Positions 1 through 64,000 of a stretch of 64,000 bases of DNA are shown piece after piece; position 1 is the stretch's first letter, and each line of letters starts with the position of its first letter. Source of the stretch: Thermophilibacter immobilis (lineage in GTDB: Bacteria > Actinomycetota > Coriobacteriia > Coriobacteriales > Atopobiaceae); contig NZ_CP063767.1 in NCBI RefSeq assembly GCF_015277515.1, positions 1,488,001 to 1,552,000 of the forward strand. Direction: 5' to 3'. The position numbers and the translations under genes were made by a program. The notes below the pieces were generated by a model. The model was not told the DNA's origin. It saw nothing but the letters and a program-made list of their open reading frames with translations, and made no database searches.

Positions 1-1000
1 CGGGCAGGCCGATGACCTCGGTGGCCCGAAAGGCCGCCTCGGCCACGAGCAGCGCCTGCGGATCGGCGTTGCCCACGTCCTCCGAGGAGCAGATCATGAT
101 GCGCCTCGCGATGAACTTAGGGTCCTCGCCCGCGTCGAGCATGCGCGCGAGCCAGTAGAGCGCCGCGTCCGGGTCGCTGCCCCGCATCGACTTGATGAAC
201 GCCGAGATGACGTCGTAGTGCACGTCACCGGACTTGTCGTAGGGCAGGCCCCGGCGCGGGTTGGCCTCGCGCACGTGCTCGGGGCCAATGACGGCCGGCT
301 CACCGGGAGCGGCGTCGGGATCGGGGTCGACCATCTGGCTCGCGAGCTCGAGCGAGGTGAGGGCCGCGCGGCCGTCCCCGGCCGAGAGGGTCACGATCTC
401 CCGCTCGGCGTCCCCGCTGAGCTCGAAGGCCCCCCCGAGGCCGCGCTCGGAGGCGCAGGCGCGCTCGAGCAGGGTGCGAATGGAGTCATCGTCCAGCGGC
501 TGGAGCTCCACGACGCGGCTACGGCTGATGAGCGCCGAGTTGACCTCGAAGTAGGGGTTCTCGGTCGTAGCGCCCACCAGGACCACGGTCCGGTCCTCGA
601 CGGCATGCAGAAGGGCGTCTTGCTGGCCGCGGTTGAAGCGGTGAATCTCGTCGACGAACAGGATCGTGCGCCGGCCGTAGGAGATGAGGCGGCTCTCGGC
701 GGCCTCTATCTCGCGCCTGAGGTCCTTGACCGTGCCCGTGACGGCGCTGACCTCCACGAACTCTGCGTGCGTGGTGTGGGCGATGATCCGTGCGAGCGTG
801 GTCTTGCCCGTGCCGGCCGGGCCGAAGAGCAGAACCGACGAGAGCGTGTCATGCTCGATGGCACGCCTGAGCCAGCTGCCGGGCCCCACGGCCCGCTCCT
901 GGCCGACGAAGCCGTCGAGCGTGGTGGGACGCATGCGGACCGCAAGAGGCGCGTTGTCGTCTTTGCGCGCGCTCTCGATGTGCGTGAACAAGGTATCCAT
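1..1000 (-). CDS. rarA: Replication-associated recombination protein A (RarA/MgsA), 3' end cut by window edge
   Basis: Clamp-loader-like AAA+ ATPase acting at stalled replication forks with SSB. The reading frame starts at the ATG at 1000 (MDTLFTHIESARKDD) and runs off the left edge, so about 333 of roughly 430-450 residues are present. Visible motifs are the Walker A 'GPAGTGKTT' near residues 56-64, the Walker B '[11 protein letters not shown]', sensor 1 'LVGATTENPYFEVNSALISR', and the family hallmark 'KSMRGSDPDAALYWLARML' late in the visible part. 'ICSSEDVGNADPQAL' near the edge is also typical of RarA. These motifs separate it from RuvB, which lies separately at 29.3 kb. The upstream gap contains a GGGACG-rich tract and repeat copy A. 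Confidence 0.95.
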   Translation of the reverse strand, partial: MDTLFTHIESARKDDNAPLAVRMRPTTLDGFVGQERAVGPGSWLRRAIEHDTLSSVLLFGPAGTGKTTLARIIAHTTHAEFVEVSAVTGTVKDLRREIEAAESRLISYGRRTILFVDEIHRFNRGQQDALLHAVEDRTVVLVGATTENPYFEVNSALISRSRVVELQPLDDDSIRTLLERACASERGLGGAFELSGDAEREIVTLSAGDGRAALTSLELASQMVDPDPDAAPGEPAVIGPEHVREANPRRGLPYDKSGDVHYDVISAFIKSMRGSDPDAALYWLARMLDAGEDPKFIARRIMICSSEDVGNADPQALLVAEAAFRATEVIGLP

Positions 1001-1032
1001 GGAAGCAATGGTACGTCATGCGGGCACGGCGC

Positions 1033-1072
1033 GGGACGGGACGGACGGGGACGGACGGGGACGGGGACGGAC
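1033..1072. repeat. GGGGAC/GGAC low-complexity tandem tract
   Basis: About 40 bp made almost only of GGGAC and GGGGAC units, directly upstream of rarA. It lies outside any convincing gene and is a short imperfect microsatellite. Confidence 0.7.
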
Positions 1073-1120
1073 GCCACGACAGATTGCCGCTCGTGTGCGC
1101 TCACGCGGATTGGGACGGTG

Positions 1121-1240
1121 GATTGGGGCGCTTTTTTGATGCACGGTCCTTCTCGACAGAGAGTTTTCCCAGGTGGCGAGAAGTGCATGCGCCCTGAAGC
1201 GGCCAACTTCCTCGTTGAGCCTCAAAAACACGCCCCAATC
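1121..1240 (-). repeat. Intergenic inverted-end element, copy A
   Basis: A 120-bp element bounded by the perfect 10-bp inverted repeat GATTGGGGCG (1121-1130) and CGCCCCAATC (1231-1240). Pairing continues imperfectly inward to about 22 bp per arm (19 of 22 matching). Read on the minus strand, the loop holds ACCTGGGAAAAC followed by TCTCTGTCGAGAAGG (about 1149-1174). The arm that follows is nearly identical to the right arm of copy D (43.2 kb): CATCAAAAAAGCGCCCCAAT occurs in both. It sits between dgt and rarA, with no ORF of coding character inside. Confidence 0.75.
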
Positions 1241-1321
1241 CTGGCCGCGGCGGAGATGTGACGACAGGGCACAGCAGCCAAGACGGTGCACCGAGAAGGC
1301 CGCCAACCCGACGCCGCCCCC

Positions 1322-2575
1322 TTACGGTCGAACGCCGGTGAAGTAGCCGCGCTGGGGGAAGAGGCTCCGGGCGTCGGGGAAGGCGGCCTCGCAGGTGGCC
1401 ACGAAGTAGTCGTCGGTCATCGAGGAGATGAAGTCCACGACCGTGCGGTCGGGGTCGCCCTCCCAGTCGTAGGTGCGCCCGTAGAAGGCGAGGCGCCGCT
1501 CGAGCGGGCGGATGTGGTGCGCGAAGATGGCTGCGGACTCGTCGCCGGCCTCCAGCGCGTCCAGCTCATGGGCATACAGCCTGGCGAAAAGCTCGCGCAT
1601 CGGCACGGAGAAGTCCCCGTTGACCTCGCCCGCGCCGTAGATCTTCTCGTAGTTCTCGCGCTTGGCGCGGCGCATCTCGGCAAAGCCCTCCTCGCTCATC
1701 TCGACGCGGTCCTTGCCCACGCTGTGCTCCACGACGTCGGCGACGAAGGCCGAGAGGGCCCAGGCGTTGTAGGCACCGCCCAGTCCGTCGTCGAAGGTGT
1801 CCTCGGAGCACAGGCCGCACGCGATCGCGTCCTGGCGATCCTTGCCCACGTAGGCAATGATGTCCGAGACGCGCACCACGCAGCCCTCGAGCGTCATGGG
1901 GCGCAGGTGGCTGATCTCCTCGTCGCCGAGCTCCCAGCACGACTCGACCACGCGGTCGAAGGTGTCGAACTCGGCCAGCCCGCTCGTCTCGAAGACCTGC
2001 TGCTCGAACTCGCCGTTGTGGCAGATCGCGCCGTCCAAGGTCTGGAGGCTGATGTTGCGGCCGGCGAGCTGGTCGAGCACGCGCACGCTCTGGACGTTGT
2101 GGAAGAACCAGCGGCCGCGACGCTCGTGGTAGACGTCCGACAAGAACCGCTCCCCGGCGTGGCCGAACGGGGTGTGGCCGATGTCGTGGCCCAGGGCGAT
2201 GGCCTCGATGAGGTCCAGGTTGAGCCCGAGGGCGCGCCCGACGTCGCGCGAGACGCGGGCGACGAGCTGCACGTGCAGGCCGCGGCGGGTCAGGTCGTCG
2301 TTCGCGCGAAACGAGAAGACCTGCGTCTTTCCGGCCAGGCGGTTATAGGCGGGCAGGTGCACGATCTTCTCGGAGTCGCGCACGAAGGCGGGGCGCACGC
2401 AGGTGTCGCGGTCGCGCTCGCAGGCGTCGCGGCGAATGGCCGAGGCGTCGTGGCAGGCGAAGGGCGACAGGGCGCCCGATCGGATGCGCTCGCTCACCAG
2501 GCGCGTCGCCTCGTCCGAGAGCCTCCCGGTGAGACCGGGCGCGAGCCTGTTGCGCTTCTCCTCTTTCTGTGCCAT
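1322..2575 (-). CDS. dgt: Deoxyguanosinetriphosphate triphosphohydrolase (dGTPase, HD domain)
   Basis: Hydrolyses dGTP, or dNTPs more generally, to the nucleoside and triphosphate, helping to balance the dNTP pool. The start was set at MAQKEEKRN (2575), behind a purine-rich AGAGAGG; the frame stays open upstream to 2683 but that part is Arg/Gly-rich and not family-like. The product is 417 residues, normal for the family. N-terminal 'RLAGKTQVF' and the HD motif 'GHDIGHTPFGHAGE' supply the metal ligands. 'VRVSDIIAYVGKDRQDAI' and 'ISSMTDDY' are further Dgt landmarks. It is followed downstream by rarA after a 321-bp gap that contains copy A. Confidence 0.93.
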   Translation of the reverse strand: MAQKEEKRNRLAPGLTGRLSDEATRLVSERIRSGALSPFACHDASAIRRDACERDRDTCVRPAFVRDSEKIVHLPAYNRLAGKTQVFSFRANDDLTRRGLHVQLVARVSRDVGRALGLNLDLIEAIALGHDIGHTPFGHAGERFLSDVYHERRGRWFFHNVQSVRVLDQLAGRNISLQTLDGAICHNGEFEQQVFETSGLAEFDTFDRVVESCWELGDEEISHLRPMTLEGCVVRVSDIIAYVGKDRQDAIACGLCSEDTFDDGLGGAYNAWALSAFVADVVEHSVGKDRVEMSEEGFAEMRRAKRENYEKIYGAGEVNGDFSVPMRELFARLYAHELDALEAGDESAAIFAHHIRPLERRLAFYGRTYDWEGDPDRTVVDFISSMTDDYFVATCEAAFPDARSLFPQRGYFTGVRP

Positions 2576-2703
2576 CTGGTGCCAGCCTCTCTGCCCCGCA
2601 CGGGCGCGACCGTTGTCCTTGCGTGCCACGGGCGACGGGGGTCCCGTGGACCCGCGCGCCCCACCTCTTTGTACTGTACCCACACGAACAGCCTACGGCA
2701 CCC

Positions 2704-4509
2704 CTAGGACACAAACCACAGCTGGTCGGCGGGCCTGACCTCACCGCCCACCGCACGCATGAGGGCGAGCGAGGCGGCGTTGTCGGGCCAGACCTCGGCC
2801 CAGGCCGTCCAGCCGCGGGCGTGCGCGCGGGCCGCCTGGGCGAGCAGGAGCTGCGTGCCCCATCCCGCGCGGCGATGGCCCCTGAACACCTCGAGCATGC
2901 CCATCGATCCCTCGGGGTGCTCGCCGACGAACCCCACGAGCCGGCCGTCCTCGAAGCCGCCGAGGAGCGCGCCCCCCGCGAGCGCCCGCTCGAGCTCACC
3001 GGGCGAGAGGTACTCCACGTGCGCATAGTGCGCTCGGATGGAGTCGGCATAGGAGGGCGTGAGCACGCGGACGTCGCGACGTGGGCCCGACGGGCGCGAC
3101 GCGCCCGCAAGGATCACCAGATGACAGGGGCGCGCTGCGGACCCGAGGGTGCGCGCGATCTCGCGGGCGAGCGCAGCGCCGCCGCAGACGCAGGTCACAC
3201 CCGCGTGCGGCCGGCCCAGACACGTGAGGGCACGGCGCGCGAGCGCGCGGTCGCGCGCCCAGACGAGCCTCGAGCCGTCCGAGACCTCCGCCACGAGTGC
3301 GTCCCTCTGGGCGAAGAGCACCTCGGCGATCCCGCGCCGCAGGCACTCCGCCAGGGGGAAGGCAACGTCTCCGGCGGCCTCGGCGAACTCGAGGCCCCGG
3401 GCTCGACGCGTCTCGGGGGGGTCGGCCGTGGCGTCCATCACGAAGCCGAGGCGCTCGGCGACCATCTTCTGGCCAGCGGGGCCGGGGTGGTCGGAACCGT
3501 CCGCGAGCAGCTCCGCCAGGTCCTTTGGCCCGCGGTCAAGCAGGGCCGAGCCCTCGACGAGGCGCATCTGGGGATGGGCGGCACAGGCGGAGCGAATCAG
3601 GTCGTCCACGACCGCAAAGCAGCTCGCGGGATGCGTGGGGTAGCGATCCTCGAGGTGAGGGAGGGTCGTGAGCACCCAGATGGGAACCGCGGGAAACGCC
3701 CCGGAGAGCTCGGCGAGAAAGCCCCGCACGTCGCGCTCGACGCGCGACGCCTGGCAGGGCTCGTAGCGGTAGTTCTCCCCCAGCTCGACGATGATGGACT
3801 CCGGTCGCACGCACCCGCTCAGGCCCCGGAGGGTTCCCGGCTGGAAGACCTGCCCGCCCACCCCCTGGTTCACGAGGTCCAGGTCCCTGCGCGCCGCGAG
3901 CAGCGCCGGCCAGTTGCAACCGGGGTCGTGGGCCACGTAGCCCTGGGCGAGGGAGTCCCCGAGCACGAGCAGGTCCGCACGGGCGCCCACGGATTCCAGG
4001 TAGGTGCCGTCAGCGCGCACGCGACCCAACAAGCACGAGGTCAGACACGGAAGCCACACACGCACACGATGCGGCTCCCCCATTCCGGGAAGGCGCTGCT
4101 GACCAACCGTGGGCGCGCCCTCAGGGTCGTCGAGGTCCCAGCTCACGCGACCTCTCTCGTCAGGCAGGGCGAGGGGCAGGCGATGACCGTCGACCTCCGC
4201 CGAGAGCCCGTCATAGGGTCCGCCGGGCGCATGCCCCCAGGAGCGCACGTCGGCGATGACGGAGCGCGTGCCGCGTGGGGGCTCGTCGAGGGCCACCTCG
4301 ACCGTGACGCGGCTGGCATCGGTCTCGAACTCGAGCGCGATGCCCGACGTACAGGCGGCGAGCTGGCGATAGTAGCCCGGATGCCAGGCCCGGACGCTCG
4401 CGAGGGCACGCAGCTGCCCCGGGAGGAAGCGGCTCGGGCGCGCGCGACCGTCCGCATCAACGCGCACGTCAAGTGCCCCGTGCAAGAGGCACGCCGCGTC
4501 CACGCTCAT
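2704..4509 (-). CDS. SGNH/GDSL hydrolase fused to a GNAT acetyltransferase
   Basis: A 601-residue two-domain protein starting at MSVDAACLL (4509), with GAGGAGGG upstream. Residues about 20-170 form a beta-rich N-terminal module. They are followed by an SGNH hydrolase core: block I 'LVLGDSLAQGY' with the nucleophile Ser, a Gly-rich 'NQGVGGQ', 'VELGENYRYE' in the block III position, and 'DGSDHPGPAGQKMV' carrying the Asp/His pair. The last about 130 residues are a GNAT fold ('GRLVGFVGEHPEGSMGMLEVFRGHRRAGWGTQLL', acetyl-CoA loop R-x-x-G-x-G/T). No signal peptide is visible, so it is probably cytoplasmic. The substrate cannot be read from the sequence; de-esterification coupled to acetyl transfer on a sugar or lipid is inference. 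Confidence 0.75.
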   Translation of the reverse strand: MSVDAACLLHGALDVRVDADGRARPSRFLPGQLRALASVRAWHPGYYRQLAACTSGIALEFETDASRVTVEVALDEPPRGTRSVIADVRSWGHAPGGPYDGLSAEVDGHRLPLALPDERGRVSWDLDDPEGAPTVGQQRLPGMGEPHRVRVWLPCLTSCLLGRVRADGTYLESVGARADLLVLGDSLAQGYVAHDPGCNWPALLAARRDLDLVNQGVGGQVFQPGTLRGLSGCVRPESIIVELGENYRYEPCQASRVERDVRGFLAELSGAFPAVPIWVLTTLPHLEDRYPTHPASCFAVVDDLIRSACAAHPQMRLVEGSALLDRGPKDLAELLADGSDHPGPAGQKMVAERLGFVMDATADPPETRRARGLEFAEAAGDVAFPLAECLRRGIAEVLFAQRDALVAEVSDGSRLVWARDRALARRALTCLGRPHAGVTCVCGGAALAREIARTLGSAARPCHLVILAGASRPSGPRRDVRVLTPSYADSIRAHYAHVEYLSPGELERALAGGALLGGFEDGRLVGFVGEHPEGSMGMLEVFRGHRRAGWGTQLLLAQAARAHARGWTAWAEVWPDNAASLALMRAVGGEVRPADQLWFVS

Positions 4510-4546
4510 CTCTGTGGCCCCGGGACCCTCCTCGCGTCGCGTGGCG

Positions 4547-5320
4547 CTACTCCCCCTCACGAACCGGCTCGTAGAACTCCTCGCCGTCGTCGAGGCGCAA
4601 GACGAGCACCTGACCCATGCCCGCGCCGCCGGCCGCGGCGCAGTCCACGTCCCAGCGGTCACCTCCCACGCGCACCATGCGCGCGAGGCCGTCTTCACCC
4701 AATGCAGGCCTATCGAGGTCGTGGGTCATGCGGTCCAGATAGGGCGTCGGCGTGTGACCGCACACCACGATCGGACCCGCGGCGTCAGATCCCGCGAGGC
4801 CCGCGCGGGCGCCCCAGAAGTCCTCCCGGATCCAGAGCAGGTCCTCGGGGTCCTGCCGGACAAGAAATCCCTTGACGGACGCGTCATCCCACGAGGGGGG
4901 ACGCGGCAGGTCCAGACGAACGCCGGCATGGACGAAGAGGTAGAGGAGCTCCCCCACCCGCGTCCACGCCCAGCGCGGCAGGGCCCGAACCCAACCGACG
5001 AGCTCGTCGGCATCTTCCTTTGGAAGCGCGTCCAAAGCGTCCGAGGTGATCGAGCCCCCGTTGATTCCCCAGTTCATGGCCGCGCTGCCGTCTTCCGGGT
5101 CGTCCAGATAGGAGAGCATCAGGTCCTCGTGGTTGCCCATGAGCACGCACACGTGGGGAAGTGAGCGCACGACGGCGATGACCCCCACCGGGTCAGGACC
5201 GCGATCGATCATGTCTCCTAGACAGAAGACGCGGTCGTCAGAGGTCGGCGAGACGCGCTCGAGGACGCGCTCGAGCGCTGCCCGGTGTCCGTGCACGTCC
5301 GAGAAGACATAGGTGGACAT
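4547..5320 (-). CDS. Metallophosphoesterase (diadenosine tetraphosphatase / PP1-like family)
   Basis: A 257-residue calcineurin-like phosphoesterase. The start at MSTYVFSDVHGH (5320) follows AAGAAAGGA; an upstream in-frame ATG at 5329 has worse spacing. Metal-binding signatures run in order: 'FSDVHGH' (D, H), 'LGDMIDRGPD' (D), 'LMGNHEDL' (N, H), 'VHAGV' and 'VCGHTPTP' (H). This is the pattern of ApaH/PrpE-type enzymes that hydrolyse dinucleoside polyphosphates or phosphoprotein Ser/Thr. The exact substrate is not determined. It ends 37 bp before the SGNH-GNAT gene and is probably cotranscribed with it. Confidence 0.85.
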   Translation of the reverse strand: MSTYVFSDVHGHRAALERVLERVSPTSDDRVFCLGDMIDRGPDPVGVIAVVRSLPHVCVLMGNHEDLMLSYLDDPEDGSAAMNWGINGGSITSDALDALPKEDADELVGWVRALPRWAWTRVGELLYLFVHAGVRLDLPRPPSWDDASVKGFLVRQDPEDLLWIREDFWGARAGLAGSDAAGPIVVCGHTPTPYLDRMTHDLDRPALGEDGLARMVRVGGDRWDVDCAAAGGAGMGQVLVLRLDDGEEFYEPVREGE

Positions 5321-5435
5321 GGGGTGCATCCTTTCTTCTCTCATCCACGACACGGGATGCGAGCTGCGAATCATTTCCGCATAGCCTACCACCGTGATGC
5401 TCAGAAGACCAGTTGCGGACGCACGCGCGAACCCG

Positions 5436-5963
5436 TTACCTGCGCCTGCCAAACCGCTCGCGCGCACGGCCCAGCCTCCAGGCGGCGGGAGAACCGACCT
5501 CTATAAGACGACCCGGACGCCTAGGCCCCGCGGCGCGATGGACCTCGCAGACGACCTCCTCCATCGTCTGGTCGAGGCAGCCCGGCTTGAGGCGGCACTC
5601 CCACACCACCAGGACCGTCCAGCCCGCCTCTATCAGGAGCGCGTTATCACGTGCGTCGCGGGCGCGGTTGCGCGCGAACTTCTCCTCCCAGAACTGCGTG
5701 TGGGACTTGGGCACGGACGGCGTGCAGTGCGGGCAGCGATGCCAGAAGCAGCCGTGCACGAAGATGGCCACCCGGCGGCCCACGAAACAGACGTCGGGAT
5801 GGCCCGGGACGCCCTTCCAGTGGATTCGATAGCCCGTGAGCCCGCGGGCGCGCAGCTCGGCGCGAACCATGAGCTCGGGCTTGGTGTTCTTGCTTCGATT
5901 GGCCTGCATGACGTGGCGCACGGCCACGGAGGAGGCCGCAGGCGCGGTCGAGCGAGCTACCAC
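5436..5963 (-). CDS. vsr: Very short patch repair endonuclease (Vsr), orphan
   Basis: Nicks 5' of the mispaired T at T:G mismatches arising by deamination of 5-methylcytosine. The family pattern is clear: 'RHVMQANRSKNTKPELMVRAELRARG', 'GVPGHPDVCFVGRRVAIFVHGCFWH' (catalytic Asp in PGHPD, and His in HGCFWH), zinc-binding Cys/His around 'HRCPHC', 'QFWEEKFARNRARD' and 'GWTVLVVWEC'. The chosen GTG start (5963) overlaps the stop codon of the upstream gene by 7 bp, suggesting translational coupling. No cytosine-5 methyltransferase gene lies nearby, although vsr normally sits beside dcm. The C-terminal 35 residues are Arg-rich and not conserved. Confidence 0.92.
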   Translation of the reverse strand: MVARSTAPAASSVAVRHVMQANRSKNTKPELMVRAELRARGLTGYRIHWKGVPGHPDVCFVGRRVAIFVHGCFWHRCPHCTPSVPKSHTQFWEEKFARNRARDARDNALLIEAGWTVLVVWECRLKPGCLDQTMEEVVCEVHRAAGPRRPGRLIEVGSPAAWRLGRARERFGRRR

Positions 5964-6922
5964 GCGAACGGCGCGTCGGGCGCCGCGTGCGCCCCCTCGA
6001 AGTTCACGTCACCCGTGAGCGCGCGGGCACGCTCGAGGTCGAACCCATCCGAGAAGAGCTCGTCTAGGGTGCCCAACACCTTGGCCTGAGCGCCCTCGTA
6101 GAGGTCCCAGAAGCTCGCACGGCTCTTCTCGTGGGTGAAGGGGTTCTCCCAGGCGTCGTGGTCGCGGTTGTCGAAGTCCGAGGTCTCGGAAGCGCGCGCC
6201 CGATGCGACATGGCGCACACGAGCGAGAACGGGCGTCTTCTCACTGCGCGCTCGACGCGCCCCAAAGCGCCGCGCTTGCGTCCGCTCGGGGAATCGAGCA
6301 CGCGCTGCACCAGGCGAAACTCATGGACCGCCACCGAGAAGGCCCGGGGGTCGATGGCACGCGCGTAGACCCATAGGGCCACGTAGAAGTAGAGCTTGTT
6401 GACGGCGTCGAGCACCGGCCAGCTGGCCATGAGGACCCGCTCATGCGGACGGTAGCGCTCGACGGTGCGGCCCTTGAGCGTGAAGAGGACCATCTCGTCG
6501 AGGTCCCGTTCGACCTCGGCATGGACCTCGGAGGCGACGCGCTCGTCGAGCCCCTTGACCCCTGCGGAGGTGAGGTCGTGCTGCCAGTGGTAGACGAGGG
6601 GATGAACCGCGGAGTCGAGCTGCCAGTGACAGGCGAAGCCCGCCGCGTAGGCCTTGGCGATCTGGCGCTGACGGCCCTCCAAGCGCTCGGCGGCCTCGCG
6701 CATGGCGAGCAGCAGGGCCGCAGGCCGGGCGGTGTGCATGGCGCGCGAGAGCAGTACCCACTTGGACATGAGCGGGTCGATCACGAGGTACAGGAGGGGG
6801 TCCGGCCCCTGGTTGCCCAGGAGAAACGCATCCCTCTCGTCGACGGAGCGAAAGCCGAGCAGGTCGGAGGCATCGTCGAAGACGCCGCGTCCAAAGAAGT
6901 CATGGGTCAGGATGGCAGGCAT
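5957..6922 (-). CDS. Zinc-dependent phospholipase C family protein
   Basis: A 321-residue protein starting at MPAILTHDFFGR (6922), behind GAAAGG. It shows the pattern of the bacterial zinc-dependent phospholipase-C-like family: an early 'THDFFG', 'LLGNQGPDPLLYL', and 'FACHWQLDSAVHPLVYHWQ', whose His/Asp residues would bind zinc. A later 'KLYFYVALWVYAR' and an acidic/aromatic 'NPFTHEKSRASFWDLY' follow. No signal sequence is visible, so secretion as a toxin-like PLC is not supported and a housekeeping phosphohydrolase is equally possible. It is coupled to vsr downstream. Confidence 0.75.
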   Translation of the reverse strand: MPAILTHDFFGRGVFDDASDLLGFRSVDERDAFLLGNQGPDPLLYLVIDPLMSKWVLLSRAMHTARPAALLLAMREAAERLEGRQRQIAKAYAAGFACHWQLDSAVHPLVYHWQHDLTSAGVKGLDERVASEVHAEVERDLDEMVLFTLKGRTVERYRPHERVLMASWPVLDAVNKLYFYVALWVYARAIDPRAFSVAVHEFRLVQRVLDSPSGRKRGALGRVERAVRRRPFSLVCAMSHRARASETSDFDNRDHDAWENPFTHEKSRASFWDLYEGAQAKVLGTLDELFSDGFDLERARALTGDVNFEGAHAAPDAPFAW

Positions 6923-7028
6923 GGCAGACCTTTCGTCTTGTGTGCTGCCCTGATTATGCCCCATGGGAAGCAGGTGGGCGCACCGGGGTCCGAGTCCACA
7001 CAGCCCGCGGCGGTCTCACTCCTAAGGA

Positions 7029-8303
7029 TCACACGTGGCGGGCGAGAAGGACCTCGAGGCGGTCGCACGCCTCGTCGACCTCGGCGCGGCTGATCACGAG
7101 GGGCGGCAGGAAGCGCAGGATGGAGTCGCCGATGTGGTTGAGGACCAGGCCCGCGGCCAGGCCCTCGTCCACGAGCTCACCGGCTATCGGCAGGTCGAGC
7201 TGGGCCGCGCGCATGAGGCCGTGGCCGCGCACCTCGCTCACGTGGTCCATCGCCGCCAGGCGTCTACGCAGCTGGCGACCCACCTCGAGCACGTGCTCGC
7301 CCATGTTCTCGGAGACCAGGAGCCCGACGGTCGCGCGACCGGCCGCGCAGGCCAGCGCGTTGCCACCGAAGGTGGAGCCGTGGTCGCCGGGGCCCATGAG
7401 GTCGGCCACCTCGGCGCGGGCGGAGACGGCGCCCATGGGAAAGCCGTCGGCGATGCCCTTGGCCATGCTGACCACGTCCGGCTCTATGCCGGAGCGCTGG
7501 TAGCAGAAGGGCGAGCCGCAGCGAAAGAAGCCGGTCTGGACCTCGTCCACCATGAGCAGGACGTCGTTCTTGTCGCAGAGGTCGCGGACAGCGCGCAGGT
7601 AGTCGTAGTCGGCGTTCCACACGCCCCCCTCGCCCTGGACGCACTCGAGCAGGACGGCGCAGACGGGGCCCGTCTGCTCGCTCGGATGCTCGAGCGCCGC
7701 GGCCAGGGCGTTCGCGTCGTTGAACGGCACGGCGGCGAATCCGGCCGGCAGCGGCCGGAAGCTCTGGTGAAACGCCTCCTGCCCCGTGGCCGCGAGCGTG
7801 GCCAGGGTACGTCCGTGGAAGCTCTTGCAGGCCGTGAGAATGCCCGATGCGCCGTTGAGCTTCTTCTCGCCCCAGCGCCGCGCGACCTTGAAGGCTCCCT
7901 CGTTGGCCTCGGCTCCCGAGTTGGCAAAGAAGGTCTGCCAGGTCGTTCCCGTGGACCCCACGCAGTGACCGCCCTCGTCGGTGGTCGTGGACAAGAAGCC
8001 CGAGAGAGCGCGGGCGAGCTCGTTGCGATTCTCGACGTAGAAGTAGTTGCCTACCTGCCAGACGTTCCTCAGCTGCTCGGTCAGGGCCAGGGCCACCTGG
8101 GGATTTGCGTGTCCCAGGCTCGCACAGCCGATGCCGCCGAGCATGTCGAGGTAGTCGTTGCCCGCAGAGTCCGTGAGCGTGGCCCCGTGCCCGGAGACGA
8201 ACTCGATGGGCAGGCGGGCGTAGGTGTGCATGAGGTAGGTGGCGTCGTCGGCGGCGACCTGGGGAGGCACGGTCGCAAAGGGGGCGTCGTTCGTGTTAGA
8301 CAT
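7029..8303 (-). CDS. argD: Acetylornithine aminotransferase
   Basis: PLP-dependent class III aminotransferase converting N-acetylglutamate-5-semialdehyde to N-acetylornithine. The start at MSNTNDAPF (8303) follows GAGAGGAG and overlaps the end of argB by 8 bp. Visible motifs are 'FFANSGAEANEGAFKVAR', 'SFHGRTLATLAATGQ', 'ECVQGEGGVWNADYDYL', 'LMVDEVQTGFFR' and 'SMAKGIADGFPMGAV', the last carrying the PLP lysine. It is 424 residues, slightly longer than the usual 390-400 because of an N-terminal extension and a short insertion (about residues 90-105). It is the last gene of argCJBD. A role in lysine biosynthesis (DapC activity) is possible, as for many ArgD enzymes. Confidence 0.95.
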   Translation of the reverse strand: MSNTNDAPFATVPPQVAADDATYLMHTYARLPIEFVSGHGATLTDSAGNDYLDMLGGIGCASLGHANPQVALALTEQLRNVWQVGNYFYVENRNELARALSGFLSTTTDEGGHCVGSTGTTWQTFFANSGAEANEGAFKVARRWGEKKLNGASGILTACKSFHGRTLATLAATGQEAFHQSFRPLPAGFAAVPFNDANALAAALEHPSEQTGPVCAVLLECVQGEGGVWNADYDYLRAVRDLCDKNDVLLMVDEVQTGFFRCGSPFCYQRSGIEPDVVSMAKGIADGFPMGAVSARAEVADLMGPGDHGSTFGGNALACAAGRATVGLLVSENMGEHVLEVGRQLRRRLAAMDHVSEVRGHGLMRAAQLDLPIAGELVDEGLAAGLVLNHIGDSILRFLPPLVISRAEVDEACDRLEVLLARHV

Positions 8304-9213
8304 TCGAGCTCCTCTCGAGGGACCCGGAGGGCCCGGGTTCGTCCTGCGTGAATAGGGTACCGCAGCCTGCGTCCGTATATATCTCGAGCAGCAGCGCGTG
8401 AGGGAAGGTCCCGTTGACGATGACGACCTCGCGGACGCCCGAATCGAGCGCGTCGGCAATCGAGCGGACCTTGGGAATCATGCCGCCGTCAAGGGAGTCT
8501 GAGGCGAGAAGCTCATGGGTCTCGGAGCGCGTGAGGTTTGCCACGAGCGAGTCCTCGTCGCAGACGTCACGGTACAGCCCGTCGACGTCAGTGAGGTAGA
8601 TGAGCTTGTCGGCATTCATGGCTTCGGCAATCTTGCCAGCGGCCGCGTCTGCGTTGACGTTGTAGAAGCCGTCGGCGCCGCAGCCCACGCTCGCGACGAC
8701 GGGCGTGTAGCCGTCCTCGAGGACCGTCTCGATGAGCTCGCAGCTCACCTCGCGGATGCGGCCCACGCGGCCCAGCTCGGGGTCGGCGGGCTCGGCCTGG
8801 AGGGTCTTGCCGTCCGCACCCGAGATGCCCACGGCGTTGTGGCCGAACTCGTTCAGGGCCCAGACTAGATGCTGGTTGACCCGGCCCACGAGGACCTCCT
8901 GGACCACCTCCATGGTGGCGTCGTCGGTCACGCGCAGTCCGTCCTTAAAGCTCACGGGCAGGTTGAGGTCGGTGAGAAGGGAGTTTATCGCCTTGCCGCC
9001 GCCGTGCACGAGCACGACCCTGATGCCCATGAGCTTGAGCAGCTCGATGTCGGAGACGACCTGGCGGCACAGGTCGTCATCCTCCATGGCCGAGCCGCCG
9101 TACTTGATGACGAAGGTCTTGCCGGACATCTGGCTGATCCAGGGCAGCGCCTCGGTGAGGGTCTCGACCTTGGACCGGGCCAGGTCGCGCTGCCTCCTAT
9201 CGCGCTTCTGCAT
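8296..9213 (-). CDS. argB: Acetylglutamate kinase
   Basis: Phosphorylates N-acetylglutamate, the second step of arginine synthesis. It has 305 residues, starting at the ATG at 9213 behind GGAGGAAG. The amino-acid-kinase fold is marked by 'FVIKYGGSAM', 'VLVHGGGKAIN', 'RVTDDATMEVVQEVLVGRVNQ', 'NVNADAAAGKIAEAM' and 'GGMIPKV'. The N-terminal stretch before the kinase core (about 25 residues) resembles the N-terminal helix of arginine-inhibited hexameric ArgB enzymes, so feedback inhibition by arginine is plausible. It overlaps argD. Confidence 0.97.
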   Translation of the reverse strand: MQKRDRRQRDLARSKVETLTEALPWISQMSGKTFVIKYGGSAMEDDDLCRQVVSDIELLKLMGIRVVLVHGGGKAINSLLTDLNLPVSFKDGLRVTDDATMEVVQEVLVGRVNQHLVWALNEFGHNAVGISGADGKTLQAEPADPELGRVGRIREVSCELIETVLEDGYTPVVASVGCGADGFYNVNADAAAGKIAEAMNADKLIYLTDVDGLYRDVCDEDSLVANLTRSETHELLASDSLDGGMIPKVRSIADALDSGVREVVIVNGTFPHALLLEIYTDAGCGTLFTQDEPGPSGSLERSSNV

Positions 9214-9263
9214 ATCTTCCTCCGGGTTGTGAGCTTGGGACGCGAGACGAATGAACCGTACGC

Positions 9264-10547
9264 CTACGTGCGGTAGTCCCCGTTGATGGTCACGTAGTCG
9301 TGGGTGAGATCGCAGGTCCAGACGCGCGTGTGGGCGCTTCCCTGCCCCAAGTTCACGGTAATGACGATCTCGGGTGCCTCGAAGCGGCGGAGCATGTCCT
9401 CCTCGTCCATGGGAACCGTGAGACCACCGCGGCACACGGGTACGCCCATGAAGTCGATGTCGACCTGAGCCTGGTCAAAGGCCACGCCGCTCTTGCCGGC
9501 TGCCGCCGCGACGCGCCCCCAGTTGGCGTCGTGGCCAAAGATCGCCGTCTTCACGAGAGGCGAGTTGGCGATCGCGCGCGCCGCCGCGTCGGCATCCCGC
9601 TCGTCTGCGGCCCCCGTGACGTTGACGGTCACGAGCTTGGTCGCACCCTCCCCGTCTGCGGCGATCTGGCGCGCAAGCTCGGAGCAGGTGCGCTCGAGCG
9701 CGGCTGCCACGACGGGAAAGGCGGGGTGATTGAGGTCAACCTTCTCGCCGCCGGCCGCACCCGTGGCAAGAAGGAAGCATGAGTCGTTCGTGGAGGTGTC
9801 CGAGTCAACCGTCACCTTGTTGAACGTGGCGCGCACGGCGGCGAGGAGCGCCTCGTGGGCCGCCTCAGACGTGAGCGGGGCGTCCGTGGAGAGCACGGCC
9901 AGCATGGTGGCCATGGTGGGCTGGATCATGCCGGACCCCTTGGCGAAGCCTCCCACGTGAACGCGCAGGGGCTCGCCTGAGCGCTGGGGCACGTCGCCCG
10001 AGAAGGACACCTCCTTGGCATGGGTGTCGGTGGTCATCACGGCCGAGGCCGCATCGTGAGCAGCGGCCGCATTGGGCGCGAGGGCGGCCGCGGCGACGGG
10101 CACGCCGGTCTCGTAGGGAGCGAGCGGCAGCGGCACCCCTATGACGCCCGTCGAGGCAATGAGCACCTCCTCGGCGGCGCACCCCAGCTCATGGGCCACG
10201 AGCTCGGCCCCGCGAGCCGCGGCCGCCAGCCCCGGCTTCCCCGTGGCCGCGTTGGCGTTTCCGGAGTTAAGCACCACGGCGCGGGCGCGGCCGGCGCGGG
10301 CGCGCTCGCGACTCAGCGCGACGGGAGCGGCGCAGAAGCGATTGGTGGTGAAGGTGGCGGTGGCCACGCAGGTCTTCTCGGCAGCAACGAGCGCGAGGTC
10401 AAGACGGTGGGGGTTCCTGCGAAACCCGGCCGAGACGCCGGAGGCGCGGATGCCGGAGGCGGCGCAGACGCCGCCCGCGCAGGCGACAAAGCCCGCGTCC
10501 TCCGAGGCGTCTGCGCAAGATGACACGTGAATAGGTTCAAGGTTCAT
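9264..10547 (-). CDS. argJ: Bifunctional glutamate N-acetyltransferase / amino-acid acetyltransferase
   Basis: Transfers acetyl from N-acetylornithine to glutamate, and in bifunctional forms also makes N-acetylglutamate from acetyl-CoA, giving the cyclic arginine pathway. It is 427 residues, normal for ArgJ. The self-cleavage site is visible in 'KGSGMIQPTMATML' (cleavage before the Thr nucleophile), preceded by 'IASTGVIGVPL'. 'NSGNANAATG', 'TNDSCFLLATG' and 'IFGHDANWGRVAAAAG' are further landmarks. No argE deacetylase is present in the window, which agrees with recycling by ArgJ. The argC stop lies 24 bp upstream of its start. Confidence 0.97.
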   Translation of the reverse strand: MNLEPIHVSSCADASEDAGFVACAGGVCAASGIRASGVSAGFRRNPHRLDLALVAAEKTCVATATFTTNRFCAAPVALSRERARAGRARAVVLNSGNANAATGKPGLAAAARGAELVAHELGCAAEEVLIASTGVIGVPLPLAPYETGVPVAAAALAPNAAAAHDAASAVMTTDTHAKEVSFSGDVPQRSGEPLRVHVGGFAKGSGMIQPTMATMLAVLSTDAPLTSEAAHEALLAAVRATFNKVTVDSDTSTNDSCFLLATGAAGGEKVDLNHPAFPVVAAALERTCSELARQIAADGEGATKLVTVNVTGAADERDADAAARAIANSPLVKTAIFGHDANWGRVAAAAGKSGVAFDQAQVDIDFMGVPVCRGGLTVPMDEEDMLRRFEAPEIVITVNLGQGSAHTRVWTCDLTHDYVTINGDYRT

Positions 10548-10571
10548 GAGGGTACCTCTCGACGCGAGCTC

Positions 10572-11648
10572 TTAGACGAGGGGCGCGGGGGCGACGAGCC
10601 CCTGCGTCTCGGGCAGGCCCAGGATGACGTTGGCGCACTGGACGGCCTGGGAGGCCGCCCCCTTGCCGAGGTTGTCGATGGCACAGGAGGCGACGATCGT
10701 CTTGCGTCGTCGGTCGTCCAGGGCCACGCCCACCTGGGCGCGCGCGGTGCCAAAGACGGAGGCCGTGGCTGGCATCTCGCCGGCGGGCAGGGTGGTGACC
10801 AGGGGCTCGTTGGCGTAGCGGTCCTCGTAGGCACGGCGCACGTCGGCGAGGGCAACGCCTGCGGCCGCTTCCAGGTAGACGGTGGCGAGAAGCCCGCGCG
10901 TGAGCGGCGCCAGGTGCGGCGTGAAGACGACCGAGATCGGACGGCCCGCGACCTCGGAGAGGGTCTGCTCCATCTCGGGAGTGTGGCGGTGGGACGCGAC
11001 GCCGTAGGCCTGGACGGACTCGTTGGCGCGGCAGAAGTGCGTGCGGTCACTGGGCGCGCGCCCCGCTCCCGAGACCCCCGAGATGGCGTCGGAGATCACG
11101 AGGTCACCGGTCGCGAGACCCGCCTCGAGGGCGGGCGTGGCGGCGAGCGCGGTGGCCGTGGGATAGCAGCCCGGCACGGCCACGAGCACGGTCTCGCCGA
11201 TGGCGCGGCGAGCGGCCAGGGCTCGGAGGCCGGCGCGGTTGAGCTCGGGCAGGCCGTAGACGGTCTGCGAGAGGAGCTCGGGACTCGTATGGGGCGTCTC
11301 GTACCAGGCCTCATAGACGGCTGGGTCGTGGAGGCGATAGTCGGCCGAGAGGTCGAGCACCGTGACGCCACGCGCGAGCAGCTCCGGTGCGAGGGCGAGC
11401 GAGGCGGTGTGGGGGACGGCGAGAAAGGCCACGTCCGCACGCTGGGCGATGAGGTCCGACTCGGGCTGGGAAAGTTCGAGGTCACAGGCACCTGCGAACG
11501 ATGGGTAGACCTCCGACAGGAGCGTTCCGGCCGCCTTGCGGTCCGTGGCCATGACGAGCTCGAGGCAGGGATGCGCAAGCACGAGGCGGCAGAGCTCGAT
11601 TCCGGCGAATCCCGTAGCGCCGACGATGCAGACCCGTATGCTCTTCAT
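10572..11648 (-). CDS. argC: N-acetyl-gamma-glutamyl-phosphate reductase
   Basis: NADPH-dependent reduction of N-acetylglutamyl phosphate to the semialdehyde. Start MKSIRVCIVGATGFAG at 11648 was preferred over an ATG nine bases upstream because GGGATGGGATGC gives ribosome-binding spacing for it. It has 358 residues. The N-terminal Rossmann motif 'GATGFAGIEL', the active-site cysteine in 'VPGCYPTATAL', 'GVSGAGRAP' and 'HRHTPEMEQTL' are all present. It is the first gene of argCJBD and is preceded by an AT-rich palindromic region that is the likely ArgR-controlled promoter. Confidence 0.96.
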   Translation of the reverse strand: MKSIRVCIVGATGFAGIELCRLVLAHPCLELVMATDRKAAGTLLSEVYPSFAGACDLELSQPESDLIAQRADVAFLAVPHTASLALAPELLARGVTVLDLSADYRLHDPAVYEAWYETPHTSPELLSQTVYGLPELNRAGLRALAARRAIGETVLVAVPGCYPTATALAATPALEAGLATGDLVISDAISGVSGAGRAPSDRTHFCRANESVQAYGVASHRHTPEMEQTLSEVAGRPISVVFTPHLAPLTRGLLATVYLEAAAGVALADVRRAYEDRYANEPLVTTLPAGEMPATASVFGTARAQVGVALDDRRRKTIVASCAIDNLGKGAASQAVQCANVILGLPETQGLVAPAPLV

Positions 11649-11668
11649 GCATCCCATCCCCTTTTTTA

Positions 11669-11694
11669 TTGCATATTATGGTATTAATATGCAA
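11669..11694. promoter_or_regulatory. Palindromic operator upstream of argC (candidate ARG box)
   Basis: Perfect 10-bp inverted arms TTGCATATTA (11669-11678) and TAATATGCAA (11685-11694) are separated by 6 bp, 20 bp upstream of the argC start, in an AT-rich island within GC-rich sequence. TGCAT/ATGCA half-sites resemble actinobacterial and general ArgR boxes (TNTGNAT-N4-ATNCANA). Binding by ArgR is inferred; no argR gene is in the window. Confidence 0.6.
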
Positions 11695-11832
11695 ATATAC
11701 CGGTTTTTAATACGGTGAATATAGAGAGTAGGGCAAAGGCTGTCAACAAGGGCGCCCGTTCGGACACCTGCCCGACACACTCGACGGCGTCGGACGAGCC
11801 ACGGCCCAGCAGCTCCCTGCGGCTTTTAGCTT

Positions 11833-11943
11833 CGAGTACGCGAAAGTCACGTCATGCAGCGCGTCTGAGCTTCCCGCCAACAGGGCAAACGCTGACGAGA
11901 AGTCCCCACGCGCCGTCCGTATGCCTGGACTTTCGCCCGCTCG
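11833..11943 (+). repeat. Intergenic inverted-end element, copy B
   Basis: A 111-bp element with imperfect inverted ends, CGAGtacGCGAAAGTC (11833-11848) against GACTTTCGCccGCTCG (11928-11943), 13 of 16 pairing. The loop core CCAACAGGGCAAACGCTG followed by ACGAGAAG (11877-11902) matches the cores of copies A, C, D and E. The surrounding gap 11649-11987 otherwise holds only the argC control region. Confidence 0.65.
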
Positions 11944-11987
11944 ATGCTGAAAGAGGCTGGGAAGGGACTATGAGAGGAGCAGGGAGG

Positions 11988-12572
11988 CTACGAGCGATAC
12001 ACGACGCCCTCGGCCACGTGCGAAGCGGCCTCGTCGCCGGCAAGACGACGGACGAGCTCGAGGCCAAAGTCCATGGCCGTGGCCGCGCCCTGGCTCGTAA
12101 CCAGGTTGCCGTCGACTACGACGGGCTCGTCGGCCACGAGCTCGGCACCGTGCTCGGAAAGCACGTGCTGAAAGCCCGGATTGGCCGTCGCACGACGTCC
12201 CTTGAGCAGGCCCAGCTCGGCCAGGATCGACGGGGCCGCACAGATGGCCGCGATGTCGGCGCCACGCGAGGAAAACGAGACGAGCGCCTCGCAGAGCGGC
12301 GCGCAGGCGCGCAGGTTGGGCGTCCCGGGGATACCTCCAGGCAGAACGAGCAGGTCGTAGTCATCAAACGAGAAGCCCTCGTCGAAGATCGTGCGATCGC
12401 AGACGATGGTCACCTCGTGTGACGACGTGACCTGCCGCTCTCTCGTGATTGACACGGTGTCGCAGCTCACCCCCGCGCGAAAGAGCACATCTACGATCGT
12501 GAGCCCCTCGACCTCCTCGAGCCCCTCGGCGATGAAGACGGCCACGCGCTTGTCGCTTGCCTTCTTGAACAT
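11988..12572 (-). CDS. DJ-1/PfpI (ThiJ) family protein
   Basis: A 194-residue glutamine-amidotransferase-like protein of the DJ-1 branch. The start MFKKASDKRVAVFIAEG (12572) sits behind an excellent GGAGGAGG. The nucleophile elbow 'IAAICAAPSILAELGLL' carries the conserved Cys, 'FIAEGLEEVEGLTIVDVL' carries the Glu that stabilises it, and 'LLVLPGGIPGTPNL' and 'VTSQGAATAMDFGLELV' are the other family blocks. Homologues act in glyoxal detoxification, protein or nucleotide deglycation, or as stress chaperones. It follows the PTS IIA gene, but a terminator lies between them, so it is probably its own unit. Confidence 0.88.
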   Translation of the reverse strand: MFKKASDKRVAVFIAEGLEEVEGLTIVDVLFRAGVSCDTVSITRERQVTSSHEVTIVCDRTIFDEGFSFDDYDLLVLPGGIPGTPNLRACAPLCEALVSFSSRGADIAAICAAPSILAELGLLKGRRATANPGFQHVLSEHGAELVADEPVVVDGNLVTSQGAATAMDFGLELVRRLAGDEAASHVAEGVVYRS

Positions 12573-12584
12573 GAGAAACCTCCT

Positions 12585-12634
12585 CCTTTGAAAAGAAACC
12601 CCACCGACGAATGCCGGAGGGGTCCCTCGTCGGT
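12585..12634 (-). terminator. Rho-independent terminator after the PTS IIA gene
   Basis: Arms ACCGACGA (12603-12610) and TCGTCGGT (12627-12634) form a perfect 8-bp stem. Read on the minus strand it is followed by GGGGTTTCTTTTC. It ends the long minus-strand operon that begins at 25.86 kb. Confidence 0.75.
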
Positions 12635-12652
12635 CGATGCGCAGAGCTAGAG

Positions 12653-13111
12653 CTACTCCTCGTCGATGCCCGCGTTGATGGCGCCGGCGATGGCCTGGGC
12701 GTCGTCGGAGCCGCGCACGAGACTCTTGAAGTCGTCCTTCATGAGCAGGACGGCGGTCCTGGAGAGGAGCTTGATGTGCGTGGTGCCGGCCTCGCCCTCG
12801 GGGACGAGCAGTGATATCGCAATATCCACGGGCTTGTCGTCGAAGCTCGGCCACTCGAGCGGGTGGTCGTTCTTGACCACGATGACCGCGGCACGCTTGA
12901 TAGCGGCGTCCTTGGCGTGAGGCACCGCAAAGCCATCGGTCATGCCCGTCTCGCCCATCTCCTCGCGGGCGAGAAAGGCAGCGTAGACGGCATTGGCGTT
13001 ATCGGTGACACCCAGCGCGGCGGCGCGATCGGAGATGAAGCGCAGCACGTTCTCGCGCGTGTCGATGCTCTGCTTGACGAAGACGTTTTCTTCCTTGACG
13101 AAGTCGCTCAC
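12653..13111 (-). CDS. PTS fructose-type EIIA component
   Basis: Phosphocarrier that takes phosphate from HPr and passes it to EIIB. It has 152 residues. The phosphorylated His lies in 'DGFAVPHAKD', and 'VDIAISLLVPEGEAGTTHIKLLSRTAVLL' is the second family block. The GTG start (13111) sits behind AAAGGGG. It is detached from its likely IIB and IIC partners by nine genes but on the same strand, inside one probable transcription unit ending in the terminator at 12.6 kb. EIIA-Ntr (PtsN-like) is an alternative, but no rpoN-linked context is present. Confidence 0.85.
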   Translation of the reverse strand: MSDFVKEENVFVKQSIDTRENVLRFISDRAAALGVTDNANAVYAAFLAREEMGETGMTDGFAVPHAKDAAIKRAAVIVVKNDHPLEWPSFDDKPVDIAISLLVPEGEAGTTHIKLLSRTAVLLMKDDFKSLVRGSDDAQAIAGAINAGIDEE

Positions 13112-13165
13112 GTGGATCCCCTTTGCTGTACGGTAAGACGCCCCATCAGGCGTCGCGTCTGCTGT

Positions 13166-13212
13166 GCACTGCCATGATAGCCGTTAGCGCCATCTCGGTT
13201 GAGGGGCAGTGC
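13166..13212. other. Inverted repeat in the MFS-to-IIA gap
   Basis: GCACTGCC (13166-13173) pairs perfectly with GGCAGTGC (13205-13212) across a 31-bp loop, inside the 151-bp gap between the MFS gene and the IIA gene. There is no U-run directly after it on either strand, so it looks more like an RNA-processing or attenuating stem than a terminator. Confidence 0.45.
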
Positions 13213-13262
13213 GGCGCACATTCGGATTTTACCTTTTTTGCCTGGGCGCACTTCCTCGCACC

Positions 13263-14477
13263 TCACAGCGCCCGCGCCACCGCGACGCTCGCCGCGCCCA
13301 TGAGCGCCATGACGAGCAGCGCGGGCACGTAGGAGCCCGCGGCCGCCGAGAGCAGCCCCGTCCCCCACGAGCCGACGAGGGAGGCGAAGACGCTGTAGGT
13401 GTTCACGAGGGCCATGTTCTGCGCCATGCCCCGCTGTCCCCACCGCGTCCGCGTCACGAAGGGCATGCTCACCACCGCGGCCCCCCAGCTCACCCCCGTG
13501 AGCAGGCACGCGACTGCCTGGAGGGCAAGCGACCCCGTCGCCAGCGAGAAGATCATGGCCACGGGGCCCGCCAGGCCAAGCGCCCCGACGCCCCTCATCG
13601 TGCGGGAGCGGCCGAGGCGGTCGAGCGCCGCGCCTCCCCCGAGGCGTCCCAGCCCGCTGCCGACGTTGACGCACCCTATGACGAGAGCGGCCTCCAGATC
13701 GCTCGCGCCCAGGGAGAGCGGGAGCTCCCTCCCGATGCCCGTGACGCCCATGCCGACGCACCCCAAGAGGAACAGGAAGGCATAGAGCAAATAGAACGTG
13801 CGGTCGCGCAGCATGGCGGCGGCTCCCTGCTCGGCGGGCGCGGACTTCGCAGGCGTTCTCGGCCCGGAGGGGCTCGGGGGCCCCGGGGCGGCCCGCCGCC
13901 CCTCGTCCGTAGGAGGCCTCATCACGACGGCCGCCGCGAGCGCGAGGGCCGCGAGAGCCACCCCCGACCCCCTGATGACCACGCGCCAGTCGAGGAGGGC
14001 GTAGAGGTGGGTGACGAGCGGGCCGAGGACGAATCCCCCCGACCCGAAGCCCATGAGGCAGATTCCCTGGGCCAGGCCGACTCGGTCAGGGAACCACGAG
14101 GTGACCGTCGGGATGACGATGTTGTAGACGATGCCGATCCCCGCGCTCGCCGTCACGCCGTAGGTCGCGCACACCACGAGCAGACCGGAGGCCCCGTCTA
14201 CCGCGGAGGTCCCCCAAAACCCCGCGGCGAGCAGGGCGGCGCCCAAGGCGAGCCCCCCTCGCTCCCATCCGCGGCGGACCAGCTCCCCCGAGACGATCCC
14301 CCCGACCGTGAAGGAGATGATCGAGAGGGCGAAGACGAGCGTCATGCTGGCCACGTCCCAGCCGAAGGTGCCCTTGAGCGGTGCCAGGAGGACCGAGTAC
14401 GCGTAGATGAGCCCCATGAACAGAAGGAGCGCGGCCCCCATGCCCAAGATGAGGGAGCGTCTTCTCGCAACGATCAC
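13263..14477 (-). CDS. MFS transporter, oxalate/formate-antiporter-like (OFA) family
   Basis: A 404-residue, about 12-helix membrane transporter. The N-terminal helix and 'GLIYAYSVLLAPLKGTFGW' followed by a hydrophobic second helix and 'RRGWERGG' fit the OFA/monocarboxylate branch of the major facilitator superfamily. 'NIVIPTVTSWFPDRVGLAQGICLMGFGSGGFV' is the typical loop. A long central cytoplasmic linker (about residues 190-215) is Pro/Arg-rich. Members move small organic acids such as oxalate, formate, pyruvate or lactate. Here the neighbouring acyl-CoA genes suggest a short carboxylic acid, which is inference. It lies 9 bp after the aldo-keto reductase gene. Confidence 0.8.
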   Translation of the reverse strand: MIVARRRSLILGMGAALLLFMGLIYAYSVLLAPLKGTFGWDVASMTLVFALSIISFTVGGIVSGELVRRGWERGGLALGAALLAAGFWGTSAVDGASGLLVVCATYGVTASAGIGIVYNIVIPTVTSWFPDRVGLAQGICLMGFGSGGFVLGPLVTHLYALLDWRVVIRGSGVALAALALAAAVVMRPPTDEGRRAAPGPPSPSGPRTPAKSAPAEQGAAAMLRDRTFYLLYAFLFLLGCVGMGVTGIGRELPLSLGASDLEAALVIGCVNVGSGLGRLGGGAALDRLGRSRTMRGVGALGLAGPVAMIFSLATGSLALQAVACLLTGVSWGAAVVSMPFVTRTRWGQRGMAQNMALVNTYSVFASLVGSWGTGLLSAAAGSYVPALLVMALMGAASVAVARAL

Positions 14478-14486
14478 GACCGCCCC

Positions 14487-15461
14487 CTACACCCCCGACT
14501 CGGCATGCGCCTGCGCCACGCGCACGGCCCACTCCTCGAGCCGGTCCGGGTGGAAGGTGTAGCCGTCCGTCGTGTCGAGGGCGTCAAGCACGGCCATGTC
14601 GGCCGCGTCGAGCTCGAAGTCGAAGACCTCGCTGTTGGACCTGATGCGCCCCGCGCGCGTCGACTTGGGCATCGTGGCGAACCCGCTCTGCAGCGCCCAG
14701 CGCACGCAGACCTGCCCGACGTCCTTGCCGAGGCGCTCGGCCATGGCGACGACCTCGGGGCTCCTGAAGAGCCTCCCGCGCCCGAGCGGCGCCCATGCCT
14801 CGAGCTGGACGCCGCGGGAGCGGCACCACGCCACGGTCTCGCGCTGCTGGTAGGTGGGGTTGAGCTCGATCTGGTCGACCTGCGGCACCACGCTCGCGCC
14901 CTCGAGCAGGGCCTCCAGATGGGGCACGAGGAAGTTGGACACGCCGATGGCGCGCACGCGCCCCGCGGCGTAGAGCTCCTCGAACGCCCGCCAGCTGTCC
15001 CGGACGCGCTCGCGCCACTCGCCCTCGTGGCCTCCCACCTTGGGCCAGTGGATGAGGTAGAGGTCGAGATAGTCGCAGCCCAGGTCGGCGCAGGAGCGCT
15101 CGAAGGCGGTCAGCGCGCCCTCGTAGCCCTGCTCGTCGTTTCTGAGCTTGCTCGTGACGAAGAGCTCGCCGCGGGCGACCCCGGAGGCGGCGATGGCACG
15201 CCCCACCATCTTCTCGTTGCCGTACTGAGCGGCCGTGTCGATGTGCCTGAAGCCGAGGTCGAGGGCGGAGCGCACGGCTCTCTCCCCCGCCTCGTCGGGG
15301 GCGATCATGTAGGTGCCGAACCCCAGGCACGGCAGCTCGACGCCGTTGGCGAGGACGTAGCGGTCGCACTTCCCCGCGAGGCGCACGCGCGGCAGGAGGC
15401 GCCCGGCGGGATCCGCGCCGGCGACGTCGACGGGACGTATGGAGCGGGCAGAGACGCTCAT
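14487..15461 (-). CDS. Aldo/keto reductase
   Basis: A 324-residue NAD(P)H-dependent (beta/alpha)8 oxidoreductase. The start at MSVSARSIRP (15461) follows GAAAGGAG. The catalytic tetrad is visible: Asp and Tyr in 'HIDTAAQYGNE', Lys in 'LFVTSKL', His in 'YLIHWPK'. 'IGVSNFLVPHLEALLE' and 'LGRGRLFRSPEV' are standard later blocks, and 'PKSTRAGRIRSNSEVFDFEL' contains the cofactor-binding K-S-x-x-x-x-R-I. It belongs to the 2,5-diketogluconate-reductase/YvgN-like branch. An extra 45 residues precede the barrel. Its substrate is probably an aldehyde or ketone made by the same operon. Confidence 0.88.
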   Translation of the reverse strand: MSVSARSIRPVDVAGADPAGRLLPRVRLAGKCDRYVLANGVELPCLGFGTYMIAPDEAGERAVRSALDLGFRHIDTAAQYGNEKMVGRAIAASGVARGELFVTSKLRNDEQGYEGALTAFERSCADLGCDYLDLYLIHWPKVGGHEGEWRERVRDSWRAFEELYAAGRVRAIGVSNFLVPHLEALLEGASVVPQVDQIELNPTYQQRETVAWCRSRGVQLEAWAPLGRGRLFRSPEVVAMAERLGKDVGQVCVRWALQSGFATMPKSTRAGRIRSNSEVFDFELDAADMAVLDALDTTDGYTFHPDRLEEWAVRVAQAHAESGV

Positions 15462-15484
15462 GAAACTCCTTTCACAAAGGCGAC

Positions 15485-15517
15485 GGGCGCGGGGAGGCTG
15501 GTGACGGCCCCGCGCCC
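15485..15517. other. Strong intergenic stem between alcohol dehydrogenase and AKR genes
   Basis: GGGCGCGGGG (15485-15494) pairs perfectly with CCCCGCGCCC (15508-15517) over a 13-bp loop, in the 84-bp gap. The minus-strand sequence after the stem has only CGCCTTTG, a poor U-tract. It may attenuate or protect mRNA within the operon. Confidence 0.5.
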
Positions 15518-15545
15518 GCTTCACCTGAAACGACTCCTTCAGAGA

Positions 15546-16736
15546 CTAGCGTGCATCCCTCAGAATCTGCTCGATGTCCTCTACGTGCAGCTCCTTGAAG
15601 AAGCCGGCGTGATCACCGCCACGCGCGTCGACGGCGCCGACGGCCATCTCATGAATCTGCTCGTCGGTAGGATTGACGCCAAGCTCCTTGAGCGAGGTGG
15701 GCATGCCGATCGAATGGCACCACTGATCCCACGCCGCGATTCCTCGCAATCCGGTGGCGCGCGCGTCATGGAAGTCGTTTTCCACTCCAAAGACGTTGAC
15801 GCCAAACTGAGCGAAGCGCGCAGGGTCAACGTCAATCACGTACTTGGCCCAGCTCGACCAGATGGCAGTCAGGCCCGCACCGTGTGCGACGTCGAACAGG
15901 GCGCCAATCTCATGCTCAATGGCATGGCAGGCGAAGTCGCCGACGCGCCCGGTGCCCGTCAGGCCGCAATGAGAAAGAGAGCCAGCCCACATCAGGTTCG
16001 CACGAGCCGCATAGCTCTTCGGGTCGGCGAGGGCCTCGGGGACGGCGGTCTTGACGGTGCGCAGGAGCCCCTCACTCATGGCGTCGGTAAGCTCGACATG
16101 ATCGACCTTGGTGAAGTAGCGCTCCATCGTATGGAACATGATGTCAGCACCGGGAGCCGCGGTCTGATAGGCCGGCACCGAGTAGGTGAGCTCGGGATTC
16201 ATGATGGCGAAGAGGGGGCGACCGCACTCATGGTTGTATGAGCGCTTGAGCATCCGTTCGCCCAGGGTGTCGATGTTGATGACCGCAGAGTTGGAGGTCT
16301 CCGAACCCGTGCCAGCAAGCGTGGAGATGGCACCGAGCTTGGCGATCTTGTCCGTGCCCACCTTGCCGAGAAAGAGGTCCTCGAGGGCGAAGTCGTTGGC
16401 AAGGCCGTAGGCGATGGCCTTCGAGGAGTCGATCGCGGAGCCGCCGCCGATGGCGAGCACGAAGTCGACGCCCTCCTGGCGGGCGAGCTCGACTCCCCTC
16501 TTCACGAGCGAGAGGCGCGGGTTGGGCACGACGCCGTCAAGCTCGACGTAGGAGATGCCAGCGTCATCGAGGCCCTTCTCGACGCGGCCGAGCAGCCCAG
16601 TCGTGCGGACGTAGTCGCCCCCCCAGTGGATCAGGGCCTTGGTGCCGCCGTTTTCCTTGATGAGGCGACCGGCCTCGCCCTCGGTGTCCTTGCCGAACAC
16701 GACCTTGGTCGGTACGAGGTACTCAAAGTTAACCAT
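15546..16736 (-). CDS. Iron-containing alcohol dehydrogenase (BdhA/YqhD type)
   Basis: A 396-residue group III alcohol dehydrogenase, starting at MVNFEYLVPTKVVFGKDTE (16736) behind GGAAAGGA. The NAD(P) loop 'AIGGGSAIDSSKAIAY' and the metal ligands in 'PGADIMFHTMERYF', 'CHAIEHEIGALFDVAHGAGLTAI' (Asp and three His) are intact. Relatives reduce butyraldehyde, acetaldehyde, methylglyoxal or other aldehydes with NAD(P)H. In this operon it could dispose of reducing power as an alcohol. It is different in type from the FucO-like dehydrogenase at 53.1 kb and from the glycerol dehydrogenase at 62.6 kb. Confidence 0.9.
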   Translation of the reverse strand: MVNFEYLVPTKVVFGKDTEGEAGRLIKENGGTKALIHWGGDYVRTTGLLGRVEKGLDDAGISYVELDGVVPNPRLSLVKRGVELARQEGVDFVLAIGGGSAIDSSKAIAYGLANDFALEDLFLGKVGTDKIAKLGAISTLAGTGSETSNSAVINIDTLGERMLKRSYNHECGRPLFAIMNPELTYSVPAYQTAAPGADIMFHTMERYFTKVDHVELTDAMSEGLLRTVKTAVPEALADPKSYAARANLMWAGSLSHCGLTGTGRVGDFACHAIEHEIGALFDVAHGAGLTAIWSSWAKYVIDVDPARFAQFGVNVFGVENDFHDARATGLRGIAAWDQWCHSIGMPTSLKELGVNPTDEQIHEMAVGAVDARGGDHAGFFKELHVEDIEQILRDAR

Positions 16737-16819
16737 AGTAAAATCCTTTCCTAGATCCGGTAGTGGACGTGCGGCGGAGCGCCCGAGGGGTCGGACGCCG
16801 TGCGCGGCGACGGCGCGAA

Positions 16820-16855
16820 AGAGGCCTGGCGCCGCACGCGGCGGCAGGCCCCTCG
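16820..16855 (-). terminator. Strong hairpin after the thiolase gene
   Basis: On the minus strand GGGGCCTGCCGCCG and CGGCGCCAGGCCTC form a long GC-rich stem around CGTG, followed by TTTCGCG, six bases after the thiolase stop. The short U-run suggests partial termination or 3'-end stabilisation before the alcohol dehydrogenase gene. Confidence 0.5.
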
Positions 16856-16860
16856 CCCGG

Positions 16861-18078
16861 CTACTCCGCCGTGAAGTACATAGAGATGCCCTGGCCCCCG
16901 CCGATGCACATCGACACCATGGCATCGCGCTTCTCGGGGTGGCGGCGCGCGAGCTCATAGGCGCACTTGATGGCCAGAATCGTGCCAGTGGCACCAATCG
17001 GATGACCGAGAGAGATGCCTCCACCGTAGATGTTGACCCGCTCGTCGTCGAGACCGAGGTCACGCGTCACGGCGAGCGCCTGGGAGGCGAAGGCCTCGTT
17101 GATCTCGAAGAAGTCAATCTTGGTGAGGTCGAGGTCGAGCTGCTCGGCCAGCTTCCTGCTCGAGAAGTACGGCGAGTAGCCCATGAGCTCCGCATGGTAG
17201 CCAGCAACGGCGTGGCCGCGAATCGCGACCATGGGGGTGCAGCCGAGCTCGGCGGCCTTGGCGCGTGTCATGACGACCACCGCGGCCGCCGCGTCGTTAA
17301 GCGAGGAGGAGTTGGCGGCCGTGACGGTGCCCGTGCCGTCAGTGACGAAGCACGGCTTGAGCTTCGCGAGGCTCTCGACGGTAACGCCCTCGCGGGGCCC
17401 TTCGTCGGCATCGAAGACGGTGACGGAGCCCTTGCGGCCCCTGACCTCGACGGGGATAATCTCCTCGGAGAACACCCCGGCGGCGACGGCCGCCACGGCG
17501 CGCTGTTGGCTGCGGGCAGCAAAGCGGTCCTGCTCCTCGCGGCTCACGTTGAACTTTCGGGCCACGTTCTCGGCCGTGACGCCGTTGTGAGAGTGGTCGA
17601 GCGGCCAGGTGAGGATGTCGATGACGCCGTCCTCGAGCTGCTTGTGGCCCATGCGGGCTCCCCAGCGAGCACTGGGCACGTAGTAGGGCAGTTGCGAGAG
17701 GCTCTCGGAGCCACCGGCCACCACGACGTCGGCCGCTCCGGTCTGAATCTCCATGACGGCGTCGACGATCGACTGCAGGCCGCTGCCGCACTGGCGGTTG
17801 ACGGAGTAGGCGCAGGTCTCATCTGGCAGGCCAGCCTTGAGGCTGACGGCGCGCGCCAGAAAGCCATTCTCGCCCCAAGATCCGACCTGACCGACGATGA
17901 CCTCGTCGACAGATGCGGGCTTGACGCCGGCACGGGAGACGGCCTCGCGGACCACGAGGGCTCCCATGTCGATGGAGGAGACGGTCTTGAGGCTACCCCC
18001 GAACTTGCCGATCGGGGTGCGGGCCCCGGCGACGATGACGACGTCGTCGGGTCGCTTCTCAAAGGTGCGATTGCTCAT
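16861..18078 (-). CDS. Thiolase (acetyl-CoA C-acetyltransferase)
   Basis: Condenses two acetyl-CoA to acetoacetyl-CoA or runs in reverse. It has 405 residues, with the start at MSNRTFEKRPDDVVIVAGARTP (18078) behind GAAAGGAG. The nucleophile Cys is in 'NRQCGSGLQSI', the catalytic His in 'GGISLGHPIGATG', the second Cys in 'CIGGGQGISM', and 'EINEAFASQ' is present. Length and motifs fit the biosynthetic/degradative tetrameric thiolase II family. It stands 47 bp behind the 3-hydroxybutyryl-CoA dehydrogenase gene, the pairing used for acetoacetyl-CoA to 3-hydroxybutyryl-CoA interconversion. Confidence 0.94.
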   Translation of the reverse strand: MSNRTFEKRPDDVVIVAGARTPIGKFGGSLKTVSSIDMGALVVREAVSRAGVKPASVDEVIVGQVGSWGENGFLARAVSLKAGLPDETCAYSVNRQCGSGLQSIVDAVMEIQTGAADVVVAGGSESLSQLPYYVPSARWGARMGHKQLEDGVIDILTWPLDHSHNGVTAENVARKFNVSREEQDRFAARSQQRAVAAVAAGVFSEEIIPVEVRGRKGSVTVFDADEGPREGVTVESLAKLKPCFVTDGTGTVTAANSSSLNDAAAAVVVMTRAKAAELGCTPMVAIRGHAVAGYHAELMGYSPYFSSRKLAEQLDLDLTKIDFFEINEAFASQALAVTRDLGLDDERVNIYGGGISLGHPIGATGTILAIKCAYELARRHPEKRDAMVSMCIGGGQGISMYFTAE

Positions 18079-18125
18079 CGGTGATGCTCCTTTCGAAAGT
18101 GCGGAAGAGCGGAAGTCCCGTCTCC

Positions 18126-18974
18126 CTAGCGGTAGTCGTAGAAGCCGCGACCGGTCTTGCGACCCAGCCGGCCCTGGTCGACCATCTGTTTGAGCAGCGG
18201 GCACGGACGGTACTTCTCGTCCCCGAAGCTCTCGTAGAGACCAGACATCGTGGCCAAGACCACGTCGATGCCGGTGAAGTCCATGAGCTCGCAGGGCCCC
18301 ATGGGGTGGTTGCAGCCGAGCTTCATGCCCGCGTCCACGTCCTCGGGGGTGCAGCCCTCCATGACGAGGAAGGCGCCCTCGTTCTGGTACGGCACGATGA
18401 TGCGGTTGACGATGAACCCAGGCTGGTTGGGCGCGGATATGGACGTCTTGCCCAGGACGTCCGCCAGCTCGCGCGCGGATGCGAGTGCCTCGTCGGAGGT
18501 CTTCTTGCCCCGGATGAGCTCGACGAGTCTCATGACCGGCGCGGGATAGAAGAAGTGCATGCCCAAGACGTCAGCGGGACGGGTGGTCGCCGCCGCTATG
18601 TCATCTATGTTGATGCCGGAGGTGTTGGTGAGCAGGGTGGCCCCCGCGTCGGCGAACTCGTCCATCTTCTGGAACGTCGCGCGCTTGAAGTCGAGGCGCT
18701 CCGGCACGGCCTCTATCACGTGGGCGGCACCCGCGATGCGCGCGTAGTCGGTGGTGTAGGAGAGGCGCGCAAGAGTGGCGTCCGCGTCATCCTGCCCCAG
18801 CTTGCCCTTCTCGACCTTCTTTTGGAGGAGCTTTGCGACGAGGGCATGAGCCTTGTCGAGGGGCTCCTGGGCGACGTCGACCACCGTGACCTCCAGGCCA
18901 GACTGGGCGCACGCCTGGGCTATGCCTCCCCCCATGAGCCCGGAGCCAATGACTGCTACCTTTTTGTTGTCCAT
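18126..18974 (-). CDS. 3-hydroxybutyryl-CoA (3-hydroxyacyl-CoA) dehydrogenase
   Basis: Interconverts acetoacetyl-CoA and 3-hydroxybutyryl-CoA with NAD(P). It has 282 residues, the usual size for Hbd, starting MDNKKVAVIGSGLMGGGIAQ (18974), which holds the dinucleotide loop G-x-G-x-x-G. 'LTNTSGINIDDIA', the catalytic His of 'GMHFFYPAPVMRLVELI', 'QPGFIVNRIIVPYQNEG' and 'GCNHPMGPCELMDFTGID' are all conserved. No crotonase or butyryl-CoA dehydrogenase gene follows, so in this operon the enzyme more likely serves 3-hydroxybutyrate metabolism than butyrate formation. Confidence 0.95.
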   Translation of the reverse strand: MDNKKVAVIGSGLMGGGIAQACAQSGLEVTVVDVAQEPLDKAHALVAKLLQKKVEKGKLGQDDADATLARLSYTTDYARIAGAAHVIEAVPERLDFKRATFQKMDEFADAGATLLTNTSGINIDDIAAATTRPADVLGMHFFYPAPVMRLVELIRGKKTSDEALASARELADVLGKTSISAPNQPGFIVNRIIVPYQNEGAFLVMEGCTPEDVDAGMKLGCNHPMGPCELMDFTGIDVVLATMSGLYESFGDEKYRPCPLLKQMVDQGRLGRKTGRGFYDYR

Positions 18975-19017
18975 CGTTGTCCCTTTCTTTGTGTGAGGAT
19001 CTAACGGGTGGGGGTTC

Positions 19018-20613
19018 CTACGGGCGGGCGAAGCCTGCGGCCAGGCCACAGGGCCCGTCCGGGGCAAAGAGGGCGGAATCCATCTCCTTGAGGTGCGGGC
19101 TCACGATCGGCGCGAACCCCATCATGTCGAGGACCTGCGTCTGAAGGTCCACGCCAGGCGCGAGCTCGGTGAGCATGACGCCCTCGTCCACGAGCTCGAA
19201 GACGGCGCGCTCGGTGACCACGACGACGCGCTGGCCGCGGGCGCGGGCGTCCGGTCCGTTGAACGAGAGCTGCGCCACGTGAGAGACCATCTTCTTGATG
19301 GCCCCTTCACGCTCGATGGTGAGACGCCCGCCCTCGAAGCGGTAACGCGCGCCCTTGGCGGTAAACGTGCCAAGAAACACCACGATCTTGGCGTTCTGCG
19401 TGATGTCGACGAAACCTCCGGCACCGGCGCAGCGCTCCCCCATCTTGGTGGAGTTCACGTTGCCCTCGCCGTCAAGCTCGCCCATGCCCATGTAGGTCAC
19501 GTCGACGCCCGCCCCGTCGTAGTAGTCGAACTGCTCGGCGTGGCTCACCATGGCGAGCAGGTTCTGGCCGATCCCGAAGTCGACGCCGCCAAGCTGGACG
19601 CCGCCGTAGATGCCGCTCTCGACCGTGACCATCACCTTGTCGGAGAGACCCTCCTCGGCGACGACACGCCCCACCATGTCGTTGGGGATGCCGGTGCCGA
19701 GGTTGACCACGCAGCCTGGGTAGAGCTCCTGGCAGCCCCGGCGAGCAATGAGCTTGCGCTCGTTGAAGGGGGCGGGCTCCATCGAGGAGGAGGGCACGCG
19801 CAGCTGGCCCACGAAGGACGGATCGAAGTAGATCGAGGAGGTCATGCGATGATCCTCCTCGGGATCGGGACAGACCACGACCCGGTCGATGAAGACGCCC
19901 GGGACGGTCACCTCCTTAGGGTTGAGCGTGCCGATCTGGGCCACCTCACGGACCTGAGCGATGACCTGACCGCCGTAGCGCTTGGTGGCGAGAACCGCAC
20001 TCAAGACCTCGAGCTTCATGGCCTCGTCAGTTGTGGTGAGGTTGCCCATCTCGTCGCAGGTGGTGCCGCGGATGAGGCAGACGTCGAGGGGGACCTCGTG
20101 ATAGAGCAGGTATTCCTCTCCGTGAATGGTGATGACCTCAGAGATGTCAGGCAGCGCGCGCGTGCGCGCGTTCATCTTGCCGCCCTCGAGGCGCGGGTCG
20201 ATGAAGGTTCCCAGGCCCACCTTGCTCATCTTGCCCGGCAGCCCGCAGGCCATGGAACGGTAGAGCTGCGCGATCTGCCCTTGCGGCAGGCAGTAGGCCT
20301 CTACCTGGTCGTGGGCGATCATGTCCATCCACCTTGGCTGGAGGCCCCAGTGAGAGCCGATGATGCGCGTCACGAGGCCCTCGTGCGCGAGGTGCTGGAT
20401 GCCGCGTGCGCGGTCGGACTGGCCACAGGAGTGCAGCAGCGTGAGACCGCGAGGATGGCCTGTCTCGAGGAAGCGTCGCTCTATGGCCTTGAGGTTGGAC
20501 TCGGAGGCAGAGACGAGCGTCATGCCGATCGTGCAGAGGGTGGAGCCGTCGACGATGGAGGCCGCAGCCTCCTCGGGGGTGACGAAGACGGCCTTGAGGC
20601 TTGCGTCTGCCAT
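19018..20613 (-). CDS. Acyl-CoA:acetate / 3-ketoacid CoA-transferase (fused alpha-beta subunits)
   Basis: Transfers CoA between short acyl-CoAs and free acids. It has 531 residues with both subunit halves in one chain, as in YdiF and propionate CoA-transferase. The first half includes 'DGSTLCTIGMTLVSASE' and 'SHWGLQPRWMDMI'. The catalytic glutamate that forms the glutamyl-CoA intermediate is in 'VMVTVESGIYGGVQLGG', and 'NLGTGIPNDMVGRV' is the preceding Gly-rich loop. It starts 2 bp after the acyl-CoA ligase stop, so the two are tightly coupled, giving this unit two ways of activating an organic acid. Confidence 0.93.
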   Translation of the reverse strand: MADASLKAVFVTPEEAAASIVDGSTLCTIGMTLVSASESNLKAIERRFLETGHPRGLTLLHSCGQSDRARGIQHLAHEGLVTRIIGSHWGLQPRWMDMIAHDQVEAYCLPQGQIAQLYRSMACGLPGKMSKVGLGTFIDPRLEGGKMNARTRALPDISEVITIHGEEYLLYHEVPLDVCLIRGTTCDEMGNLTTTDEAMKLEVLSAVLATKRYGGQVIAQVREVAQIGTLNPKEVTVPGVFIDRVVVCPDPEEDHRMTSSIYFDPSFVGQLRVPSSSMEPAPFNERKLIARRGCQELYPGCVVNLGTGIPNDMVGRVVAEEGLSDKVMVTVESGIYGGVQLGGVDFGIGQNLLAMVSHAEQFDYYDGAGVDVTYMGMGELDGEGNVNSTKMGERCAGAGGFVDITQNAKIVVFLGTFTAKGARYRFEGGRLTIEREGAIKKMVSHVAQLSFNGPDARARGQRVVVVTERAVFELVDEGVMLTELAPGVDLQTQVLDMMGFAPIVSPHLKEMDSALFAPDGPCGLAAGFARP

Positions 20614-20615
20614 GT

Positions 20616-22232
20616 CTAGCCTTCCTGTTCATGAGCGCTGAGCGAGGAGAGCATCAGATCGCGCACGGCCGCTCGGTCGGGCTTTTCGGCAGCGGTCTGC
20701 GGAATCTTCTTGACGAAGACCACGTGCGCGGGAATCTTGAAGCGAGCGATACGGCCCGCAAGCGCCCGGCGAACGCCCTCCTCGGTGGGCGAGCAGCCCA
20801 GAGCCGGTACGAGTGCGGCCACGGGCACCTCGCCATAGAGCTCGTGTGGGATTCCGGTCACGCAGGCGCCCGCGACGTCCGGCAGCTCGCAGAGGACCTC
20901 CTCGAGCTCCGAGCACCAGACCTTCTCGCCGCCGCGGTTGATCATGTCCTTCTTGCGGTCCACCACCCAGACCATGCCCTCCTCGTTGGCATGGGCCATG
21001 TCGCCGGTGGCGAGCCAGCCCTCGTCGTCGGGACCTCCCGCGGCTCCACCGTAGTAGCCCTGTGTGACGCAGGCCCCCCGCACGAGGAGCTCGCCGGTCT
21101 GCCCCGAGGCGACTTCGCGACCATCCTCGTCCACGATCTTGGCGTCCACGCCGGGGACGGGCTTTCCCGTAGCCCCCGCAAAGATCGACGTGGGCGCGTC
21201 GTAGGGAAAGAGCAGGGCGGGCGAGGAGGTCTCGGTCATGCCATAGACCACCTGAAAGCTCGCCGGGGGCATCCATGCGTGAAAGGCGCGCATCGTGGCA
21301 ACGGGCTCGTAGCTCGACCCGCTGAGCAGCGCCCGGACGCTCGGGAGCTCGGGGAACTCGTCCTTGAGCGCGAGGAGCTCGGCGAAGAAGGTCGGCGAGC
21401 CGTGCAGATACGTGATCTTCTCGTCGCGCACGCAGGCAAGCGTGCGACATGCGTCGAAGACGCGATGCAGATACGTGGTCGCACCCACGTAGAGGAACTG
21501 TACGAGCAGAGCGACAAGGCCCGTCACGTAGTAGATGGGAGTCGAGATGAGGCAGCGATCATACGGCGTGGTCCCCATGAGACGGGCGTAGATCATGGAG
21601 GCATGGCAGACGTTTGCGTTTGTAAGCACGACCCCCTTGCACGCTGAGGTAGTGCCACTCGTGAACATCATGATGGCGGGATCGTCCGACGTGCCGGCGG
21701 CCTCGCAGGGAAATCCTCCCAGACCGGAGAAACCGTAGTCCCCGGAGGCGCCACGGGTCCAGATGATGCGATCCGCCGCCAGAGGCAGACGCGCCCCCCA
21801 GCCCCCGAACTCCCCTCCCGCCACGAGCAGCGAGAGATCGGCCGCCTCCACGAGTGAGGCCACCTCGAGCACGCGATACTTGGTGGGCAGGGGCACGCAG
21901 ACGCCGGCAAGCTTGGAGACGGCAAAGAGCGCCACAACGAACTCGAGGTCGGCGTACATGAGCAGCCCCACGTGTGATCCGCGCGCCACGCCCAGCCATG
22001 CAAGATGGGAGGCAAGCGCGTCGACATGTCCGAGGAGCTGCGAGAAGGTCGTGGGCCTACCAGCGTCATCCACCACGGCCACGGCCTCGGGAGTACGACG
22101 TGCCGAGGCACGAAGCAGGTGATAGAGACTCGAAGGCATCTCGTCGAAGGTGTGAACCATGTGAGCGCCCCGAGCGTGGGGGCCCATGCCGCGCTGCAAC
22201 GCGCGGTTCCAGCAGACTGCACCGCTCATCAT
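20616..22232 (-). CDS. Class I adenylate-forming acyl-CoA synthetase
   Basis: Activates a carboxylic acid through an acyl-AMP to acyl-CoA. The 538-residue product starts at the ATG at 22232, whose A-T-G-A overlaps the glycerate kinase stop and follows GGGGGAG. Motifs: ATP loop 'MFTSGTTSACKGVVLTN', 'VYGMTETSSPA', 'GWLATGDMA', hinge 'DRKKDMINRGGEKVWCSELE'. The C-terminal lysine region reads 'PQTAAEKPDR' where most relatives have P-x-T-x-S-G-K, so the Lys is kept but the loop differs. The substrate is unknown; a short hydroxy or branched acid fits the neighbours. The start could alternatively be 22160 (MVHTFDEM). Confidence 0.85.
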   Translation of the reverse strand: MMSGAVCWNRALQRGMGPHARGAHMVHTFDEMPSSLYHLLRASARRTPEAVAVVDDAGRPTTFSQLLGHVDALASHLAWLGVARGSHVGLLMYADLEFVVALFAVSKLAGVCVPLPTKYRVLEVASLVEAADLSLLVAGGEFGGWGARLPLAADRIIWTRGASGDYGFSGLGGFPCEAAGTSDDPAIMMFTSGTTSACKGVVLTNANVCHASMIYARLMGTTPYDRCLISTPIYYVTGLVALLVQFLYVGATTYLHRVFDACRTLACVRDEKITYLHGSPTFFAELLALKDEFPELPSVRALLSGSSYEPVATMRAFHAWMPPASFQVVYGMTETSSPALLFPYDAPTSIFAGATGKPVPGVDAKIVDEDGREVASGQTGELLVRGACVTQGYYGGAAGGPDDEGWLATGDMAHANEEGMVWVVDRKKDMINRGGEKVWCSELEEVLCELPDVAGACVTGIPHELYGEVPVAALVPALGCSPTEEGVRRALAGRIARFKIPAHVVFVKKIPQTAAEKPDRAAVRDLMLSSLSAHEQEG

Positions 22233-23380
22233 GAGCACTCCCCCATTCCCCGTCCGAGAGCCAGAAGCGAGAAGGTCCGATCCGCCGCAAGCGCAAAGTT
22301 CCGTTCGGCATGGGAGAGAGCGTCAGCGACGCTGCCCGCGCCGATGGCAGTGGGTACGAGCGCGTCCACGCCCTGCGAGAGGAGCCCGAGGGCACCGGGG
22401 TCCATGCCGCCAACGATGGCCACGCACGTAACGCCCGCGGCACGACAACGTGTGGACACCCCGCTCACCACCTTTCCATGAGACGACTGGGAGTCCGCGT
22501 GACCCTCGCCGGTGATGCAGAGGTCAGCCCCCTCGAGAGCCGCGGTCAGGCCAACAAGGTCGAGCACCCAGTCGACGCCGGACACGACCTCGGCGCTCAA
22601 GAAGAGCCGCGCAGCGGCGGCGAGGCCCCCAGCAGCACCCATGCCAGGCTCTTGGGACACATCCACCCCAAAGGTGCGTGCGAGCACGTCGGCAAAAGAC
22701 GCCATGCCGTCCTCGAGCTCGCGAACCACAGCCGGACGAGCTCCCTTCTGCGGGGCGAAGACGCGCGTCGCTCCGCGAGGGCCCACAAGGGGATTGTCCA
22801 CGTCGCACATCACATGAAAGCGCGCCCGACCGAGGAGCCCGTCCATGCCCGAGACGTCAATCGATTCCACGCGGCCCAGGTCAGACCCAACGCCTGCCAG
22901 ATCCTCACCATCTGCGTCCAGGAAGCGTGCTCCGAGGGCGCGCATGCACCCCATCCCCGCATCGTTGGTCGCGGAGCCTCCGATGGCGATGGAGACGTCG
23001 GTCGCGCCGCGTGCGAGAGCGTCAGCTATGAGCTGACCCGTTCCGTAGCTGCTCGTGGCGAGCGGGTTGCGTTCGTCAGGGACGAGTAGGGGAAGCCCCG
23101 AGGCGGCGGCCATCTCGATGACGGCACGACCTTCGGGAAGCATCCCATAATGAGCACACACGCTGCGTCCGAGCGGATCGGACACCGCCACGTGGATGAA
23201 CTCTCCATCCGTTGCCGCCACGACAGCGTCGACTGTGCCCTCGCCGCCGTCAGCAACCTGAACGCACGTGCAGCTCACGGCCGGGAAGCGCACGCGCGCC
23301 GAGTGCACGAGAAGCTCGGCGGCGCGCCTAGACGAGATCGTCCCCTTGAACGAGTCGCATGCGAAGACAAAGCGGGCCAT
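22229..23380 (-). CDS. Glycerate kinase (GlxK/GarK family)
   Basis: Phosphorylates D-glycerate, in this family usually to 2-phosphoglycerate. It has 383 residues, the family's standard length. Conserved blocks are 'FVFACDSFKGTISS', 'VADGGEGTVDAVV', 'ASSGLPLL'-type sequence after 'VIEMAAASGL', 'IAIGGSATNDAGMGCMRALG', 'DVDNPLVGPRGATRVFAPQKGA', and 'LCITGEGHADSQSSHGKVV'. It begins 5 bp after the aldolase gene, so a three-carbon acid is probably made by the aldolase and reductase steps of this operon. No 2-hydroxy-3-oxopropionate reductase was seen beside it. Confidence 0.93.
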   Translation of the reverse strand: MARFVFACDSFKGTISSRRAAELLVHSARVRFPAVSCTCVQVADGGEGTVDAVVAATDGEFIHVAVSDPLGRSVCAHYGMLPEGRAVIEMAAASGLPLLVPDERNPLATSSYGTGQLIADALARGATDVSIAIGGSATNDAGMGCMRALGARFLDADGEDLAGVGSDLGRVESIDVSGMDGLLGRARFHVMCDVDNPLVGPRGATRVFAPQKGARPAVVRELEDGMASFADVLARTFGVDVSQEPGMGAAGGLAAAARLFLSAEVVSGVDWVLDLVGLTAALEGADLCITGEGHADSQSSHGKVVSGVSTRCRAAGVTCVAIVGGMDPGALGLLSQGVDALVPTAIGAGSVADALSHAERNFALAADRTFSLLALGRGMGECS

Positions 23381-23385
23381 GGGAG

Positions 23386-24276
23386 CTAGTCCGTCTCCTC
23401 GACGTGCTCTTCACTGAACTGGTAGCGGTCCGCAGAGCCGAAGAGGTGCATGTAGCGCGCGAGCCACGCGGAGGCCTTCTCCTCGGCATTCGTGGAGACA
23501 AAGAGGTAGTCGGGACGCTCCCTGTCGACTAGGAAGGCACGCACGGCCGAGACGTAGGCCGCTGAGTAGTCGGTCCACAGGTTGACCTTGTTGATGCCGC
23601 CCGCGACGGCCTTCTTGAAGTTCTCGTCACCGGCGCCAGACCCACCGTGCAGGACGAGCGGGTACCTCTCGCCCAGGGCCGCCTTAATCTCGGCGAGACG
23701 GGTGAAGTCGAGGTGCGGGACGTAGTCCGCGGGGTAGTTGCCGTGCGCGGTGCCGATGGCCACCGCCAGAGCGTCACACCCGGTGCGCTCGACGAACTCG
23801 ACGGCCATGTCGACCTTGGTGTACATGTCATCGGAGCGCCCGTCGCCGTCGGCCGCCTGGCCGACGTGGCCAAGTTCAGCCTCGACGGAGACGCCGTGAG
23901 CATGGGCGAACGCCACGACCTGCTGGACGCGGCGAATGTTTTCTTCGAAGGGGAGGCTGGAGGCGTCGCACATGACGCTCGAGAAGCCAGCCTTGATGCA
24001 GCGGCAGATGTCCTCGAACTCGGCACCGTGATCCAAGTTCAGGGCGACGGGAACGTTGAGGGGCTCGGCGAGGGCCCTGACCATGGGGGCGAAGGCCTCG
24101 GGAGTGGCATTGAGGTGCGCCTGTCGGGGAGAGACGTCAATGATGACGGCAGATTTGTTGGCCTGGGCCGCGGCGAGCGCAGCCTTGACCATGTTGAAGT
24201 CCGGGCAGTTCGGGGCGGGAACCGCGTAGCGGTTGACGCTTGCGTGCTGGAGCATTTCCTTCATGGAAACGTACAT
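23386..24276 (-). CDS. Class II ketose-bisphosphate aldolase (Fba/GatY-like)
   Basis: Zinc-dependent cleavage of a ketose (bis)phosphate to dihydroxyacetone phosphate and an aldehyde. It has 296 residues, with the start at MYVSMKEMLQHAS (24276) behind AAGGAGG. Zinc and catalytic residues lie in 'ALNLDHGAEFEDI' (D, H), 'VEAELGHVGQ' (E, H), 'VAIGTAHGNYP' (H) and 'LVLHGGSGAG' (H), with 'GGINKVNLWTD' for phosphate. It follows PTS IIC on the same strand, so it probably acts on the PTS-imported phosphorylated sugar. The position-specific residues do not tell fructose-bisphosphate from tagatose-bisphosphate or ulose phosphates. Confidence 0.9.
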   Translation of the reverse strand: MYVSMKEMLQHASVNRYAVPAPNCPDFNMVKAALAAAQANKSAVIIDVSPRQAHLNATPEAFAPMVRALAEPLNVPVALNLDHGAEFEDICRCIKAGFSSVMCDASSLPFEENIRRVQQVVAFAHAHGVSVEAELGHVGQAADGDGRSDDMYTKVDMAVEFVERTGCDALAVAIGTAHGNYPADYVPHLDFTRLAEIKAALGERYPLVLHGGSGAGDENFKKAVAGGINKVNLWTDYSAAYVSAVRAFLVDRERPDYLFVSTNAEEKASAWLARYMHLFGSADRYQFSEEHVEETD

Positions 24277-24370
24277 GTGTGAGTCCTCCTTGAATGCCTG
24301 ACTCGCCGGCATGAGCTGATGGGTCAGCTATAAAGACAAAGCGATGGAGCAGAAAAGCACGTGCAAGACG

Positions 24371-24394
24371 GGCGGGGAGGCGAGCCTCCCCGCC
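24371..24394. other. Perfect GC-rich stem between PTS IIC and aldolase genes
   Basis: GGCGGGGAGG (24371-24380) and CCTCCCCGCC (24385-24394) form a perfect 10-bp stem with a 4-base loop, 14 bp after the IIC stop. It lacks a proper U-tract on the minus strand, so mRNA stabilisation or attenuation between the PTS and enzyme genes is likelier than full termination. Confidence 0.55.
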
Positions 24395-24408
24395 CCGGCG
24401 AGTAAGGA

Positions 24409-25530
24409 CTAGCCGAGCAGCTGGTCGAGGACGCCGTTGCCAGCCATGTCGCCCTCTTCCGCGACGGGCTTGCGGAGGATGAAGTACAGGATGCCAGTGA
24501 CGGCCGCGCCGGCGAACCAGAACAAGACGAACTGGAGCGGGTTGCTCATCATCGGAATGACGAACACGCCACCGTGAACGGCCACGGACTCGAGCGCGAA
24601 GTAGCCGCACAGACCGCCCGAAATGGCACCACCAATCAGGCAGGGAACGAGGCAGCGCCACGTATCCTGCACGAGGAACGGAATGACGTACTCCTGGATG
24701 TAGCAGCATGCGAGCACGACGCCGGATAGCGTGGTGGAGCGCTCCTTCTCGGTAAACTTCTTCTTGCCGGTGAAGCGATCAATGACCTGGGCGAAGCAGA
24801 CGCCGAGCGGGTTCTGCATACCGCCACACATCTTGCAGGCGGCGGGCCCAAGGACGCCATCGGCGTTGAGTCCGTTGGCGACGAGGGCCACGGCCTTGGA
24901 GATCGGGCCGCCCTGGTCGGTGGACATGCCTGCACCGATAGCGGCGCCGAAGATGAAACCGCCCACGCCCTGGAGGTTCATGAGGGCACCCGTGATCAGG
25001 GTCATGAGCCAGCCGATGGGCACGCCGATGACGTACCACATGAGCAACGACGTCACGCCGGTGCCCACGACCGGAATGACCAGGATGGGAAAGACGGACT
25101 GCACGGAGCCTGGGACCTTCTTGGACCAGCTCTTGAGCAGGTTCACGATGTAGCCGGCCAGGATGCCTCCGATGAGAGCACCGAGGAAGCCCGCCTTAAT
25201 CGTGTTGGAGATGACGCCGACGGCAAATCCGGGAGCGAGACCGGGCTTGTCGGTCAGGGCGTAGGCGACGTAGGCTCCAATGATGGGCACGCTCACGTCA
25301 AAGATGGCGGCACCGATGGCATAGACGACCATTGCAAAGGAGTAGGCGGTGTACGTGAGCTCCTTCATGTCCGCAGCGATGTTGTAGCCGCCCATGGCCT
25401 TGGCAAGCCCCTCAAGCACGCCGCCACCGACGATGAACGGAATCATATAGGAGATACCAGTCAGAACGGCGTCCCACACGACGCGTCCCTGGCTCCTCTT
25501 CTTGGCATTCTTGCGCTGAATCTCAGCCAT
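24409..25530 (-). CDS. PTS fructose-type EIIC permease
   Basis: A 373-residue membrane channel of the fructose superfamily of PTS. It has about nine or ten hydrophobic segments, starting near 'AVLTGISYMIPFIVGGGVLEGLAKAM'. 'PGFAVGVISNTIKAGFLGALIGGILAGYIV' is the conserved substrate-region loop, and 'VFPILVIPVVGTGVTSLLMWYVIG' and 'GAAIGAGMSTDQGGPISKAV' are also family blocks. It is expressed without fused A or B domains. Its ATG shares a base with the IIB stop (TAATG), so the two are translated together. The IIA partner is probably the gene at 12.65-13.11 kb. Confidence 0.93.
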   Translation of the reverse strand: MAEIQRKNAKKRSQGRVVWDAVLTGISYMIPFIVGGGVLEGLAKAMGGYNIAADMKELTYTAYSFAMVVYAIGAAIFDVSVPIIGAYVAYALTDKPGLAPGFAVGVISNTIKAGFLGALIGGILAGYIVNLLKSWSKKVPGSVQSVFPILVIPVVGTGVTSLLMWYVIGVPIGWLMTLITGALMNLQGVGGFIFGAAIGAGMSTDQGGPISKAVALVANGLNADGVLGPAACKMCGGMQNPLGVCFAQVIDRFTGKKKFTEKERSTTLSGVVLACCYIQEYVIPFLVQDTWRCLVPCLIGGAISGGLCGYFALESVAVHGGVFVIPMMSNPLQFVLFWFAGAAVTGILYFILRKPVAEEGDMAGNGVLDQLLG

Positions 25531-25856
25531 TAGTCAATAGCCTCCAATACTTCGTCCACGACCGAAAGTGCGGTCTCCAGGGTCATGACCTCATTGGTCT
25601 TGCAGCTCAACGTGGGAATGGGCTCAAAGCGCTCCTTGTCCTTGATCTTCACGTCGGCTGCTATGATGGCCGCGTCCGCGCGGGCAAGGTCCTCGTCGGT
25701 GATGACGTTTTCGGCTCCGGTGGCACCCTGAGTCTCGATCTTGGCCTCGCACCCCCGCCTCTCGAGAGCCGTGGCGAGAGACTCAGCGGCCATGAAGGTG
25801 TGCGCAATGCCGATCTGGCATGCGGTCACGCCGACGATGAACTTCTTTCCTGCCAT
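25530..25856 (-). CDS. PTS fructose-type EIIB component
   Basis: A 108-residue phosphotransfer protein, starting MAGKKFIVGVTACQIGIAH (25856) behind GAGGAGGAAAA. The phosphorylated Cys is in 'TACQIGIAHTFMAAE'; the usual loop is T-A-C-P-T-G-I-A-H, so Gln-Ile replaces Pro-Thr after the Cys. 'KIETQGATGAENVITDEDL' and 'ADAAIIAADVKI' are standard. It is the first gene of the long minus-strand operon, with the AT-rich region 25857-26208 as its promoter. Confidence 0.92.
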   Translation of the reverse strand: MAGKKFIVGVTACQIGIAHTFMAAESLATALERRGCEAKIETQGATGAENVITDEDLARADAAIIAADVKIKDKERFEPIPTLSCKTNEVMTLETALSVVDEVLEAID

Positions 25857-26208
25857 TTTTCCTCCTCTCCTCTTACTCGAATCTACCGAAGATGACCCCT
25901 CCTGACCCATCTTTGGGTTTCTACTGTCGTGGGGGTCTATGGAATTCATCATATTTACTCCACAGTCATTTTGAGATAGAAACTGTCTTATGTAGATGTA
26001 TCCATATTTTACACACTTTTTGTTCTTTTTTAGTTCGATTAGACTGAGAAAAGTATCTTTGTACAAACTCTTTTTCTTCATACCATCATACTTTCTTCAT
26101 ATAAGTGCAGAGATGATTTTGTCTCCCCCTCTCTTAGCTATGATGCAGGGGACAATGCCCACAGAGAAGGACAAGCGCTCGACGCTTTTTTAGAAGAGAG
26201 GGGCCCAC
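25857..26208. promoter_or_regulatory. AT-rich divergent control region
   Basis: 352 bp without a gene, much more AT-rich than the surroundings, between the divergent PTS operon and the 26.2-kb gene. It includes the perfect palindrome TTTGTACAAA (26058-26067). On the minus strand a TTGTAC, 17 bp and TCTAAT arrangement could be the PTS promoter, overlapping that palindrome. Operator function is inferred from position and symmetry only. Confidence 0.45.
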
Positions 26209-26772
26209 GTGTCTCAGACAGCCGCCACGCAGAGATTCTCGGTCACAAACAACGTCGTTCTGCTCATCATTTACACGTTCATGGGCGCCTGCCTGCTTGT
26301 GGCATCCATCCTCGCCCTGACCCAGCCGCTCCCCTACGCCGAGAACCCCCTGCTCATGAAGGTTACGATGGGCTGGCTCGGATTCCCCCTTGCCGTAGCG
26401 CTCATCGCGCTCAATGTGCGCAAGATACTAACGCGCCGCGACGCAATCGTGGTGGACGAGCGCGGCATCACTGACCACACCGGTGGTATGGCCCCTGGCT
26501 TCATCTCCTGGGACGACCTTGAGGAGGTCTTCCTCCTCAAGCTCAAGGACGATACCTACCTATGCGCGGTTCCTCGTGACTACAACGCTTGGTGCACCCA
26601 GCTCAGCACGCGTCAGAGGCGTCTCGCGCAGGCCAACGTCGACGCCGGCTTCGCCCCTATCCGCATACAGTTCAAGAAGGTCACGGACACCTACACCGCC
26701 CAGGACGGGCTCTGTGCCGTGCGGCGCTTCCACCCCGAGAAGGTCACCCGCGTCCGCAAGCCAAAGTACTAA
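26209..26772 (+). CDS. Membrane-anchored PH-like protein, STM3941-like family
   Basis: A 187-residue protein with a GTG start behind AGAGAGGGG. Two hydrophobic segments (about residues 15-40 and 52-70) form a membrane hairpin, followed by a soluble beta-rich part beginning 'RDAIVVDERGITDHTG' and 'ISWDDLEEVFLLKLKDDTYLCAVPRD'. This layout of a two-helix anchor plus PH-like barrel, with an I-x-W-x-D/E-I sequence, resembles the STM3941 family of unknown function. It is the first of four plus-strand genes divergent from the PTS operon; the next begins 17 bp after its stop. No function is assigned. Confidence 0.6.
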   Translation: MSQTAATQRFSVTNNVVLLIIYTFMGACLLVASILALTQPLPYAENPLLMKVTMGWLGFPLAVALIALNVRKILTRRDAIVVDERGITDHTGGMAPGFISWDDLEEVFLLKLKDDTYLCAVPRDYNAWCTQLSTRQRRLAQANVDAGFAPIRIQFKKVTDTYTAQDGLCAVRRFHPEKVTRVRKPKY

Positions 26773-26789
26773 GGAGGAGCCGCCGATCC

Positions 26790-27716
26790 ATGCTCGACGT
26801 CATCGTCAAGGTCCTTTCGTTCGTCGTCATCATCTTCGTGGGCGTCGGTGCCGCGCGTAGCTCCGCATTTGGAGACAGCGCCGGCAGGCTCGTCTCGCGC
26901 ATTGTCTTCAACCTCACCCTTCCGGCCGCGATTGTGCGTGCCTTCCAGACCACTGAGCTCGAGCCAGCCCTCTTGGGTCTCATCGTCCTCGGCTTTCTCG
27001 CGAATGCCCTTCCATTCTTCTTCTCCCTCATCGTCTACCGGAAAAAGCCCCGTGAAGAGCGCGTCATCCAGCAGGCCAATGTTTCAGGCCTCAATATTGG
27101 CTGCTTCGCCCTATCCTTTGTGCAGGCGTTCTTTCCCGTCTCGGGCGTGGTTGCCACTTGCCTGTTCGATGCGGGGAATTCCCTCATGAGCACGGGTGGC
27201 ACCTGGGCGCTCATGCGCGCGGTCGTCCTCGACGCAGACGACACCTCAACACACGAGCGCATGGGCGTCTTCGCGCGCACGCTGTTCTCCTCCGTGCCGT
27301 TCGACTGCTACCTCGTGCTCATCGCCTTGGGCCTCGGAGAAGTCCGTTTGCCCCCCCAGTTCATCACCCTCATCGACCCAATCGCAAGCGCAAATTCCTT
27401 CCTGTCTTTGTTCATGATTGGACTTATGATTAGATTCTCCCTTGACGGGAGGAAGGCCGTCGAGCTCGTGAGGCTCCTTGGCTGGCGTTTTGCCTTTGCG
27501 ACGGTCCTCTCGCTGGCCACCGTGTTCGTGCTTCCTCTCGACGCAGGAGTCCGCCAGGTCGTCGCCGTCCTCGCATGGGCCCCCGCCGCGTCGACTGGTC
27601 CACTCTATACGCTGTGGGCCGGCGGGGACGAGGGACTCGCGGGCATGGCAAATGCACTGACCGTTCTCGTGGGGATAGTCGTCATGACCTCCCTCGTGCT
27701 CGTGATGGGAGTCTAG
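26790..27716 (+). CDS. AEC family (auxin-efflux-carrier-like) transporter
   Basis: A 308-residue integral membrane protein with about ten hydrophobic helices, starting MLDVIVKVLSFVVIIFVG behind AAGGAGGAG. 'LVSRIVFNLTLPAAIVRAFQ' is the hallmark crossover region after the first two helices, and 'SGLNIGCFALSFVQAFFPVSGVVATCLFDAGNSLM' is the second conserved region. The C-terminal half repeats the fold ('VRQVVAVLAWAPAASTGPLYTLWAGGDEGLAGMANALTVLVG'). Bacterial AEC proteins move small carboxylates such as malate or lactate. The next gene starts within 3 bp of its stop, so they are coupled. Confidence 0.85.
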   Translation: MLDVIVKVLSFVVIIFVGVGAARSSAFGDSAGRLVSRIVFNLTLPAAIVRAFQTTELEPALLGLIVLGFLANALPFFFSLIVYRKKPREERVIQQANVSGLNIGCFALSFVQAFFPVSGVVATCLFDAGNSLMSTGGTWALMRAVVLDADDTSTHERMGVFARTLFSSVPFDCYLVLIALGLGEVRLPPQFITLIDPIASANSFLSLFMIGLMIRFSLDGRKAVELVRLLGWRFAFATVLSLATVFVLPLDAGVRQVVAVLAWAPAASTGPLYTLWAGGDEGLAGMANALTVLVGIVVMTSLVLVMGV

Positions 27717-27718
27717 GT

Positions 27719-28723
27719 GTGAACATCCTTTGCTTCGGAGAGCCCCTCGTAAGGCTCGCAACCGTTGCGCACGAGCGTCTCGACGAGGCGCGCAGTCTTG
27801 ACATCTCCTACAGCGGCGCCGAGACGGTCGTGGCCATAACCCTCGCCCAGCAGGGTGAGAGCGTCTCTTTTGCATCGAAGGTATCAAGCAACCACCTGGG
27901 CACCAATGCCCTCATGAACCTCTCTCGCTACGGGGTGGACACCTCGCGCGTCATCCGCTCGGACGATCGGATGGGCATTTACTACAGTGAGCGGGGTCTC
28001 TCCATTCGCCCAACCGTCGTCACGTACGATCGCTCGGGCACCGCGATGGCCAATGCCCATCACGCCGACTTTGACTGGGATCACATGCTCAACGGCATCG
28101 AGGCGTTCTTCTTCTCGGGAGTCGTGCCCGCCATCTCCGGAGAGATGTACCAAACCTGTCTCGAGGGGCTCAGGGCCTGCAAGGGGCGCGGTATCCACAC
28201 GGTCATGGATCTCAACTACCGCGAGACGATGTGGCCCTCGCGCGAGGCGGCGCACGAACAGATCGGATCACTGCTCCCCTACGTCGACCAGCTCATCGCC
28301 TCAGAGGACGACATCCTCTCCTACGAGGGAGGCCACGTCGACGAGACCGAGCTCTTCGACTACTGCCTGTCATGGGCCCACGGCATGATGGTCGATCACG
28401 CCTTGCAGTCACTGTGCTTCGTCGTCCGCCAGATCGACCGCTACGACGTCGCCTCCATTCGCAGTGCCATCGTGACGCACAAGGAGACCTTTCTCTCTCG
28501 TCTGCAGCAGGTCGCCGTTGCCGACATCTCAAGCAGCGGTAGCGTCTTTGCCGCCGCAATCGTGCACGGTGACGCTTGCCACTGGGACCGCCAGTTCACC
28601 GTGGACTACGCAACGATGTCAAGCGCGTTCAAGGCTACGGTCTACGGGGACTTCACCTCGGCGAGCGAGACCGAAATCGCATCCCTGCTCGCAGCAGGGG
28701 CGAAGCCGAACATCCGTCAGTAG
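27719..28723 (+). CDS. PfkB-fold carbohydrate kinase-like protein lacking the catalytic Asp
   Basis: A 334-residue protein of the ribokinase/PfkB fold, nearest in layout to 2-keto-3-deoxygluconate kinases: N-terminal 'NILCFGEPLVRLA', 'LDISYSGAETVVAITLAQQGESVSFASKVSSNHLGTNALMNLSRYGVDTS', 'GIYYSERG', and 'VMDLNYRETMW'. The decisive C-terminal motif, normally D-T-T-G-A-G-D with Asp as the base, reads 'DISSSGSVFAAAIV', so the Asp is Ser and the anion-hole glycines are lost. The ATP-binding 'V-T-L-G-x-x-G' strand is also not recognisable. It is therefore probably not an active kinase. The GTG start (27719) is coupled to the AEC gene. Confidence 0.8.
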   Translation: MNILCFGEPLVRLATVAHERLDEARSLDISYSGAETVVAITLAQQGESVSFASKVSSNHLGTNALMNLSRYGVDTSRVIRSDDRMGIYYSERGLSIRPTVVTYDRSGTAMANAHHADFDWDHMLNGIEAFFFSGVVPAISGEMYQTCLEGLRACKGRGIHTVMDLNYRETMWPSREAAHEQIGSLLPYVDQLIASEDDILSYEGGHVDETELFDYCLSWAHGMMVDHALQSLCFVVRQIDRYDVASIRSAIVTHKETFLSRLQQVAVADISSSGSVFAAAIVHGDACHWDRQFTVDYATMSSAFKATVYGDFTSASETEIASLLAAGAKPNIRQ

Positions 28724-28735
28724 GTGGGAGACCCC

Positions 28736-29122
28736 ATGAACGAGAGTCATGAGCTAGAAACCGCCGCCGAGCTTTTGCTCGGACACGTCCTGCCCAAGCC
28801 GGGCACGCTTGTGTTGGACGCGGACGGGCTGGAGTTCATTGCCGACGAGGGTGCCATGCACGAACGGCTGGCTTGGGGCGAGCTTGCACAGGTCCGCTGC
28901 GACATCTTCCGAGGGCGCATACGCTCCATCGAGTTTCATGACGCCACGGGGCGCGTCACCCTCTACGCCGCAGACGATGGCGTGGGCGTCCTGCGCGCGA
29001 TCGCCGCCCACGCGGGACGCGACAAGATTGTCTCCATCAACGACGAGGCGATGCAGGCCCCCAGCCTGCTTAATCGCCTCCGTGCGTGGCGCGGCGGGAG
29101 CACGACACATACGAACGCGTAG
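28736..29122 (+). CDS. DUF956-like (ManO-type) protein
   Basis: 128 residues starting MNESHELETAAELLLG, 12 bp after the PfkB-like gene, behind AGGTGGGAG. The middle reads as a small PH-like barrel: 'PGTLVLDADGLEFIADEGAMHERLAWGELAQVRCDIFRGRIRSIEF' then 'VTLYAADDGVGVLRAIAAHAGRDKI'. This resembles DUF956 proteins, which are usually encoded in mannose-family PTS operons and have a poorly defined regulatory role. The assignment is tentative. Here the mannose-type PTS is 29 kb away, and the gene closes the four-gene plus-strand group. Confidence 0.55.
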   Translation: MNESHELETAAELLLGHVLPKPGTLVLDADGLEFIADEGAMHERLAWGELAQVRCDIFRGRIRSIEFHDATGRVTLYAADDGVGVLRAIAAHAGRDKIVSINDEAMQAPSLLNRLRAWRGGSTTHTNA

Positions 29123-29132
29123 CGTACGGACC

Positions 29133-29242
29133 CGCTCACGAATCGAGGGCTATGGCACGACTGGGTCCCTTGGGGCGTGCCGCAGCCCTCTATGTATGCG
29201 CAAAGCGTCGGCGCACGTGCCCTGGGTCCGGATTCGTAAGCG
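29133..29242. other. Structured 110-bp inverted-repeat element between convergent genes
   Basis: Outer arms CGCTCACGAATC (29133-29144) and GATTCGTAAGCG (29231-29242) pair at 11 of 12 positions. Nested inside, GAGGGCT and AGCCCTC enclose GGCACG and CGTGCC, giving a branched foldback. It lies between the DUF956-like gene and the end of ruvB, so it may be a bidirectional terminator, a small RNA, or a diverged relative of the element family described at copies A-E. The core motif of that family is not clearly present. Confidence 0.5.
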
Positions 29243-29296
29243 AGCCACAGCACGCCTTCATGTGCACCCCCTGCGTGCCCCGCGCGCCTGCGCCGC

Positions 29297-30361
29297 CTAG
29301 CGCGTGGGAGGCTCCAGGCCCAGGTGATCGAAGGCAGCCAGGGTGGCCTGGCGACCCTGGGGCGTGCGCACGATGAGCCCGCGCTGCAGGAGGTAGGGCT
29401 CGTAGACGTCCTCTAACGTCGAGGGGTCCTCCGAGACCGCGCTCGCGACCGTGGTGAGGCCCACGGGACGCCCCCTGAAGGTTCGACAGAGGGACGTGAG
29501 GATGCGCACGTCCATGGTGTCCAGCCCCAGAGCGTCGATCTCGAAGAACTCGAGGGCCTCGGCGGCGACCTCGGCGCTGATGGACCCCGTGGCCTTGACC
29601 TGGGCGTAGTCGCGCACACGCTTGAGCAGGCGGTTGGCCAGGCGGGGAGTCCCCCGCGAGCGCGAGGCGATCTCGGCCGCGCCCTGGGCGTCAATCTGGA
29701 CGTCCAGAATCTGTGCCGAGCGCCCCACGATGACCGCGAGCTCCTCAGGCGTGTAGTAGTCCAGGCGATACGAGATCCCAAAGCGGTCTCGCAGGGGCCC
29801 CGTGAGCAGGCCGGTCCTCGTGGTGGCCCCCACGAGGGTGAAGCGCGGCACGTCGATTCTGATGGAGCGCGCCGCCGGGCCCTTGCCGATCACGATGTCC
29901 AGGAAGAAGTCCTCCATGGCGGGATAGAGGATCTCCTCGATCTGGTGATTCAGGCGATGAATCTCGTCCACGAACAGGACGTCGCCCTCCTCGAGGTTGG
30001 TGAGGATGGCCGCGAGGTCGCCGGCGCGCTCGATTGCGGGCCCGGAGGTCGTGTGCATCTTGGCCCCCATCTCGTTGGCCACGATGCCGGCGAGCGTGGT
30101 CTTGCCCAGCCCCGGGGGCCCCGAGAAGATCACGTGGTCGAGCGCCTCGCCGCGGTCGCGGGCGGCCTGGATGAGCACGCGCAGGTTCTCGCGGACGCGC
30201 TCCTGGCCGATGTAGTCGTCGAGCGTGTGCGGCCTCAGGGTGCGGTCCTGGTCGAGGTCGTCGGACGTGAGGTCTCCGGACACCTCGCGCGCGGTCGAGC
30301 GACCCGCCGCGGGGGCGGGATTGGGTACGCCGAAGAGGTCCTTCTCGCCCGCCTCCCACAT
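29297..30361 (-). CDS. ruvB: Holliday junction DNA helicase RuvB
   Basis: Hexameric AAA+ motor that drives branch migration with RuvA. It has 354 residues. Motifs: '[18 protein letters not shown]', Walker A 'GPPGLGKTT' (81-89), Walker B '[11 protein letters not shown]', sensor '[21 protein letters not shown]', arginine-finger region and C-terminal winged helix '[43 protein letters not shown]'. About 35 residues precede the core. The ATG overlaps the ruvA stop (TGATG). It is the third gene of ruvCAB. Confidence 0.98.
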
Positions 30362-30993
30362 CAGCGACCACTCCCCAGACGGCGCAGCGCGTAGGCGAGG
30401 ACCTGCTCGATCGTGGTGGCGCCCGCCTCGTCATGGCCCTCGAGGGCGAGCTCGGCCTCGGGGGAGGTGAAGCCCATGGAGAGCAGGGCCTCGGTGGCCT
30501 CGGCCGTGGCCCCTGAGGCACCCGAAGCCAGGGGCAGCGAGGCCGCACCCGGTTCGGAGAGGCCCACAAGGCCCCTGAGCTCGACGTTTTTGGAGAAGAC
30601 GTCCGAGAGCTCCACGAGCAGCCGGCTCGCCTTCTTGCGGCCGACGCCAGGTACCTGCGCCATGCGCGTCGCGTCCTGGGCGCTCACGACCTGGGCCAGC
30701 ACCGCGGGCGAGAAGGTGGACAGGACCGAGAGCGCAAGCTTGGGTCCCACGCCCGAGATGGCGCGAAGCTGGTCAAAGAGGGCGCGCTCGTCGCGCGTGG
30801 CAAATCCGTAGAGCTCCATCGCGTCCTCGCGCACGATCATGCGGGTGAGGACGGTGACGCCGGCCTCGCCCACGTGCGGCAGAGCCGCTGCCGTGGTCGA
30901 CGAGACGCCGAGCTCGTAGCCCACGCCTCCCACGTCGACCACCACACGCGCGGGCAGCACCTCGACGAGCGTGCCGGTCAGCTGGACTATCAC
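30361..30993 (-). CDS. ruvA: Holliday junction DNA helicase RuvA
   Basis: Tetrameric junction-binding subunit. The 210-residue product begins at a GTG (30993) with AAAGGAGGG upstream; GTGA overlaps the ruvC stop. N-terminal OB domain '[28 protein letters not shown]', paired helix-hairpin-helix motifs '[15 protein letters not shown]' and '[16 protein letters not shown]', and C-terminal RuvB-binding domain '[20 protein letters not shown]' are all visible. Confidence 0.97.
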
Positions 30994-31496
30994 GAGAGCG
31001 CCCTCCTTTCCTTGCCGAGCCGCTCGGTCCTGGAGACGTTGGCATGGCACACCGCGGCCGCCAGAGCATCGGCGGCGTGATCGGGATGCGGCTCGTGGTC
31101 CAGGGCGAGAATGTTCTTCACCATGTATGTGACCTGATGCTTGTCGGCCGCGCCCGTGCCCACGACGGCCTGCTTGATCTGCATGGGCGTGTACTCCCCC
31201 ACCGAGAGGCCAGCCGTCGAGCATGCCACGATGGCCGCTCCGCGCGCCTGGGCCGTGGCGATGGCGGACTTGGTGTTCTCGCCGAAGTAGATGCCCTCAA
31301 TGGAGAGCTCGGTGGGGCCGTACTTCTCGATCACGCGCCTGAGCTCCGTGTAGATTCTTCCCAGGCGCAGGTCGATGGACTCGTGTGCCTGGGTGACCAC
31401 GCAGCCGTACGACCGCGCCCTACAGACGGGACCGCGCGTCTCGACGACGCCCCAGCCCGTGTGGGCGAGTCCCGGATCTATGCCAAGGATGACCAT
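30990..31496 (-). CDS. ruvC: Crossover junction endodeoxyribonuclease RuvC
   Basis: Resolves Holliday junctions. It has 168 residues, starting MVILGIDPGLAHTGWG, with catalytic Asp7, Glu67 in 'LSIEGIYFGENTKSA', and the Asp pair in 'PHPDHAADALAAAVCHA'. 'YTPMQIKQAVVGTGAADKHQV' is the DNA-contacting block. It is the first gene of ruvCAB, with a perfect SOS box 19-32 bp upstream of its start. Confidence 0.97.
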   Translation of the reverse strand: MVILGIDPGLAHTGWGVVETRGPVCRARSYGCVVTQAHESIDLRLGRIYTELRRVIEKYGPTELSIEGIYFGENTKSAIATAQARGAAIVACSTAGLSVGEYTPMQIKQAVVGTGAADKHQVTYMVKNILALDHEPHPDHAADALAAAVCHANVSRTERLGKERRALS

Positions 31497-31514
31497 GCGC
31501 CTTCCCCTTGAGAG

Positions 31515-31528
31515 CGAACTAATGTTCG
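31515..31528. promoter_or_regulatory. LexA (SOS) box upstream of ruvC
   Basis: CGAACTAATGTTCG, a perfect match to the Gram-positive/actinobacterial SOS consensus CGAAC-N4-GTTCG, lies 18 bp upstream of the ruvC start codon. It predicts DNA-damage induction of ruvCAB through LexA. lexA and recA are not in the window. Confidence 0.85.
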
Positions 31529-31561
31529 TTACATGGTAGCACAGGGCACGCGCGACCCACG

Positions 31562-33382
31562 TCAGTTTTCCGAGAAGGGCCCCTGCCAGAACGGCTGCGA
31601 GGAGCCTCCCGAGGACCCATGGCGGCCGCCCCCCTCCCCGGGCGCACCGGAAGACGAGAGCCCCCCGCCCAGAGAGAAGTCGCGCAGGTAGCCTAGGAGG
31701 TCGTGGACGTCCTTCTCGCGGCGATACGCGGCTGAGGCCGCGGACTCGTCGTCGTCCTCGTCGTTGGCATCCTCCTGGACGAGGGTGGAGAAGGCCTTCT
31801 CGTCAAGGCGCTCGGAGTCCTTGCGCGGGCGGTCGCGCCAGGCGAGCCCCTGCGGGCCGCGCGCCTCTGCGAGGGTCTTGGAGGACAGGGCTATCTGCAT
31901 GCCGCAGTCCGCACGCAGGGGCTCGACCGCGTGCAGGCGCTCGAGGACAGACGCGACCAGGGCGGCGTGGCCGTGCTCGGACACGATGTCGGAGAGGGAC
32001 TGCTCCCACTCGAGGTAGCTCGACAGCACGAGGTCGACGAACATCAGGCGCGTCTCCGCCGACGCTAGCTCGTCGAGGCCGGCGAGGCCCTCCGCTGGAA
32101 GCGAGACGTCCGCCTGCGCGGGAATGACCGGGGAGATCGTGTTGCGCAGGTGCGCGAGGGCCACGACGTCGGAGCGATAGAGGTCGCCCAGCGGCATGAG
32201 GCGGGCCGCCCCCACGCCAACGGGAGCCTCGAGCGCGAGCGCGGTCTTGTCCCAAGAGCCGAGCGCCAGGGCCCCGCTGTGACGCGCAAGGGCGGCGAGA
32301 CGGACCTCGGCGAGGTCGCGCGCAAGGGTGGGGTCACTCTCGCCGCGCGCGTCGGCGCGCTCGACGTTGTGCTCGGGAAGGCGCAGGTTGCGCACGAGCT
32401 CGGCCGTCGCCTCGTCGGCCTCGCGCTCCCCCGTTTGGAGGACGAGGGCGTGCACGTGCGTGGGGCCCAGCGCGTCGACGGCGAGGGTGGCCACGAGCAG
32501 GGAGCAGAGGTCAGGATCCACGAGAACGCAGACGTCGGAGCAGCCCTGCCGAGCGACCGTCTCGCGCAGCCCCAGGGTCAGCGCGCCCCAGGTCGTGAGC
32601 GGCGCGTCATAGACCTCGGGCGTGAGGGGGCTCTCGAGCGGGCCCTCTGAGGAGGGGTCCACGTCGCAGACGAGCAGGGCCTCCTCGAGGCCGGGGGCCT
32701 GCGCGGCAAGCTCCCCCCAGGGGGAGAGCACGAAGCTCGAGCCGCAGAACACCTGGTCACCGTAGCAGCCAACGGGTCCCACGCCCACGATCCAGGCACC
32801 CGTGGTCTCCGCGTCGACGGGGAAGCGCCCCTCGGCGAGCGAGGTCCCCAACGCGCTCGAGACGTCGTCGGTCGCAAATCCATAGCTGGACAAGAACACG
32901 ATGACGTCGACGTCGTAGTCATAGTCATCGTAGTCGTCGAGGTCCTCGTAGGTGAAGGCGATGCCCAGGCGCGCACCGGCGAACTCGAGCTCGGGAAGCG
33001 GGCTCGCGGCGGCGTCCTCGTCGTCGGAGGCCTCGGAGCCGGCCATGGACTCCAGGTACGCCGAGAGGCGCACGGGAACGACGTCGCCCTCTGACAGGAG
33101 CAGCGCCTCGGACATGGGAGCCCCCTCGATGTCGGAGAGCACGGGAACCAGGCAGGGGCAGGCGGCCTCCTCGGAAAGGCGCGTCAGGGACTCGGCCAGG
33201 TCCAGAAGGAACCCCTCTCGGTCCCCGAAGGCCACCGGCGTGGTACCGCACAGCGCCGGCGACGGAAAGACGACGAGGTCGGCCCCCGTGTCGGCGGCGC
33301 GGCGCGCATAGTCGACCATGCGCTCCACCGTGCGCTCGAAGTCGCCCGCACGCGTGCTCATCTGGGCAATGGCGATCTTCAT
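31562..33382 (-). CDS. NAD+ synthetase-like protein with degenerate active sites
   Basis: A 606-residue protein with the two-domain layout of glutamine-dependent NAD synthetase (nitrilase-type glutaminase plus ammonia-dependent synthetase). Homology is plain: 'MKIAIAQMSTRAGDFERTVERMVDYARRA', 'LLVATLAVDALGPTHVHALVLQ', 'LMPLGDLYRSDVVALA'. But the glutaminase Glu (V-F-P-E) is Ser ('VFPSPALCG', about residue 41), the nucleophile Cys of I-C-E-D is Tyr ('FTYEDLDDY'), the synthetase PP-loop S-G-G-x-D-S is 'DPDLCS', and G-T-x-N-K-x-E is 'GSWDKTA'. The tail is Gly/Ser-rich. It is probably not catalytic. The frame is long and intact, so it is not a simple pseudogene. Confidence 0.8.
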   Translation of the reverse strand: MKIAIAQMSTRAGDFERTVERMVDYARRAADTGADLVVFPSPALCGTTPVAFGDREGFLLDLAESLTRLSEEAACPCLVPVLSDIEGAPMSEALLLSEGDVVPVRLSAYLESMAGSEASDDEDAAASPLPELEFAGARLGIAFTYEDLDDYDDYDYDVDVIVFLSSYGFATDDVSSALGTSLAEGRFPVDAETTGAWIVGVGPVGCYGDQVFCGSSFVLSPWGELAAQAPGLEEALLVCDVDPSSEGPLESPLTPEVYDAPLTTWGALTLGLRETVARQGCSDVCVLVDPDLCSLLVATLAVDALGPTHVHALVLQTGEREADEATAELVRNLRLPEHNVERADARGESDPTLARDLAEVRLAALARHSGALALGSWDKTALALEAPVGVGAARLMPLGDLYRSDVVALAHLRNTISPVIPAQADVSLPAEGLAGLDELASAETRLMFVDLVLSSYLEWEQSLSDIVSEHGHAALVASVLERLHAVEPLRADCGMQIALSSKTLAEARGPQGLAWRDRPRKDSERLDEKAFSTLVQEDANDEDDDESAASAAYRREKDVHDLLGYLRDFSLGGGLSSSGAPGEGGGRHGSSGGSSQPFWQGPFSEN

Positions 33383-33455
33383 GGCCGTGCCTCTCTTCTT
33401 CGTCGGTACCCTATCGTTCCATGATAGCGGTCCTGCGCACCGCGCACGAATTCGT

Positions 33456-33492
33456 AAAAAGGACGGGGCCCCGGTCTCCCGAGGCCCCGTCC
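33456..33492 (-). terminator. Rho-independent terminator after the desulfoferrodoxin gene
   Basis: GGACGGGGCC (33461-33470) and GGCCCCGTCC (33483-33492) form a perfect 10-bp stem. On the minus strand it is followed directly by TTTTTACG, 20 bp after the dfx stop. Confidence 0.9.
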
Positions 33493-33511
33493 CGCGCGCA
33501 GATGCGACGAC

Positions 33512-33892
33512 CTACGCCTCGGCCTTCCAGAGGCCGTGGACGTTGCAGTACTCGTAGACCGTCACGTCCTTGCCGGCGGGCACGTCAAACGTGGCCTCGG
33601 GAACGTCGCCCGGCTTGAGGTACGTGAGGGCGACGGAGCCCTCGTAGGCGACGGCGATCCACTGGATGTAGTGCTCCTTGAGCATGGGGTGATCGACGGA
33701 ACCGATGTGGGCCGTGAGCTTGTCGCCCTCGCGCGTGACGACGGGCACGTGCTTCTCGGTGGCGGCGTCCGTGGAGTCGGCCACGAGCAGCTCCATGGGC
33801 TCTCCGCAGCAGACGGGCACGGGACCACCATCGTTGATGACAGCGACGATGTTCCCACAGTGATTGCAGCGATAGAACTTGATCTCGGCCAT
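33512..33892 (-). CDS. dfx: Desulfoferrodoxin (superoxide reductase)
   Basis: Reduces superoxide to hydrogen peroxide without making oxygen, an anaerobe's defence. The 126-residue protein starts MAEIKFYRCNHCGNIVAVI (33892) behind GAGAGAGGAAC. The N-terminal rubredoxin-like centre I has Cys in 'CNHCG' and 'VCCGEPM'. The centre II catalytic iron is bound by His in 'EKHVPVV', 'HPMLKEHYIQWI' and by Cys/His in 'YCNVHGLW'. Both centres are intact, so this is a two-iron class I enzyme. It has its own terminator and appears monocistronic. Confidence 0.96.
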   Translation of the reverse strand: MAEIKFYRCNHCGNIVAVINDGGPVPVCCGEPMELLVADSTDAATEKHVPVVTREGDKLTAHIGSVDHPMLKEHYIQWIAVAYEGSVALTYLKPGDVPEATFDVPAGKDVTVYEYCNVHGLWKAEA

Positions 33893-33977
33893 AGCTGTTC
33901 CTCTCTCTTCTTTTCGCGAATCAAGGCCGCCCCTCCGGCGACATGACATCTCCTATGATACCCGCCCCGCGCGGAGG

Positions 33978-35459
33978 TTAGTACGTCGCCCCACGCTCTT
34001 CATCCGCTCGGGAGTCGCGGGGTGCGCCCTCGTAGAAGCAGCCCATGTTGAGCCGGCTCGTCCACTCCCCGATGGTGTGAGCGAACCCGCAGCGCGCGTA
34101 CACGCCTGAGAAGCGCCCGTTGAACAGGTAGAGCCCCTCCATGTTGGACGCCTCGGCAAAGCCCAGCTCGTCGGACATGTCCGGCTTGCCGCGGTGGGGG
34201 CCGTCCACGAGGGTCCCCCTCAGGCAGGCCGTGCGGTACTGCTCCGCGTAGCGCTGGACGACGCCGCCCTCGCGTGCGGTGACGGCCAGCTCGCGGTGCC
34301 ACTCCTCGGGCGTGGCGTCGAGCCCGGCGAGCACGCCGACCGAGTTGTAGCCGCCCGCCGGCTTCACGATCCAGGCGTCCTTATCGGAGAAGCGCGCCAG
34401 ATCGCTCCGTGGCGTGAGCACCTCGGTGTAGGGGACGTGCTCGTGAACGAACCGCAGTTCGTCGGGGGTGAAGACCTCCGCGGCCGCGTCGCTCCACAGC
34501 ACTGCGAAGACGGTCTTCGTGGCGCAGGGCCAGGTGCGAAACCCGCCGATGACGCAGGCGAGGTTCTCCCCGACCGCGCGGACCAGGGCGTCTCTGCCCG
34601 CGCAGGACTTGCCCCATAGCTCTCCGGTCACGGCGCGGCGCCAGACGCAGTCGAGGGGACCGGCTGCGTCGGCCAGGCGCGCCTGCCCGGGCAGCGCCTC
34701 CTCTACGCGCAGGTCGCGCACGTCGGCGAAGCGCGCGTTGACGCCGCGGGCGCGCAGGAGCTCCACGAAGTGGCGCACATCTTCCTCGTCGATGCTCTCG
34801 GCGAAGTCCACGATGGCCAGATCCAGGGGCTTGTCCGCCGCCGACGCCCCACTCCAGCCCCGGTACGTCTCGAGAAGCGCGTCGACCCAGGAGCCGCAGA
34901 TGTCCGGGGACCACAGGCCCGGGTGGGCCGCCTCGAACTGCGCGAACGACGGGGAGAGGCGAATCGCGTGGGCGATCTCGTCGCTTACGACCATGCCGGC
35001 CGAGCCGTCGGTGTTGAGCTCGCAGAACTGGTAGGCGCCCGTCTCCTCGTTGAGGAAGACGTCCACGCGCGCGAGCGGGATCTGCTGCTCGTAGCCCATG
35101 TCAAGGAGGCAGAGCTGCTCGAGGCCGGCATCGAGGGCAAACTGGGCCCGGATGGTCGGGCTCGTGTGAAACGCGCGGGTGAGCTTGTCCATGATGGCAC
35201 CCATGGTCTCGGCGGCGTCACGCAGGAGCTCCACGGTGGGAGCGTCGAAGACCTTGGGCGTGAGCGCCCAGGGCGTGGGGTCACCGTGGTAGAGGGCGTG
35301 CGTGCCGGCAAGGTAGGAGTCGCCCCGGGCGCGGCCGGACGCGTCGCCGTCCCGAGCGCGGACTATCTGGTTGAACTCGTCCTCGAGTGCGCGCGAGCCG
35401 AGCCTCATGTCGCTCCCCGCGTCATTCTCTTCATCGTCTTCCACGTCATTCTCTGTCAT
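33978..35459 (-). CDS. Glutathionylspermidine synthase-like ATP-grasp protein
   Basis: A 493-residue protein of the glutathionylspermidine-synthase pre-ATP-grasp/ATP-grasp family. Typical blocks are 'LLDMGYEQQIPLARVDVFLNEETGAYQFCELNTDGSAGM', with its E-x-N-x-D metal/substrate cluster, 'FAVLWSDAAAEVFTPDELRFVHEHVPYTEVL' and the nucleotide-binding 'DAWIVKPAGGYNSVGVLAG', ending in 'CGFAHTIGEWTSRLNMGCFYEG'. The family ligates carboxylates to amines, but the acceptor is unknown and no trypanothione-type pathway is visible. The N-terminal 20 residues are very acidic, so MRLGSRALEDEF could be the real start. Confidence 0.8.
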   Translation of the reverse strand: MTENDVEDDEENDAGSDMRLGSRALEDEFNQIVRARDGDASGRARGDSYLAGTHALYHGDPTPWALTPKVFDAPTVELLRDAAETMGAIMDKLTRAFHTSPTIRAQFALDAGLEQLCLLDMGYEQQIPLARVDVFLNEETGAYQFCELNTDGSAGMVVSDEIAHAIRLSPSFAQFEAAHPGLWSPDICGSWVDALLETYRGWSGASAADKPLDLAIVDFAESIDEEDVRHFVELLRARGVNARFADVRDLRVEEALPGQARLADAAGPLDCVWRRAVTGELWGKSCAGRDALVRAVGENLACVIGGFRTWPCATKTVFAVLWSDAAAEVFTPDELRFVHEHVPYTEVLTPRSDLARFSDKDAWIVKPAGGYNSVGVLAGLDATPEEWHRELAVTAREGGVVQRYAEQYRTACLRGTLVDGPHRGKPDMSDELGFAEASNMEGLYLFNGRFSGVYARCGFAHTIGEWTSRLNMGCFYEGAPRDSRADEERGATY

Positions 35460-35535
35460 GCTGCCTGCCTCCCCGTCTGGCGATTGCTCTTACGCACCCG
35501 GGGCCTCTCCGAACGCGCATCCCTGAGACCCCTCC

Positions 35536-38500
35536 CTACGCCACCTTGACGCAGCCGCCCGAGCCCACCAGGTCGATCATCTCGGCCAGAAGGACCATGT
35601 TGTGCGCGTCGACGCGGCAGGGCAGCTCCATGCACATGACGTCGCCGCACGTCGACTCCACGCGCAGCTCGACGTGGTCGAGGCCGGGATAGCGCGCGAG
35701 GATCCTCCCCAGGCTGTCCATGTAGGAGCGCGTAAGCAGCGAGGAGGGCATGTTCACCTCGAGGACCTTGGGGCGGTTGGACTTCTCGTCCAAGACGAGC
35801 GGCTCCACGGACAGGCAGATGATCTGGTTCCCGCGATCCGAGCGCTCGAGCTTGCCCTCGACCTTCACGAAGACGTCGGAGGCCGAATCGCCGGTCTCCT
35901 CGTCCACCTCGCCGGCCAGGGTCGCCGCGCACTTCTTGTAGAGCTTGGGGAAGACCACGAGCGTGACCTCTCCCTCCATGTCCTCGAGCGTGACGATGGC
36001 CATGGAGTCGCCGTTCTTGGTGGTCTTCTTCTGCACGGCCGTGACCATCCCCGCCAGGCGCAGGGGCTTGCCCTCGGCCACCTTGAAGCGCTCACGGACG
36101 CCGCCCGAGGGGTCGGCCACCTCCTCGGAGACCTCGATGTCGGCGATCGTGTAGTCGCGGTTCTTGGCCAGCGCGTACTCGTAGGGGCGCAGCGGGTGGT
36201 CGGAGACGTACAGGCCCAGGACCTCGTGCTCGCGGGAGAGCTTGATCGAGCGGTCCCACTCCACGTTGTCCGGCTCGGGGATGCTGCTCTCGAAGCCTGA
36301 GCCCTCCACGTCGCCGAAGAGGTCGAACATTGAGAACTGCCCGACGGCGCGCTGCTTCTGGCGCCGGGTGGCGGCGTCGACGACGTTCTCGGGGTTGGTC
36401 TTGTCCACGAAGCGCATGAGCTGCATGCGCGTGTAGCCGGTGGAGTCGAAGGCCCCCGAGCAGATGAGCGCCTCGACGACGCGGCGGTTGGCCTGGCCGG
36501 AGTCCATGCGGTCCACGAAGTCGTGCAAGTTCTTGAAGGGGCCGGCCTTCTCGCGCTCGGCCATGATGGCCTCGCCCACGCCCTCGCCCACGCCGCGGAT
36601 GCCCGCGAAGCCAAAGCGGACGCCCTCGCTCGTGGCCGTGAAGTCGCGGCCCGACTCGTTGATGTCGGGGGGCAGGATGTCCACGCCCTCGTGGCGGTAG
36701 GCGGTGACGTAGTGGACGATCTTGTCGGTCTTGCCCATGTAGCTCGTGAGGACCGAGGCCATGTACTCGCGCGGGTAGTGGGCCTTGAGCCAGGCCGTCT
36801 GCATGACGAGGATGGCGTAGCCGGCCGAGTGGGACTTGTTGAACGCGTAGGAGGCGAACTTCAAGACGTCGGCCCAGATGCGCTCGGCGAGCTCGCGCCT
36901 GTAGCCATTGCGCTCGGCTCCGTTGGTCCAGTGCGCGTGCATGGTCTCGTCGGTGCCGTCGTCCCAGTGCTGGACCGTCTCCTCCATGAGCTTGATCTTC
37001 TTCTTGGCCACGGCCTTTCTGACCTTGTCGGACTCGCCCGCCGAGAAGCCCGACATCTTCATGGAGATCTGCATGACCTGCTCCTGGTAGACGATCGTGC
37101 CGTACGTCTCCTCCAGGATGTCGGCGAGGCGGTCGTCGTAGTAGACGACCTCCTTCTTGCCGTTCATGCGGTCGATGTAGTCGGTGACCATGCCGGCGCC
37201 CAAAGGGCCGGGGCGGTACAGGGCGATAAGGGCGACGACCTGCTTGTACTCGGTCGGCTTCATGCCCTTGATCGTGGACGTCATGCCTGCGGACTCGATC
37301 TGAAAGACGCCCGCGGTGCGGCCCTCGCGCATGAGCCGGTAGATCTCGGGGTCGTCGAAGGGGATCTTGTCCACGTCTATGTCGATGCCGTAGTTGGCCT
37401 TGATGTTGGCCTTGGCGCGGCTGATGACCGTGAGGGTGCGCAGGCCCAAAAAGTCCATCTTGAGCAGGCCCATGTCCGCGACCGAGTGGCCCTCGTACTG
37501 GGTGATCTCGACGCCGCCCTTGGTGTCCATCTTGGTGGGCACGTGGTCGTTGACGGGCGTGGGGGCTATGAGGACGGCGCAGGCGTGGACGCCCTCGCCG
37601 CGGTGCAGGCCCTCGATCGAGAGCGCGGCGTCGATGATGCGCGTGGCGTCGGGGTCGGTCCGGTAGGCCTCCTCGAAGTCCGGGGAGTACTGGTCGGGGG
37701 CGTCATCGGACTTGTGCAGAGCGTGGTCGAGCGTGAGCCTAGGGTCGTTGGAGATCATCTTGGAGAGCTTCTGGCCGGCCCAGACGGGAAAGCTCAGCAC
37801 GCGCGCGGCGTCGTTGATGGCCTGCTTGGCCTTGATCGTGGAGTAGGTGATGACGTGGCAGACGCGCTCGGGGCCGTAGAGCTGGCGGACGTGCTCGACG
37901 ACCTCGAGGCGGCGCTCGTCGTCGAAGTCCATGTCGATATCAGGCATCTCAGAGCGCTGCGGGGACAGGAACCGCTCGAACATGAGGCCGTTCTCGAGCG
38001 GGTCAAACGTGGTGATGTCCATGGCATAGGCCACGATGGCGCCGGCGGCAGATCCTCGTCCCGGCCCCACGCCGATGCCGTTCTGCTTGGCCCACCTCAC
38101 GTACTCCTGGACGATGAGGAAGTAGTCGGCGAAGCCCTTGTCGCAGATGATCTTGTACTCGTACTCGAAGCGCTCCGAGACGTTGGTCCCGGCGACCACC
38201 GTGTTCTTCCAGTCAGGGCCGTAGCGGCGGGCGAGCCCCTCCTCGCACTCCTTGCGGAAGCGCTCCTCGGAGGTCTCGCCGGGCGCGAGGTCAGGGAACT
38301 TGGGCAGGTACATGTGGGTCCAGTCGAGCTCGTAGCTGCACTTGTCGGCGACCTCGAGGGTGTTTTCGATGACCTCGGGCGCCCACGAGAAGAGCTCGCG
38401 CATCTCGTCCTCGCTCTTGAGGTAGAACTCGGAGCCCGTCATGCGCTTGCGGTTGGCGTCGTCGAGCTTGGAGGCCGTGCCGATGCAGCTGAGCACGTCC

Positions 38501-39363
38501 TGGGTGGGGGCGTCGTCGCGCGTGAGGTAGTGGTTGTCGTTGGTGGCGATGACCTTGATGCCCAGCTCGTGGCCGAGGCGCACGATCTGCTCGGAGAGGG
38601 TGCGGTCGCTGAAGCCGCCCCAGCTGGGGTCGGACAGGCCGTGGTCCTGGACCTCGAGGTAGAAGTCATCGCCGAAAATCTCGCGGTACGTGAGCGCCCA
38701 GAGGCGCGCCTCGTCGGCGCGACCGGCGAAGTACATCTGCGGGATGATGCCCGACACACACGCCGAGCTGCAGATGATTCCCTCATGGTAGCGGCGCAGC
38801 ATCTCGAGGGTCGTGCGCGGGTAGTAGTAGAACATGTCACCCGAGGCGGCCTCGGACATCATCTTCATGAGGTTCACGTAGCCGCGCTCGTTCTTGGCCA
38901 GCAGTATCAGGTGGTAGCGGTGCTGCTTGGTGCCCTTCTCGATGCAGTCGTCCGTGATGAAGTAGGCCTCGCAGCCAAAGACGGGCTTGATCGTGAGGGA
39001 GGGCCGGTTGGCCTGCACAGCCGCGAGGTCGTGCGCCTGGCCCCAGACGCGGACGTCCGAGGCCCACTGCGCGTGGGCGCAGTCGTGACCGGCGGCCTCT
39101 GCGGCGTCGGCGGGGGGCTCCTCGAGCTCCCAGCCCTTCTCGAAGCACTCGACGTCGTGCTTCCACTGGTGCATGTCCTGCTGGGCATCGTTGTACTTGC
39201 GGCACTCGAGGTCGAACTCGGGAACGCCGAACATGTAACCGTGATCCGTGAGGGCCAGGGCCGGCATCTTGAGGTCGACGGCCCGCCTGACCATAGCCGG
39301 CACGCGCGTGGCGGCATCCAGGATCGAGAAGTCCGAGTGATTGTGAAGGTGAACGAAGGCCAT
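35536..39363 (-). CDS. dnaE: DNA polymerase III subunit alpha
   Basis: Replicative polymerase, 1275 residues. The N-terminal PHP domain starts 'FVHLHNHSDFSILDAA' and 'ALALTDHGYMFGV'. The palm aspartates are in 'PDIDMDFDDERR' (about residues 472-481), with 'GPGRGSAAGAIVAYA' before it and 'MDFLGLRTLTVI' after. Fingers and beta-binding parts, then a C-terminal OB fold ('LRLAGMVTAVQKKTTKNGDSMAIVTLEDMEGEVTLVVFP'), follow. An unusual insertion of about 70 residues interrupts the PHP domain between 'GVPEF' and 'KPVFGCEAYF' (about residues 54-122). Polymerase motifs are complete. It may carry PHP exonuclease activity, as in other actinobacterial DnaE enzymes. Confidence 0.97.
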   Translation of the reverse strand: MAFVHLHNHSDFSILDAATRVPAMVRRAVDLKMPALALTDHGYMFGVPEFDLECRKYNDAQQDMHQWKHDVECFEKGWELEEPPADAAEAAGHDCAHAQWASDVRVWGQAHDLAAVQANRPSLTIKPVFGCEAYFITDDCIEKGTKQHRYHLILLAKNERGYVNLMKMMSEAASGDMFYYYPRTTLEMLRRYHEGIICSSACVSGIIPQMYFAGRADEARLWALTYREIFGDDFYLEVQDHGLSDPSWGGFSDRTLSEQIVRLGHELGIKVIATNDNHYLTRDDAPTQDVLSCIGTASKLDDANRKRMTGSEFYLKSEDEMRELFSWAPEVIENTLEVADKCSYELDWTHMYLPKFPDLAPGETSEERFRKECEEGLARRYGPDWKNTVVAGTNVSERFEYEYKIICDKGFADYFLIVQEYVRWAKQNGIGVGPGRGSAAGAIVAYAMDITTFDPLENGLMFERFLSPQRSEMPDIDMDFDDERRLEVVEHVRQLYGPERVCHVITYSTIKAKQAINDAARVLSFPVWAGQKLSKMISNDPRLTLDHALHKSDDAPDQYSPDFEEAYRTDPDATRIIDAALSIEGLHRGEGVHACAVLIAPTPVNDHVPTKMDTKGGVEITQYEGHSVADMGLLKMDFLGLRTLTVISRAKANIKANYGIDIDVDKIPFDDPEIYRLMREGRTAGVFQIESAGMTSTIKGMKPTEYKQVVALIALYRPGPLGAGMVTDYIDRMNGKKEVVYYDDRLADILEETYGTIVYQEQVMQISMKMSGFSAGESDKVRKAVAKKKIKLMEETVQHWDDGTDETMHAHWTNGAERNGYRRELAERIWADVLKFASYAFNKSHSAGYAILVMQTAWLKAHYPREYMASVLTSYMGKTDKIVHYVTAYRHEGVDILPPDINESGRDFTATSEGVRFGFAGIRGVGEGVGEAIMAEREKAGPFKNLHDFVDRMDSGQANRRVVEALICSGAFDSTGYTRMQLMRFVDKTNPENVVDAATRRQKQRAVGQFSMFDLFGDVEGSGFESSIPEPDNVEWDRSIKLSREHEVLGLYVSDHPLRPYEYALAKNRDYTIADIEVSEEVADPSGGVRERFKVAEGKPLRLAGMVTAVQKKTTKNGDSMAIVTLEDMEGEVTLVVFPKLYKKCAATLAGEVDEETGDSASDVFVKVEGKLERSDRGNQIICLSVEPLVLDEKSNRPKVLEVNMPSSLLTRSYMDSLGRILARYPGLDHVELRVESTCGDVMCMELPCRVDAHNMVLLAEMIDLVGSGGCVKVA

Positions 39364-39607
39364 GGGGCTCCTTGCGTGCGTCGTCGCGTCGGCGTGCGGG
39401 CAGCGTACGGGCGGGATGCGGGCAGCGGCGCGTCAGTTTATCGCCTTCTAGAATAGCCTAAGGCGCGGGCGCGCACAGGCCGCAACGCATGGGCACGAGC
39501 TGCGCTTCATTGCTTTTGCGCAGGTCAAAGATGCAGAGTTTCTCCGCAAACGGAGGTCTTCTCGCACCTGCCGGCCCCTCCCCGCGCGCCGTTGCCCGAA
39601 GATATGA

Positions 39608-39730
39608 GAATTGGGGAGCAAGTTTTATGAATGACGGGCCTGAGACGACCGGCGCGCGTCTGCCAACTGGAAAAACGCTGTCACCGGCGTCAAAAAGAAG
39701 AGTGCAGCGTCAAGAACTCGCCCCCCATTC
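39608..39730 (+). repeat. Intergenic inverted-end element, copy C
   Basis: About 123 bp bounded by GAATTGGGGAGC and, at the other end, CGCCCCCCATTC, which pair imperfectly. The loop core CCAACTGGAAAAACGCTG (39663-39680) matches the cores of copies B, D and E. It is more diverged than A and D, whose ends (ATTGGGGC/GCCCCAAT) it still resembles. Confidence 0.6.
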
Positions 39731-39957
39731 CACCCGTGGCGCGATGCGGCCCCTCTGGGCAGACGGACACACGGCCCTAAGCGTCACCAGGCAGCCCCCG
39801 TCCGTCACCTCGCGTATCTTGCGACGTGCGGCACGTGAACGAGAGGCTTTCGAGCACGCTGAGCGGTCGCAGTTTGGACCTTCGACACACCGGAGGAGCT
39901 GGCACCAGCCTCGATTTTAATATTTCTTCGCGCTAACGGGCTGATCTGAGATTCACG

Positions 39958-40002
39958 CTACGCAAACCAGCATTTTTATCATCAGAACGCCGGTTTGCGT
40001 AG
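39958..40002. repeat. Perfect 11-bp inverted repeat
   Basis: CTACGCAAACC (39958-39968) pairs perfectly with GGTTTGCGTAG (39992-40002) over a 23-base AT-rich loop that includes CATTTTTATCATCAG. It lies in the non-coding stretch upstream of the DUF438 gene. Confidence 0.7.
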
Positions 40003-40167
40003 CTGCTTCGTCAGCGGGCATTGCGGCGAAGCGAGGCGAACCGGCCTTCTTTGGGATTCCATCTTTCTTGTTGGTATGACAACGTCATTCTCATAGCAAT
40101 CCAGTAGGATTTAGCCATACGGTCAGAAGAGGGGGCGATTTATCCCCCAGCGAATAGGAGACGCGCC

Positions 40168-41772
40168 ATGAAAAAGACGCTCGACCTTAAAAAGACGGTG
40201 TACGAGCTCGTCGCTGCGGACCCCGAGGTAAAGGACGTCATGGTCGCCCTGGGGTTCAAGGACATCACCAAGCCGCTGGCGCTCGACACCGTCGGCAAGA
40301 TCATGACCATCCCCAAGGGGGCCGCAATCAAGGGAATCGACCTCACGCAGGTGATTTCCACCTTCGAGGAGCGTGGATTCGAGATTGTCGGCACCACCGA
40401 CTCCGCCGAGGCCAGCCTCGGCCTCACGGAAGTCGCCGATGCGCCCACGCCAGCCCCAGCCGCTCAGGACGCGCCCGCCGACACCCCCGAGGCACGCGCC
40501 GAGCTGCTCAAGGGCTACGTCGCGCGTCTCTCGGCAGGCGAGGACCTTGAGGTGGTGCGCGCCGAGTTCGTGCGGAACTTCGAGAGCGTCGACGCCGCGG
40601 AGATCGCGCGGGCCGAGCAGGAGCTCATCCAGGGTGGCGCCAAGGTCTCCGACGTGCAGAGGCTCTGCGACGTCCACTCGGCGCTCTTCCATGGGGCGAC
40701 CATGCAGGAGCAGCTCATCGCCCGTGCGGGGGCAGCCGTGCGGGAGAAGCTGGGAGAGTCAGCCGGAGAAGCGGGAGCTCCGGCCAAAGACGCCTCCCAG
40801 GAGACGGCCGCGCTCGCGTGCTCCCGGATAGACGGCCACCCCGTCAACGTGTTCATGCGGGAGAACGAGTCGATCGCCGCCCTCATCGCCGCCGCGCGGG
40901 CGAGCCTTGCCTCCGAAGCCTCCGCGCAGCAGACCACCGAGAAGCTCCAGGACCTGCGCTGTGCCACCGTGCACTACGCGCGCAAGGGCGATCTCATCTA
41001 TCCGCTGCTCAACCGCACCTACGCCTTCTCTGGCCCGTCCGAGGTCATGTGGAGCGTGGACGACGAGATTCGCGACGAGCTGAGGCTCCTCGCCGAGGCG
41101 GGCCCGGCGCTTCCCGACTTCTCCTCGCGCGCCGACAAGGTCCTCACCCGCGCCGAGGAGATGGTCTACAAGGAGAACAACATCCTGTTCCCCCTCTGTG
41201 CGCAGCAGTTCTCCGAGGAGGATTGGATGCGCATCTACTACGAGATGAGCGCCTACGAGACCTGCCTTGCCGGGGGCTGCCCCGTCTGGGACGCGGCCGA
41301 GGAGAGGCGCGCGGAGCTCAAGACCGTCGGCGGCAGACCCGCCCAGGCCGCACATGAGAACGCCCAAAAGGACGATGGCGCGGGGGCCGGCCTCATCACC
41401 CTTGGGAGCGGCCACATGACAGCGTCCCAGATCGAGGCGGTTCTCGACACGGTCCCCATGGAGCTCACCTTCGTGGACGAGGACAACGTAAACCGGTACT
41501 TCAACGACGGCGAGAAGCTCTTCAAGCGCCCCGACATGGCGATCGACCGCGACGTCTTCTCCTGCCATCCTCCCAAGGTCGAGACCATGGTGCGTCAGAT
41601 TCTGGAGAGCTTCCGCACGGGAGAGCAGGATCACGTGGACGTGTGGGCGAACAAGGCAGGCGAGCCGGTCCTCGTCCGCTACATCGCCGTGCGCGACGGC
41701 TCGGGAACGTACCTGGGAACGCTCGAGTGCGTCCAGAACATGAGATTTGCCGAGGAGCACTTCAAGGCCTAG
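40168..41772 (+). CDS. DUF438 protein with DUF1858, hemerythrin-like and PAS domains
   Basis: 534 residues behind AATAGGAG. Domains in order: an N-terminal DUF1858-like module (about 1-75, 'KKTVYELVAADPEVKDVMVALGFKDI'), an Ala/Pro linker, DUF438 (about 110-185, 'LLKGYVARLSAGEDLEVVRAEF'), a hemerythrin-like HHE helical bundle (about 215-390; 'GHPVNVFMREN', 'CATVHYARKGDLIYPLLNRT', 'KENNILFPLCAQQFSEEDW') with the expected His/Glu ligands only partly conserved, and a PAS domain (about 405-530, 'MELTFVDEDNVNRYFND', 'HPPKVETMVRQIL'). Relatives are linked to nitric oxide, oxygen or iron-cluster stress. Two short-gap neighbours follow on the same strand. Confidence 0.88.
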   Translation: MKKTLDLKKTVYELVAADPEVKDVMVALGFKDITKPLALDTVGKIMTIPKGAAIKGIDLTQVISTFEERGFEIVGTTDSAEASLGLTEVADAPTPAPAAQDAPADTPEARAELLKGYVARLSAGEDLEVVRAEFVRNFESVDAAEIARAEQELIQGGAKVSDVQRLCDVHSALFHGATMQEQLIARAGAAVREKLGESAGEAGAPAKDASQETAALACSRIDGHPVNVFMRENESIAALIAAARASLASEASAQQTTEKLQDLRCATVHYARKGDLIYPLLNRTYAFSGPSEVMWSVDDEIRDELRLLAEAGPALPDFSSRADKVLTRAEEMVYKENNILFPLCAQQFSEEDWMRIYYEMSAYETCLAGGCPVWDAAEERRAELKTVGGRPAQAAHENAQKDDGAGAGLITLGSGHMTASQIEAVLDTVPMELTFVDEDNVNRYFNDGEKLFKRPDMAIDRDVFSCHPPKVETMVRQILESFRTGEQDHVDVWANKAGEPVLVRYIAVRDGSGTYLGTLECVQNMRFAEEHFKA

Positions 41773-41785
41773 GGAGGCCGCGACC

Positions 41786-42430
41786 ATGAACAGGGTTTTC
41801 TCCGTAGCGCGCGAGCACGCCCCCAAAGACGGGCTCACCATCTCGACCCCGGCGAGGCTCGCCTCCGAGACCTCGATCACGTGGTTCTCGCTCGGGTCGG
41901 GGACCGACATCAGTGCCGAGAGCTACGACGCCCCCGTCCTGTACGTGGGGATGACGGGAGAGGGCCGGTTCGGCAACGGAGCCGTCGACGGTCTGCGCCT
42001 GGGCGAGGGCGACGCGCTTCTCGTGGCACCCGACACCCCGTGCGGGGCGTCCACCGAGGAGGGGCTCGTATATGCAGAGGTCATGCCAAGAAAGGATCTG
42101 ACCATGAACAAGGCAGTGCACGCGGGCGAGGTCTTCAAGCTGGCCGAGCTTCTCCCCTACGAGGACGGGAGCGTCGTCAACATGGACGTCGCATCCAACG
42201 AGGCGATGAAGTTCGTCGTCATGGCGTTCGACGACGGCCAGGCGCTGAGCCCGCATCGGGCCCCCGGCGACGCGCTCGTCTTCGCCCTTGAGGGCAGGGC
42301 CACGATCGGCTACGAGGGAGACGACTACCCCATCGAGGCCGGCCAGACGTTTCGCTTCGAGAAGGGCGGGCTGCACGCGGTCACGGCCAACGGCCGGTTC
42401 AAGATGGCGTTGCTGCTGACGCTCAGGTAG
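41786..42430 (+). CDS. Double-cupin domain protein
   Basis: 214 residues, starting MNRVFSVAREHAPKDG 13 bp after the DUF438 gene, behind AGGGAGG. Two small beta-barrels are apparent: about residues 40-100 ('VLYVGMTGEGRFGN', 'LGEGDALLVAPDTPCG') and about 140-210 ('SPHRAPGDALVFALEGRATIGYEGDDYPIEAGQTFRFEKGGLHAV'). The second has the G-x5-H-x3-4-E-like metal region reduced to one clear His before and one after, so metal binding is uncertain. Probably a stress or redox-linked sensor or binding protein cotranscribed with its neighbour. Confidence 0.8.
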   Translation: MNRVFSVAREHAPKDGLTISTPARLASETSITWFSLGSGTDISAESYDAPVLYVGMTGEGRFGNGAVDGLRLGEGDALLVAPDTPCGASTEEGLVYAEVMPRKDLTMNKAVHAGEVFKLAELLPYEDGSVVNMDVASNEAMKFVVMAFDDGQALSPHRAPGDALVFALEGRATIGYEGDDYPIEAGQTFRFEKGGLHAVTANGRFKMALLLTLR

Positions 42431-42479
42431 CGGCGACGCGGCCGGCCTGGCCAACGTGACTGAAAGCGAGGCATTCGAG

Positions 42480-43013
42480 ATGCAGTACACGAGCCACTAC
42501 GAGTCTCCGCTCGGGGCCCTCACGCTCGCAAGCGACGGCGAGGCGCTCACGGGTCTGTGGTTCGACGGGCAGAAGCACTTTGCGGCCACGCTCGGCCGTG
42601 AGCACGAGGGAGCCGCGCTCGCGGTATTCGCTCAGACCGCGAGCTGGCTCGACACCTACTTCGGTGGCGCGGAGCCTGACTTCGCGCCACCGGTCGCACC
42701 GCTCGGGTCCGACTTCAGACAGGCCATCTGGAAGATCATGCGCTCGATCCCCTTCGGTCAGACGACGACCTACGGCCAGATCGCGACGCGCATGGCCGAG
42801 GAGCAGGGTCGCGGGCGCGTGAGCGCGCAGGCAGTCGGAGGCGCCGTGGCCCACAACCCGATACTGATCATCTTCCCCTGTCACCGGGTCGTGGGAGCGC
42901 AGGGGAGCCTGACCGGCTACGCTGGCGGCATCGACAAGAAGACGTGGCTCCTCGAGCACGAGGGCACGAACATGGACGGGCTCTTTTGCCCCCGTCGCAG
43001 CACGGCACCGTAG
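42480..43013 (+). CDS. ogt: Methylated-DNA--[protein]-cysteine S-methyltransferase
   Basis: Suicide repair of O6-methylguanine. The 177-residue product starts at MQYTSHYESPLGALT (42480) behind GCGAGG; a GTG at 42456 would add 8 residues. The acceptor Cys is in 'IIFPCHRVVGAQGSLTGYAGG'. The DNA-binding helix-turn-helix 'FRQAIWKIMRSIPFGQTTTYGQIA' and 'AQAVGGAVAHNPI' are conserved. It follows the cupin gene by 49 bp and may share its transcript. Confidence 0.94.
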   Translation: MQYTSHYESPLGALTLASDGEALTGLWFDGQKHFAATLGREHEGAALAVFAQTASWLDTYFGGAEPDFAPPVAPLGSDFRQAIWKIMRSIPFGQTTTYGQIATRMAEEQGRGRVSAQAVGGAVAHNPILIIFPCHRVVGAQGSLTGYAGGIDKKTWLLEHEGTNMDGLFCPRRSTAP

Positions 43014-43037
43014 GCCCGGTCGAGAAGTCCGGAGTAG

Positions 43038-43065
43038 CGGCCGGCGTTTTCGAAAACGCCGGCCG
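43038..43065. other. 28-bp perfect palindrome downstream of ogt
   Basis: CGGCCGGCGTTTTC (43038-43051) and GAAAACGCCGGCCG (43052-43065) are exact reverse complements with no spacer. It is placed between the convergent ogt and addA genes, 24 bp after the ogt stop and 32 bp before repeat copy D. No U-run follows on either strand, so it is not a standard terminator. Confidence 0.8.
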
Positions 43066-43097
43066 TCAAAACGCCGCCCGTCAGAACTGCGCCCTAA

Positions 43098-43214
43098 ATT
43101 GGGGCACTACTTTTATATTTGAGACACCATTTTGGTATCTAGAGTTTTTTTACCTGGGAAAACGCTGGAAACGTCTCGCTCCCAAGCCTCTTTACATCAA
43201 AAAAGCGCCCCAAT
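43098..43214 (+). repeat. Intergenic inverted-end element, copy D
   Basis: 117 bp bounded by ATTGGGGC (43098-43105) and GCCCCAAT (43207-43214). The loop contains TCTAGAGT (43138-43145) and the core ACCTGGGAAAACGCTGG (43152 onward). TCTAGAGT is shared with copy E, and the right arm CATCAAAAAAGCGCCCCAAT with copy A. It is AT-rich compared with the flanks and lies between convergent ogt and addA. Confidence 0.75.
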
Positions 43215-43271
43215 CGTGCGAGAGGGCCGAGCAGTCGAGAGGGGCTAGGGTTTCGAGAAAAGCGCAGCTTT

Positions 43272-46200
43272 TCAGGCCGGGCGCTCAAACTCGTAGCGGA
43301 TGACGAGGGGCTCGCCGGGGGCGTCCGGGTCATCGCGCTCCACGCAGACGAAGGCACAGTCCACACGCGCGTAGCCCTCGGCGAGAAGGACCCCCGCATA
43401 GAACTGGGCCTGCAGCGCGTGGCGCGCCCGAACCTCGTCGAGGGAGAGGCCCGCGTCGCCGGTCTTGTAGTCCACGACGAGCGCGCGCTCAGAATCGGCA
43501 TCCGTGCAGAGCAGGTCGAGAGCGCCCTCGAGGTAGTCACCATGAGGAGAGTCGACGCGCTGGAAGAACGGGACCTCGGCGCGGACGAGCCCGTGGGAGA
43601 GGGCCTCGGCGCGCACGTGCGAGCCCGACCAGCGCGCGAGCGCGGCCCTGAGGCGCCCCTCGGCGCGCACGGAGAGGTTCCAGCGGCGCGTCATGGCCTG
43701 GACCTGGGCCTCATGGGGCGTGTGCCCGGACTCGACCATCGCCTGAGCGAGCTCGTGGAAGGCCGAGCCCAGGCTGGTGGCGCGGTCGGCGTCCTCGGCC
43801 GCGAGGGCACCTGCGTCCTCGCGCTCGTCGCGCCCGGGAAGCTCCCGCGCGCCCGCGTGGGCGTCACCGGCGAGCTCCTCGTGCACGCGCGAGTAGCTGA
43901 AGACTCCCGCGCGGGCGCGCCAGGTGCCGAGGGCCCCCGGCGCCGGGGCCTCCGGCGCATAGAGGTCGAACGGCTCCGGCTGGGAATCGGGAGCAGCCTC
44001 GGGGGCCGGGCCTGCATCGCCGTCACTGGCATCGCCCTCCTCGCCTGCATCGGCGTCGTCCTTCTCCACGATCGCGCAGCGCACGGCCGCGGGCTCGCTG
44101 CCGCCGTAGTCCACGCTCGTCTCGCCTGCCGTGCCCGCGTCGACGCCCAAGGCACCGAGCGCGGCCGCCGCGAGCTTCGACGAGACGCCCGCCTTGCCGG
44201 CGGAGGCGTCTATCCCCAGCACGAGCGCCTCGCGGGCGCGCGTGAGCGCCACGTAGAGCAGACGCGCCTTCTCCTGGGCCTCGGCCTCGTCGTCTGAGGC
44301 TCGTGCCGCGAGATAGCGGGCGGCGAGCAGCGGCTCCTGGGACTTGTCGGCGCTCGGCTCGAGCTCCTCGGGGTCCACGTGCGCAAGGCTCAGAGGGTCC
44401 TGGGGACGCAGGACGAAGGAACGCCGGCCATCCGCGCCCGACGCAAAGGCGAGCGCGGAGTCCCCCGCGGAGTTGCCCCAGCACTCGGCCACCGCGCAGA
44501 CGGGAAACTCGAGCCCCTTCGACGCGTGTATCGTCATGACGCGCACCGTGCCGCCCGCGTCCCCCTCGTCGGCGCCCGCGAGAGACGCCGGCGCGATCTT
44601 GGACGCCGCGAGCCACAGGTCGAACTCCGTGGCCGCCCGCGCCGCGCCCAGGCCCAGGCTCTGCGTGAGGTCGCGCACGTAGCGCACGGCCGCGAGCACG
44701 TTGGCGGCGCAGGCCAGCCCCGCCGCCCCCGCCGCCTCGAGGCGCGCGAGCCAGCCGGAGTCGCGCGCCACGTCCGCGCAGACGTCGGCCACCGGGCGCG
44801 TGGCCACGTCGCCGAGGGCCCGGACGAGCACGTCGTGCGCACGAACGAGCCGGGCTGAGGGCTCGTGTCCCCCGTAGAACACCATGTCTAGGAGACCCCG
44901 GTCAATCGGGCGCTTGGTGGGGGCGTCGAGCTTGTCCTGCAGGCGCGTGCCGAGCTCGCAGAAGTCATTGGCGTCGAGCCCGAACATCTCGCTCGCGAGC
45001 AGCGGGAACAGACCTGACTGGGTGTCGGTCGGGTTGGCGAGCGTGTGGAGCAGCGCGCAGACGACCTTGACCTCGTCGGTTGACGTGAACGTGGAGCCGC
45101 CCGTGACCACGCACTCCATCCCCGTCTGGCGTATGGCGTCGATGTAGAGGTCGGCGTGGGTGGTCACGCCCAGAAGAAGCGCCATGCCGCCGGGGCGCTC
45201 CCCGTGGTCTCGATAGCGCGCGAGGGCCTCGGCGACCTGAGCGGCCATGGCCTCCTTGCGCGCCGCCGTCATCCCCCTGGACGAGCCCCCCACGACCTCG
45301 ACGTCGATGCGGGGCAGCCCGCGCGCCCGATAGGCGTCTTTTCTGATGGGACAATCGCCCAGGTGCATGAAGCCGCTCATCGTTCCCGCCACAGAGGGGC
45401 CCCCGCCACCCGTGGCCACGCGCTCCACGAACGAGAGCACGTCCGCGTGGCTGCGGTAGTTGGTGTCCAGCCGCACGGCCCCGCCCGCGTCCACGGACTC
45501 CCCCCGCGACCGGAAGACCCCCACGTCGGCGCCGCGGAAGCGATAGATCGACTGCTGGGCGTCGCCCACGGTGCACAGGTGGCAGGCCCCCTCGCCGGAG
45601 AGCAGGCCGATGAGCTCGAGCTGCATCTCGTCGGTGTCCTGGAACTCGTCGACCATCACGAGGCGGAAGCGCCCGACGTAGTCACGGCGCACGCTCTCGT
45701 GGTCGCGCACGGCGAGAAGCGCAAGGCGCACGAGGTCGTCGTTGTCCAGGCAGCTCCCCTGGCGCTTGAGCTCCCCGAAGCGCGCCTCCACGCACCGGGC
45801 GAGCTCGAGGAGCTCGTCGGCGAGCGGGGCCACCCGGACGAGCTCGGCCTCGGCGCGCGCGAGCTCGAGAGCGGACTTGACGGCCGCGACCTCGGCGGAG
45901 ATGGCCTTGGACGCGCGCGGGACGCTCACAGCCGCAAGCGTCTCTCGCACGGCTTCGCTCGTGCGCGCACCGGGGGCGAGCCCCTCGTAGGCGCGCAGGG
46001 CCTCGAGCGACGGCACCACCGATGCCACCGCTGCGGGCGTGAGCCTGCACGCCGCAAGCTCCTCCGTGCGCGCCGCGAGGGCGCGCACGGCCTCATTGAG
46101 GCTCTGCTCGTTCGCCGTCGCAGGCGCAAAGGCACCGAGCCCGTCCGCCTGGGCGTGCCCCTCGCGCACGAGGCGCTCGACACGCTGCATGACGCCGCCC

Positions 46201-46724
46201 TTGTAGCCGTTCTGGGGACTGTAGACTCCCAGGTCGTACTCCTTGAAGGCTCCTGCGAAGGCGGGGTCGCGCCGGGCGTCGCGCATGACGTCGTCCATGG
46301 CGCGGGCGAGAAGCGCCGCGGCCTCGGATCCCTCCGCCACGCTGAAGGCGGGATCGAGTCCCAGGTCGAGCGCGTGGCGGTGCAGGATGCGCGAGCACAT
46401 GGCGTGAATCGTGGAGATCCACGCGTCATCGACCGCGAGCGCGGCCTGTCCCATGTGCGCGCGGCGCAGGGTGGAGCGCACGCGCTCCTTGATCTCGCGC
46501 GCGGCGGCCTCGGTGAACGTGATCACGAGCACCTGGTCGAGGCCGTCCAGGAAGGGCGCGCCGCCCGCGCCCGAGCCGGGAGCGAGCGCCCACGCCACGC
46601 GCTTCGTGAGGGTGAACGTCTTGCCCGACCCGGCGCCCGCCTCCACGAAGAGGGGCCGGTCGAGCGTCGTGGCAATACGCCGCTGCGGCTCGTTGAGCCC
46701 GGAGAGGTCGACAGTGCCGCTCAC
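43272..46724 (-). CDS. addA: ATP-dependent helicase/nuclease subunit A (AddA)
   Basis: UvrD-type 3'-5' helicase with a RecB-family nuclease, the partner of AddB in double-strand-break end processing. The 1150-residue product starts at a GTG (46724) whose GTGA overlaps the addB stop, behind AGGAGG. Motif I is 'EAGAGSGKT' (28-36), motif II 'LVMVDEFQDTDEMQLEL', later 'GDAQQSIYRFRGADVG', 'VRVMTIHASKGLEFPVC' and 'LLYVALTRAREAL'. The nuclease motif is 'ALVVDYKTGDAGLSLDEV' near the C-terminus. A long acidic Ala/Asp/Pro linker (about residues 870-950) separates helicase and nuclease. Confidence 0.95.
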   Translation of the reverse strand: MSGTVDLSGLNEPQRRIATTLDRPLFVEAGAGSGKTFTLTKRVAWALAPGSGAGGAPFLDGLDQVLVITFTEAAAREIKERVRSTLRRAHMGQAALAVDDAWISTIHAMCSRILHRHALDLGLDPAFSVAEGSEAAALLARAMDDVMRDARRDPAFAGAFKEYDLGVYSPQNGYKGGVMQRVERLVREGHAQADGLGAFAPATANEQSLNEAVRALAARTEELAACRLTPAAVASVVPSLEALRAYEGLAPGARTSEAVRETLAAVSVPRASKAISAEVAAVKSALELARAEAELVRVAPLADELLELARCVEARFGELKRQGSCLDNDDLVRLALLAVRDHESVRRDYVGRFRLVMVDEFQDTDEMQLELIGLLSGEGACHLCTVGDAQQSIYRFRGADVGVFRSRGESVDAGGAVRLDTNYRSHADVLSFVERVATGGGGPSVAGTMSGFMHLGDCPIRKDAYRARGLPRIDVEVVGGSSRGMTAARKEAMAAQVAEALARYRDHGERPGGMALLLGVTTHADLYIDAIRQTGMECVVTGGSTFTSTDEVKVVCALLHTLANPTDTQSGLFPLLASEMFGLDANDFCELGTRLQDKLDAPTKRPIDRGLLDMVFYGGHEPSARLVRAHDVLVRALGDVATRPVADVCADVARDSGWLARLEAAGAAGLACAANVLAAVRYVRDLTQSLGLGAARAATEFDLWLAASKIAPASLAGADEGDAGGTVRVMTIHASKGLEFPVCAVAECWGNSAGDSALAFASGADGRRSFVLRPQDPLSLAHVDPEELEPSADKSQEPLLAARYLAARASDDEAEAQEKARLLYVALTRAREALVLGIDASAGKAGVSSKLAAAALGALGVDAGTAGETSVDYGGSEPAAVRCAIVEKDDADAGEEGDASDGDAGPAPEAAPDSQPEPFDLYAPEAPAPGALGTWRARAGVFSYSRVHEELAGDAHAGARELPGRDEREDAGALAAEDADRATSLGSAFHELAQAMVESGHTPHEAQVQAMTRRWNLSVRAEGRLRAALARWSGSHVRAEALSHGLVRAEVPFFQRVDSPHGDYLEGALDLLCTDADSERALVVDYKTGDAGLSLDEVRARHALQAQFYAGVLLAEGYARVDCAFVCVERDDPDAPGEPLVIRYEFERPA

Positions 46725-49700
46725 TTCCGGAGCCTCCTCTCGCAGTTCAGGACCGGGCAGTACGAGCAGGCGCCCGCTTCCAGGGGGCACGCCTCGATGT
46801 CGCCGGCGAGCAGGCGCTCGATGCGTCCGGCGATGGCCTCCTCGCAGGCGTCGAGCAGGGCCTGCATGCCGCGGGCCTCCCCCGTGCGCCCGAAGCTGGC
46901 CGTGCGAGGAACCGCGACGCGCAGGGCGCGGCGAGACGAGGGGAGCTCCTCGCCGAAGACGGGCTCGAGCGCGTCGTCGTCCACGGCACCGGCGAGGGCG
47001 TGGCCGCCCTTCGTGCAGAGGTAGACCGCCGCGCGCACCGTGAGGTCCGGGAAGGCGCGTCGCACGACCTGGCCGTAGATGAGCGACTGCACGCGCCGGG
47101 GCAGCGCGAACGCGCCCGCGGGGGCGCCCTTGGGACCAAAGACGTCGTACTCGCGCGCGAAGCCGGCATCGGACTTATGCTTGTAGTCGATGACGACGGC
47201 CTGCCCGTGGGCGTCCACGTCTATGCGGTCGACGGTGCCCACGATCCGCACGCCCGCATAGCTCACCTCGGCCCCGCCGCGCCCGAACCCCCACTCGAAG
47301 AAGCGCGGCTCGTAGCCCACGAGCATGCGGCCCTCAAAGTCCAGGAGCGTCGAGAGGTCGCGACGCAGCCCCTGGACCTGAGCGTGCTCCTGCGCGCTGT
47401 GCGCGACGAGTGCCTGCGGGAGCGGGCGGCGACCGCCCGCGAGCTGGTACTGATGGGAGAGGTGCGCGTCGAACTCCTCGGAGAGGATCTGGCGGGCCTC
47501 CTCGAGCGCCTCCGCGTCTGAGGTGGACGAGCCCGGCAGGCGCACGGTGGGGTCAGCCTGCGCGCGGGCGAGAAGCCCCTCGACCGCGGCGCGGTACGTC
47601 TCGTCCTGTAGGGCCTCAGGGGTCTGGGCGCGCAGCTCGGCGAGCAGGTGGCCCCTCTCGGCGCGCTCGGAGGCGCGGGCAAGGAGCTCGCGGTGCGTGA
47701 CCTCGAGGACGCGGTGGACGAAGGTGCCCAGCTCGGCACCAGTGAAGCGGGCGTCGGCGTCGCGCAGCCTCAGGCGGCGCAGGCTGAACCACTTGTACGG
47801 GCACTCGAGGTAGGTCTCGATCTGGGACGCCGAGAGCAGAGGAACCCCCTGATCCACCGGCATGCCCTCGGGCGGGGGCAGCACGAGGGCGCGCTCCCGC
47901 GCGGAGATCCTCCCGGCGGGCGCGGGCGTCTCACGTGCCTGCCAGGCGGGGGCGACGCCCGCGCACGAGGCGTTCTCGCGCACGAGGCCCTCCCCCCTGT
48001 TGACCACGTTTTCCCGGCCCAGCGCGTCCGCGAGCTCTGACGGACGCGCGTCGGCCGCGACGCCGTAGCACGCGAGGAGCTCCGTCATCATCACGGAGGG
48101 ATACGCGAGCCTGCCGTCCACGCCAAAGAGCAGTCGCTCGAGCACGAGCGTCTGCCGCGGGACGCGCACGAGCGCCGAGAAGCGCGCGCGGACCCGGTCC
48201 ATGGTGTGCGGAAGCGGCTCCACGCCATAGGAGGCGAGCAACGCCGTGCGCACGTCGTCGGTAGTCGGGACGGCCGACTCCGTGGAGGTCTGGCCCAGGA
48301 GCACGAGGGCGTCGGTCGAGCCCGGGGCCAGGCGAGCCGCCGAGGCCACGTCCATGAGGCGCACCGCGCAGGCGGCTCCCTCCACCGCCCGCTCGGGGCG
48401 CAGGCTCACGCGCACGCGCGCGAGCGCCGCGTCGGCCATGGCCACGAGCTCGACGAGCGAAATGGCCCCCGAGTCCTGCGGGTTGGCCGTGAGGCCGAGC
48501 TCCTTCAGGCTCTTGGCCACGCCGAGCACGGCCGTGAGGGCACCGATCGCCTGGGGGGCCGCGGGGCTCGCGACCTTGTCCCCCCGTACGTAGGGGGCCA
48601 GGAGCTTAGAGGCGGCCGACCCCAGCCGCCCGCGCAGAAGCTCGCGCGTGGCGGAGGCGACCTCGAAGGAGACGTCCTTCTCGGACTGGAGGCGCTCGAG
48701 CACCGCGGCGGGCGTGAGCAGGCGGTTCGAGCGCCACTCGGCGTCGAGCCTGCGCGCGCGAACCGCGTCCAGGTGGGAGACGTCGCTCAGCAGGAAGTCC
48801 GAGAGGGAGCGAGGGGGCCACCAGGACATGTCCCCCAGGCTCACCCGCACGCCCCCTGCCGCCGGAGCGGGCGCGGGCCAGCTCTGGGCGAGCTGGTCGA
48901 GCTGGGCCACCGTGCGCGCGAACTCGAGATAGGCGCGCCCCGCCTCGAGCTCGCCGGAGGGCACGCTCAGCTGGGCGCGGACGGACACGCCGCGCGCGGC
49001 GAGACGCGTGGAGAGAGCGTTCCAGGCGGCGCGCGGGTCGGGTGCCGCGAGTATCACGTCGTGCGCGCCCGCGTCCGCGAGCGCGCGGACCTCGCGGGCC
49101 ACGAGCTCGCCCTCGGCCGAGGGGCCGGCCGGCAGGGCGAGCCGCAGCGCCCCCGTGGGCTCCACGAGGCGCTCCGCCGGCAAGAAGAGCCGCGCGAGCA
49201 CGTCCGAGAGCTCTGATGCGCGGACGGCGACGGACGTCTCTGGGTCCGCCACCGGCTCCGGATCCGCGGCTCCCTCCACGACCTGCGGCCCCCTCGCACG
49301 CGCGAGTGCGCAGAGCTCGTCCGCGAGACGGGAGGCCTCGGCCGAGGCGGGGCCCGCGTCCAGGCGTGCCACGAACGTGACCTCATGCGTCGCGGCCAGG
49401 CCGCACACGAGCTCGCGCGCCGCGCGGGTCATCTCGTCGAAGCCCACGAGCACGAGCGGGTCCACCTGCGCCCCGGCGACGTCGAGCGCCTGCGGCAGGG
49501 CGGCCATGACCGAGCACTCCTCGACGAGGCCGCATGCGTCAAGCTGATCCGCATAGGCGTCGACGAGCGCCACCACGCTGGCCTCGGCGTCGCTCACCGC
49601 CTCCGGGGTCGCGGTGCGGGCCATGAGCCAGGGCATGCCCGCGCGCGCGAGGTCAGCGAGAAGCGAGGCCGTGCCGGGGTTGTCGCGCACGGCTGCTTCC

Positions 49701-50002
49701 AGCCCCCCCGCGCGAGAGAGCACGTGCGCGCAGAGTACGTCGCGAGAGACGTCGTCCACCAGGCGACGCCCGTCCCCCCAGACCTCCCAGCGCTCGGCCG
49801 CCCAGGCCGCGGGCGTCGTCACGGTGACTCCCAGGGAGAGCCCGCCCGCCGCGGCGAGCGCGCGCTGGGCGTCGAGCGCCTGTGCGAACGACGGCACGAG
49901 GAGCGTGGCGCGACCACGCGCGACGAGCGCGCGGCGCAGGGTGTCCGCGACCGTCGCGGCGACGATTCCCTCTTCGGTGGTGCGCACAAGGTTCAGAGGC
50001 AT
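46721..50002 (-). CDS. addB: ATP-dependent nuclease subunit B (AddB)
   Basis: RecC-like/AddB subunit with a PD-(D/E)xK nuclease. The 1093-residue product starts MPLNLVRTTEEGIVA (50002) behind GAGGAGC. The N-terminal part is a degenerate helicase fold, without a clear Walker A. The nuclease motif is 'GTVDRIDVDAHGQAVVIDYKHK'. Four cysteines, one in 'YLECPYKWF' and three in 'CSYCPVLNC', match the iron-sulfur staple of AddB nucleases. It is transcribed first, overlapping addA by 4 bp. It is less conserved than AddA but the identity is firm from context plus nuclease and Fe-S motifs. Confidence 0.92.
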   Translation of the reverse strand: MPLNLVRTTEEGIVAATVADTLRRALVARGRATLLVPSFAQALDAQRALAAAGGLSLGVTVTTPAAWAAERWEVWGDGRRLVDDVSRDVLCAHVLSRAGGLEAAVRDNPGTASLLADLARAGMPWLMARTATPEAVSDAEASVVALVDAYADQLDACGLVEECSVMAALPQALDVAGAQVDPLVLVGFDEMTRAARELVCGLAATHEVTFVARLDAGPASAEASRLADELCALARARGPQVVEGAADPEPVADPETSVAVRASELSDVLARLFLPAERLVEPTGALRLALPAGPSAEGELVAREVRALADAGAHDVILAAPDPRAAWNALSTRLAARGVSVRAQLSVPSGELEAGRAYLEFARTVAQLDQLAQSWPAPAPAAGGVRVSLGDMSWWPPRSLSDFLLSDVSHLDAVRARRLDAEWRSNRLLTPAAVLERLQSEKDVSFEVASATRELLRGRLGSAASKLLAPYVRGDKVASPAAPQAIGALTAVLGVAKSLKELGLTANPQDSGAISLVELVAMADAALARVRVSLRPERAVEGAACAVRLMDVASAARLAPGSTDALVLLGQTSTESAVPTTDDVRTALLASYGVEPLPHTMDRVRARFSALVRVPRQTLVLERLLFGVDGRLAYPSVMMTELLACYGVAADARPSELADALGRENVVNRGEGLVRENASCAGVAPAWQARETPAPAGRISARERALVLPPPEGMPVDQGVPLLSASQIETYLECPYKWFSLRRLRLRDADARFTGAELGTFVHRVLEVTHRELLARASERAERGHLLAELRAQTPEALQDETYRAAVEGLLARAQADPTVRLPGSSTSDAEALEEARQILSEEFDAHLSHQYQLAGGRRPLPQALVAHSAQEHAQVQGLRRDLSTLLDFEGRMLVGYEPRFFEWGFGRGGAEVSYAGVRIVGTVDRIDVDAHGQAVVIDYKHKSDAGFAREYDVFGPKGAPAGAFALPRRVQSLIYGQVVRRAFPDLTVRAAVYLCTKGGHALAGAVDDDALEPVFGEELPSSRRALRVAVPRTASFGRTGEARGMQALLDACEEAIAGRIERLLAGDIEACPLEAGACSYCPVLNCERRLRK

Positions 50003-50105
50003 GAAGCTCCTCGGGTCTTCTCGCTTCTTGATTGCCGGGACCAGCGTACTCCCCCGGCCGGACAACAATCGCAGGCCCCGCCGGGACTCGGGCAGGACGA
50101 GTGCC

Positions 50106-50412
50106 CTAGCGCTCGGGCGAGGCTCCGTCGAGGCCCGCGAGCACGAGCCGATAGCCGCCGACCGGACCGTTGAGACACTTGGAGACACGCGAGACCGTGG
50201 TCGACGAGGCACCCGTGGCATGGGAGACGTCGAGGTAGGAGGCCCCCCCCGGCCAGCATCGTGGCCACCTCGAGACGCTGCGAGAGGTCCTCTATCTCGC
50301 GCGGGGTGCACAGGTCCCGCAGAAACCGGCACGCCTCATCCGAGGAGCTCAGCGCGCAGAGCGCCGAGAAGAGCCTCTGAGTCCCATCGCCTGCATGCTC
50401 CGTCACGGGCAT
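50106..50412 (-). pseudogene. TrpR/YerC-YecD family regulator, frameshifted in a G8 tract
   Basis: Reading from ATG 50412 (MPVTEHAGDGTQRLFSALCAL) the frame shows the YerC pattern 'CRFLRDLCTPREIEDLSQRLEVATMLAGG', then falls out of frame at eight consecutive G (minus strand; 50243-50250). If one G is removed it continues 'ASYLDVSHATGASSTTVSRVSKCLNGPVGGY', the helix-turn-helix, to a TAG at 50106. That gives about 101 residues, normal for the family. So the gene is intact except for a one-base homopolymer change: mutation, phase variation or sequencing error. Family members are trp-repressor-like DNA-binding proteins. Confidence 0.85.
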
Positions 50413-50528
50413 CCGCACTCCCTGTCTCGATTTCTTCCCACCGTTGCATTTTAGCTCATGAGCGCGGTCCTGCGGCAGCTGCTGAGCACGGAGCGAGGCG
50501 GCGGCTGGAGCTTCTCGACGCCACGAAC

Positions 50529-50795
50529 GCTGCAAGCGCCCCGCCGGAAGTCCCCTTGCTTTCTCCGACGGGGCATCTGCGGGGATTTTGTCGCTTAAAG
50601 AGCTGCAAGCGCCCCGCTGGGATCCTCTCGATTCTTCCGACGGGGCATCTGCAGCAACTACGATGCCGGAAGAGCCGCAAGCGCCCCGCAGTAGGTCTCC
50701 GAGAAGAGCCGAGCGGGGCACGTGCGGCACTCTCCTACCGAAAAGAGCGTGAAGTGCCCCGCCGTTCTTTGAACGACGGGGTGCCACAAGCAGGG
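50529..50795. repeat. Tandem array of about 73-bp hairpin units
   Basis: Three full units start at 50529, 50602 and 50674 (73, 72 and 73 bp), and a fourth partial unit starts at 50747. Each begins GCnGCAAGCGCCCCGC (unit 4: GCGTGAAGTGCCCCGC), has a variable 20-25 bp middle, then CGGGGCAtcTGC, so each can fold with GCCCCG paired to CGGGGC. Unit 4 has an extended stem (CGTTC-ttt-GAACG inside). A related single copy occurs near 51328. The middles vary while the stem is kept. The rest of the gap 50413-50824 holds nothing else recognised. Confidence 0.8.
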
Positions 50796-50824
50796 GCAGG
50801 GAGAAGAGCGCTCGGCTGCGAGCG

Positions 50825-51136
50825 CTACTCCACCGCCAGCGCGGGACTCACGCGCCGTATGATCTCGGAGACCTCAACGAGGCACTTCTTGAGCCAGCCG
50901 AGACTCATCACGTTGCCTGCGAAGTTGATGCTGTCCCCGTTGCTCATCTCGAAGTCGAGGGGGCTGCCCGTCAAGAGGGTCTTCTTCGCAGAGACCTTCT
51001 TAACGTCTGCAAAACTCGCCGCGTAGAGGACGTTCTTGTCAGCCTGTTGGGCCTCGGCGAGCGGGCCGCCCACGAGACCTCCCACGGCCCCGAAGGCCCT
51101 TCCGAACTCCTTGAACAGGCTCCCCTTGTAGACCAC
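50825..51136 (-). CDS. Hypothetical protein, possibly 5'-damaged
   Basis: From a GTG at 51136 the frame gives 103 residues ('VYKGSLFKEFGRAFGAVGGLVGGPLAEAQQ', 'DVKKVSAKKTLLTGSPLDFEMSNGDSINFAG'). The same frame continues upstream without a start codon for 31 residues that still look coding ('GYFREGGKKANLYLTADALVVYKGSL'). An AAGGAGG at about 51237-51243 precedes another frame, which would join this one if one G were added in the GGGG run near 51212. A PH-like/short-linker protein whose true start was lost by frameshift is plausible. There is no family assignment. Confidence 0.45.
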   Translation of the reverse strand: MVYKGSLFKEFGRAFGAVGGLVGGPLAEAQQADKNVLYAASFADVKKVSAKKTLLTGSPLDFEMSNGDSINFAGNVMSLGWLKKCLVEVSEIIRRVSPALAVE

Positions 51137-51292
51137 GAGGGCGTCAGCCGTCAGATAGAGGTTGGCCTTCTTGCCACCCTCGCGAAAGTATCCCTCATCC
51201 GCCCATGGGGCCCCTGCTGCTCGCTCAGCCTAGCCTCCTTCTTCGGTTAGTTTACGTGCGTCGATTCCCCATATCCTGAGCGGGAGCATCTC

Positions 51293-51353
51293 CGAAAACG
51301 CCCCGCGCGCGGGCATCCTATGCGAGCACCCCGCCGCTCTTTGAACGTTTTCG
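51293..51353. repeat. Inverted-end element with a hairpin-unit relative inside
   Basis: CGAAAACG (51293-51300) and CGTTTTCG (51346-51353) are perfect inverted ends. The inside contains GCACCCCGCCGCTCTTTGAACG, close to unit 4 of the 50.5-kb tandem array (GCCCCGCCGTTCTTTGAACG). The stretch 51354-51481 shows nothing else recognisable. Confidence 0.5.
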
Positions 51354-51481
51354 ACAGTCTGGAGGCACCATTCTTGCCCCGAACTGCCGATGGCGTTCAG
51401 AGAACGGCGGGCAAGGGCTCGCTCAACATGAGGATCCGCGCCCTTATTGACGCGCTTCTTATGAGCTATTCGTCGAACGGG

Positions 51482-51634
51482 TCAGCGTGCACGCCCGTAC
51501 GCGAGGCGATAAGAACGAGCCTCCCATGCGTCGAGCGCGGGGAACATGTCATCGACGAAGTCGTAGGCAATCGATTGCACCTTGCCGAACATAATATCGC
51601 GAACTTCGACCATGAACGCCTCAATAGACATCAT
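51482..51634 (-). CDS. Small open frame downstream of the glycerol kinase fragment
   Basis: 50 residues, starting MMSIEAFMVEVRDIMFGK and ending 'EARSYRLAYGRAR'. It lies 21 bp after the glycerol kinase stop in the same frame, so it could be a separate small gene or a remnant. Composition is acidic/aromatic and not obviously a shadow of another gene, but there is no good ribosome-binding site and no recognised family. Confidence 0.25.
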   Translation of the reverse strand: MMSIEAFMVEVRDIMFGKVQSIAYDFVDDMFPALDAWEARSYRLAYGRAR

Positions 51635-51655
51635 ATCGATGTATTCATGAGCACA

Positions 51656-52381
51656 TTACTCGTGTGTCATGGCCTGCCTAACAGCCGCATGCCAGCCGTC
51701 AAGCTTTTCCTTGCGCATCTCATCCGGCATGGACGACAAAAAGGAGACGTGATTAACCTGCTCATAGATAACATTCTCGCTCCATACGCCTACCGCTCGC
51801 CCCGCAACAAAGGCTGCGCCCGCTGCAGAAAGTTCCGCGAGACTCGAGGTCACGACGTTCAAACGAGCAACATCTGCCTGCATCTGCATGAGGTAGCCAT
51901 TGCGCGTAGGCCCTCCGTCAACGCGCAATTCTCTAATGGGGAGGCCCGTGTCCTTACGCAGAGCCGCAACGACATCACCAACCTGATACGGGATACACTC
52001 GCTGCAAGCCTTGACCACTTCAGCGCGACCCGTCGTACGCGTAATCCCCGTGAGCAAGCCAGTGGCATCGCTGTCCCACCATGGTGCACCGAGTCCCGTG
52101 AAGGCGGAAACGAAGTAGGCACGATCAGTGGGATTGGCTTGTGAAATTATCATTTCCACCTCAGACGAGTCGGAGATGATGCCCAGCTGATCTTTGAGCC
52201 AGGAGACCACGGCACCTGTATAGTTGAGATTGCCCTCAAGTACATAGCTCTTCTTGCCGCCAAAATCCCAAGCGACCGACGAGACTAGCCCAGAGGTCGA
52301 TTCCGCAACCATGTCGCCCGTCTGCATTGACCTATAGCGCGAGAATCCTTTCGGCATCCTAATCCAAACTCGATGACCCAA
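51656..52381 (-). pseudogene. glpK: Glycerol kinase, C-terminal half only
   Basis: The residues from 'MQTGDMVAESTSGLVSSVAWDFGGKKSYVLEGNLNYTGAVVSWLKDQLGI' to 'DGWHAAVRQAMTHE' align with the second FGGY domain of GlpK. This includes 'FVSAFTGLGAPWWDSDATGLLTGITRTT', 'ACSECIPYQVGDVVAAL' and 'LRVDGGPTRNGYLMQMQAD'. A complete GlpK is about 500 residues; here only about 225 are present and the N-terminal substrate/ATP domain is missing. The first 18 codons (52381-52328) do not match the family, so the breakpoint is near 52327, about 90 bp from repeat copy E. It should be inactive. Confidence 0.85.
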
Positions 52382-52417
52382 CCACCTATTTCGCAGCTCA
52401 TGACTCCGAGCTCAGGG

Positions 52418-52492
52418 CGCTCTCACAAAAGTCGGGATTTCTAGAGTGTCAACTGGGAAAACGTCGATAAGACCGTGACTTTTGTAAGAGCG
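52418..52492. repeat. Intergenic inverted-end element, copy E
   Basis: The shortest copy, 75 bp. Ends CGCTCTCACAAAAGTC (52418-52433) and GACTTTTGTAAGAGCG (52477-52492) pair at 15 of 16 positions. The loop holds TCTAGAGT and the core CAACTGGGAAAACGTCG followed by ATAAGACC. It lies just upstream of the truncated glpK frame and before the YvlD-like gene. Confidence 0.75.
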
Positions 52493-52612
52493 ACATCGAG
52501 CATTCATCGCGAGCCCAAACCCAAGAAGAGCCCCGCGAGAGGCGCCACCCATTTTGGGTACCCTTCTCCCTAACCGAAAAGGTCGCCCGAAGCGACCGCA
52601 AGGGAGGTCCTC

Positions 52613-52978
52613 ATGCACTTCATCCTCAAGTGGCTCGTCACAGCAATCGCGTGCGCGGTCGCCATCTGGCTCGTACCGGGTATCACGCCCGTGGGCAGCA
52701 GCTGGGGGGCGCCGCTTGCGTTCGCGCTCGTGCTGGCCCTGCTCAACGCAACCGTCAAGCCTATCATGCAGCTCATCTCGGCACCCATCACGCTGCTCAC
52801 CCTCGGCCTGTTCTACCTTGTCGTCAACGCCGTCGTGCTCGAGCTCGCGAGCTATCTCGCGCGCAACATCTTCCATGCGGGCATCGTCATTGACTCACTT
52901 GGTTCAGCCATCGTGGCCTCGATCGTCATCTCGCTGGTCAGCATGGTCGTCGGCGGCATCGTGGGCACGGACGCATAG
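52613..52978 (+). CDS. YvlD/phage-holin-4 family membrane protein
   Basis: A 121-residue integral membrane protein with four hydrophobic helices, starting MHFILKWLVTAIACAVAIWLVPGI behind GGGAGG. 'PLAFALVLALLNATVKPIMQLISAPITLLTLGLFYLVVNAVVLELASYLA' is the signature of the DUF360/YvlD family, found widely in chromosomes and unrelated to lysis in most hosts. Function is unknown, and some relatives are cell-envelope-stress-induced. It is followed by a strong terminator and is monocistronic. Confidence 0.85.
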   Translation: MHFILKWLVTAIACAVAIWLVPGITPVGSSWGAPLAFALVLALLNATVKPIMQLISAPITLLTLGLFYLVVNAVVLELASYLARNIFHAGIVIDSLGSAIVASIVISLVSMVVGGIVGTDA

Positions 52979-53011
52979 CAAGCACATCGGATGTTTTCTC
53001 TCCATCAAAGC

Positions 53012-53053
53012 GGGGCCCGTCAGCTCTCACGGCCGACGGGCCCCACCTCCTTT
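53012..53053 (+). terminator. Rho-independent terminator after the YvlD-like gene
   Basis: GGGGCCCGTC (53012-53021) and GACGGGCCCC (53035-53044) form a perfect 10-bp stem, followed by ACCTCCTTTTTC on the plus strand. Confidence 0.85.
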
Positions 53054-53079
53054 TTCTAGCTAATCTGATAAAACGCGCG

Positions 53080-54240
53080 CTACTTCATGATTTTCTTGAA
53101 GAGCTCCACGACGGTCGCGCGATCGGCCTCACGCGGGTTGCCGGGGTAGCAGGCGTCGGCCAGAGCGTCGTCGGCGATCCGGTCAAGGTCATCGGCCGTG
53201 ATGGCCTCGCAGACCTTGGGGATGTTCACGTCCTCGGAGAGCCGGCGCACGGCGGCGATCGCCGCGTCGGCGGCCTCGTCGACGCTCATGCCCGCGATGT
53301 CGACACCCATGGCCTGGGCCACGCGAGCAAGCCGCTCGGTCACGACCGGCTTGTTGAACTCCATGGCGATTGGCAGCAGCATGGCGCAGGCGACACCGTG
53401 CGGGGTGTCATAGTGCGCGGAGAGCGTGTGGGCCATGGCGTGGTCGATGCCCAGGCCCACGTTGGAGAAGCCCATGCCGGCAATGTACTGGGCGAGGGCC
53501 ATGCCCTCGCGACCGCTGCCGGGCTTGCCGCTCTTGGCCTCGGCCACGGCGTCGCGCAGGTTCTTGGAGATGAGCTCGATGGCCTCGAGGTGGAACATGT
53601 CGGTGAGCTCCCAGGCGGCCTTGGTGGTATAGCCCTCGATGGCGTGCGTAAGCGCATCCATGCCAGTGGCGGCGGTGAGGCCCACGGGCATGGTGGCCAT
53701 CATGGTCGGGTCGACGACGGCGACCTCGGGGGCGTCGTTGGTGTCCACGCAGACGAACTTGCGCACGCGCTCGGGGTCGGTGATCACGTAGTTGATCGTG
53801 ACCTCGGCCGCAGTGCCCGCCGTGGTGGGAACGGCGATGGTGAAGACGGCGTGGTTCTTGGTCGGGGCCTCGCCCTCGAGCGAGCGCACGTCGGCGAACT
53901 CGGGGTTGCTCGCGATGATGCCGATGGCCTTGGCCGTGTCCATGGAGGACCCGCCGCCCACGGCCACGATGGAGTCGGCCTGGGCGGCCCTGAAGGCGGC
54001 GACGCCGTCCTGGACGTTTTGAATCGTGGGGTTGGGCTTGATCTCCGAGTAGATGCTCCAGGCGATGTGGGCCGCGTCGAGGAGGTCGGTGACCTTGGAG
54101 GTCACGCCGAGCTCCACGAGGTCGGGGTCGGAGCACACGAGGACCCTCTTGCGGCCGCGGCGCCCGAGCTCGCCGGGGATCTCCTCGATGGCACCGGCCC
54201 CGTGATACGAGATGGTGTTGAGAGCGATGCGATTTGCCAT
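53080..54240 (-). CDS. Iron-containing alcohol dehydrogenase (FucO/lactaldehyde reductase-like)
   Basis: A 386-residue group III dehydrogenase, the length of FucO. Start MANRIALNTISYHGAGAI at 54240 behind AAAGGAG. 'SIVAVGGGSSMDTAKAIGI' binds NAD. 'TTAGTAAEVTINYVI' and the iron ligands in 'TGMDALTHAIEGYTT' (D, H), 'GLGIDHAMAHTLSAHYDTPHG' (H, H) are intact. Relatives interconvert lactaldehyde and 1,2-propanediol, or ethanol, butanol or 1,3-propanediol and their aldehydes. It stands alone between two oppositely oriented genes. Confidence 0.9.
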   Translation of the reverse strand: MANRIALNTISYHGAGAIEEIPGELGRRGRKRVLVCSDPDLVELGVTSKVTDLLDAAHIAWSIYSEIKPNPTIQNVQDGVAAFRAAQADSIVAVGGGSSMDTAKAIGIIASNPEFADVRSLEGEAPTKNHAVFTIAVPTTAGTAAEVTINYVITDPERVRKFVCVDTNDAPEVAVVDPTMMATMPVGLTAATGMDALTHAIEGYTTKAAWELTDMFHLEAIELISKNLRDAVAEAKSGKPGSGREGMALAQYIAGMGFSNVGLGIDHAMAHTLSAHYDTPHGVACAMLLPIAMEFNKPVVTERLARVAQAMGVDIAGMSVDEAADAAIAAVRRLSEDVNIPKVCEAITADDLDRIADDALADACYPGNPREADRATVVELFKKIMK

Positions 54241-54452
54241 GCTTCTCTCCTTTGTGACAGCCGGACCCTCGCCCGGCGGGCTACGGCTCATCATAGTCCT
54301 TATCAACGGGTGCGCCGTAGCTGCGCGTCGCGCGAGTAGGCCATGCGAAACGCGAGGGGTGCCCGCGACCCCCATGGCCGAAAAGACGGCCCCCCAGCCA
54401 CCTGAGTAAGGTAGGGTAAAGAAAAGACACCCGTAAGCCAGACGGAGGAATC

Positions 54453-55625
54453 GTGGACGAGAGGATCAAAGAGGTCGCATCCGCCTACGCCGCCTCGTGC
54501 GTCGAGGAGGAGCTCGACCTTCTCCGCACGCTCGCGCAGATTCCCGCGCCCTCCCACCACGAGGACGCCCGCGCCCGCTTCGTGCGCGAGTGGCTCGTCT
54601 CCCAGGGGGCCTCCGACGTGCGCATCGATGACGCGAACAACGTCATCTTGGTGCTCGGGGCCAAGAGCCGAGAAGACTACGCGGTCTTCTCCGCCCACAC
54701 CGACGTCGTCTTTCCCGACACCGATCCCCTCCCCCTCGCGGAGGACGCCGAGCGTCTCTACGCCCCCGGCGTGGGAGATGACACGGCAAACCTCGTGGGG
54801 CTCCTCTTTGCGGCGCGCTGGTTTCTGAAGAGGCGCCCGCGCCTCGCGCGCCCCCTCCTGGTGGTAGCAAACTCTTGCGAGGAGGGCCTGGGCAACCTTG
54901 CCGGGACCCGCGAGCTCTTCCGGCAGTACGCCGGGCGCATAACAGAGTTCACCTCGTTCGACCTCTACCTGGGCATGCACGTGACGAGCGCCGTGGGGTC
55001 GCACCGCTGGCGCGTGCGCTGCACCACCGAGGGAGGCCACTCCTGGGAGAACTTCGGACGTGACAACGCGATCGAGGCCCTCTGCTCCTTCATCGAGGAT
55101 CTCTACGCGCTTGAGCTGCCCACCGAGGCCAAGACGACCATCAACGTGGGGCGCTTCGTAGGTGGCACCACCGTCAACGCTATTGCCGAGGAGGCGAGCG
55201 TGCTCGTGGAGTACCGCTCGGCCTCCGAGGGGTGCCTCGAGAAGATGTACGGCAAGTTCGTGGTGCTCGTGGAGGAGCACCTCAAAGAGAAGACCCGCAT
55301 CGACGTCGAGCTCATCGGCCGCAGGCCCGCGAGCGGCGGCTTGGTTCCTGCCGGTCAGGCAGCCCTGGTCACCCAGGCCGACGAGGCGCTGCGCGAGCTG
55401 GCGGACGTCAAGCCCATCCACGTGGAGTCGTCCACCGACGCCAACATCCCGCTCTCCCTGAGCATTCCCGCCCACACCGTGGGCGCCGTGGAGGGCGACC
55501 TTCTCCACACCCGCGAGGAGTGGATCGAGAAGGCGAGCCTGCCACGAGGTCTCGCCGTCATCATGGCCCTCATGCTCTCCCATGTCGTCGAGCTGCCAGG
55601 GGCAACCGAGCTGCCGGGGGCATAG
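54453..55625 (+). CDS. M20 family metallopeptidase (PepT/CPG2-like)
   Basis: A 390-residue zinc exopeptidase/amidohydrolase with a GTG start behind GGAGGAATC. Metal ligands: His in 'AVFSAHTDVVFPDTD', the bridging Asp in 'YAPGVGDDTANLVG', and the catalytic/metal Glu in 'VVANSCEEGLGNL'. The dimerisation domain follows ('CTTEGGHSWENFGRDNAIEAL', 'INVGRFVGGTTVNAIAEEA'). C-terminal 'ESSTDANIPLSLSIPAHTVGAVEGDLLHTREEWI' supplies the last His. No signal peptide is seen. It would hydrolyse small peptides or N-acyl amino acids; the exact substrate is unknown. Confidence 0.9.
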   Translation: MDERIKEVASAYAASCVEEELDLLRTLAQIPAPSHHEDARARFVREWLVSQGASDVRIDDANNVILVLGAKSREDYAVFSAHTDVVFPDTDPLPLAEDAERLYAPGVGDDTANLVGLLFAARWFLKRRPRLARPLLVVANSCEEGLGNLAGTRELFRQYAGRITEFTSFDLYLGMHVTSAVGSHRWRVRCTTEGGHSWENFGRDNAIEALCSFIEDLYALELPTEAKTTINVGRFVGGTTVNAIAEEASVLVEYRSASEGCLEKMYGKFVVLVEEHLKEKTRIDVELIGRRPASGGLVPAGQAALVTQADEALRELADVKPIHVESSTDANIPLSLSIPAHTVGAVEGDLLHTREEWIEKASLPRGLAVIMALMLSHVVELPGATELPGA

Positions 55626-55685
55626 GGGGTTCGGACAGCCCCGGGCGCGACCGTGGGCGCGGGCCCAGGCGACCACCGAACGACA

Positions 55686-55710
55686 TGAAAAAAGGAGCCC
55701 GTGGCTCCCC
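55686..55710 (-). terminator. Terminator of the 55.75-kb small gene
   Basis: GGAGCC (55694-55699) and GGCTCC (55703-55708) form a stem. On the minus strand it is followed directly by six T (complement of 55688-55693). Confidence 0.7.
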
Positions 55711-55749
55711 TCTCCGTATGGCGCATGTCCACTCCCGCGCGCGCCGGCC

Positions 55750-55977
55750 CTAATGGGCCTGAACGCACTTGACCAGCACGGGAGCCTCGTCGTGATTCTC
55801 CGTGTGCAGAGAATACCAGCGATCGACGTCGTGAAACAGCATCTTGGGGCTGTCCGCGCAGAAGCGACGCTCGTGGTCGTCGAAGAGCGCGCGGTACTCG
55901 CCGCTCATGAACCAGCCGTTGCGGCAGGCCTCGAGCACCTTGCGCTGCGAGCGACTCATGTCCTTGATTCTTGTCAT
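55750..55977 (-). CDS. Small conserved-looking hypothetical protein
   Basis: 75 residues, starting MTRIKDMSRSQRKVLEACRNG (55977) behind GAGGAGG. It contains 'WFMSGEYRALFDDHERRFCADSPKMLFHDVDRWYSLHTENHDEAPVLVKCVQAH'-type sequence rich in Asp, His and aromatic residues, with two Cys. It has a strong ribosome-binding site and its own terminator, so it is a real gene. It is divergent from the LysR gene, whose regulator may control it. No family was recognised. Confidence 0.7.
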   Translation of the reverse strand: MTRIKDMSRSQRKVLEACRNGWFMSGEYRALFDDHERRFCADSPKMLFHDVDRWYSLHTENHDEAPVLVKCVQAH

Positions 55978-56202
55978 AGCAAACCTCCTCTCTTCTCTCC
56001 CCTCTTTATGAGGGCTTCCCACACTCTACCCACCATGTGGCGCGTATTCTACCAGATGGTTGGTTTGAGGAGAAACCCTTACAACTCCGAAACGGGGCGT
56101 AACGGCCCGGTAAGGTATTCGAAAGAACTCTGCAAGGTCCCTTCTCTCCCGTCTTTTCCGACATACAATTTCTCTATGGCAGAAGCAGGGAGGGGGATCT
56201 CT

Positions 56203-57072
56203 TTGAATCTTAAGCAGCTCGGATACTTCGTGGCCATAGCCGAGGAGGGCCAGATCACAGCGGCGGCGAAGAGGCTTCACATCTCTCAGCCGCCGCTCTC
56301 CTACGAGCTTGCCCAGCTGGAGCGCGAGCTCGACACCCAGCTCGTGAAGCGCGGCCCGCGCGGCACCGCGCTCACCGAAGCCGGAAAGCTCCTCTACGAA
56401 CGTGCGACCACCATCCTCGCTCTGGCCACGGCGACCACCCGCGAGGTCTCAAGCCTCGGCAAGGGGATGACCGGCACGCTCACGCTCGCCGTGGCGAGCT
56501 CGACTGCCGGGCGCGCCCCCACCGCTCGCCTCGCCGAGCTGGGCGCGCACTACCCCGGGGTCGCGCTCGAGGTGCGCGAGGGGTCGGTGAGCGAGGTTCT
56601 CGAGCTGGTGAGCAGTGGCATAGCGGAGGTCGGCGTGGTGAGGACCCCCTTTGCGAGCCAGGGGCTGCGCTGCCGCTACGCCCCCGCCGAGCAGCTCGTG
56701 GCCGTCATGCCCCCGAGCTTCGAGGTGGGCGGCGAGCTCTCGGTCACGCTCGCCGACCTCGCACGGGTGCCCCTGGTCTGCGACCGGCGCTGCGCCGAGG
56801 CCGTGCGGCGTCTTCTCGCCGCGCGCTCGCTCGAGGCCTTTGTTGCCTGCCTCACCGAGGACGCGCGCACGACCTGCGCGTGCGCGACCGCGGGGCTGGG
56901 CGTGGGGCTGGTGCCCGCTTCGCTTCTGCGCATCTGCGACACGGGCGACCAGTTTGTGAAGGCTGTTGACGAGAGGGACCTGGAGACGCGCGCGGCCGTG
57001 GTGTGGAAGGCCGACCGCGCGCTCTCCCCGCTCGCCGAGCGTGTCGTGGCCCTTCTCGGCGACCTGTCGTAG
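56203..57072 (+). CDS. LysR-family transcriptional regulator
   Basis: A 289-residue LysR regulator. A TTG start at 56203 (MNLKQLGYFVAIAEEGQ) was chosen because GGGAGGGGGATC precedes it and it gives the standard LysR N-terminus; the upstream ATG (56176) has no ribosome-binding site. The winged helix-turn-helix 'GQITAAAKRLHISQPPLSYELAQLERELDTQLV' is clear. The effector domain begins 'GTLTLAVASSTAGRAP'. Divergent from the 55.75-kb gene, with a 225-bp shared control region. Effector and targets are unknown. Confidence 0.92.
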   Translation: MNLKQLGYFVAIAEEGQITAAAKRLHISQPPLSYELAQLERELDTQLVKRGPRGTALTEAGKLLYERATTILALATATTREVSSLGKGMTGTLTLAVASSTAGRAPTARLAELGAHYPGVALEVREGSVSEVLELVSSGIAEVGVVRTPFASQGLRCRYAPAEQLVAVMPPSFEVGGELSVTLADLARVPLVCDRRCAEAVRRLLAARSLEAFVACLTEDARTTCACATAGLGVGLVPASLLRICDTGDQFVKAVDERDLETRAAVVWKADRALSPLAERVVALLGDLS

Positions 57073-57231
57073 TCGAAGGCTCGCCTCGCGCTCCCCAGGC
57101 CGCGACTCCGGGCCCCGGTCCCCTGCCCCGCCCCCGCGTGGGAAGCTTTTTGCGTGCGTCCCCTCCGGTATCTGAGTTATTGCTTCTTCCGGAGAACCAC
57201 AGGCCACCCTCTCGTACCTTCGCAAAGGAGG

Positions 57232-57256
57232 CCCCCGGACGGGAGGAGTCCGGGGG
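57232..57256. terminator. Hairpin between LysR and tatA genes
   Basis: CCCCCGGAC (57232-57240) and GTCCGGGGG (57248-57256) form a perfect 9-bp stem between two converging genes. The minus-strand side continues GCCTCCTTTGCG, a weak U-tract, so it may end tatA transcription. The gap 57073-57231 contains nothing else firm. Confidence 0.5.
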
Positions 57257-57295
57257 CAAGGGAAGGAAGGGCGCACGGGAAAGACGAGAGGGGCG

Positions 57296-57547
57296 CTACT
57301 CGGCGTCGCCCTCGTGGTCGGAGACGGCCTGGGAGACATCGGCCTCTTGGCCGGAGACGGCCTGGGAGACATCGGCGGAGGCCGCAGCCTCGGCAGGGGC
57401 GGGCTCGCCGTCCTCCATGCCCTCGCGGACGTTCTTGACGGTCTTGCCGATAGTGGCACCAAGCTTTGGAAGGTTCTTGGGACCAAAGACCACAAGGACC
57501 ACGAGAAGGATGATGGCAAGCTCGGGAACGCCCATGCCAAGGATCAT
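57296..57547 (-). CDS. tatA: Sec-independent translocase subunit TatA
   Basis: Pore-forming subunit of twin-arginine export. The 83-residue product starts MILGMGVPELAIILLVVLVVFG (57547) behind GGAGGCACC. One N-terminal transmembrane helix is followed by the F-G-P-K hinge ('VVFGPKNLPKLGATIGKTVKNVREG') and an acidic Ala-rich tail. The tail holds an 11-residue direct repeat, 'DVSQAVSGQEA' then 'DVSQAVSDHEG', from a 33-bp DNA duplication. tatC is not in the window. Confidence 0.93.
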   Translation of the reverse strand: MILGMGVPELAIILLVVLVVFGPKNLPKLGATIGKTVKNVREGMEDGEPAPAEAAASADVSQAVSGQEADVSQAVSDHEGDAE

Positions 57548-57686
57548 GAGAGGTGCCTCCAGACGACGTACGCTTCGTACGCCCTCGATGCTAGTCCCTC
57601 CCATGTGATAAGTGAAATACATATACGAGGGCTATGACATTTATAAAATGTATGGCAAAGACCTTCCTCGCCACAAAAAATGACTC

Positions 57687-57715
57687 TTGACACTCTCCCC
57701 TATTCTGTTCATAAT
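57687..57715 (+). promoter_or_regulatory. Sigma-70-type promoter of the mannose-PTS operon
   Basis: TTGACA (57687-57692), 17-bp spacer, CATAAT (57710-57715), in an AT-rich stretch 64 bp upstream of the first start codon. A consensus -35 and near-consensus -10 make it the clearest promoter in the window. Confidence 0.85.
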
Positions 57716-57720
57716 AATAT

Positions 57721-57745
57721 TGTCATGCGACATTATATCATGACA
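57721..57745. promoter_or_regulatory. Palindromic operator downstream of the mannose-PTS promoter
   Basis: TGTCATG (57721-57727) and CATGACA (57739-57745) are perfect inverted arms with an 11-bp spacer, just after the -10 box. A second, overlapping symmetry, CATTAT-N10-ATAATG (57731-57752), lies on its right half. Position suggests a repressor site; the convergent GntR/UTRA gene at 63.7 kb is the natural candidate regulator (inference). Confidence 0.6.
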
Positions 57746-57778
57746 CATAATGAAATAAGAAAAAGGAGGGTGATTTTA

Positions 57779-58186
57779 TTGGCTCACGTTGTCCTCGCCT
57801 CGCACGGGCGTCTCTCCGAAGGCATGCTCAATGCGCTTCGCATCATCTTGGGGGAGCTGCCCAACGTCACGACGCTGTGCGCCTATGTTAATGAGAGCGT
57901 CTCCCTCAAGGCCCAGGTTGATGAGGCGCTTGCTTCTGCTCCCGCAGGCGAACATCTCATCGTAGTGACGGATCTCTTTGGAGGAAGCGTCAACAACGAG
58001 TTCATGACCCGTCTGTCAGATCACGACTTCACCCTTGTGAGCGGCATGAACATGCCCCTACTCGTAGAGCTTCTCTCCTGCGGGGACCCAAGCCCCGACG
58101 ACGTCAGAAACGCCGTCTCCACATGTGCCCAGTCAATTCTTGTCTGCAACGATCTGGCAGACCCAGAGGAAACGGAGGAGTTCTAG
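57779..58186 (+). CDS. PTS mannose-family EIIA component
   Basis: A 135-residue phosphocarrier of the mannose superfamily. A TTG start (57779) was chosen because AAAAAGGAGG precedes it and it puts the phosphorylated His at residue 9 ('AHVVLASHGRLSEGML'). 'EHLIVVTDLFGGSVNNEFM' is the second family block. A single IIA domain not fused to IIB, so phosphate passes to the separate IIB gene. First gene of the operon. Confidence 0.92.
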   Translation: MAHVVLASHGRLSEGMLNALRIILGELPNVTTLCAYVNESVSLKAQVDEALASAPAGEHLIVVTDLFGGSVNNEFMTRLSDHDFTLVSGMNMPLLVELLSCGDPSPDDVRNAVSTCAQSILVCNDLADPEETEEF

Positions 58187-58188
58187 CC

Positions 58189-59043
58189 ATGAACCTTCGG
58201 AGTCTCATACCCATGAACATAGACTTTAGATACTTCGACCTCGAGTTCTTCTTCAAGACTTGCGCAGACCTCGACCTGCGGCAGGCAGAGCTATGGCTGT
58301 GCCCCCAGCACTACCTCATCAACGGCCAGTTCTCCGAGGACCCTGCCCGCCTTCAAAGTCTCATGAGGGAATACGACGTCCAGATTGCCTGCCTGTGCGG
58401 CGAGCAGAACAACCCCAAGCCCAACAACATGGCAGCACGTGGCGAGCTCCTCATACACAACACCACATCTTATTTCAAACGCGTCATCGATCTCGCACAG
58501 CTCATCGGTTGCCCCAAAGTCCTCGTTACCCCCGGATGGAACTACTACGACGAGACCGTCGAAGACGCTCGCGAGCGCAGCGCTCGCATGCTGCGCACCC
58601 TTGCCGACTATGCGCACGGGCGAGACGTGACGCTCGTGCTCGAGAGCATCTGGACCAAGGCCTCCCAGGTAGCTCCCACCATCGAGAAGATCGCACTGCT
58701 CAAGGAGAGCGTCGGAAGCAACAACCTCAAGCTCACGCTCGACCTGGGGGCCATGAGCGACGCGAAAGAGACGGTTGACCAGTGGTTCTCCGCCTTCGGC
58801 GCGGACGTGGCACACTGTCACTTCGTCGACGGAACCCCCACGGGTCACATGCCCTGGGGTCACGGCTCCCTGGACATGCTCGAGCTTCTTCGGTCCTTTG
58901 ATCGCAACGACTATGAGGGGGGCTTCTCCCTCGAGTACGTACACCCCATGAGTTTCAAGGAGCCCGAGCTCTTCACGAGAGAGACAAGGGATCTCTTCGA
59001 GAGGTGCCTCAAAGAGCTGCACCCACGATCTGACGAGAGGTAA
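58189..59043 (+). CDS. Sugar phosphate isomerase/epimerase (xylose-isomerase-like TIM barrel)
   Basis: 284 residues, starting MNLRSLIPMNIDFRYFDL just after the IIA stop, behind GGAGGAG. 'ADLDLRQAELWLCPQHYL', 'YFKRVIDLAQLIGCPKVLVTPG', 'DVTLVLESIWTK' (metal Glu), 'LKLTLDLGAMSDA' (metal Asp), 'VAHCHFVDGTPTGHMPWGHGSLDM' (His) and 'GGFSLEYVHPM' (Glu) match the metal site of the AP-endonuclease-2/xylose-isomerase-like superfamily. Nearest functional analogues are ketose 3-epimerases and fructoselysine 3-epimerase. Its place between PTS genes suggests epimerisation of the imported sugar or sugar phosphate. Confidence 0.82.
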   Translation: MNLRSLIPMNIDFRYFDLEFFFKTCADLDLRQAELWLCPQHYLINGQFSEDPARLQSLMREYDVQIACLCGEQNNPKPNNMAARGELLIHNTTSYFKRVIDLAQLIGCPKVLVTPGWNYYDETVEDARERSARMLRTLADYAHGRDVTLVLESIWTKASQVAPTIEKIALLKESVGSNNLKLTLDLGAMSDAKETVDQWFSAFGADVAHCHFVDGTPTGHMPWGHGSLDMLELLRSFDRNDYEGGFSLEYVHPMSFKEPELFTRETRDLFERCLKELHPRSDER

Positions 59044-59065
59044 GCCGTAAGGAAAGGAGTTCCCC

Positions 59066-59539
59066 ATGATCAAGCTCTGCAGAGTGGACCACCGGCTGCT
59101 TCATGGACAGGTCGCGTTCTCCTGGAGCCATGCGCTCGGAGTCGACGCCATTCTCGTCGCGTCCGACGCCGCAGCCGCAGACCCCATCCGCATGAAAGCG
59201 ATGAGGCTCGCCAAGCCCGTCGGCATGAAGCTCGTAATCAAGAGCATCGCGGACTCCATCGCAGCCATCAAGAGCGGTGCCACCGACAAGTACAAGCTCC
59301 TCATCGTCGTCGGCAGCGTCGCGGACGCCACACGCCTAGTAAAAACATGTGGGATTTCTTCGCTCAACCTAGGTGGGACCGAGAAGAACAAGAGCACGAC
59401 CAAGTCGCTCGGCATCGCCGTGCACCTCAGCGACGAGGAGCGCAAGATCATTCGACAGCTGATTCGAGACGGAATCGAGGTGGAAGTCAGACAGGTAGCA
59501 AAGGACAAAAAGGTCGTTCTTGCCGAGGAGGACCTCTAG
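59066..59539 (+). CDS. PTS mannose-family EIIB component
   Basis: 157 residues behind GGAAAGGAG. The phosphorylated His is in 'LCRVDHRLLHGQVAFSW' (about residue 14), followed by 'ILVASDAAAADPIRMKAMRLAKP' and 'LNLGGTEKNKSTTKSLGIAVHLSDEE', all typical of EIIB-Man/Sor. It is a separate soluble subunit. Confidence 0.95.
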   Translation: MIKLCRVDHRLLHGQVAFSWSHALGVDAILVASDAAAADPIRMKAMRLAKPVGMKLVIKSIADSIAAIKSGATDKYKLLIVVGSVADATRLVKTCGISSLNLGGTEKNKSTTKSLGIAVHLSDEERKIIRQLIRDGIEVEVRQVAKDKKVVLAEEDL

Positions 59540-59575
59540 CCTCGGTCCCACGCCACACATTTCTAAGGAGGGACG

Positions 59576-60355
59576 ATGTTACTACAGGCACTACTTATCG
59601 GACTCATCGTGTTCATAGGCAAAGCCGACTACTTCGTCGGCACGGCCCTGCTCGGAAGGCCCCTCGTCTTGGGAGCCCTCGTCGGACTAGCGCTGGGGGA
59701 CGTCAGCACGGGCATCATCATCGGATTTCAGCTCGAGCTAGTCTTCATGGGAATGCAGGCGATAGGAGCCTCAGTCCCACCCGACATGATCGTGGGATCG
59801 GTCCTGGGGACCGCCTTCGCCCTCACGACCGGCAACGGCATCAACACAGCAATCACTATCGCCATGCCCGCTGCGGTGCTCTCCGCCTTTGTCGTCAACC
59901 TGTTCTACGGTGTCATAACCCCCATCATGGCCCGTTCGGCCGACAGGTTCGCTGAGCAGGACAACGACCGCGGCATCACTGCGATCTTCCTTGCCAACGG
60001 CTTCCTCTTTGACGTCACCTTTGCCATCATCGCGTTCGTAGCCTTTCTCTTTGGGGGCGACGCCGTCTCCGCACTCGTGGCAAGCATCCCGGCTTGGCTC
60101 ACCACGGGCATCGCCATCGCGACCGGCATCCTTCCCGCGCTCGGCTTCGCCCAGCTCGTGACCATGATCGTCTCCAAGCAGACCGCCGTCTTCCTGCTGC
60201 TCGGCTTTTTGCTGGCGGCCTACCTCAAGGTGCCCATCCTCGGCATCGTTTGCTTTGCCATCGTGATTGTCGGCGTCCTGATGATGGCGCACATCTTTAT
60301 TCCCTCGCAAAATCGCTCACTTGAGACGGAGGCTGACGATGACAACGAGTTCTAG
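59576..60355 (+). CDS. PTS mannose-family EIIC permease
   Basis: A 259-residue membrane subunit with several hydrophobic helices; it forms the sugar channel with EIID. 'LLGRPLVLGALVGLALGDVSTGIIIGFQLELVFMG' and 'SVPPDMIVGSVLGTAFALTTG' are the family blocks. The acidic C-terminal tail overlaps the EIID start by 17 bp. The ribosome-binding site is TAAGGAGGG. Confidence 0.95.
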   Translation: MLLQALLIGLIVFIGKADYFVGTALLGRPLVLGALVGLALGDVSTGIIIGFQLELVFMGMQAIGASVPPDMIVGSVLGTAFALTTGNGINTAITIAMPAAVLSAFVVNLFYGVITPIMARSADRFAEQDNDRGITAIFLANGFLFDVTFAIIAFVAFLFGGDAVSALVASIPAWLTTGIAIATGILPALGFAQLVTMIVSKQTAVFLLLGFLLAAYLKVPILGIVCFAIVIVGVLMMAHIFIPSQNRSLETEADDDNEF

Positions 60356-61160
60356 CGAGAAGAAACTCAGCAAGAAGGAACTCTCGAGCATCTTCTGGAG
60401 AACGTTCACCACCTCGCATGCCTGGCACTACGAGCGTCAGCAGCACCTGTCCTTCTGCTTCGCCATGATTCCGACTATCAAGAAGCTCTATGACAAGCCC
60501 GAGGATCGCATCGCGGCCTACAAGCGCCATCTCGAGTTCTACAACTGCCAGACGACCATGCAGCCTCTCATCACGAGCATCGTCGCAGCCATGGAGGAAG
60601 AGAACGCCAACAACGAGGAGTTCGACACGTCCTCGATCAGCTCCATGAAAGTCGCGCTCATGGGTCCCCTCGCGGGAATCGGAGACTCTCTCATCGCGGG
60701 AACCCTGCGCATCATCGCGACGGGCATCGTTGGCGGCTTGTGCATGGGCGGGAGCATCCTAGGCCCGATCCTCTTCCTCGCCCTCTACAACGTTATCACG
60801 ATTGCCTTGCGCTACCTGGGCGTTAAGTACGGCTACAACCTCGGTGAGAACATCATCTCCCAGGTGTCTGACGCGAGCGTAATGCAGAAGCTAACCGCCG
60901 CGCTCTCGATCGTCGGCCTCATGGTCATCGGGGGCATGATCGCCACCAACGTCGTAGTCACCACTCCCCTTGCGTTCGACCTCAGCGGTACGGCCTTCTC
61001 ACTCCAGGAGACGCTTGACTCCATCTTCCCGGCCCTCCTGCCCGTCGGAGTGTTCGCGGGCCTCTTTGCCCTCAATAAGAGGGGTGTCAACGTTCTTGCG
61101 CAGATTATCGGGATCATGGTGATCGGCGTTGTGCTGGGCATCTTCGGAATCCTTGGATAG
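60339..61160 (+). CDS. PTS mannose-family EIID component
   Basis: 273 residues starting MTTSSSEKKLSKKELSSIFWR (60339) behind GACGGAGG, inside the end of the IIC gene. 'FTTSHAWHYERQQHLSFCFAMIPTIKKLYD', 'FYNCQTTMQPLITSIVAAMEEE' and 'KVALMGPLAGIGDSLIAGTLRI' are the hallmark EIID motifs. Only a hydrophobic C-terminal region is membrane-spanning. Confidence 0.96.
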   Translation: MTTSSSEKKLSKKELSSIFWRTFTTSHAWHYERQQHLSFCFAMIPTIKKLYDKPEDRIAAYKRHLEFYNCQTTMQPLITSIVAAMEEENANNEEFDTSSISSMKVALMGPLAGIGDSLIAGTLRIIATGIVGGLCMGGSILGPILFLALYNVITIALRYLGVKYGYNLGENIISQVSDASVMQKLTAALSIVGLMVIGGMIATNVVVTTPLAFDLSGTAFSLQETLDSIFPALLPVGVFAGLFALNKRGVNVLAQIIGIMVIGVVLGIFGILG

Positions 61161-61168
61161 GAGTATGT

Positions 61169-61867
61169 ATGCTTGAGTTTTGTCTTGATACGGGCGATCT
61201 CGACATGGTAAGGAAGGCTAGCAAGATATATCCCCTCAACTGCTACAGCATGAACCCGAGCATCGCAGTCAGATGTCTCAAGGGCACGGGAAAGTCTTTC
61301 ATTCAAAATGCCCTGGACATCCGTGAGGTCATCGGTGAGGATGTGCCCTTCTTCCTCGAGGCCATGGGAGATACGGCTGAGGAGATGGTCGAGGACGCAC
61401 AGGCCATGGTCAAGGCGGTGCCCGGTAACACCCTCGTCAAGATTGCGGCATGCCCCGAGGGCTTCAAGGCCATTCGAATGCTCTGCGAGCTGGAAATTCC
61501 CACATCCTGCACCGCAATCTATACCTTCAATCAGGCCATGCTCGCCGCAATGGCCGGCGCCTCCTACGTCGCCGTGTACGTGAGCCGCCTTGACAAGAAT
61601 GGCGGAAATGGAATCGACGTCGTCCGGCGGATCAAGCAGGCGTTCCTTGGCCATGACATCAGCTGCGTCGTCAGCGCCGCCTCGCTTAAGACACCTCTTG
61701 CGCTACAGGAGGCCATCGAGGCCGGTGCCGATAATGTCACCGTGGACCTCGACATGCTCGACGCACTCGCTGTCCACCCCATGACCCAGAAGACCCTCGA
61801 GACCTTCAAGTCCGACTGGGAGGGCCTGTTCGGGAAAGGGATTCGCATAGCAAATATGGTCGACTAG
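61169..61867 (+). CDS. Fructose-6-phosphate aldolase/transaldolase-like protein 1
   Basis: A 232-residue small transaldolase (FSA/TalC size). The Schiff-base Lys is in 'GNTLVKIAACPEGFKAI', with the N-terminal 'FCLDTGDLDMVRKASKIYPLNCYSMNPSIA' (Asp, Asn) and 'AVYVSRLDKNGGNGI' (Tyr and Arg of the phosphate site). At the place of E. coli FSA Gln59 ('F-A-Q-V-M-A') it has Glu ('FLEAMGDT'), as in true transaldolases. FSA would split fructose 6-phosphate to dihydroxyacetone and glyceraldehyde 3-phosphate. A glycerol dehydrogenase in the same operon fits that product. Confidence 0.88.
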   Translation: MLEFCLDTGDLDMVRKASKIYPLNCYSMNPSIAVRCLKGTGKSFIQNALDIREVIGEDVPFFLEAMGDTAEEMVEDAQAMVKAVPGNTLVKIAACPEGFKAIRMLCELEIPTSCTAIYTFNQAMLAAMAGASYVAVYVSRLDKNGGNGIDVVRRIKQAFLGHDISCVVSAASLKTPLALQEAIEAGADNVTVDLDMLDALAVHPMTQKTLETFKSDWEGLFGKGIRIANMVD

Positions 61868-61920
61868 AGGCGAGCTCGCCTCGTGATAGGACCTCGCTCT
61901 TCAAAGGGCGAGGTCCTTCT
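61867..61920. other. Palindrome and terminator-like hairpin between the two aldolase genes
   Basis: GAGGCGAGCTCGCCTC (61867-61882) is a perfect 16-bp palindrome starting on the last base of the stop codon. It is followed by GGACCTCGC (61889-61897) paired with GCGAGGTCC (61908-61916) and then TTCTT. The second stem looks like a weak intrinsic terminator inside the operon, which would lower expression of the two last genes. Confidence 0.65.
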
Positions 61921-61936
61921 TGAAAGAAGGCCACCT

Positions 61937-62587
61937 ATGATTGAGCTCTGTCTGGTCAGCATGGATCCCGAGGAAATAAGATGTGTAACGGACGTCTACC
62001 CCTGCAACTGCTTCGCTGATAACCCTACCGTTGCCGTCCGTGCACTTGAGAGCGCCGATACTTCCTTCTTCGAGCGCTCCCGCGAGGTAAGATCGCTCGT
62101 AGGAGATGACGTCAAGCTCTATCTCGAGGTGATGGGCGACACCACAGACGAGATGGTCTCCGACGCGCAGCGAATCGTCGCCGAGGTGGGCGGAAACACA
62201 CTCGTGAAGATACCTGCCTGCCAAGAGGGTTATCGCGCCCTCGAGCGCCTCCGCGAACTGGGCATCCGTGCCTCCTGCACAGCCATCTTCGATGTTGGAC
62301 AGGCGCTTCTCGCCGCACGGGCGGGTGCAGTGTGCGTCGCCGTCTATGTGAGCCGTCTCGACCGACAGGGTTCGAGCGGACTGGGAGTCGTGCATCAGAT
62401 ACGCGCCGCCTTCGACCTGCATGACATCGACTGCATGGTGTGCGCGGCCTCGCTCAAGACGGCGTGCGACGTCGAGCAGGCCCTTCTCTGCGGAGCCCAA
62501 AACGTCACGGTCGACCTAAGCCTGCTCGAGGTAATGGCGTCCTCGCCTTTGGGTACGTCATCCGTAGGTTTTACTCAATCCAAATAG
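61937..62587 (+). CDS. Fructose-6-phosphate aldolase/transaldolase-like protein 2
   Basis: A 216-residue paralogue of the previous gene, starting MIELCLVSMDPEEIRCVTDVYPCNCFADNPTVAV. Catalytic Lys in 'GNTLVKIPACQEGYRAL', Tyr/Arg in 'AVYVSRLDRQGSSGLG', and again Glu ('YLEVMGDT') in place of FSA Gln59. The N-terminal strand is changed: D-T of the FSA 'LDTSD' motif reads 'LVSMD', so the conserved Asp6-equivalent is missing. It may have altered specificity. Partner or substitute for protein 1, possibly forming a hetero-oligomer (inference). Confidence 0.85.
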   Translation: MIELCLVSMDPEEIRCVTDVYPCNCFADNPTVAVRALESADTSFFERSREVRSLVGDDVKLYLEVMGDTTDEMVSDAQRIVAEVGGNTLVKIPACQEGYRALERLRELGIRASCTAIFDVGQALLAARAGAVCVAVYVSRLDRQGSSGLGVVHQIRAAFDLHDIDCMVCAASLKTACDVEQALLCGAQNVTVDLSLLEVMASSPLGTSSVGFTQSK

Positions 62588-62599
62588 GAAGGAACCGCC

Positions 62600-63712
62600 A
62601 TGCGCACGTGGGGATCCGTCGGACACTATCTGCAGGGACCGGACGTCATCGGTGAGGTCGGACGCTACGCAGGTCTCTTTGGCACGTCACACCTCTTTGT
62701 CATCGACTCGTTCGTACAAGGGCTTCTGGGCAAGCGGCTCTTCTCATCCTATGAGGCTCGTCCCGAGTGCTCTCACGAGACGGTGCTCTTTGAGGGAGAG
62801 ATCTCGCGTACCACAATCGCGGACATTGAGTCTCAAATCTGCGGAGCTCCCGACGTCATCGTAGCCGTAGGGGGCGGCAAGGTCATCGACGTGGCCAAGA
62901 TGCTCGCTGCGAAGCGCAAGGTGAGCCTCGTGGTCTGCCCGACCATCGCGGCGACAGACGCCCCCACAAGCGCGATGTCGATTCTCTACACCGACGACGG
63001 CACAATGAACGACATCGTTATCCACACCAAGAACCCTGATCTTGTCCTTGTTGACACTAGGGTCATTGCCAATGCACCCGTGAGGTTTCTCTCGGCGGGA
63101 ATCGGCGACGCGCTCTCAACCTACTACGAGGGCCTCTCGAACGAGAAGACGGGCCATGCCAACTACGTCTGGTGCGATACTGAGTCGGGGACTCAGACCC
63201 TGGCCGGCCGCGCTATAGCGCAGCAGTGCGCCGCCACGCTCGAGCGCGATGGCGCGTCGGCCGTCCAGGCCTGCCGAGAGAATCTCGTGACCCCCGCCCT
63301 CGAAAACGTTGTGGAGGCGAACGTTCTCATGAGCGGAATCGGCTTCGAGAACGTGGGCTGTTCGCTCGCGCACGGCCTCGGCAACGCCATGACAGTCGTT
63401 GCTCAAGGCGTGCGATCCCTGCACGGCGAGCGTGTGGGGTTCTCGACGCTGAGCCTGCTCGTTGCGGAGGACTATTCCTCAGAGCACATCGAGAGGGTGG
63501 CCAGGCTCTGCGTGTCCTGCGGCGTGCCCACAACGTTCGAGGAGCTCAACCTAAACCCCAGCGAGCAGGACCTGGAGATGATTGCCGATGCCGCCCTCGC
63601 CGCAGAATCGTGGGGAGCGAGCCCCGTGCATCTGCGCCGTGGCGAGGTTGTGGACCTCATGAAAGCGACCGACGCGCTCGGATGGAGTGTCCGAAAGGAG
63701 ATGGGCGCGTAG
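62600..63712 (+). CDS. gldA: Glycerol dehydrogenase-like iron/zinc alcohol dehydrogenase
   Basis: 370 residues, the GldA length, behind AGGAACC. 'VIVAVGGGKVIDVAKMLA' binds NAD, 'CPTIAATDAPTSAMSILYTDDG' and 'DTRVIANAPVRFLSAGIGDALSTYYE' (metal Asp) follow. 'CSLAHGLGNAMT' and 'SLHGERVGFSTL' supply the two metal His. Glycerol dehydrogenase interconverts glycerol and dihydroxyacetone. Next to fructose-6-phosphate aldolase-like genes it probably reduces dihydroxyacetone to glycerol, restoring NAD. In E. coli, gldA and the FSA gene fsaB/talC are also neighbours, beside a PTS gene. Confidence 0.88.
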   Translation: MRTWGSVGHYLQGPDVIGEVGRYAGLFGTSHLFVIDSFVQGLLGKRLFSSYEARPECSHETVLFEGEISRTTIADIESQICGAPDVIVAVGGGKVIDVAKMLAAKRKVSLVVCPTIAATDAPTSAMSILYTDDGTMNDIVIHTKNPDLVLVDTRVIANAPVRFLSAGIGDALSTYYEGLSNEKTGHANYVWCDTESGTQTLAGRAIAQQCAATLERDGASAVQACRENLVTPALENVVEANVLMSGIGFENVGCSLAHGLGNAMTVVAQGVRSLHGERVGFSTLSLLVAEDYSSEHIERVARLCVSCGVPTTFEELNLNPSEQDLEMIADAALAAESWGASPVHLRRGEVVDLMKATDALGWSVRKEMGA

Positions 63713-63730
63713 GTCCGGCTCCGTCCTGGC

Positions 63731-64000
63731 CTACTGCGTGACGATTCGACCGTCCTGAGAGATGACGAACCTAAACGAGGCCCGGTCGCCCCTCATCACT
63801 GACTTCGAGTAGTGAAGGGGCGTCCCGGCCTTGTCTCTTGTTATCTTATAGAGAATGTAGAGTGGAGATCCCACGATGCATGAGAGCAGGCGTGCCTCGT
63901 CCTCTCGCGCCGTAGAGACATCGATGGTAAGCTCCTCGACCCCAAGCTTGAGCCCATAGTGCTCAGAGAGCAGCTGATAGAGACTCATGTCCTCGCCCAG
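63731..64000 (-). CDS. GntR-family regulator, UTRA domain (5' end beyond the window)
   Basis: The visible 90 or so residues ('SLYQLLSEHYGLKLGVEELTIDVSTAREDEARLLSCIVGSPLYILYKITRDKAGTPLHYSKSVMRGDRASFRFVIS') are the C-terminal half of a UTRA effector domain, ending at a stop at 63731. The frame is open through the right edge, so the DNA-binding helix-turn-helix lies outside. It converges on gldA with an 18-bp gap. HutC/GntR regulators with UTRA domains sense sugars or sugar phosphates. It is the likely controller of the 57.7-63.7 kb operon. Confidence 0.85.
   Translation of the reverse strand: MGEDMSLYQLLSEHYGLKLGVEELTIDVSTAREDEARLLSCIVGSPLYILYKITRDKAGTPLHYSKSVMRGDRASFRFVISQDGRIVTQ

Follow-up and report, generated by a model that had tools for sequence, protein, structure and literature searches.

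A twelve-gene operon of Thermophilibacter immobilis looks like a variant of the known deoxyribonate route with a putative unusual sugar-acid substrate. The operon lies in a 64,000-nucleotide stretch of DNA, which is called the window here. Its acyl-CoA genes together with the glycerate kinase gene are likely, from their homology to a characterized cluster of Klebsiella michiganensis, to carry out the same class of reaction. That the whole operon serves as one linked chain for a two-cut catabolism of an imported keto sugar acid is our tentative proposal, to which we give somewhat less than an even chance.

Organization of the operon

The twelve genes share one orientation on the minus strand, from 25856 down to 12653. 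Their order and protein families, as matched by coordinates and profile matches, are those given by the first-pass annotation, and the small gaps and overlaps that it described measure -4 to 151 bases. The Pfam scan took in ten of the operon proteins, and HBD and THL were assigned by other profile models. In order of transcription, and followed by the neighbouring features, they are:

25530..25856, minus strand, PTS IIB, fructose family (TIGR00829, 86.2 bits, over cut-off)
24409..25530, minus strand, PTS IIC, fructose family (TIGR01427, 244.7 bits, over cut-off)
23386..24276, minus strand, class II aldolase with SPRQ motif (Arg51) (PF01116, 312.9 bits)
22229..23380, minus strand, glycerate kinase (GK), GarK/GlxK family (PF02595, 420.3 bits; TIGR00045, 397.5 bits)
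20616..22232, minus strand, AMP-forming acyl-CoA ligase (ACS) (PF00501/PF13193)
19018..20613, minus strand, CoA-transferase (CT), YdiF/FadX-type (NF052271, 385.6 bits, below its cut-off of 750; E. coli YdiF 2ahu, E 4.2e-113)
18126..18974, minus strand, 3-hydroxybutyryl-CoA-dehydrogenase-type enzyme (HBD) (NF004474, 349.2 bits, below its cut-off of 408)
16861..18078, minus strand, BktB-like thiolase (THL) (NF006552, 462.8 bits, below its cut-off of 565)
15546..16736, minus strand, iron-type alcohol dehydrogenase (ADH), butanol-dehydrogenase/YqhD-like (PF00465/PF25137; 1vlj, E 2.1e-71)
14487..15461, minus strand, aldo-keto reductase (AKR), DkgA-like (PF00248)
13263..14477, minus strand, MFS transporter, lactate/OFA-type (NF049980, 192.3 bits, below its cut-off of 320)
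12653..13111, minus strand, PTS IIA, fructose family (TIGR00848, 110.4 bits, over cut-off)
12573..12652, minus strand, terminator-like hairpin with T-rich tail (fold not significant against shuffles)
11988..12572, minus strand, DJ-1 family protein (TIGR01383, 165.9 bits), with its own ribosome-binding site
26655..27716, plus strand, AEC-type permease, divergent neighbour (PF03547, 32.7 bits)
27575..28723, plus strand, PfkB kinase, KDG-kinase type (NF041633, 249.6 bits, and NF041332, 163.8 bits, both below cut-off)

The best start of IIB is the ATG at 25856, which is preceded by AGGAGG in a frame open to 26081. At 22229-22232 the GK stop and the ACS start share an ATGA overlap, as had been noted. 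No minus-strand terminator-like site was found between two operon genes by the pattern scan, in which the two minus-strand sites inside the operon are intragenic (GK and ADH) and the total of 8 sites is no excess over the 7.8 in shuffles. The terminator previously placed 3' of IIA is plausible only: a hairpin is followed by TTTCTTTT, but the stretch folds at -29.9 kcal/mol with a z of -1.17 against shuffles and is absent from the pattern-scan list. The promoter scan detected no sigma-70-like site upstream of IIB, and an alignment of six upstream regions (60% mean identity) revealed no clear operator in the leader. The window contains no tRNA and no Rfam match at gathering score.

Conservation of the linkage

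With ACS as the marker for locating the cluster, the linkage of the PTS/aldolase genes to the acyl-CoA genes was found in 11 of 140 Atopobiaceae genomes, representing 6 of 35 genera, and both halves are also adjacent, in varying gene order, in nine genomes of Clostridia/Lachnospiraceae, where one locus ends before the aldolase. Relatedness among the loci means that these counts are not independent, and in several of the comparisons flanking genes were named by eye apart from a checked subset. One genome sample covered 397 genomes of a single family. The conservation, spanning two unrelated phyla, supports the earlier view of a single gene unit. The test that had been proposed for that view, conservation of the junction at 22.2 kb, bears it out: the junction between the aldolase side and the ligase side is kept, but the exact GK-ACS junction is not. 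In all 11 family loci GK belongs to the cluster, but its place varies between two sites, with GK 3' of ADH in four of these loci (the window included), and in eight of the nine Clostridia loci it was not found next to the PTS within the stretches fetched. Its genome-wide excess is weak (10/11 versus 11/20, Fisher p 0.055). The presence of GK alone was rejected as proof of the pathway, as 113 of the 140 family genomes have one. Two genomes carry the PTS, aldolase and ADH genes differently: in G640 the ligase module is elsewhere in the genome, and in G685 it was not found at E 1e-60.

The acyl-CoA half and glycerate kinase

In K. michiganensis M5al, a deoxyribonate pathway with acyl-CoA intermediates has been proposed for BWI76_RS23695-RS23730 and is supported by mutant fitness, according to the report describing it (PMC6365646). 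That report gives genetic evidence for oxidative deoxyribonate breakdown in four Proteobacteria and notes that deoxyribonate is present in human urine (PMC6365646). The ACS-CT-dehydrogenase-THL-GK set of that cluster is matched gene for gene by the window operon, including the pairing of an AMP-forming CoA ligase with a CoA-transferase, a glycerate kinase in the cluster and a thiolase of the same clade as that of Klebsiella oxytoca. The acyl-CoA half is thus no longer without a known counterpart, as it was in the first-pass annotation. The K. michiganensis cluster differs in having a lactonase and two MFS transporters, against one MFS transporter and no SGL domain among the ten Pfam-scanned proteins of the window operon, which adds a PTS, an aldolase and an iron-type ADH, so that uptake is presumably by the PTS and not by MFS alone. 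It also differs in its dehydrogenase: the window has an HBD-type enzyme, while Klebsiella locus L104 has an SDR. Because of this exchange, the window operon is regarded as working like the K. michiganensis pathway and is not filed as a member of it.

THL is the sole strong thiolase match in its genome, the other Thiolase_C match scoring 29.7 bits. In a thiolase tree built without L198 and L201, whose Thiolase_C matches score low, it was joined with the K. oxytoca copy (L204) in a 42-row clade (100/100), outside which fall ten paralogous thiolases from three genomes. The thiolases of six loci with ACS, CT, SDR and THL (L063, L065, L066, L068, L069 and L072) are also outside this clade and sit in a wider 51-row clade (99/96). 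In an HBD tree covering 8 of the 11 family loci, the window HBD was clustered with HBDs of PTS-linked clusters, and the HBDs of two non-PTS clusters (L062 and L075) were outside. Among loci with ACS, CT and THL or with IIC and aldolase above set identity limits, HBD accompanies the PTS and aldolase in all 19 distinct loci, and SDR is found in 22 of the 25 other rows. This count of 48 rows includes L042, L043, L044 and L050, which repeat the genomes of L034, L039, L033 and L040, respectively; it places L048, which ends before the aldolase, among those lacking PTS plus aldolase despite its visible PTS genes, and it leaves out the enterobacterial loci, whose ACS (about 30% identical) is under the limit. 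The replacement of SDR by HBD suggests, given the stereochemical preferences generally known for the two enzyme types, a substrate of opposite C3 configuration. Both dehydrogenase types, HBD and SDR, are present in each of the genomes G531 and G535, as would be expected if two substrates were used.

The acid had been suggested to be 3-hydroxybutyrate, oxidized to acetyl-CoA beside sugar use. HBD, CT and the ligase are the enzyme types required for such oxidation, and, as had been observed, profile matches detected neither crotonase nor acyl-CoA dehydrogenase among the twelve genes, which also sets the operon apart from a butyrate pathway. We nevertheless consider oxidation of 3-hydroxybutyrate improbable. 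GK is in all 11 family clusters, the closest grouping of THL in the tree is with thiolases from deoxyribonate-type clusters, away from the ten paralogues, and many relatives of the ligase are in clusters with SDR, some also with GK. Together with the match to K. michiganensis, these comparisons of genes and trees make it improbable that the acyl-CoA half serves 3-hydroxybutyrate.

The PTS and aldolase half

The operon has IIA, IIB and IIC subunits, as do systems of the fructose PTS family such as the 2-O-mannosyl-glycerate PTS, but here they are encoded by separate genes and accompanied by neither a FruK-type kinase nor a glycosidase. An ordinary hexose operon, in which a ketose 1-phosphate is converted by a kinase to a bisphosphate for the aldolase while the acyl-CoA genes run in reverse as a hydroxy-acid electron sink, would agree with subunits scoring over their fructose-type cut-offs and with the divergent PfkB gene nearby. 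This kinase, however, is KDG-kinase-like, and its NCBIfam matches include no 1-phosphofructokinase model, which distinguishes the operon from FruA/FruK fructose utilization; six Clostridia loci (L045-L049 and L052) showed no match to it within the stretches fetched. The genome has six PF01116 matches, of which the operon aldolase forms a distinct clade, and neither an AMP-forming ligase nor a glycerate kinase would suit a sink. We therefore regard such a hexose operon as very improbable.

The SPRQ motif is found in all 11 aligned members of the aldolase clade and in none of five paralogues from the same genome. An AlphaFold2 model of the aldolase has a pLDDT of 84.9, and a PDB profile search with the aldolase alignment returned no match at E 1e-80. 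Arg51 suggests an acid substrate; as proof of one it was weakened by its absence from E. coli YdjI and from one inositol-operon aldolase. For the latter comparison, four inositol loci were fetched, one without a visible aldolase; an Arg is in the same column in two of the three aldolases. In the inositol route, the class II aldolase IolJ acts on 2-deoxy-5-keto-gluconate 6-phosphate and yields a three-carbon oxo-acid. The window aldolase, in contrast to IolJ-type enzymes, falls in a separate clade, and no iolB/C/D/E/G partners are among the operon genes. An SPRQ aldolase is also found next to a mannose-type PTS and transketolase-like genes (L169). In the ydj cluster of E. coli, which comprises the octuluronate-1-phosphate aldolase YdjI, the kinase YdjH and the reductase YdjG, a class II aldolase is likewise associated with reductases/dehydrogenases and transporters, but a kinase takes the place of the PTS, acyl-CoA genes are absent, and YdjI is only 36% identical to the window aldolase. 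Going by the RefSeq name of YdjI, an aldolase for a C8 ulosuronate 1-phosphate is already annotated.

Proposed pathway

We propose that the fructose-type PTS may import a keto sugar acid and phosphorylate the hydroxyl adjacent to its keto group, as expected from its family, and that cleavage of the ketose-1-phosphate by the aldolase would give DHAP plus an oxo-acid. The iron-type ADH may then reduce the aldehyde to a 2-deoxy-aldonate-like 3-hydroxy acid, of which the ligase would form the CoA ester and HBD would oxidize C3. THL would release acetyl-CoA and glyceryl-CoA, CT would recover CoA, and GK would convert glycerate to 2-phosphoglycerate for entry into glycolysis; the NADH spent by ADH would be regained in the acyl-CoA half. 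The family assignments fit the earlier outline, in which a sugar is phosphorylated and split and a hydroxy acid is then activated, oxidized and thiolyzed. Two parts of that outline are not retained: none of the twelve genes encodes a hydrolase, which makes an imported conjugate unlikely, and GK, which had been assigned to a three-carbon aldolase fragment, serves the glyceryl unit released by thiolase in K. michiganensis, as presented in PMC6365646. Malonate semialdehyde as an aldolase product for the thiolase was rejected by reasoning, as ADH and HBD would cancel each other out.

Conservation of the cluster in the family and in Clostridia/Lachnospiraceae, the gene-for-gene match with K. michiganensis, the thiolase clade, the constant HBD and GK, the paired dehydrogenase types of G531 and G535, the SPRQ motif with its Arg shared by two inositol-operon aldolases, and the annotated C8 activity of YdjI speak for one linked chain. 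Against it speak the ligase modules lying elsewhere in G640 and not found in G685, the Clostridia loci in which GK was not found next to the PTS and its weak genome-wide excess, the aldolases lacking Arg51, the SPRQ aldolase of L169, and the thiolases of the six SDR loci and HBDs of L062 and L075 outside their clades. The operon may instead serve two substrates, since the PTS-aldolase-dehydrogenase genes of G640 and G685 are apart from or without acyl-CoA genes: the PTS would import a 5-keto-hexonate of the fructuronate/tagaturonate type, which the aldolase would cleave to DHAP and tartronate semialdehyde, ADH would reduce the latter to glycerate and GK would form 2-phosphoglycerate, and the acyl-CoA genes would separately burn a 2-deoxy-aldonate yielding the same glycerate. 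Such a division would account for GK and for the separated modules, and it would suit the Arg51 shared with two inositol-operon aldolases, whose product is known to be a three-carbon oxo-acid, and the KDG-type kinase next to the operon, which points to sugar acids. It leaves unexplained, however, why HBD, and not SDR, is the dehydrogenase of all 19 PTS-bearing loci and why both modules are adjacent in two phyla, and we consider it rather doubtful.

If the linked chain operates with glycerate as product, its substrate would be a C8 acid of the 7-deoxy-oct-2-ulosuronate type. The aldolase would then yield DHAP and 2-deoxy-penturonate, and the latter would be reduced to a 2-deoxy-pentonate, opposite at C3 to deoxyribonate, and thiolyzed to acetyl-CoA and glycerate. 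This specific linear route is unlikely; we know of no natural substrate of the required C8 shape, and, to the best of our knowledge, no C8 sugar acid of this type has been described as a nutrient of gut bacteria, so that the C8 reading, if true, would imply a sugar acid new in this role. The clusters would extend the thiolase version of deoxyribonate chemistry to Atopobiaceae (Actinomycetota) and Lachnospiraceae, and what is new relative to the known route is the exchanged dehydrogenase and the coupling to a sugar PTS and aldolase. A literature search, mostly at the level of listings and including parts of PMC6365646 and PMC9007349, found no description of the PTS-aldolase-thiolase set. The source organism is described as a gut bacterium, and the conserved gene set would offer a handle on a nutrient used by gut bacteria.

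Variable members and neighbours

AKR is found in 3 of the 11 family loci, and a full-length MFS copy is within the operon in 3 of the 11; the GC content of these two genes is 0.72, versus 0.66 for the operon. The KDG-type PfkB gene is close to the cluster in all 11 family loci, divergently in nine. The window copy scored 74.1 bits against the iolC model (cut-off 300), and its true start may be downstream of 27575, because its frame overlaps the AEC gene. The AEC permease is found in 9 of the 11 family loci, once as a 63-residue match, and the DJ-1 gene adjoins the cluster in 8 of the 11.

Organization of the operon and its conservation in the family

The operon and its divergent upstream neighbors comprise:
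25856 to 12653, minus strand: PTS components IIB and IIC, class II aldolase, glycerate kinase, AMP-forming acyl-CoA ligase, CoA-transferase, 3-hydroxybutyryl-CoA-dehydrogenase-type enzyme (HBD), thiolase, iron alcohol dehydrogenase, aldo-keto reductase, MFS transporter and IIA
Upstream, divergent: STM3941-family protein and AEC-type permease
27575 to 28723, divergent: KDG-kinase-like PfkB protein, whose gene is near the operon in 11 of 11 family loci

The first-pass annotation described a twelve-gene, same-strand operon with short gaps, which is borne out by gene order, spacing (-4 to 151 bases) and family assignments; the ATGA overlap it reported was found in the sequence, and its observation of the operon as a whole is confirmed. 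A pattern scan detected no minus-strand terminator-like sites between the operon genes, and a DJ-1 gene lies downstream after a plausible hairpin. The GC content is 66.1% in the operon and 66.4% in the remaining window, and is higher (72%) in the aldo-keto reductase and MFS genes. The genome, a single contig of 2.16 Mb, has a second glycerate kinase match at G000:C1:1091714-1092220 that covers only positions 202-370 of 372 and is possibly a remnant.

Ligase orthologs with at least 50% identity were found in 11 of 140 family genomes, the window's own included, and in 6 of 35 genera; the other ligase matches listed in the family show at most 35% identity. Among 396 evenly drawn genomes of the phylum, the ligase search at E 1e-100 gave three matches, all in the window's family. 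IIB-IIC-aldolase, ligase-CoA-transferase-HBD-thiolase-alcohol dehydrogenase and glycerate kinase are retained in 10 of 10 fetched relatives. With the window counted, glycerate kinase is between aldolase and ligase in 7 of 11 loci and behind the alcohol dehydrogenase in 4, while IIA is detected in 9, DJ-1 downstream in 8 and aldo-keto reductase in 3. At 2988-4541 of locus L032 (genome G111), a transposase-like gene, named by eye, is directly upstream of IIB.

Relation of the acyl-CoA half to deoxyribonate oxidation

Based on mutant fitness on deoxyribonate, Price et al. (2019; PMC6365646) proposed a K. michiganensis pathway of CoA synthetase, CoA-transferase, beta-hydroxyacyl-CoA dehydrogenase, thiolase and glycerate kinase, in which deoxyribonate is converted to acetyl-CoA and glyceryl-CoA and then to 2-phosphoglycerate; their text states that direct evidence for the cleavage step is lacking. 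The Klebsiella oxytoca NBRC 105695 locus has, in locus-tag order, the gene content described there, lactonase included. In a maximum-likelihood tree of 62 thiolases, the window thiolase is inside a 42-member clade (support 100/100) with enterobacterial thiolases and those of Lachnospiraceae clusters and of a Clostridium magnum cluster with glycerate kinase and SDR, the dehydrogenase type of K. michiganensis; because these clade members had been collected by searching with the ligase, part of the grouping reflects how they were sampled. Ten paralogous thiolases, sampled independently of that search from the whole genomes of Klebsiella (G942), C. magnum (G943) and Lachnotalea (G535), are outside this clade, and so are four Bacillota thiolases and those of six loci with ligase, CoA-transferase, SDR and thiolase (L063, L065, L066, L068, L069 and L072). 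The thiolases of these six loci are within a wider 51-member clade (99/96) from which the ten paralogs are still excluded. The operon's thiolase is the sole strong one in its genome, where the other Thiolase_C match scores 29.7 bits on a partial profile, barely over the cut-off of 27.

Given the Klebsiella cluster match and the thiolase tree, a 2-deoxy-aldonate-like substrate, which would also explain the glycerate kinase, is more likely for the acyl-CoA half than 3-hydroxybutyrate, the acid given as an example in the first-pass annotation. In its mode of action the operon would resemble the acyl-CoA deoxyribonate pathway. Two features of that cluster, the SDR dehydrogenase and a lactonase with two MFS genes, are missing, and for this reason it is not classed as one.

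Exchange of the dehydrogenase

K. michiganensis and the majority of clusters lacking PTS have an SDR as dehydrogenase; all 19 distinct clusters examined with PTS and aldolase have HBD. Among 48 loci with ligase, CoA-transferase and thiolase (44 once four repeats are removed), which are related to each other and therefore not independent events, HBD occurs with PTS and aldolase in 23 (19 distinct) and without them in six, including L048, where PTS is present but the locus ends before the aldolase. SDR occurs without PTS in 22 of the 48 and with PTS in one (L047, which also has HBD); five loci have both dehydrogenases and one has neither. The PTS-linked HBDs tried fall in one 20-member clade (100/97) that includes three HBDs from clusters without adjacent PTS; those of the non-PTS clusters L062 and L075 are outside it. 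Genomes G531 and G535 each have one HBD-type and one SDR-type copy.

HBD enzymes generally favor one configuration at C3 and SDR enzymes the opposite one. From this preference and the occurrence of HBD with PTS, we infer that the PTS-linked version of the pathway handles the C3 epimer. Between aldolase and ligase, L047 (6780-9988) has genes for a family III CoA-transferase, a MaoC dehydratase, an enoyl-CoA hydratase and, by similarity, an SDR, as if the set were suited to both C3 epimers.

The aldolase clade

The window aldolase belongs to a clade with an S-P-R-Q motif at residues 49-52, found in 11 of 11 aligned members and seen in six of seven further Lachnospiraceae aldolases (L164-L170; the stretch of L166 was not displayed). 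None of the five further class II aldolases encoded in the window's genome has the motif, and the stretch reads SEGA (three), SVGA or TPGT in five solved bisphosphate aldolases. Two of three aldolases from iolB-bearing operons, presumably IolJ, have Arg in the same column. The S-P-R-Q loop lies where the second phosphate of a bisphosphate substrate is accommodated, and its Arg may thus bind a carboxylate. Escherichia coli YdjI shares the aldolase family but differs in lacking this Arg; its RefSeq name, octuluronate-1-phosphate aldolase, suggests that the family is able to act on C8 ketouronates.

L169 (G896) has, at 6254-13433, an SPRQ-type aldolase accompanied by a mannose-type PTS, split transketolase-like genes and an RpiB-like gene, with an iron alcohol dehydrogenase at some distance; all were named by eye, and the set is a different sugar pathway employing the same aldolase clade. 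A sister group in the tree has G-x-G-Q in place of S-P-R-Q. Its members L171, L173 and L175 are beside other PTS genes and genes resembling dehydrogenases or kinases (named by eye), another uncharacterized set, and L172 is beside ABC-transporter-like genes.

One chain or two substrates

The mechanism is half recognized and half new. We propose a single chain in which PTS, aldolase, alcohol dehydrogenase, ligase, HBD, thiolase, CoA-transferase and glycerate kinase would act in this order. This is the economical reading of the operon, since NADH is balanced, every conserved gene has a role and the association of HBD with PTS is explained; its cost is a C8 substrate that is not yet described. The main rival is an operon for two substrates, in which the aldolase would yield tartronate semialdehyde and the alcohol dehydrogenase would convert it to glycerate. 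Of 11 Clostridia genomes that have the PTS cluster, 10 contain glycerate kinase, counting G750, whose kinase gene has an internal stop, versus 11 of 20 further genomes from the same Clostridia family (Fisher p 0.055), an excess that fits the two-substrate reading as well as the one-chain reading and is proof of neither.

A second cost of the one-chain reading is that PTS-aldolase-alcohol dehydrogenase exists without the ligase. The ligase profile picked up named relatives among Clostridia and further groups. IIA-IIB-IIC-aldolase adjoins ligase-CoA-transferase-HBD-thiolase, with the alcohol dehydrogenase divergent, in Clostridium sp. UBA701, Lachnospiraceae SUG64, Muricomes intestini and others; Lachnotalea glycerini is counted with this arrangement, but its locus stops before the aldolase. 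When 397 Muricomes-family genomes were searched with the aldolase profile, 11 had a match at E 1e-105. Seven of these have PTS-aldolase-alcohol dehydrogenase, which is next to the ligase module in five; the module is elsewhere in the genome in G640, and no ligase was found at E 1e-60 in G685. The two halves are thus separable yet strongly linked, and their linkage survives rearrangement, as the acyl-CoA half precedes the PTS half in L045 and L048.
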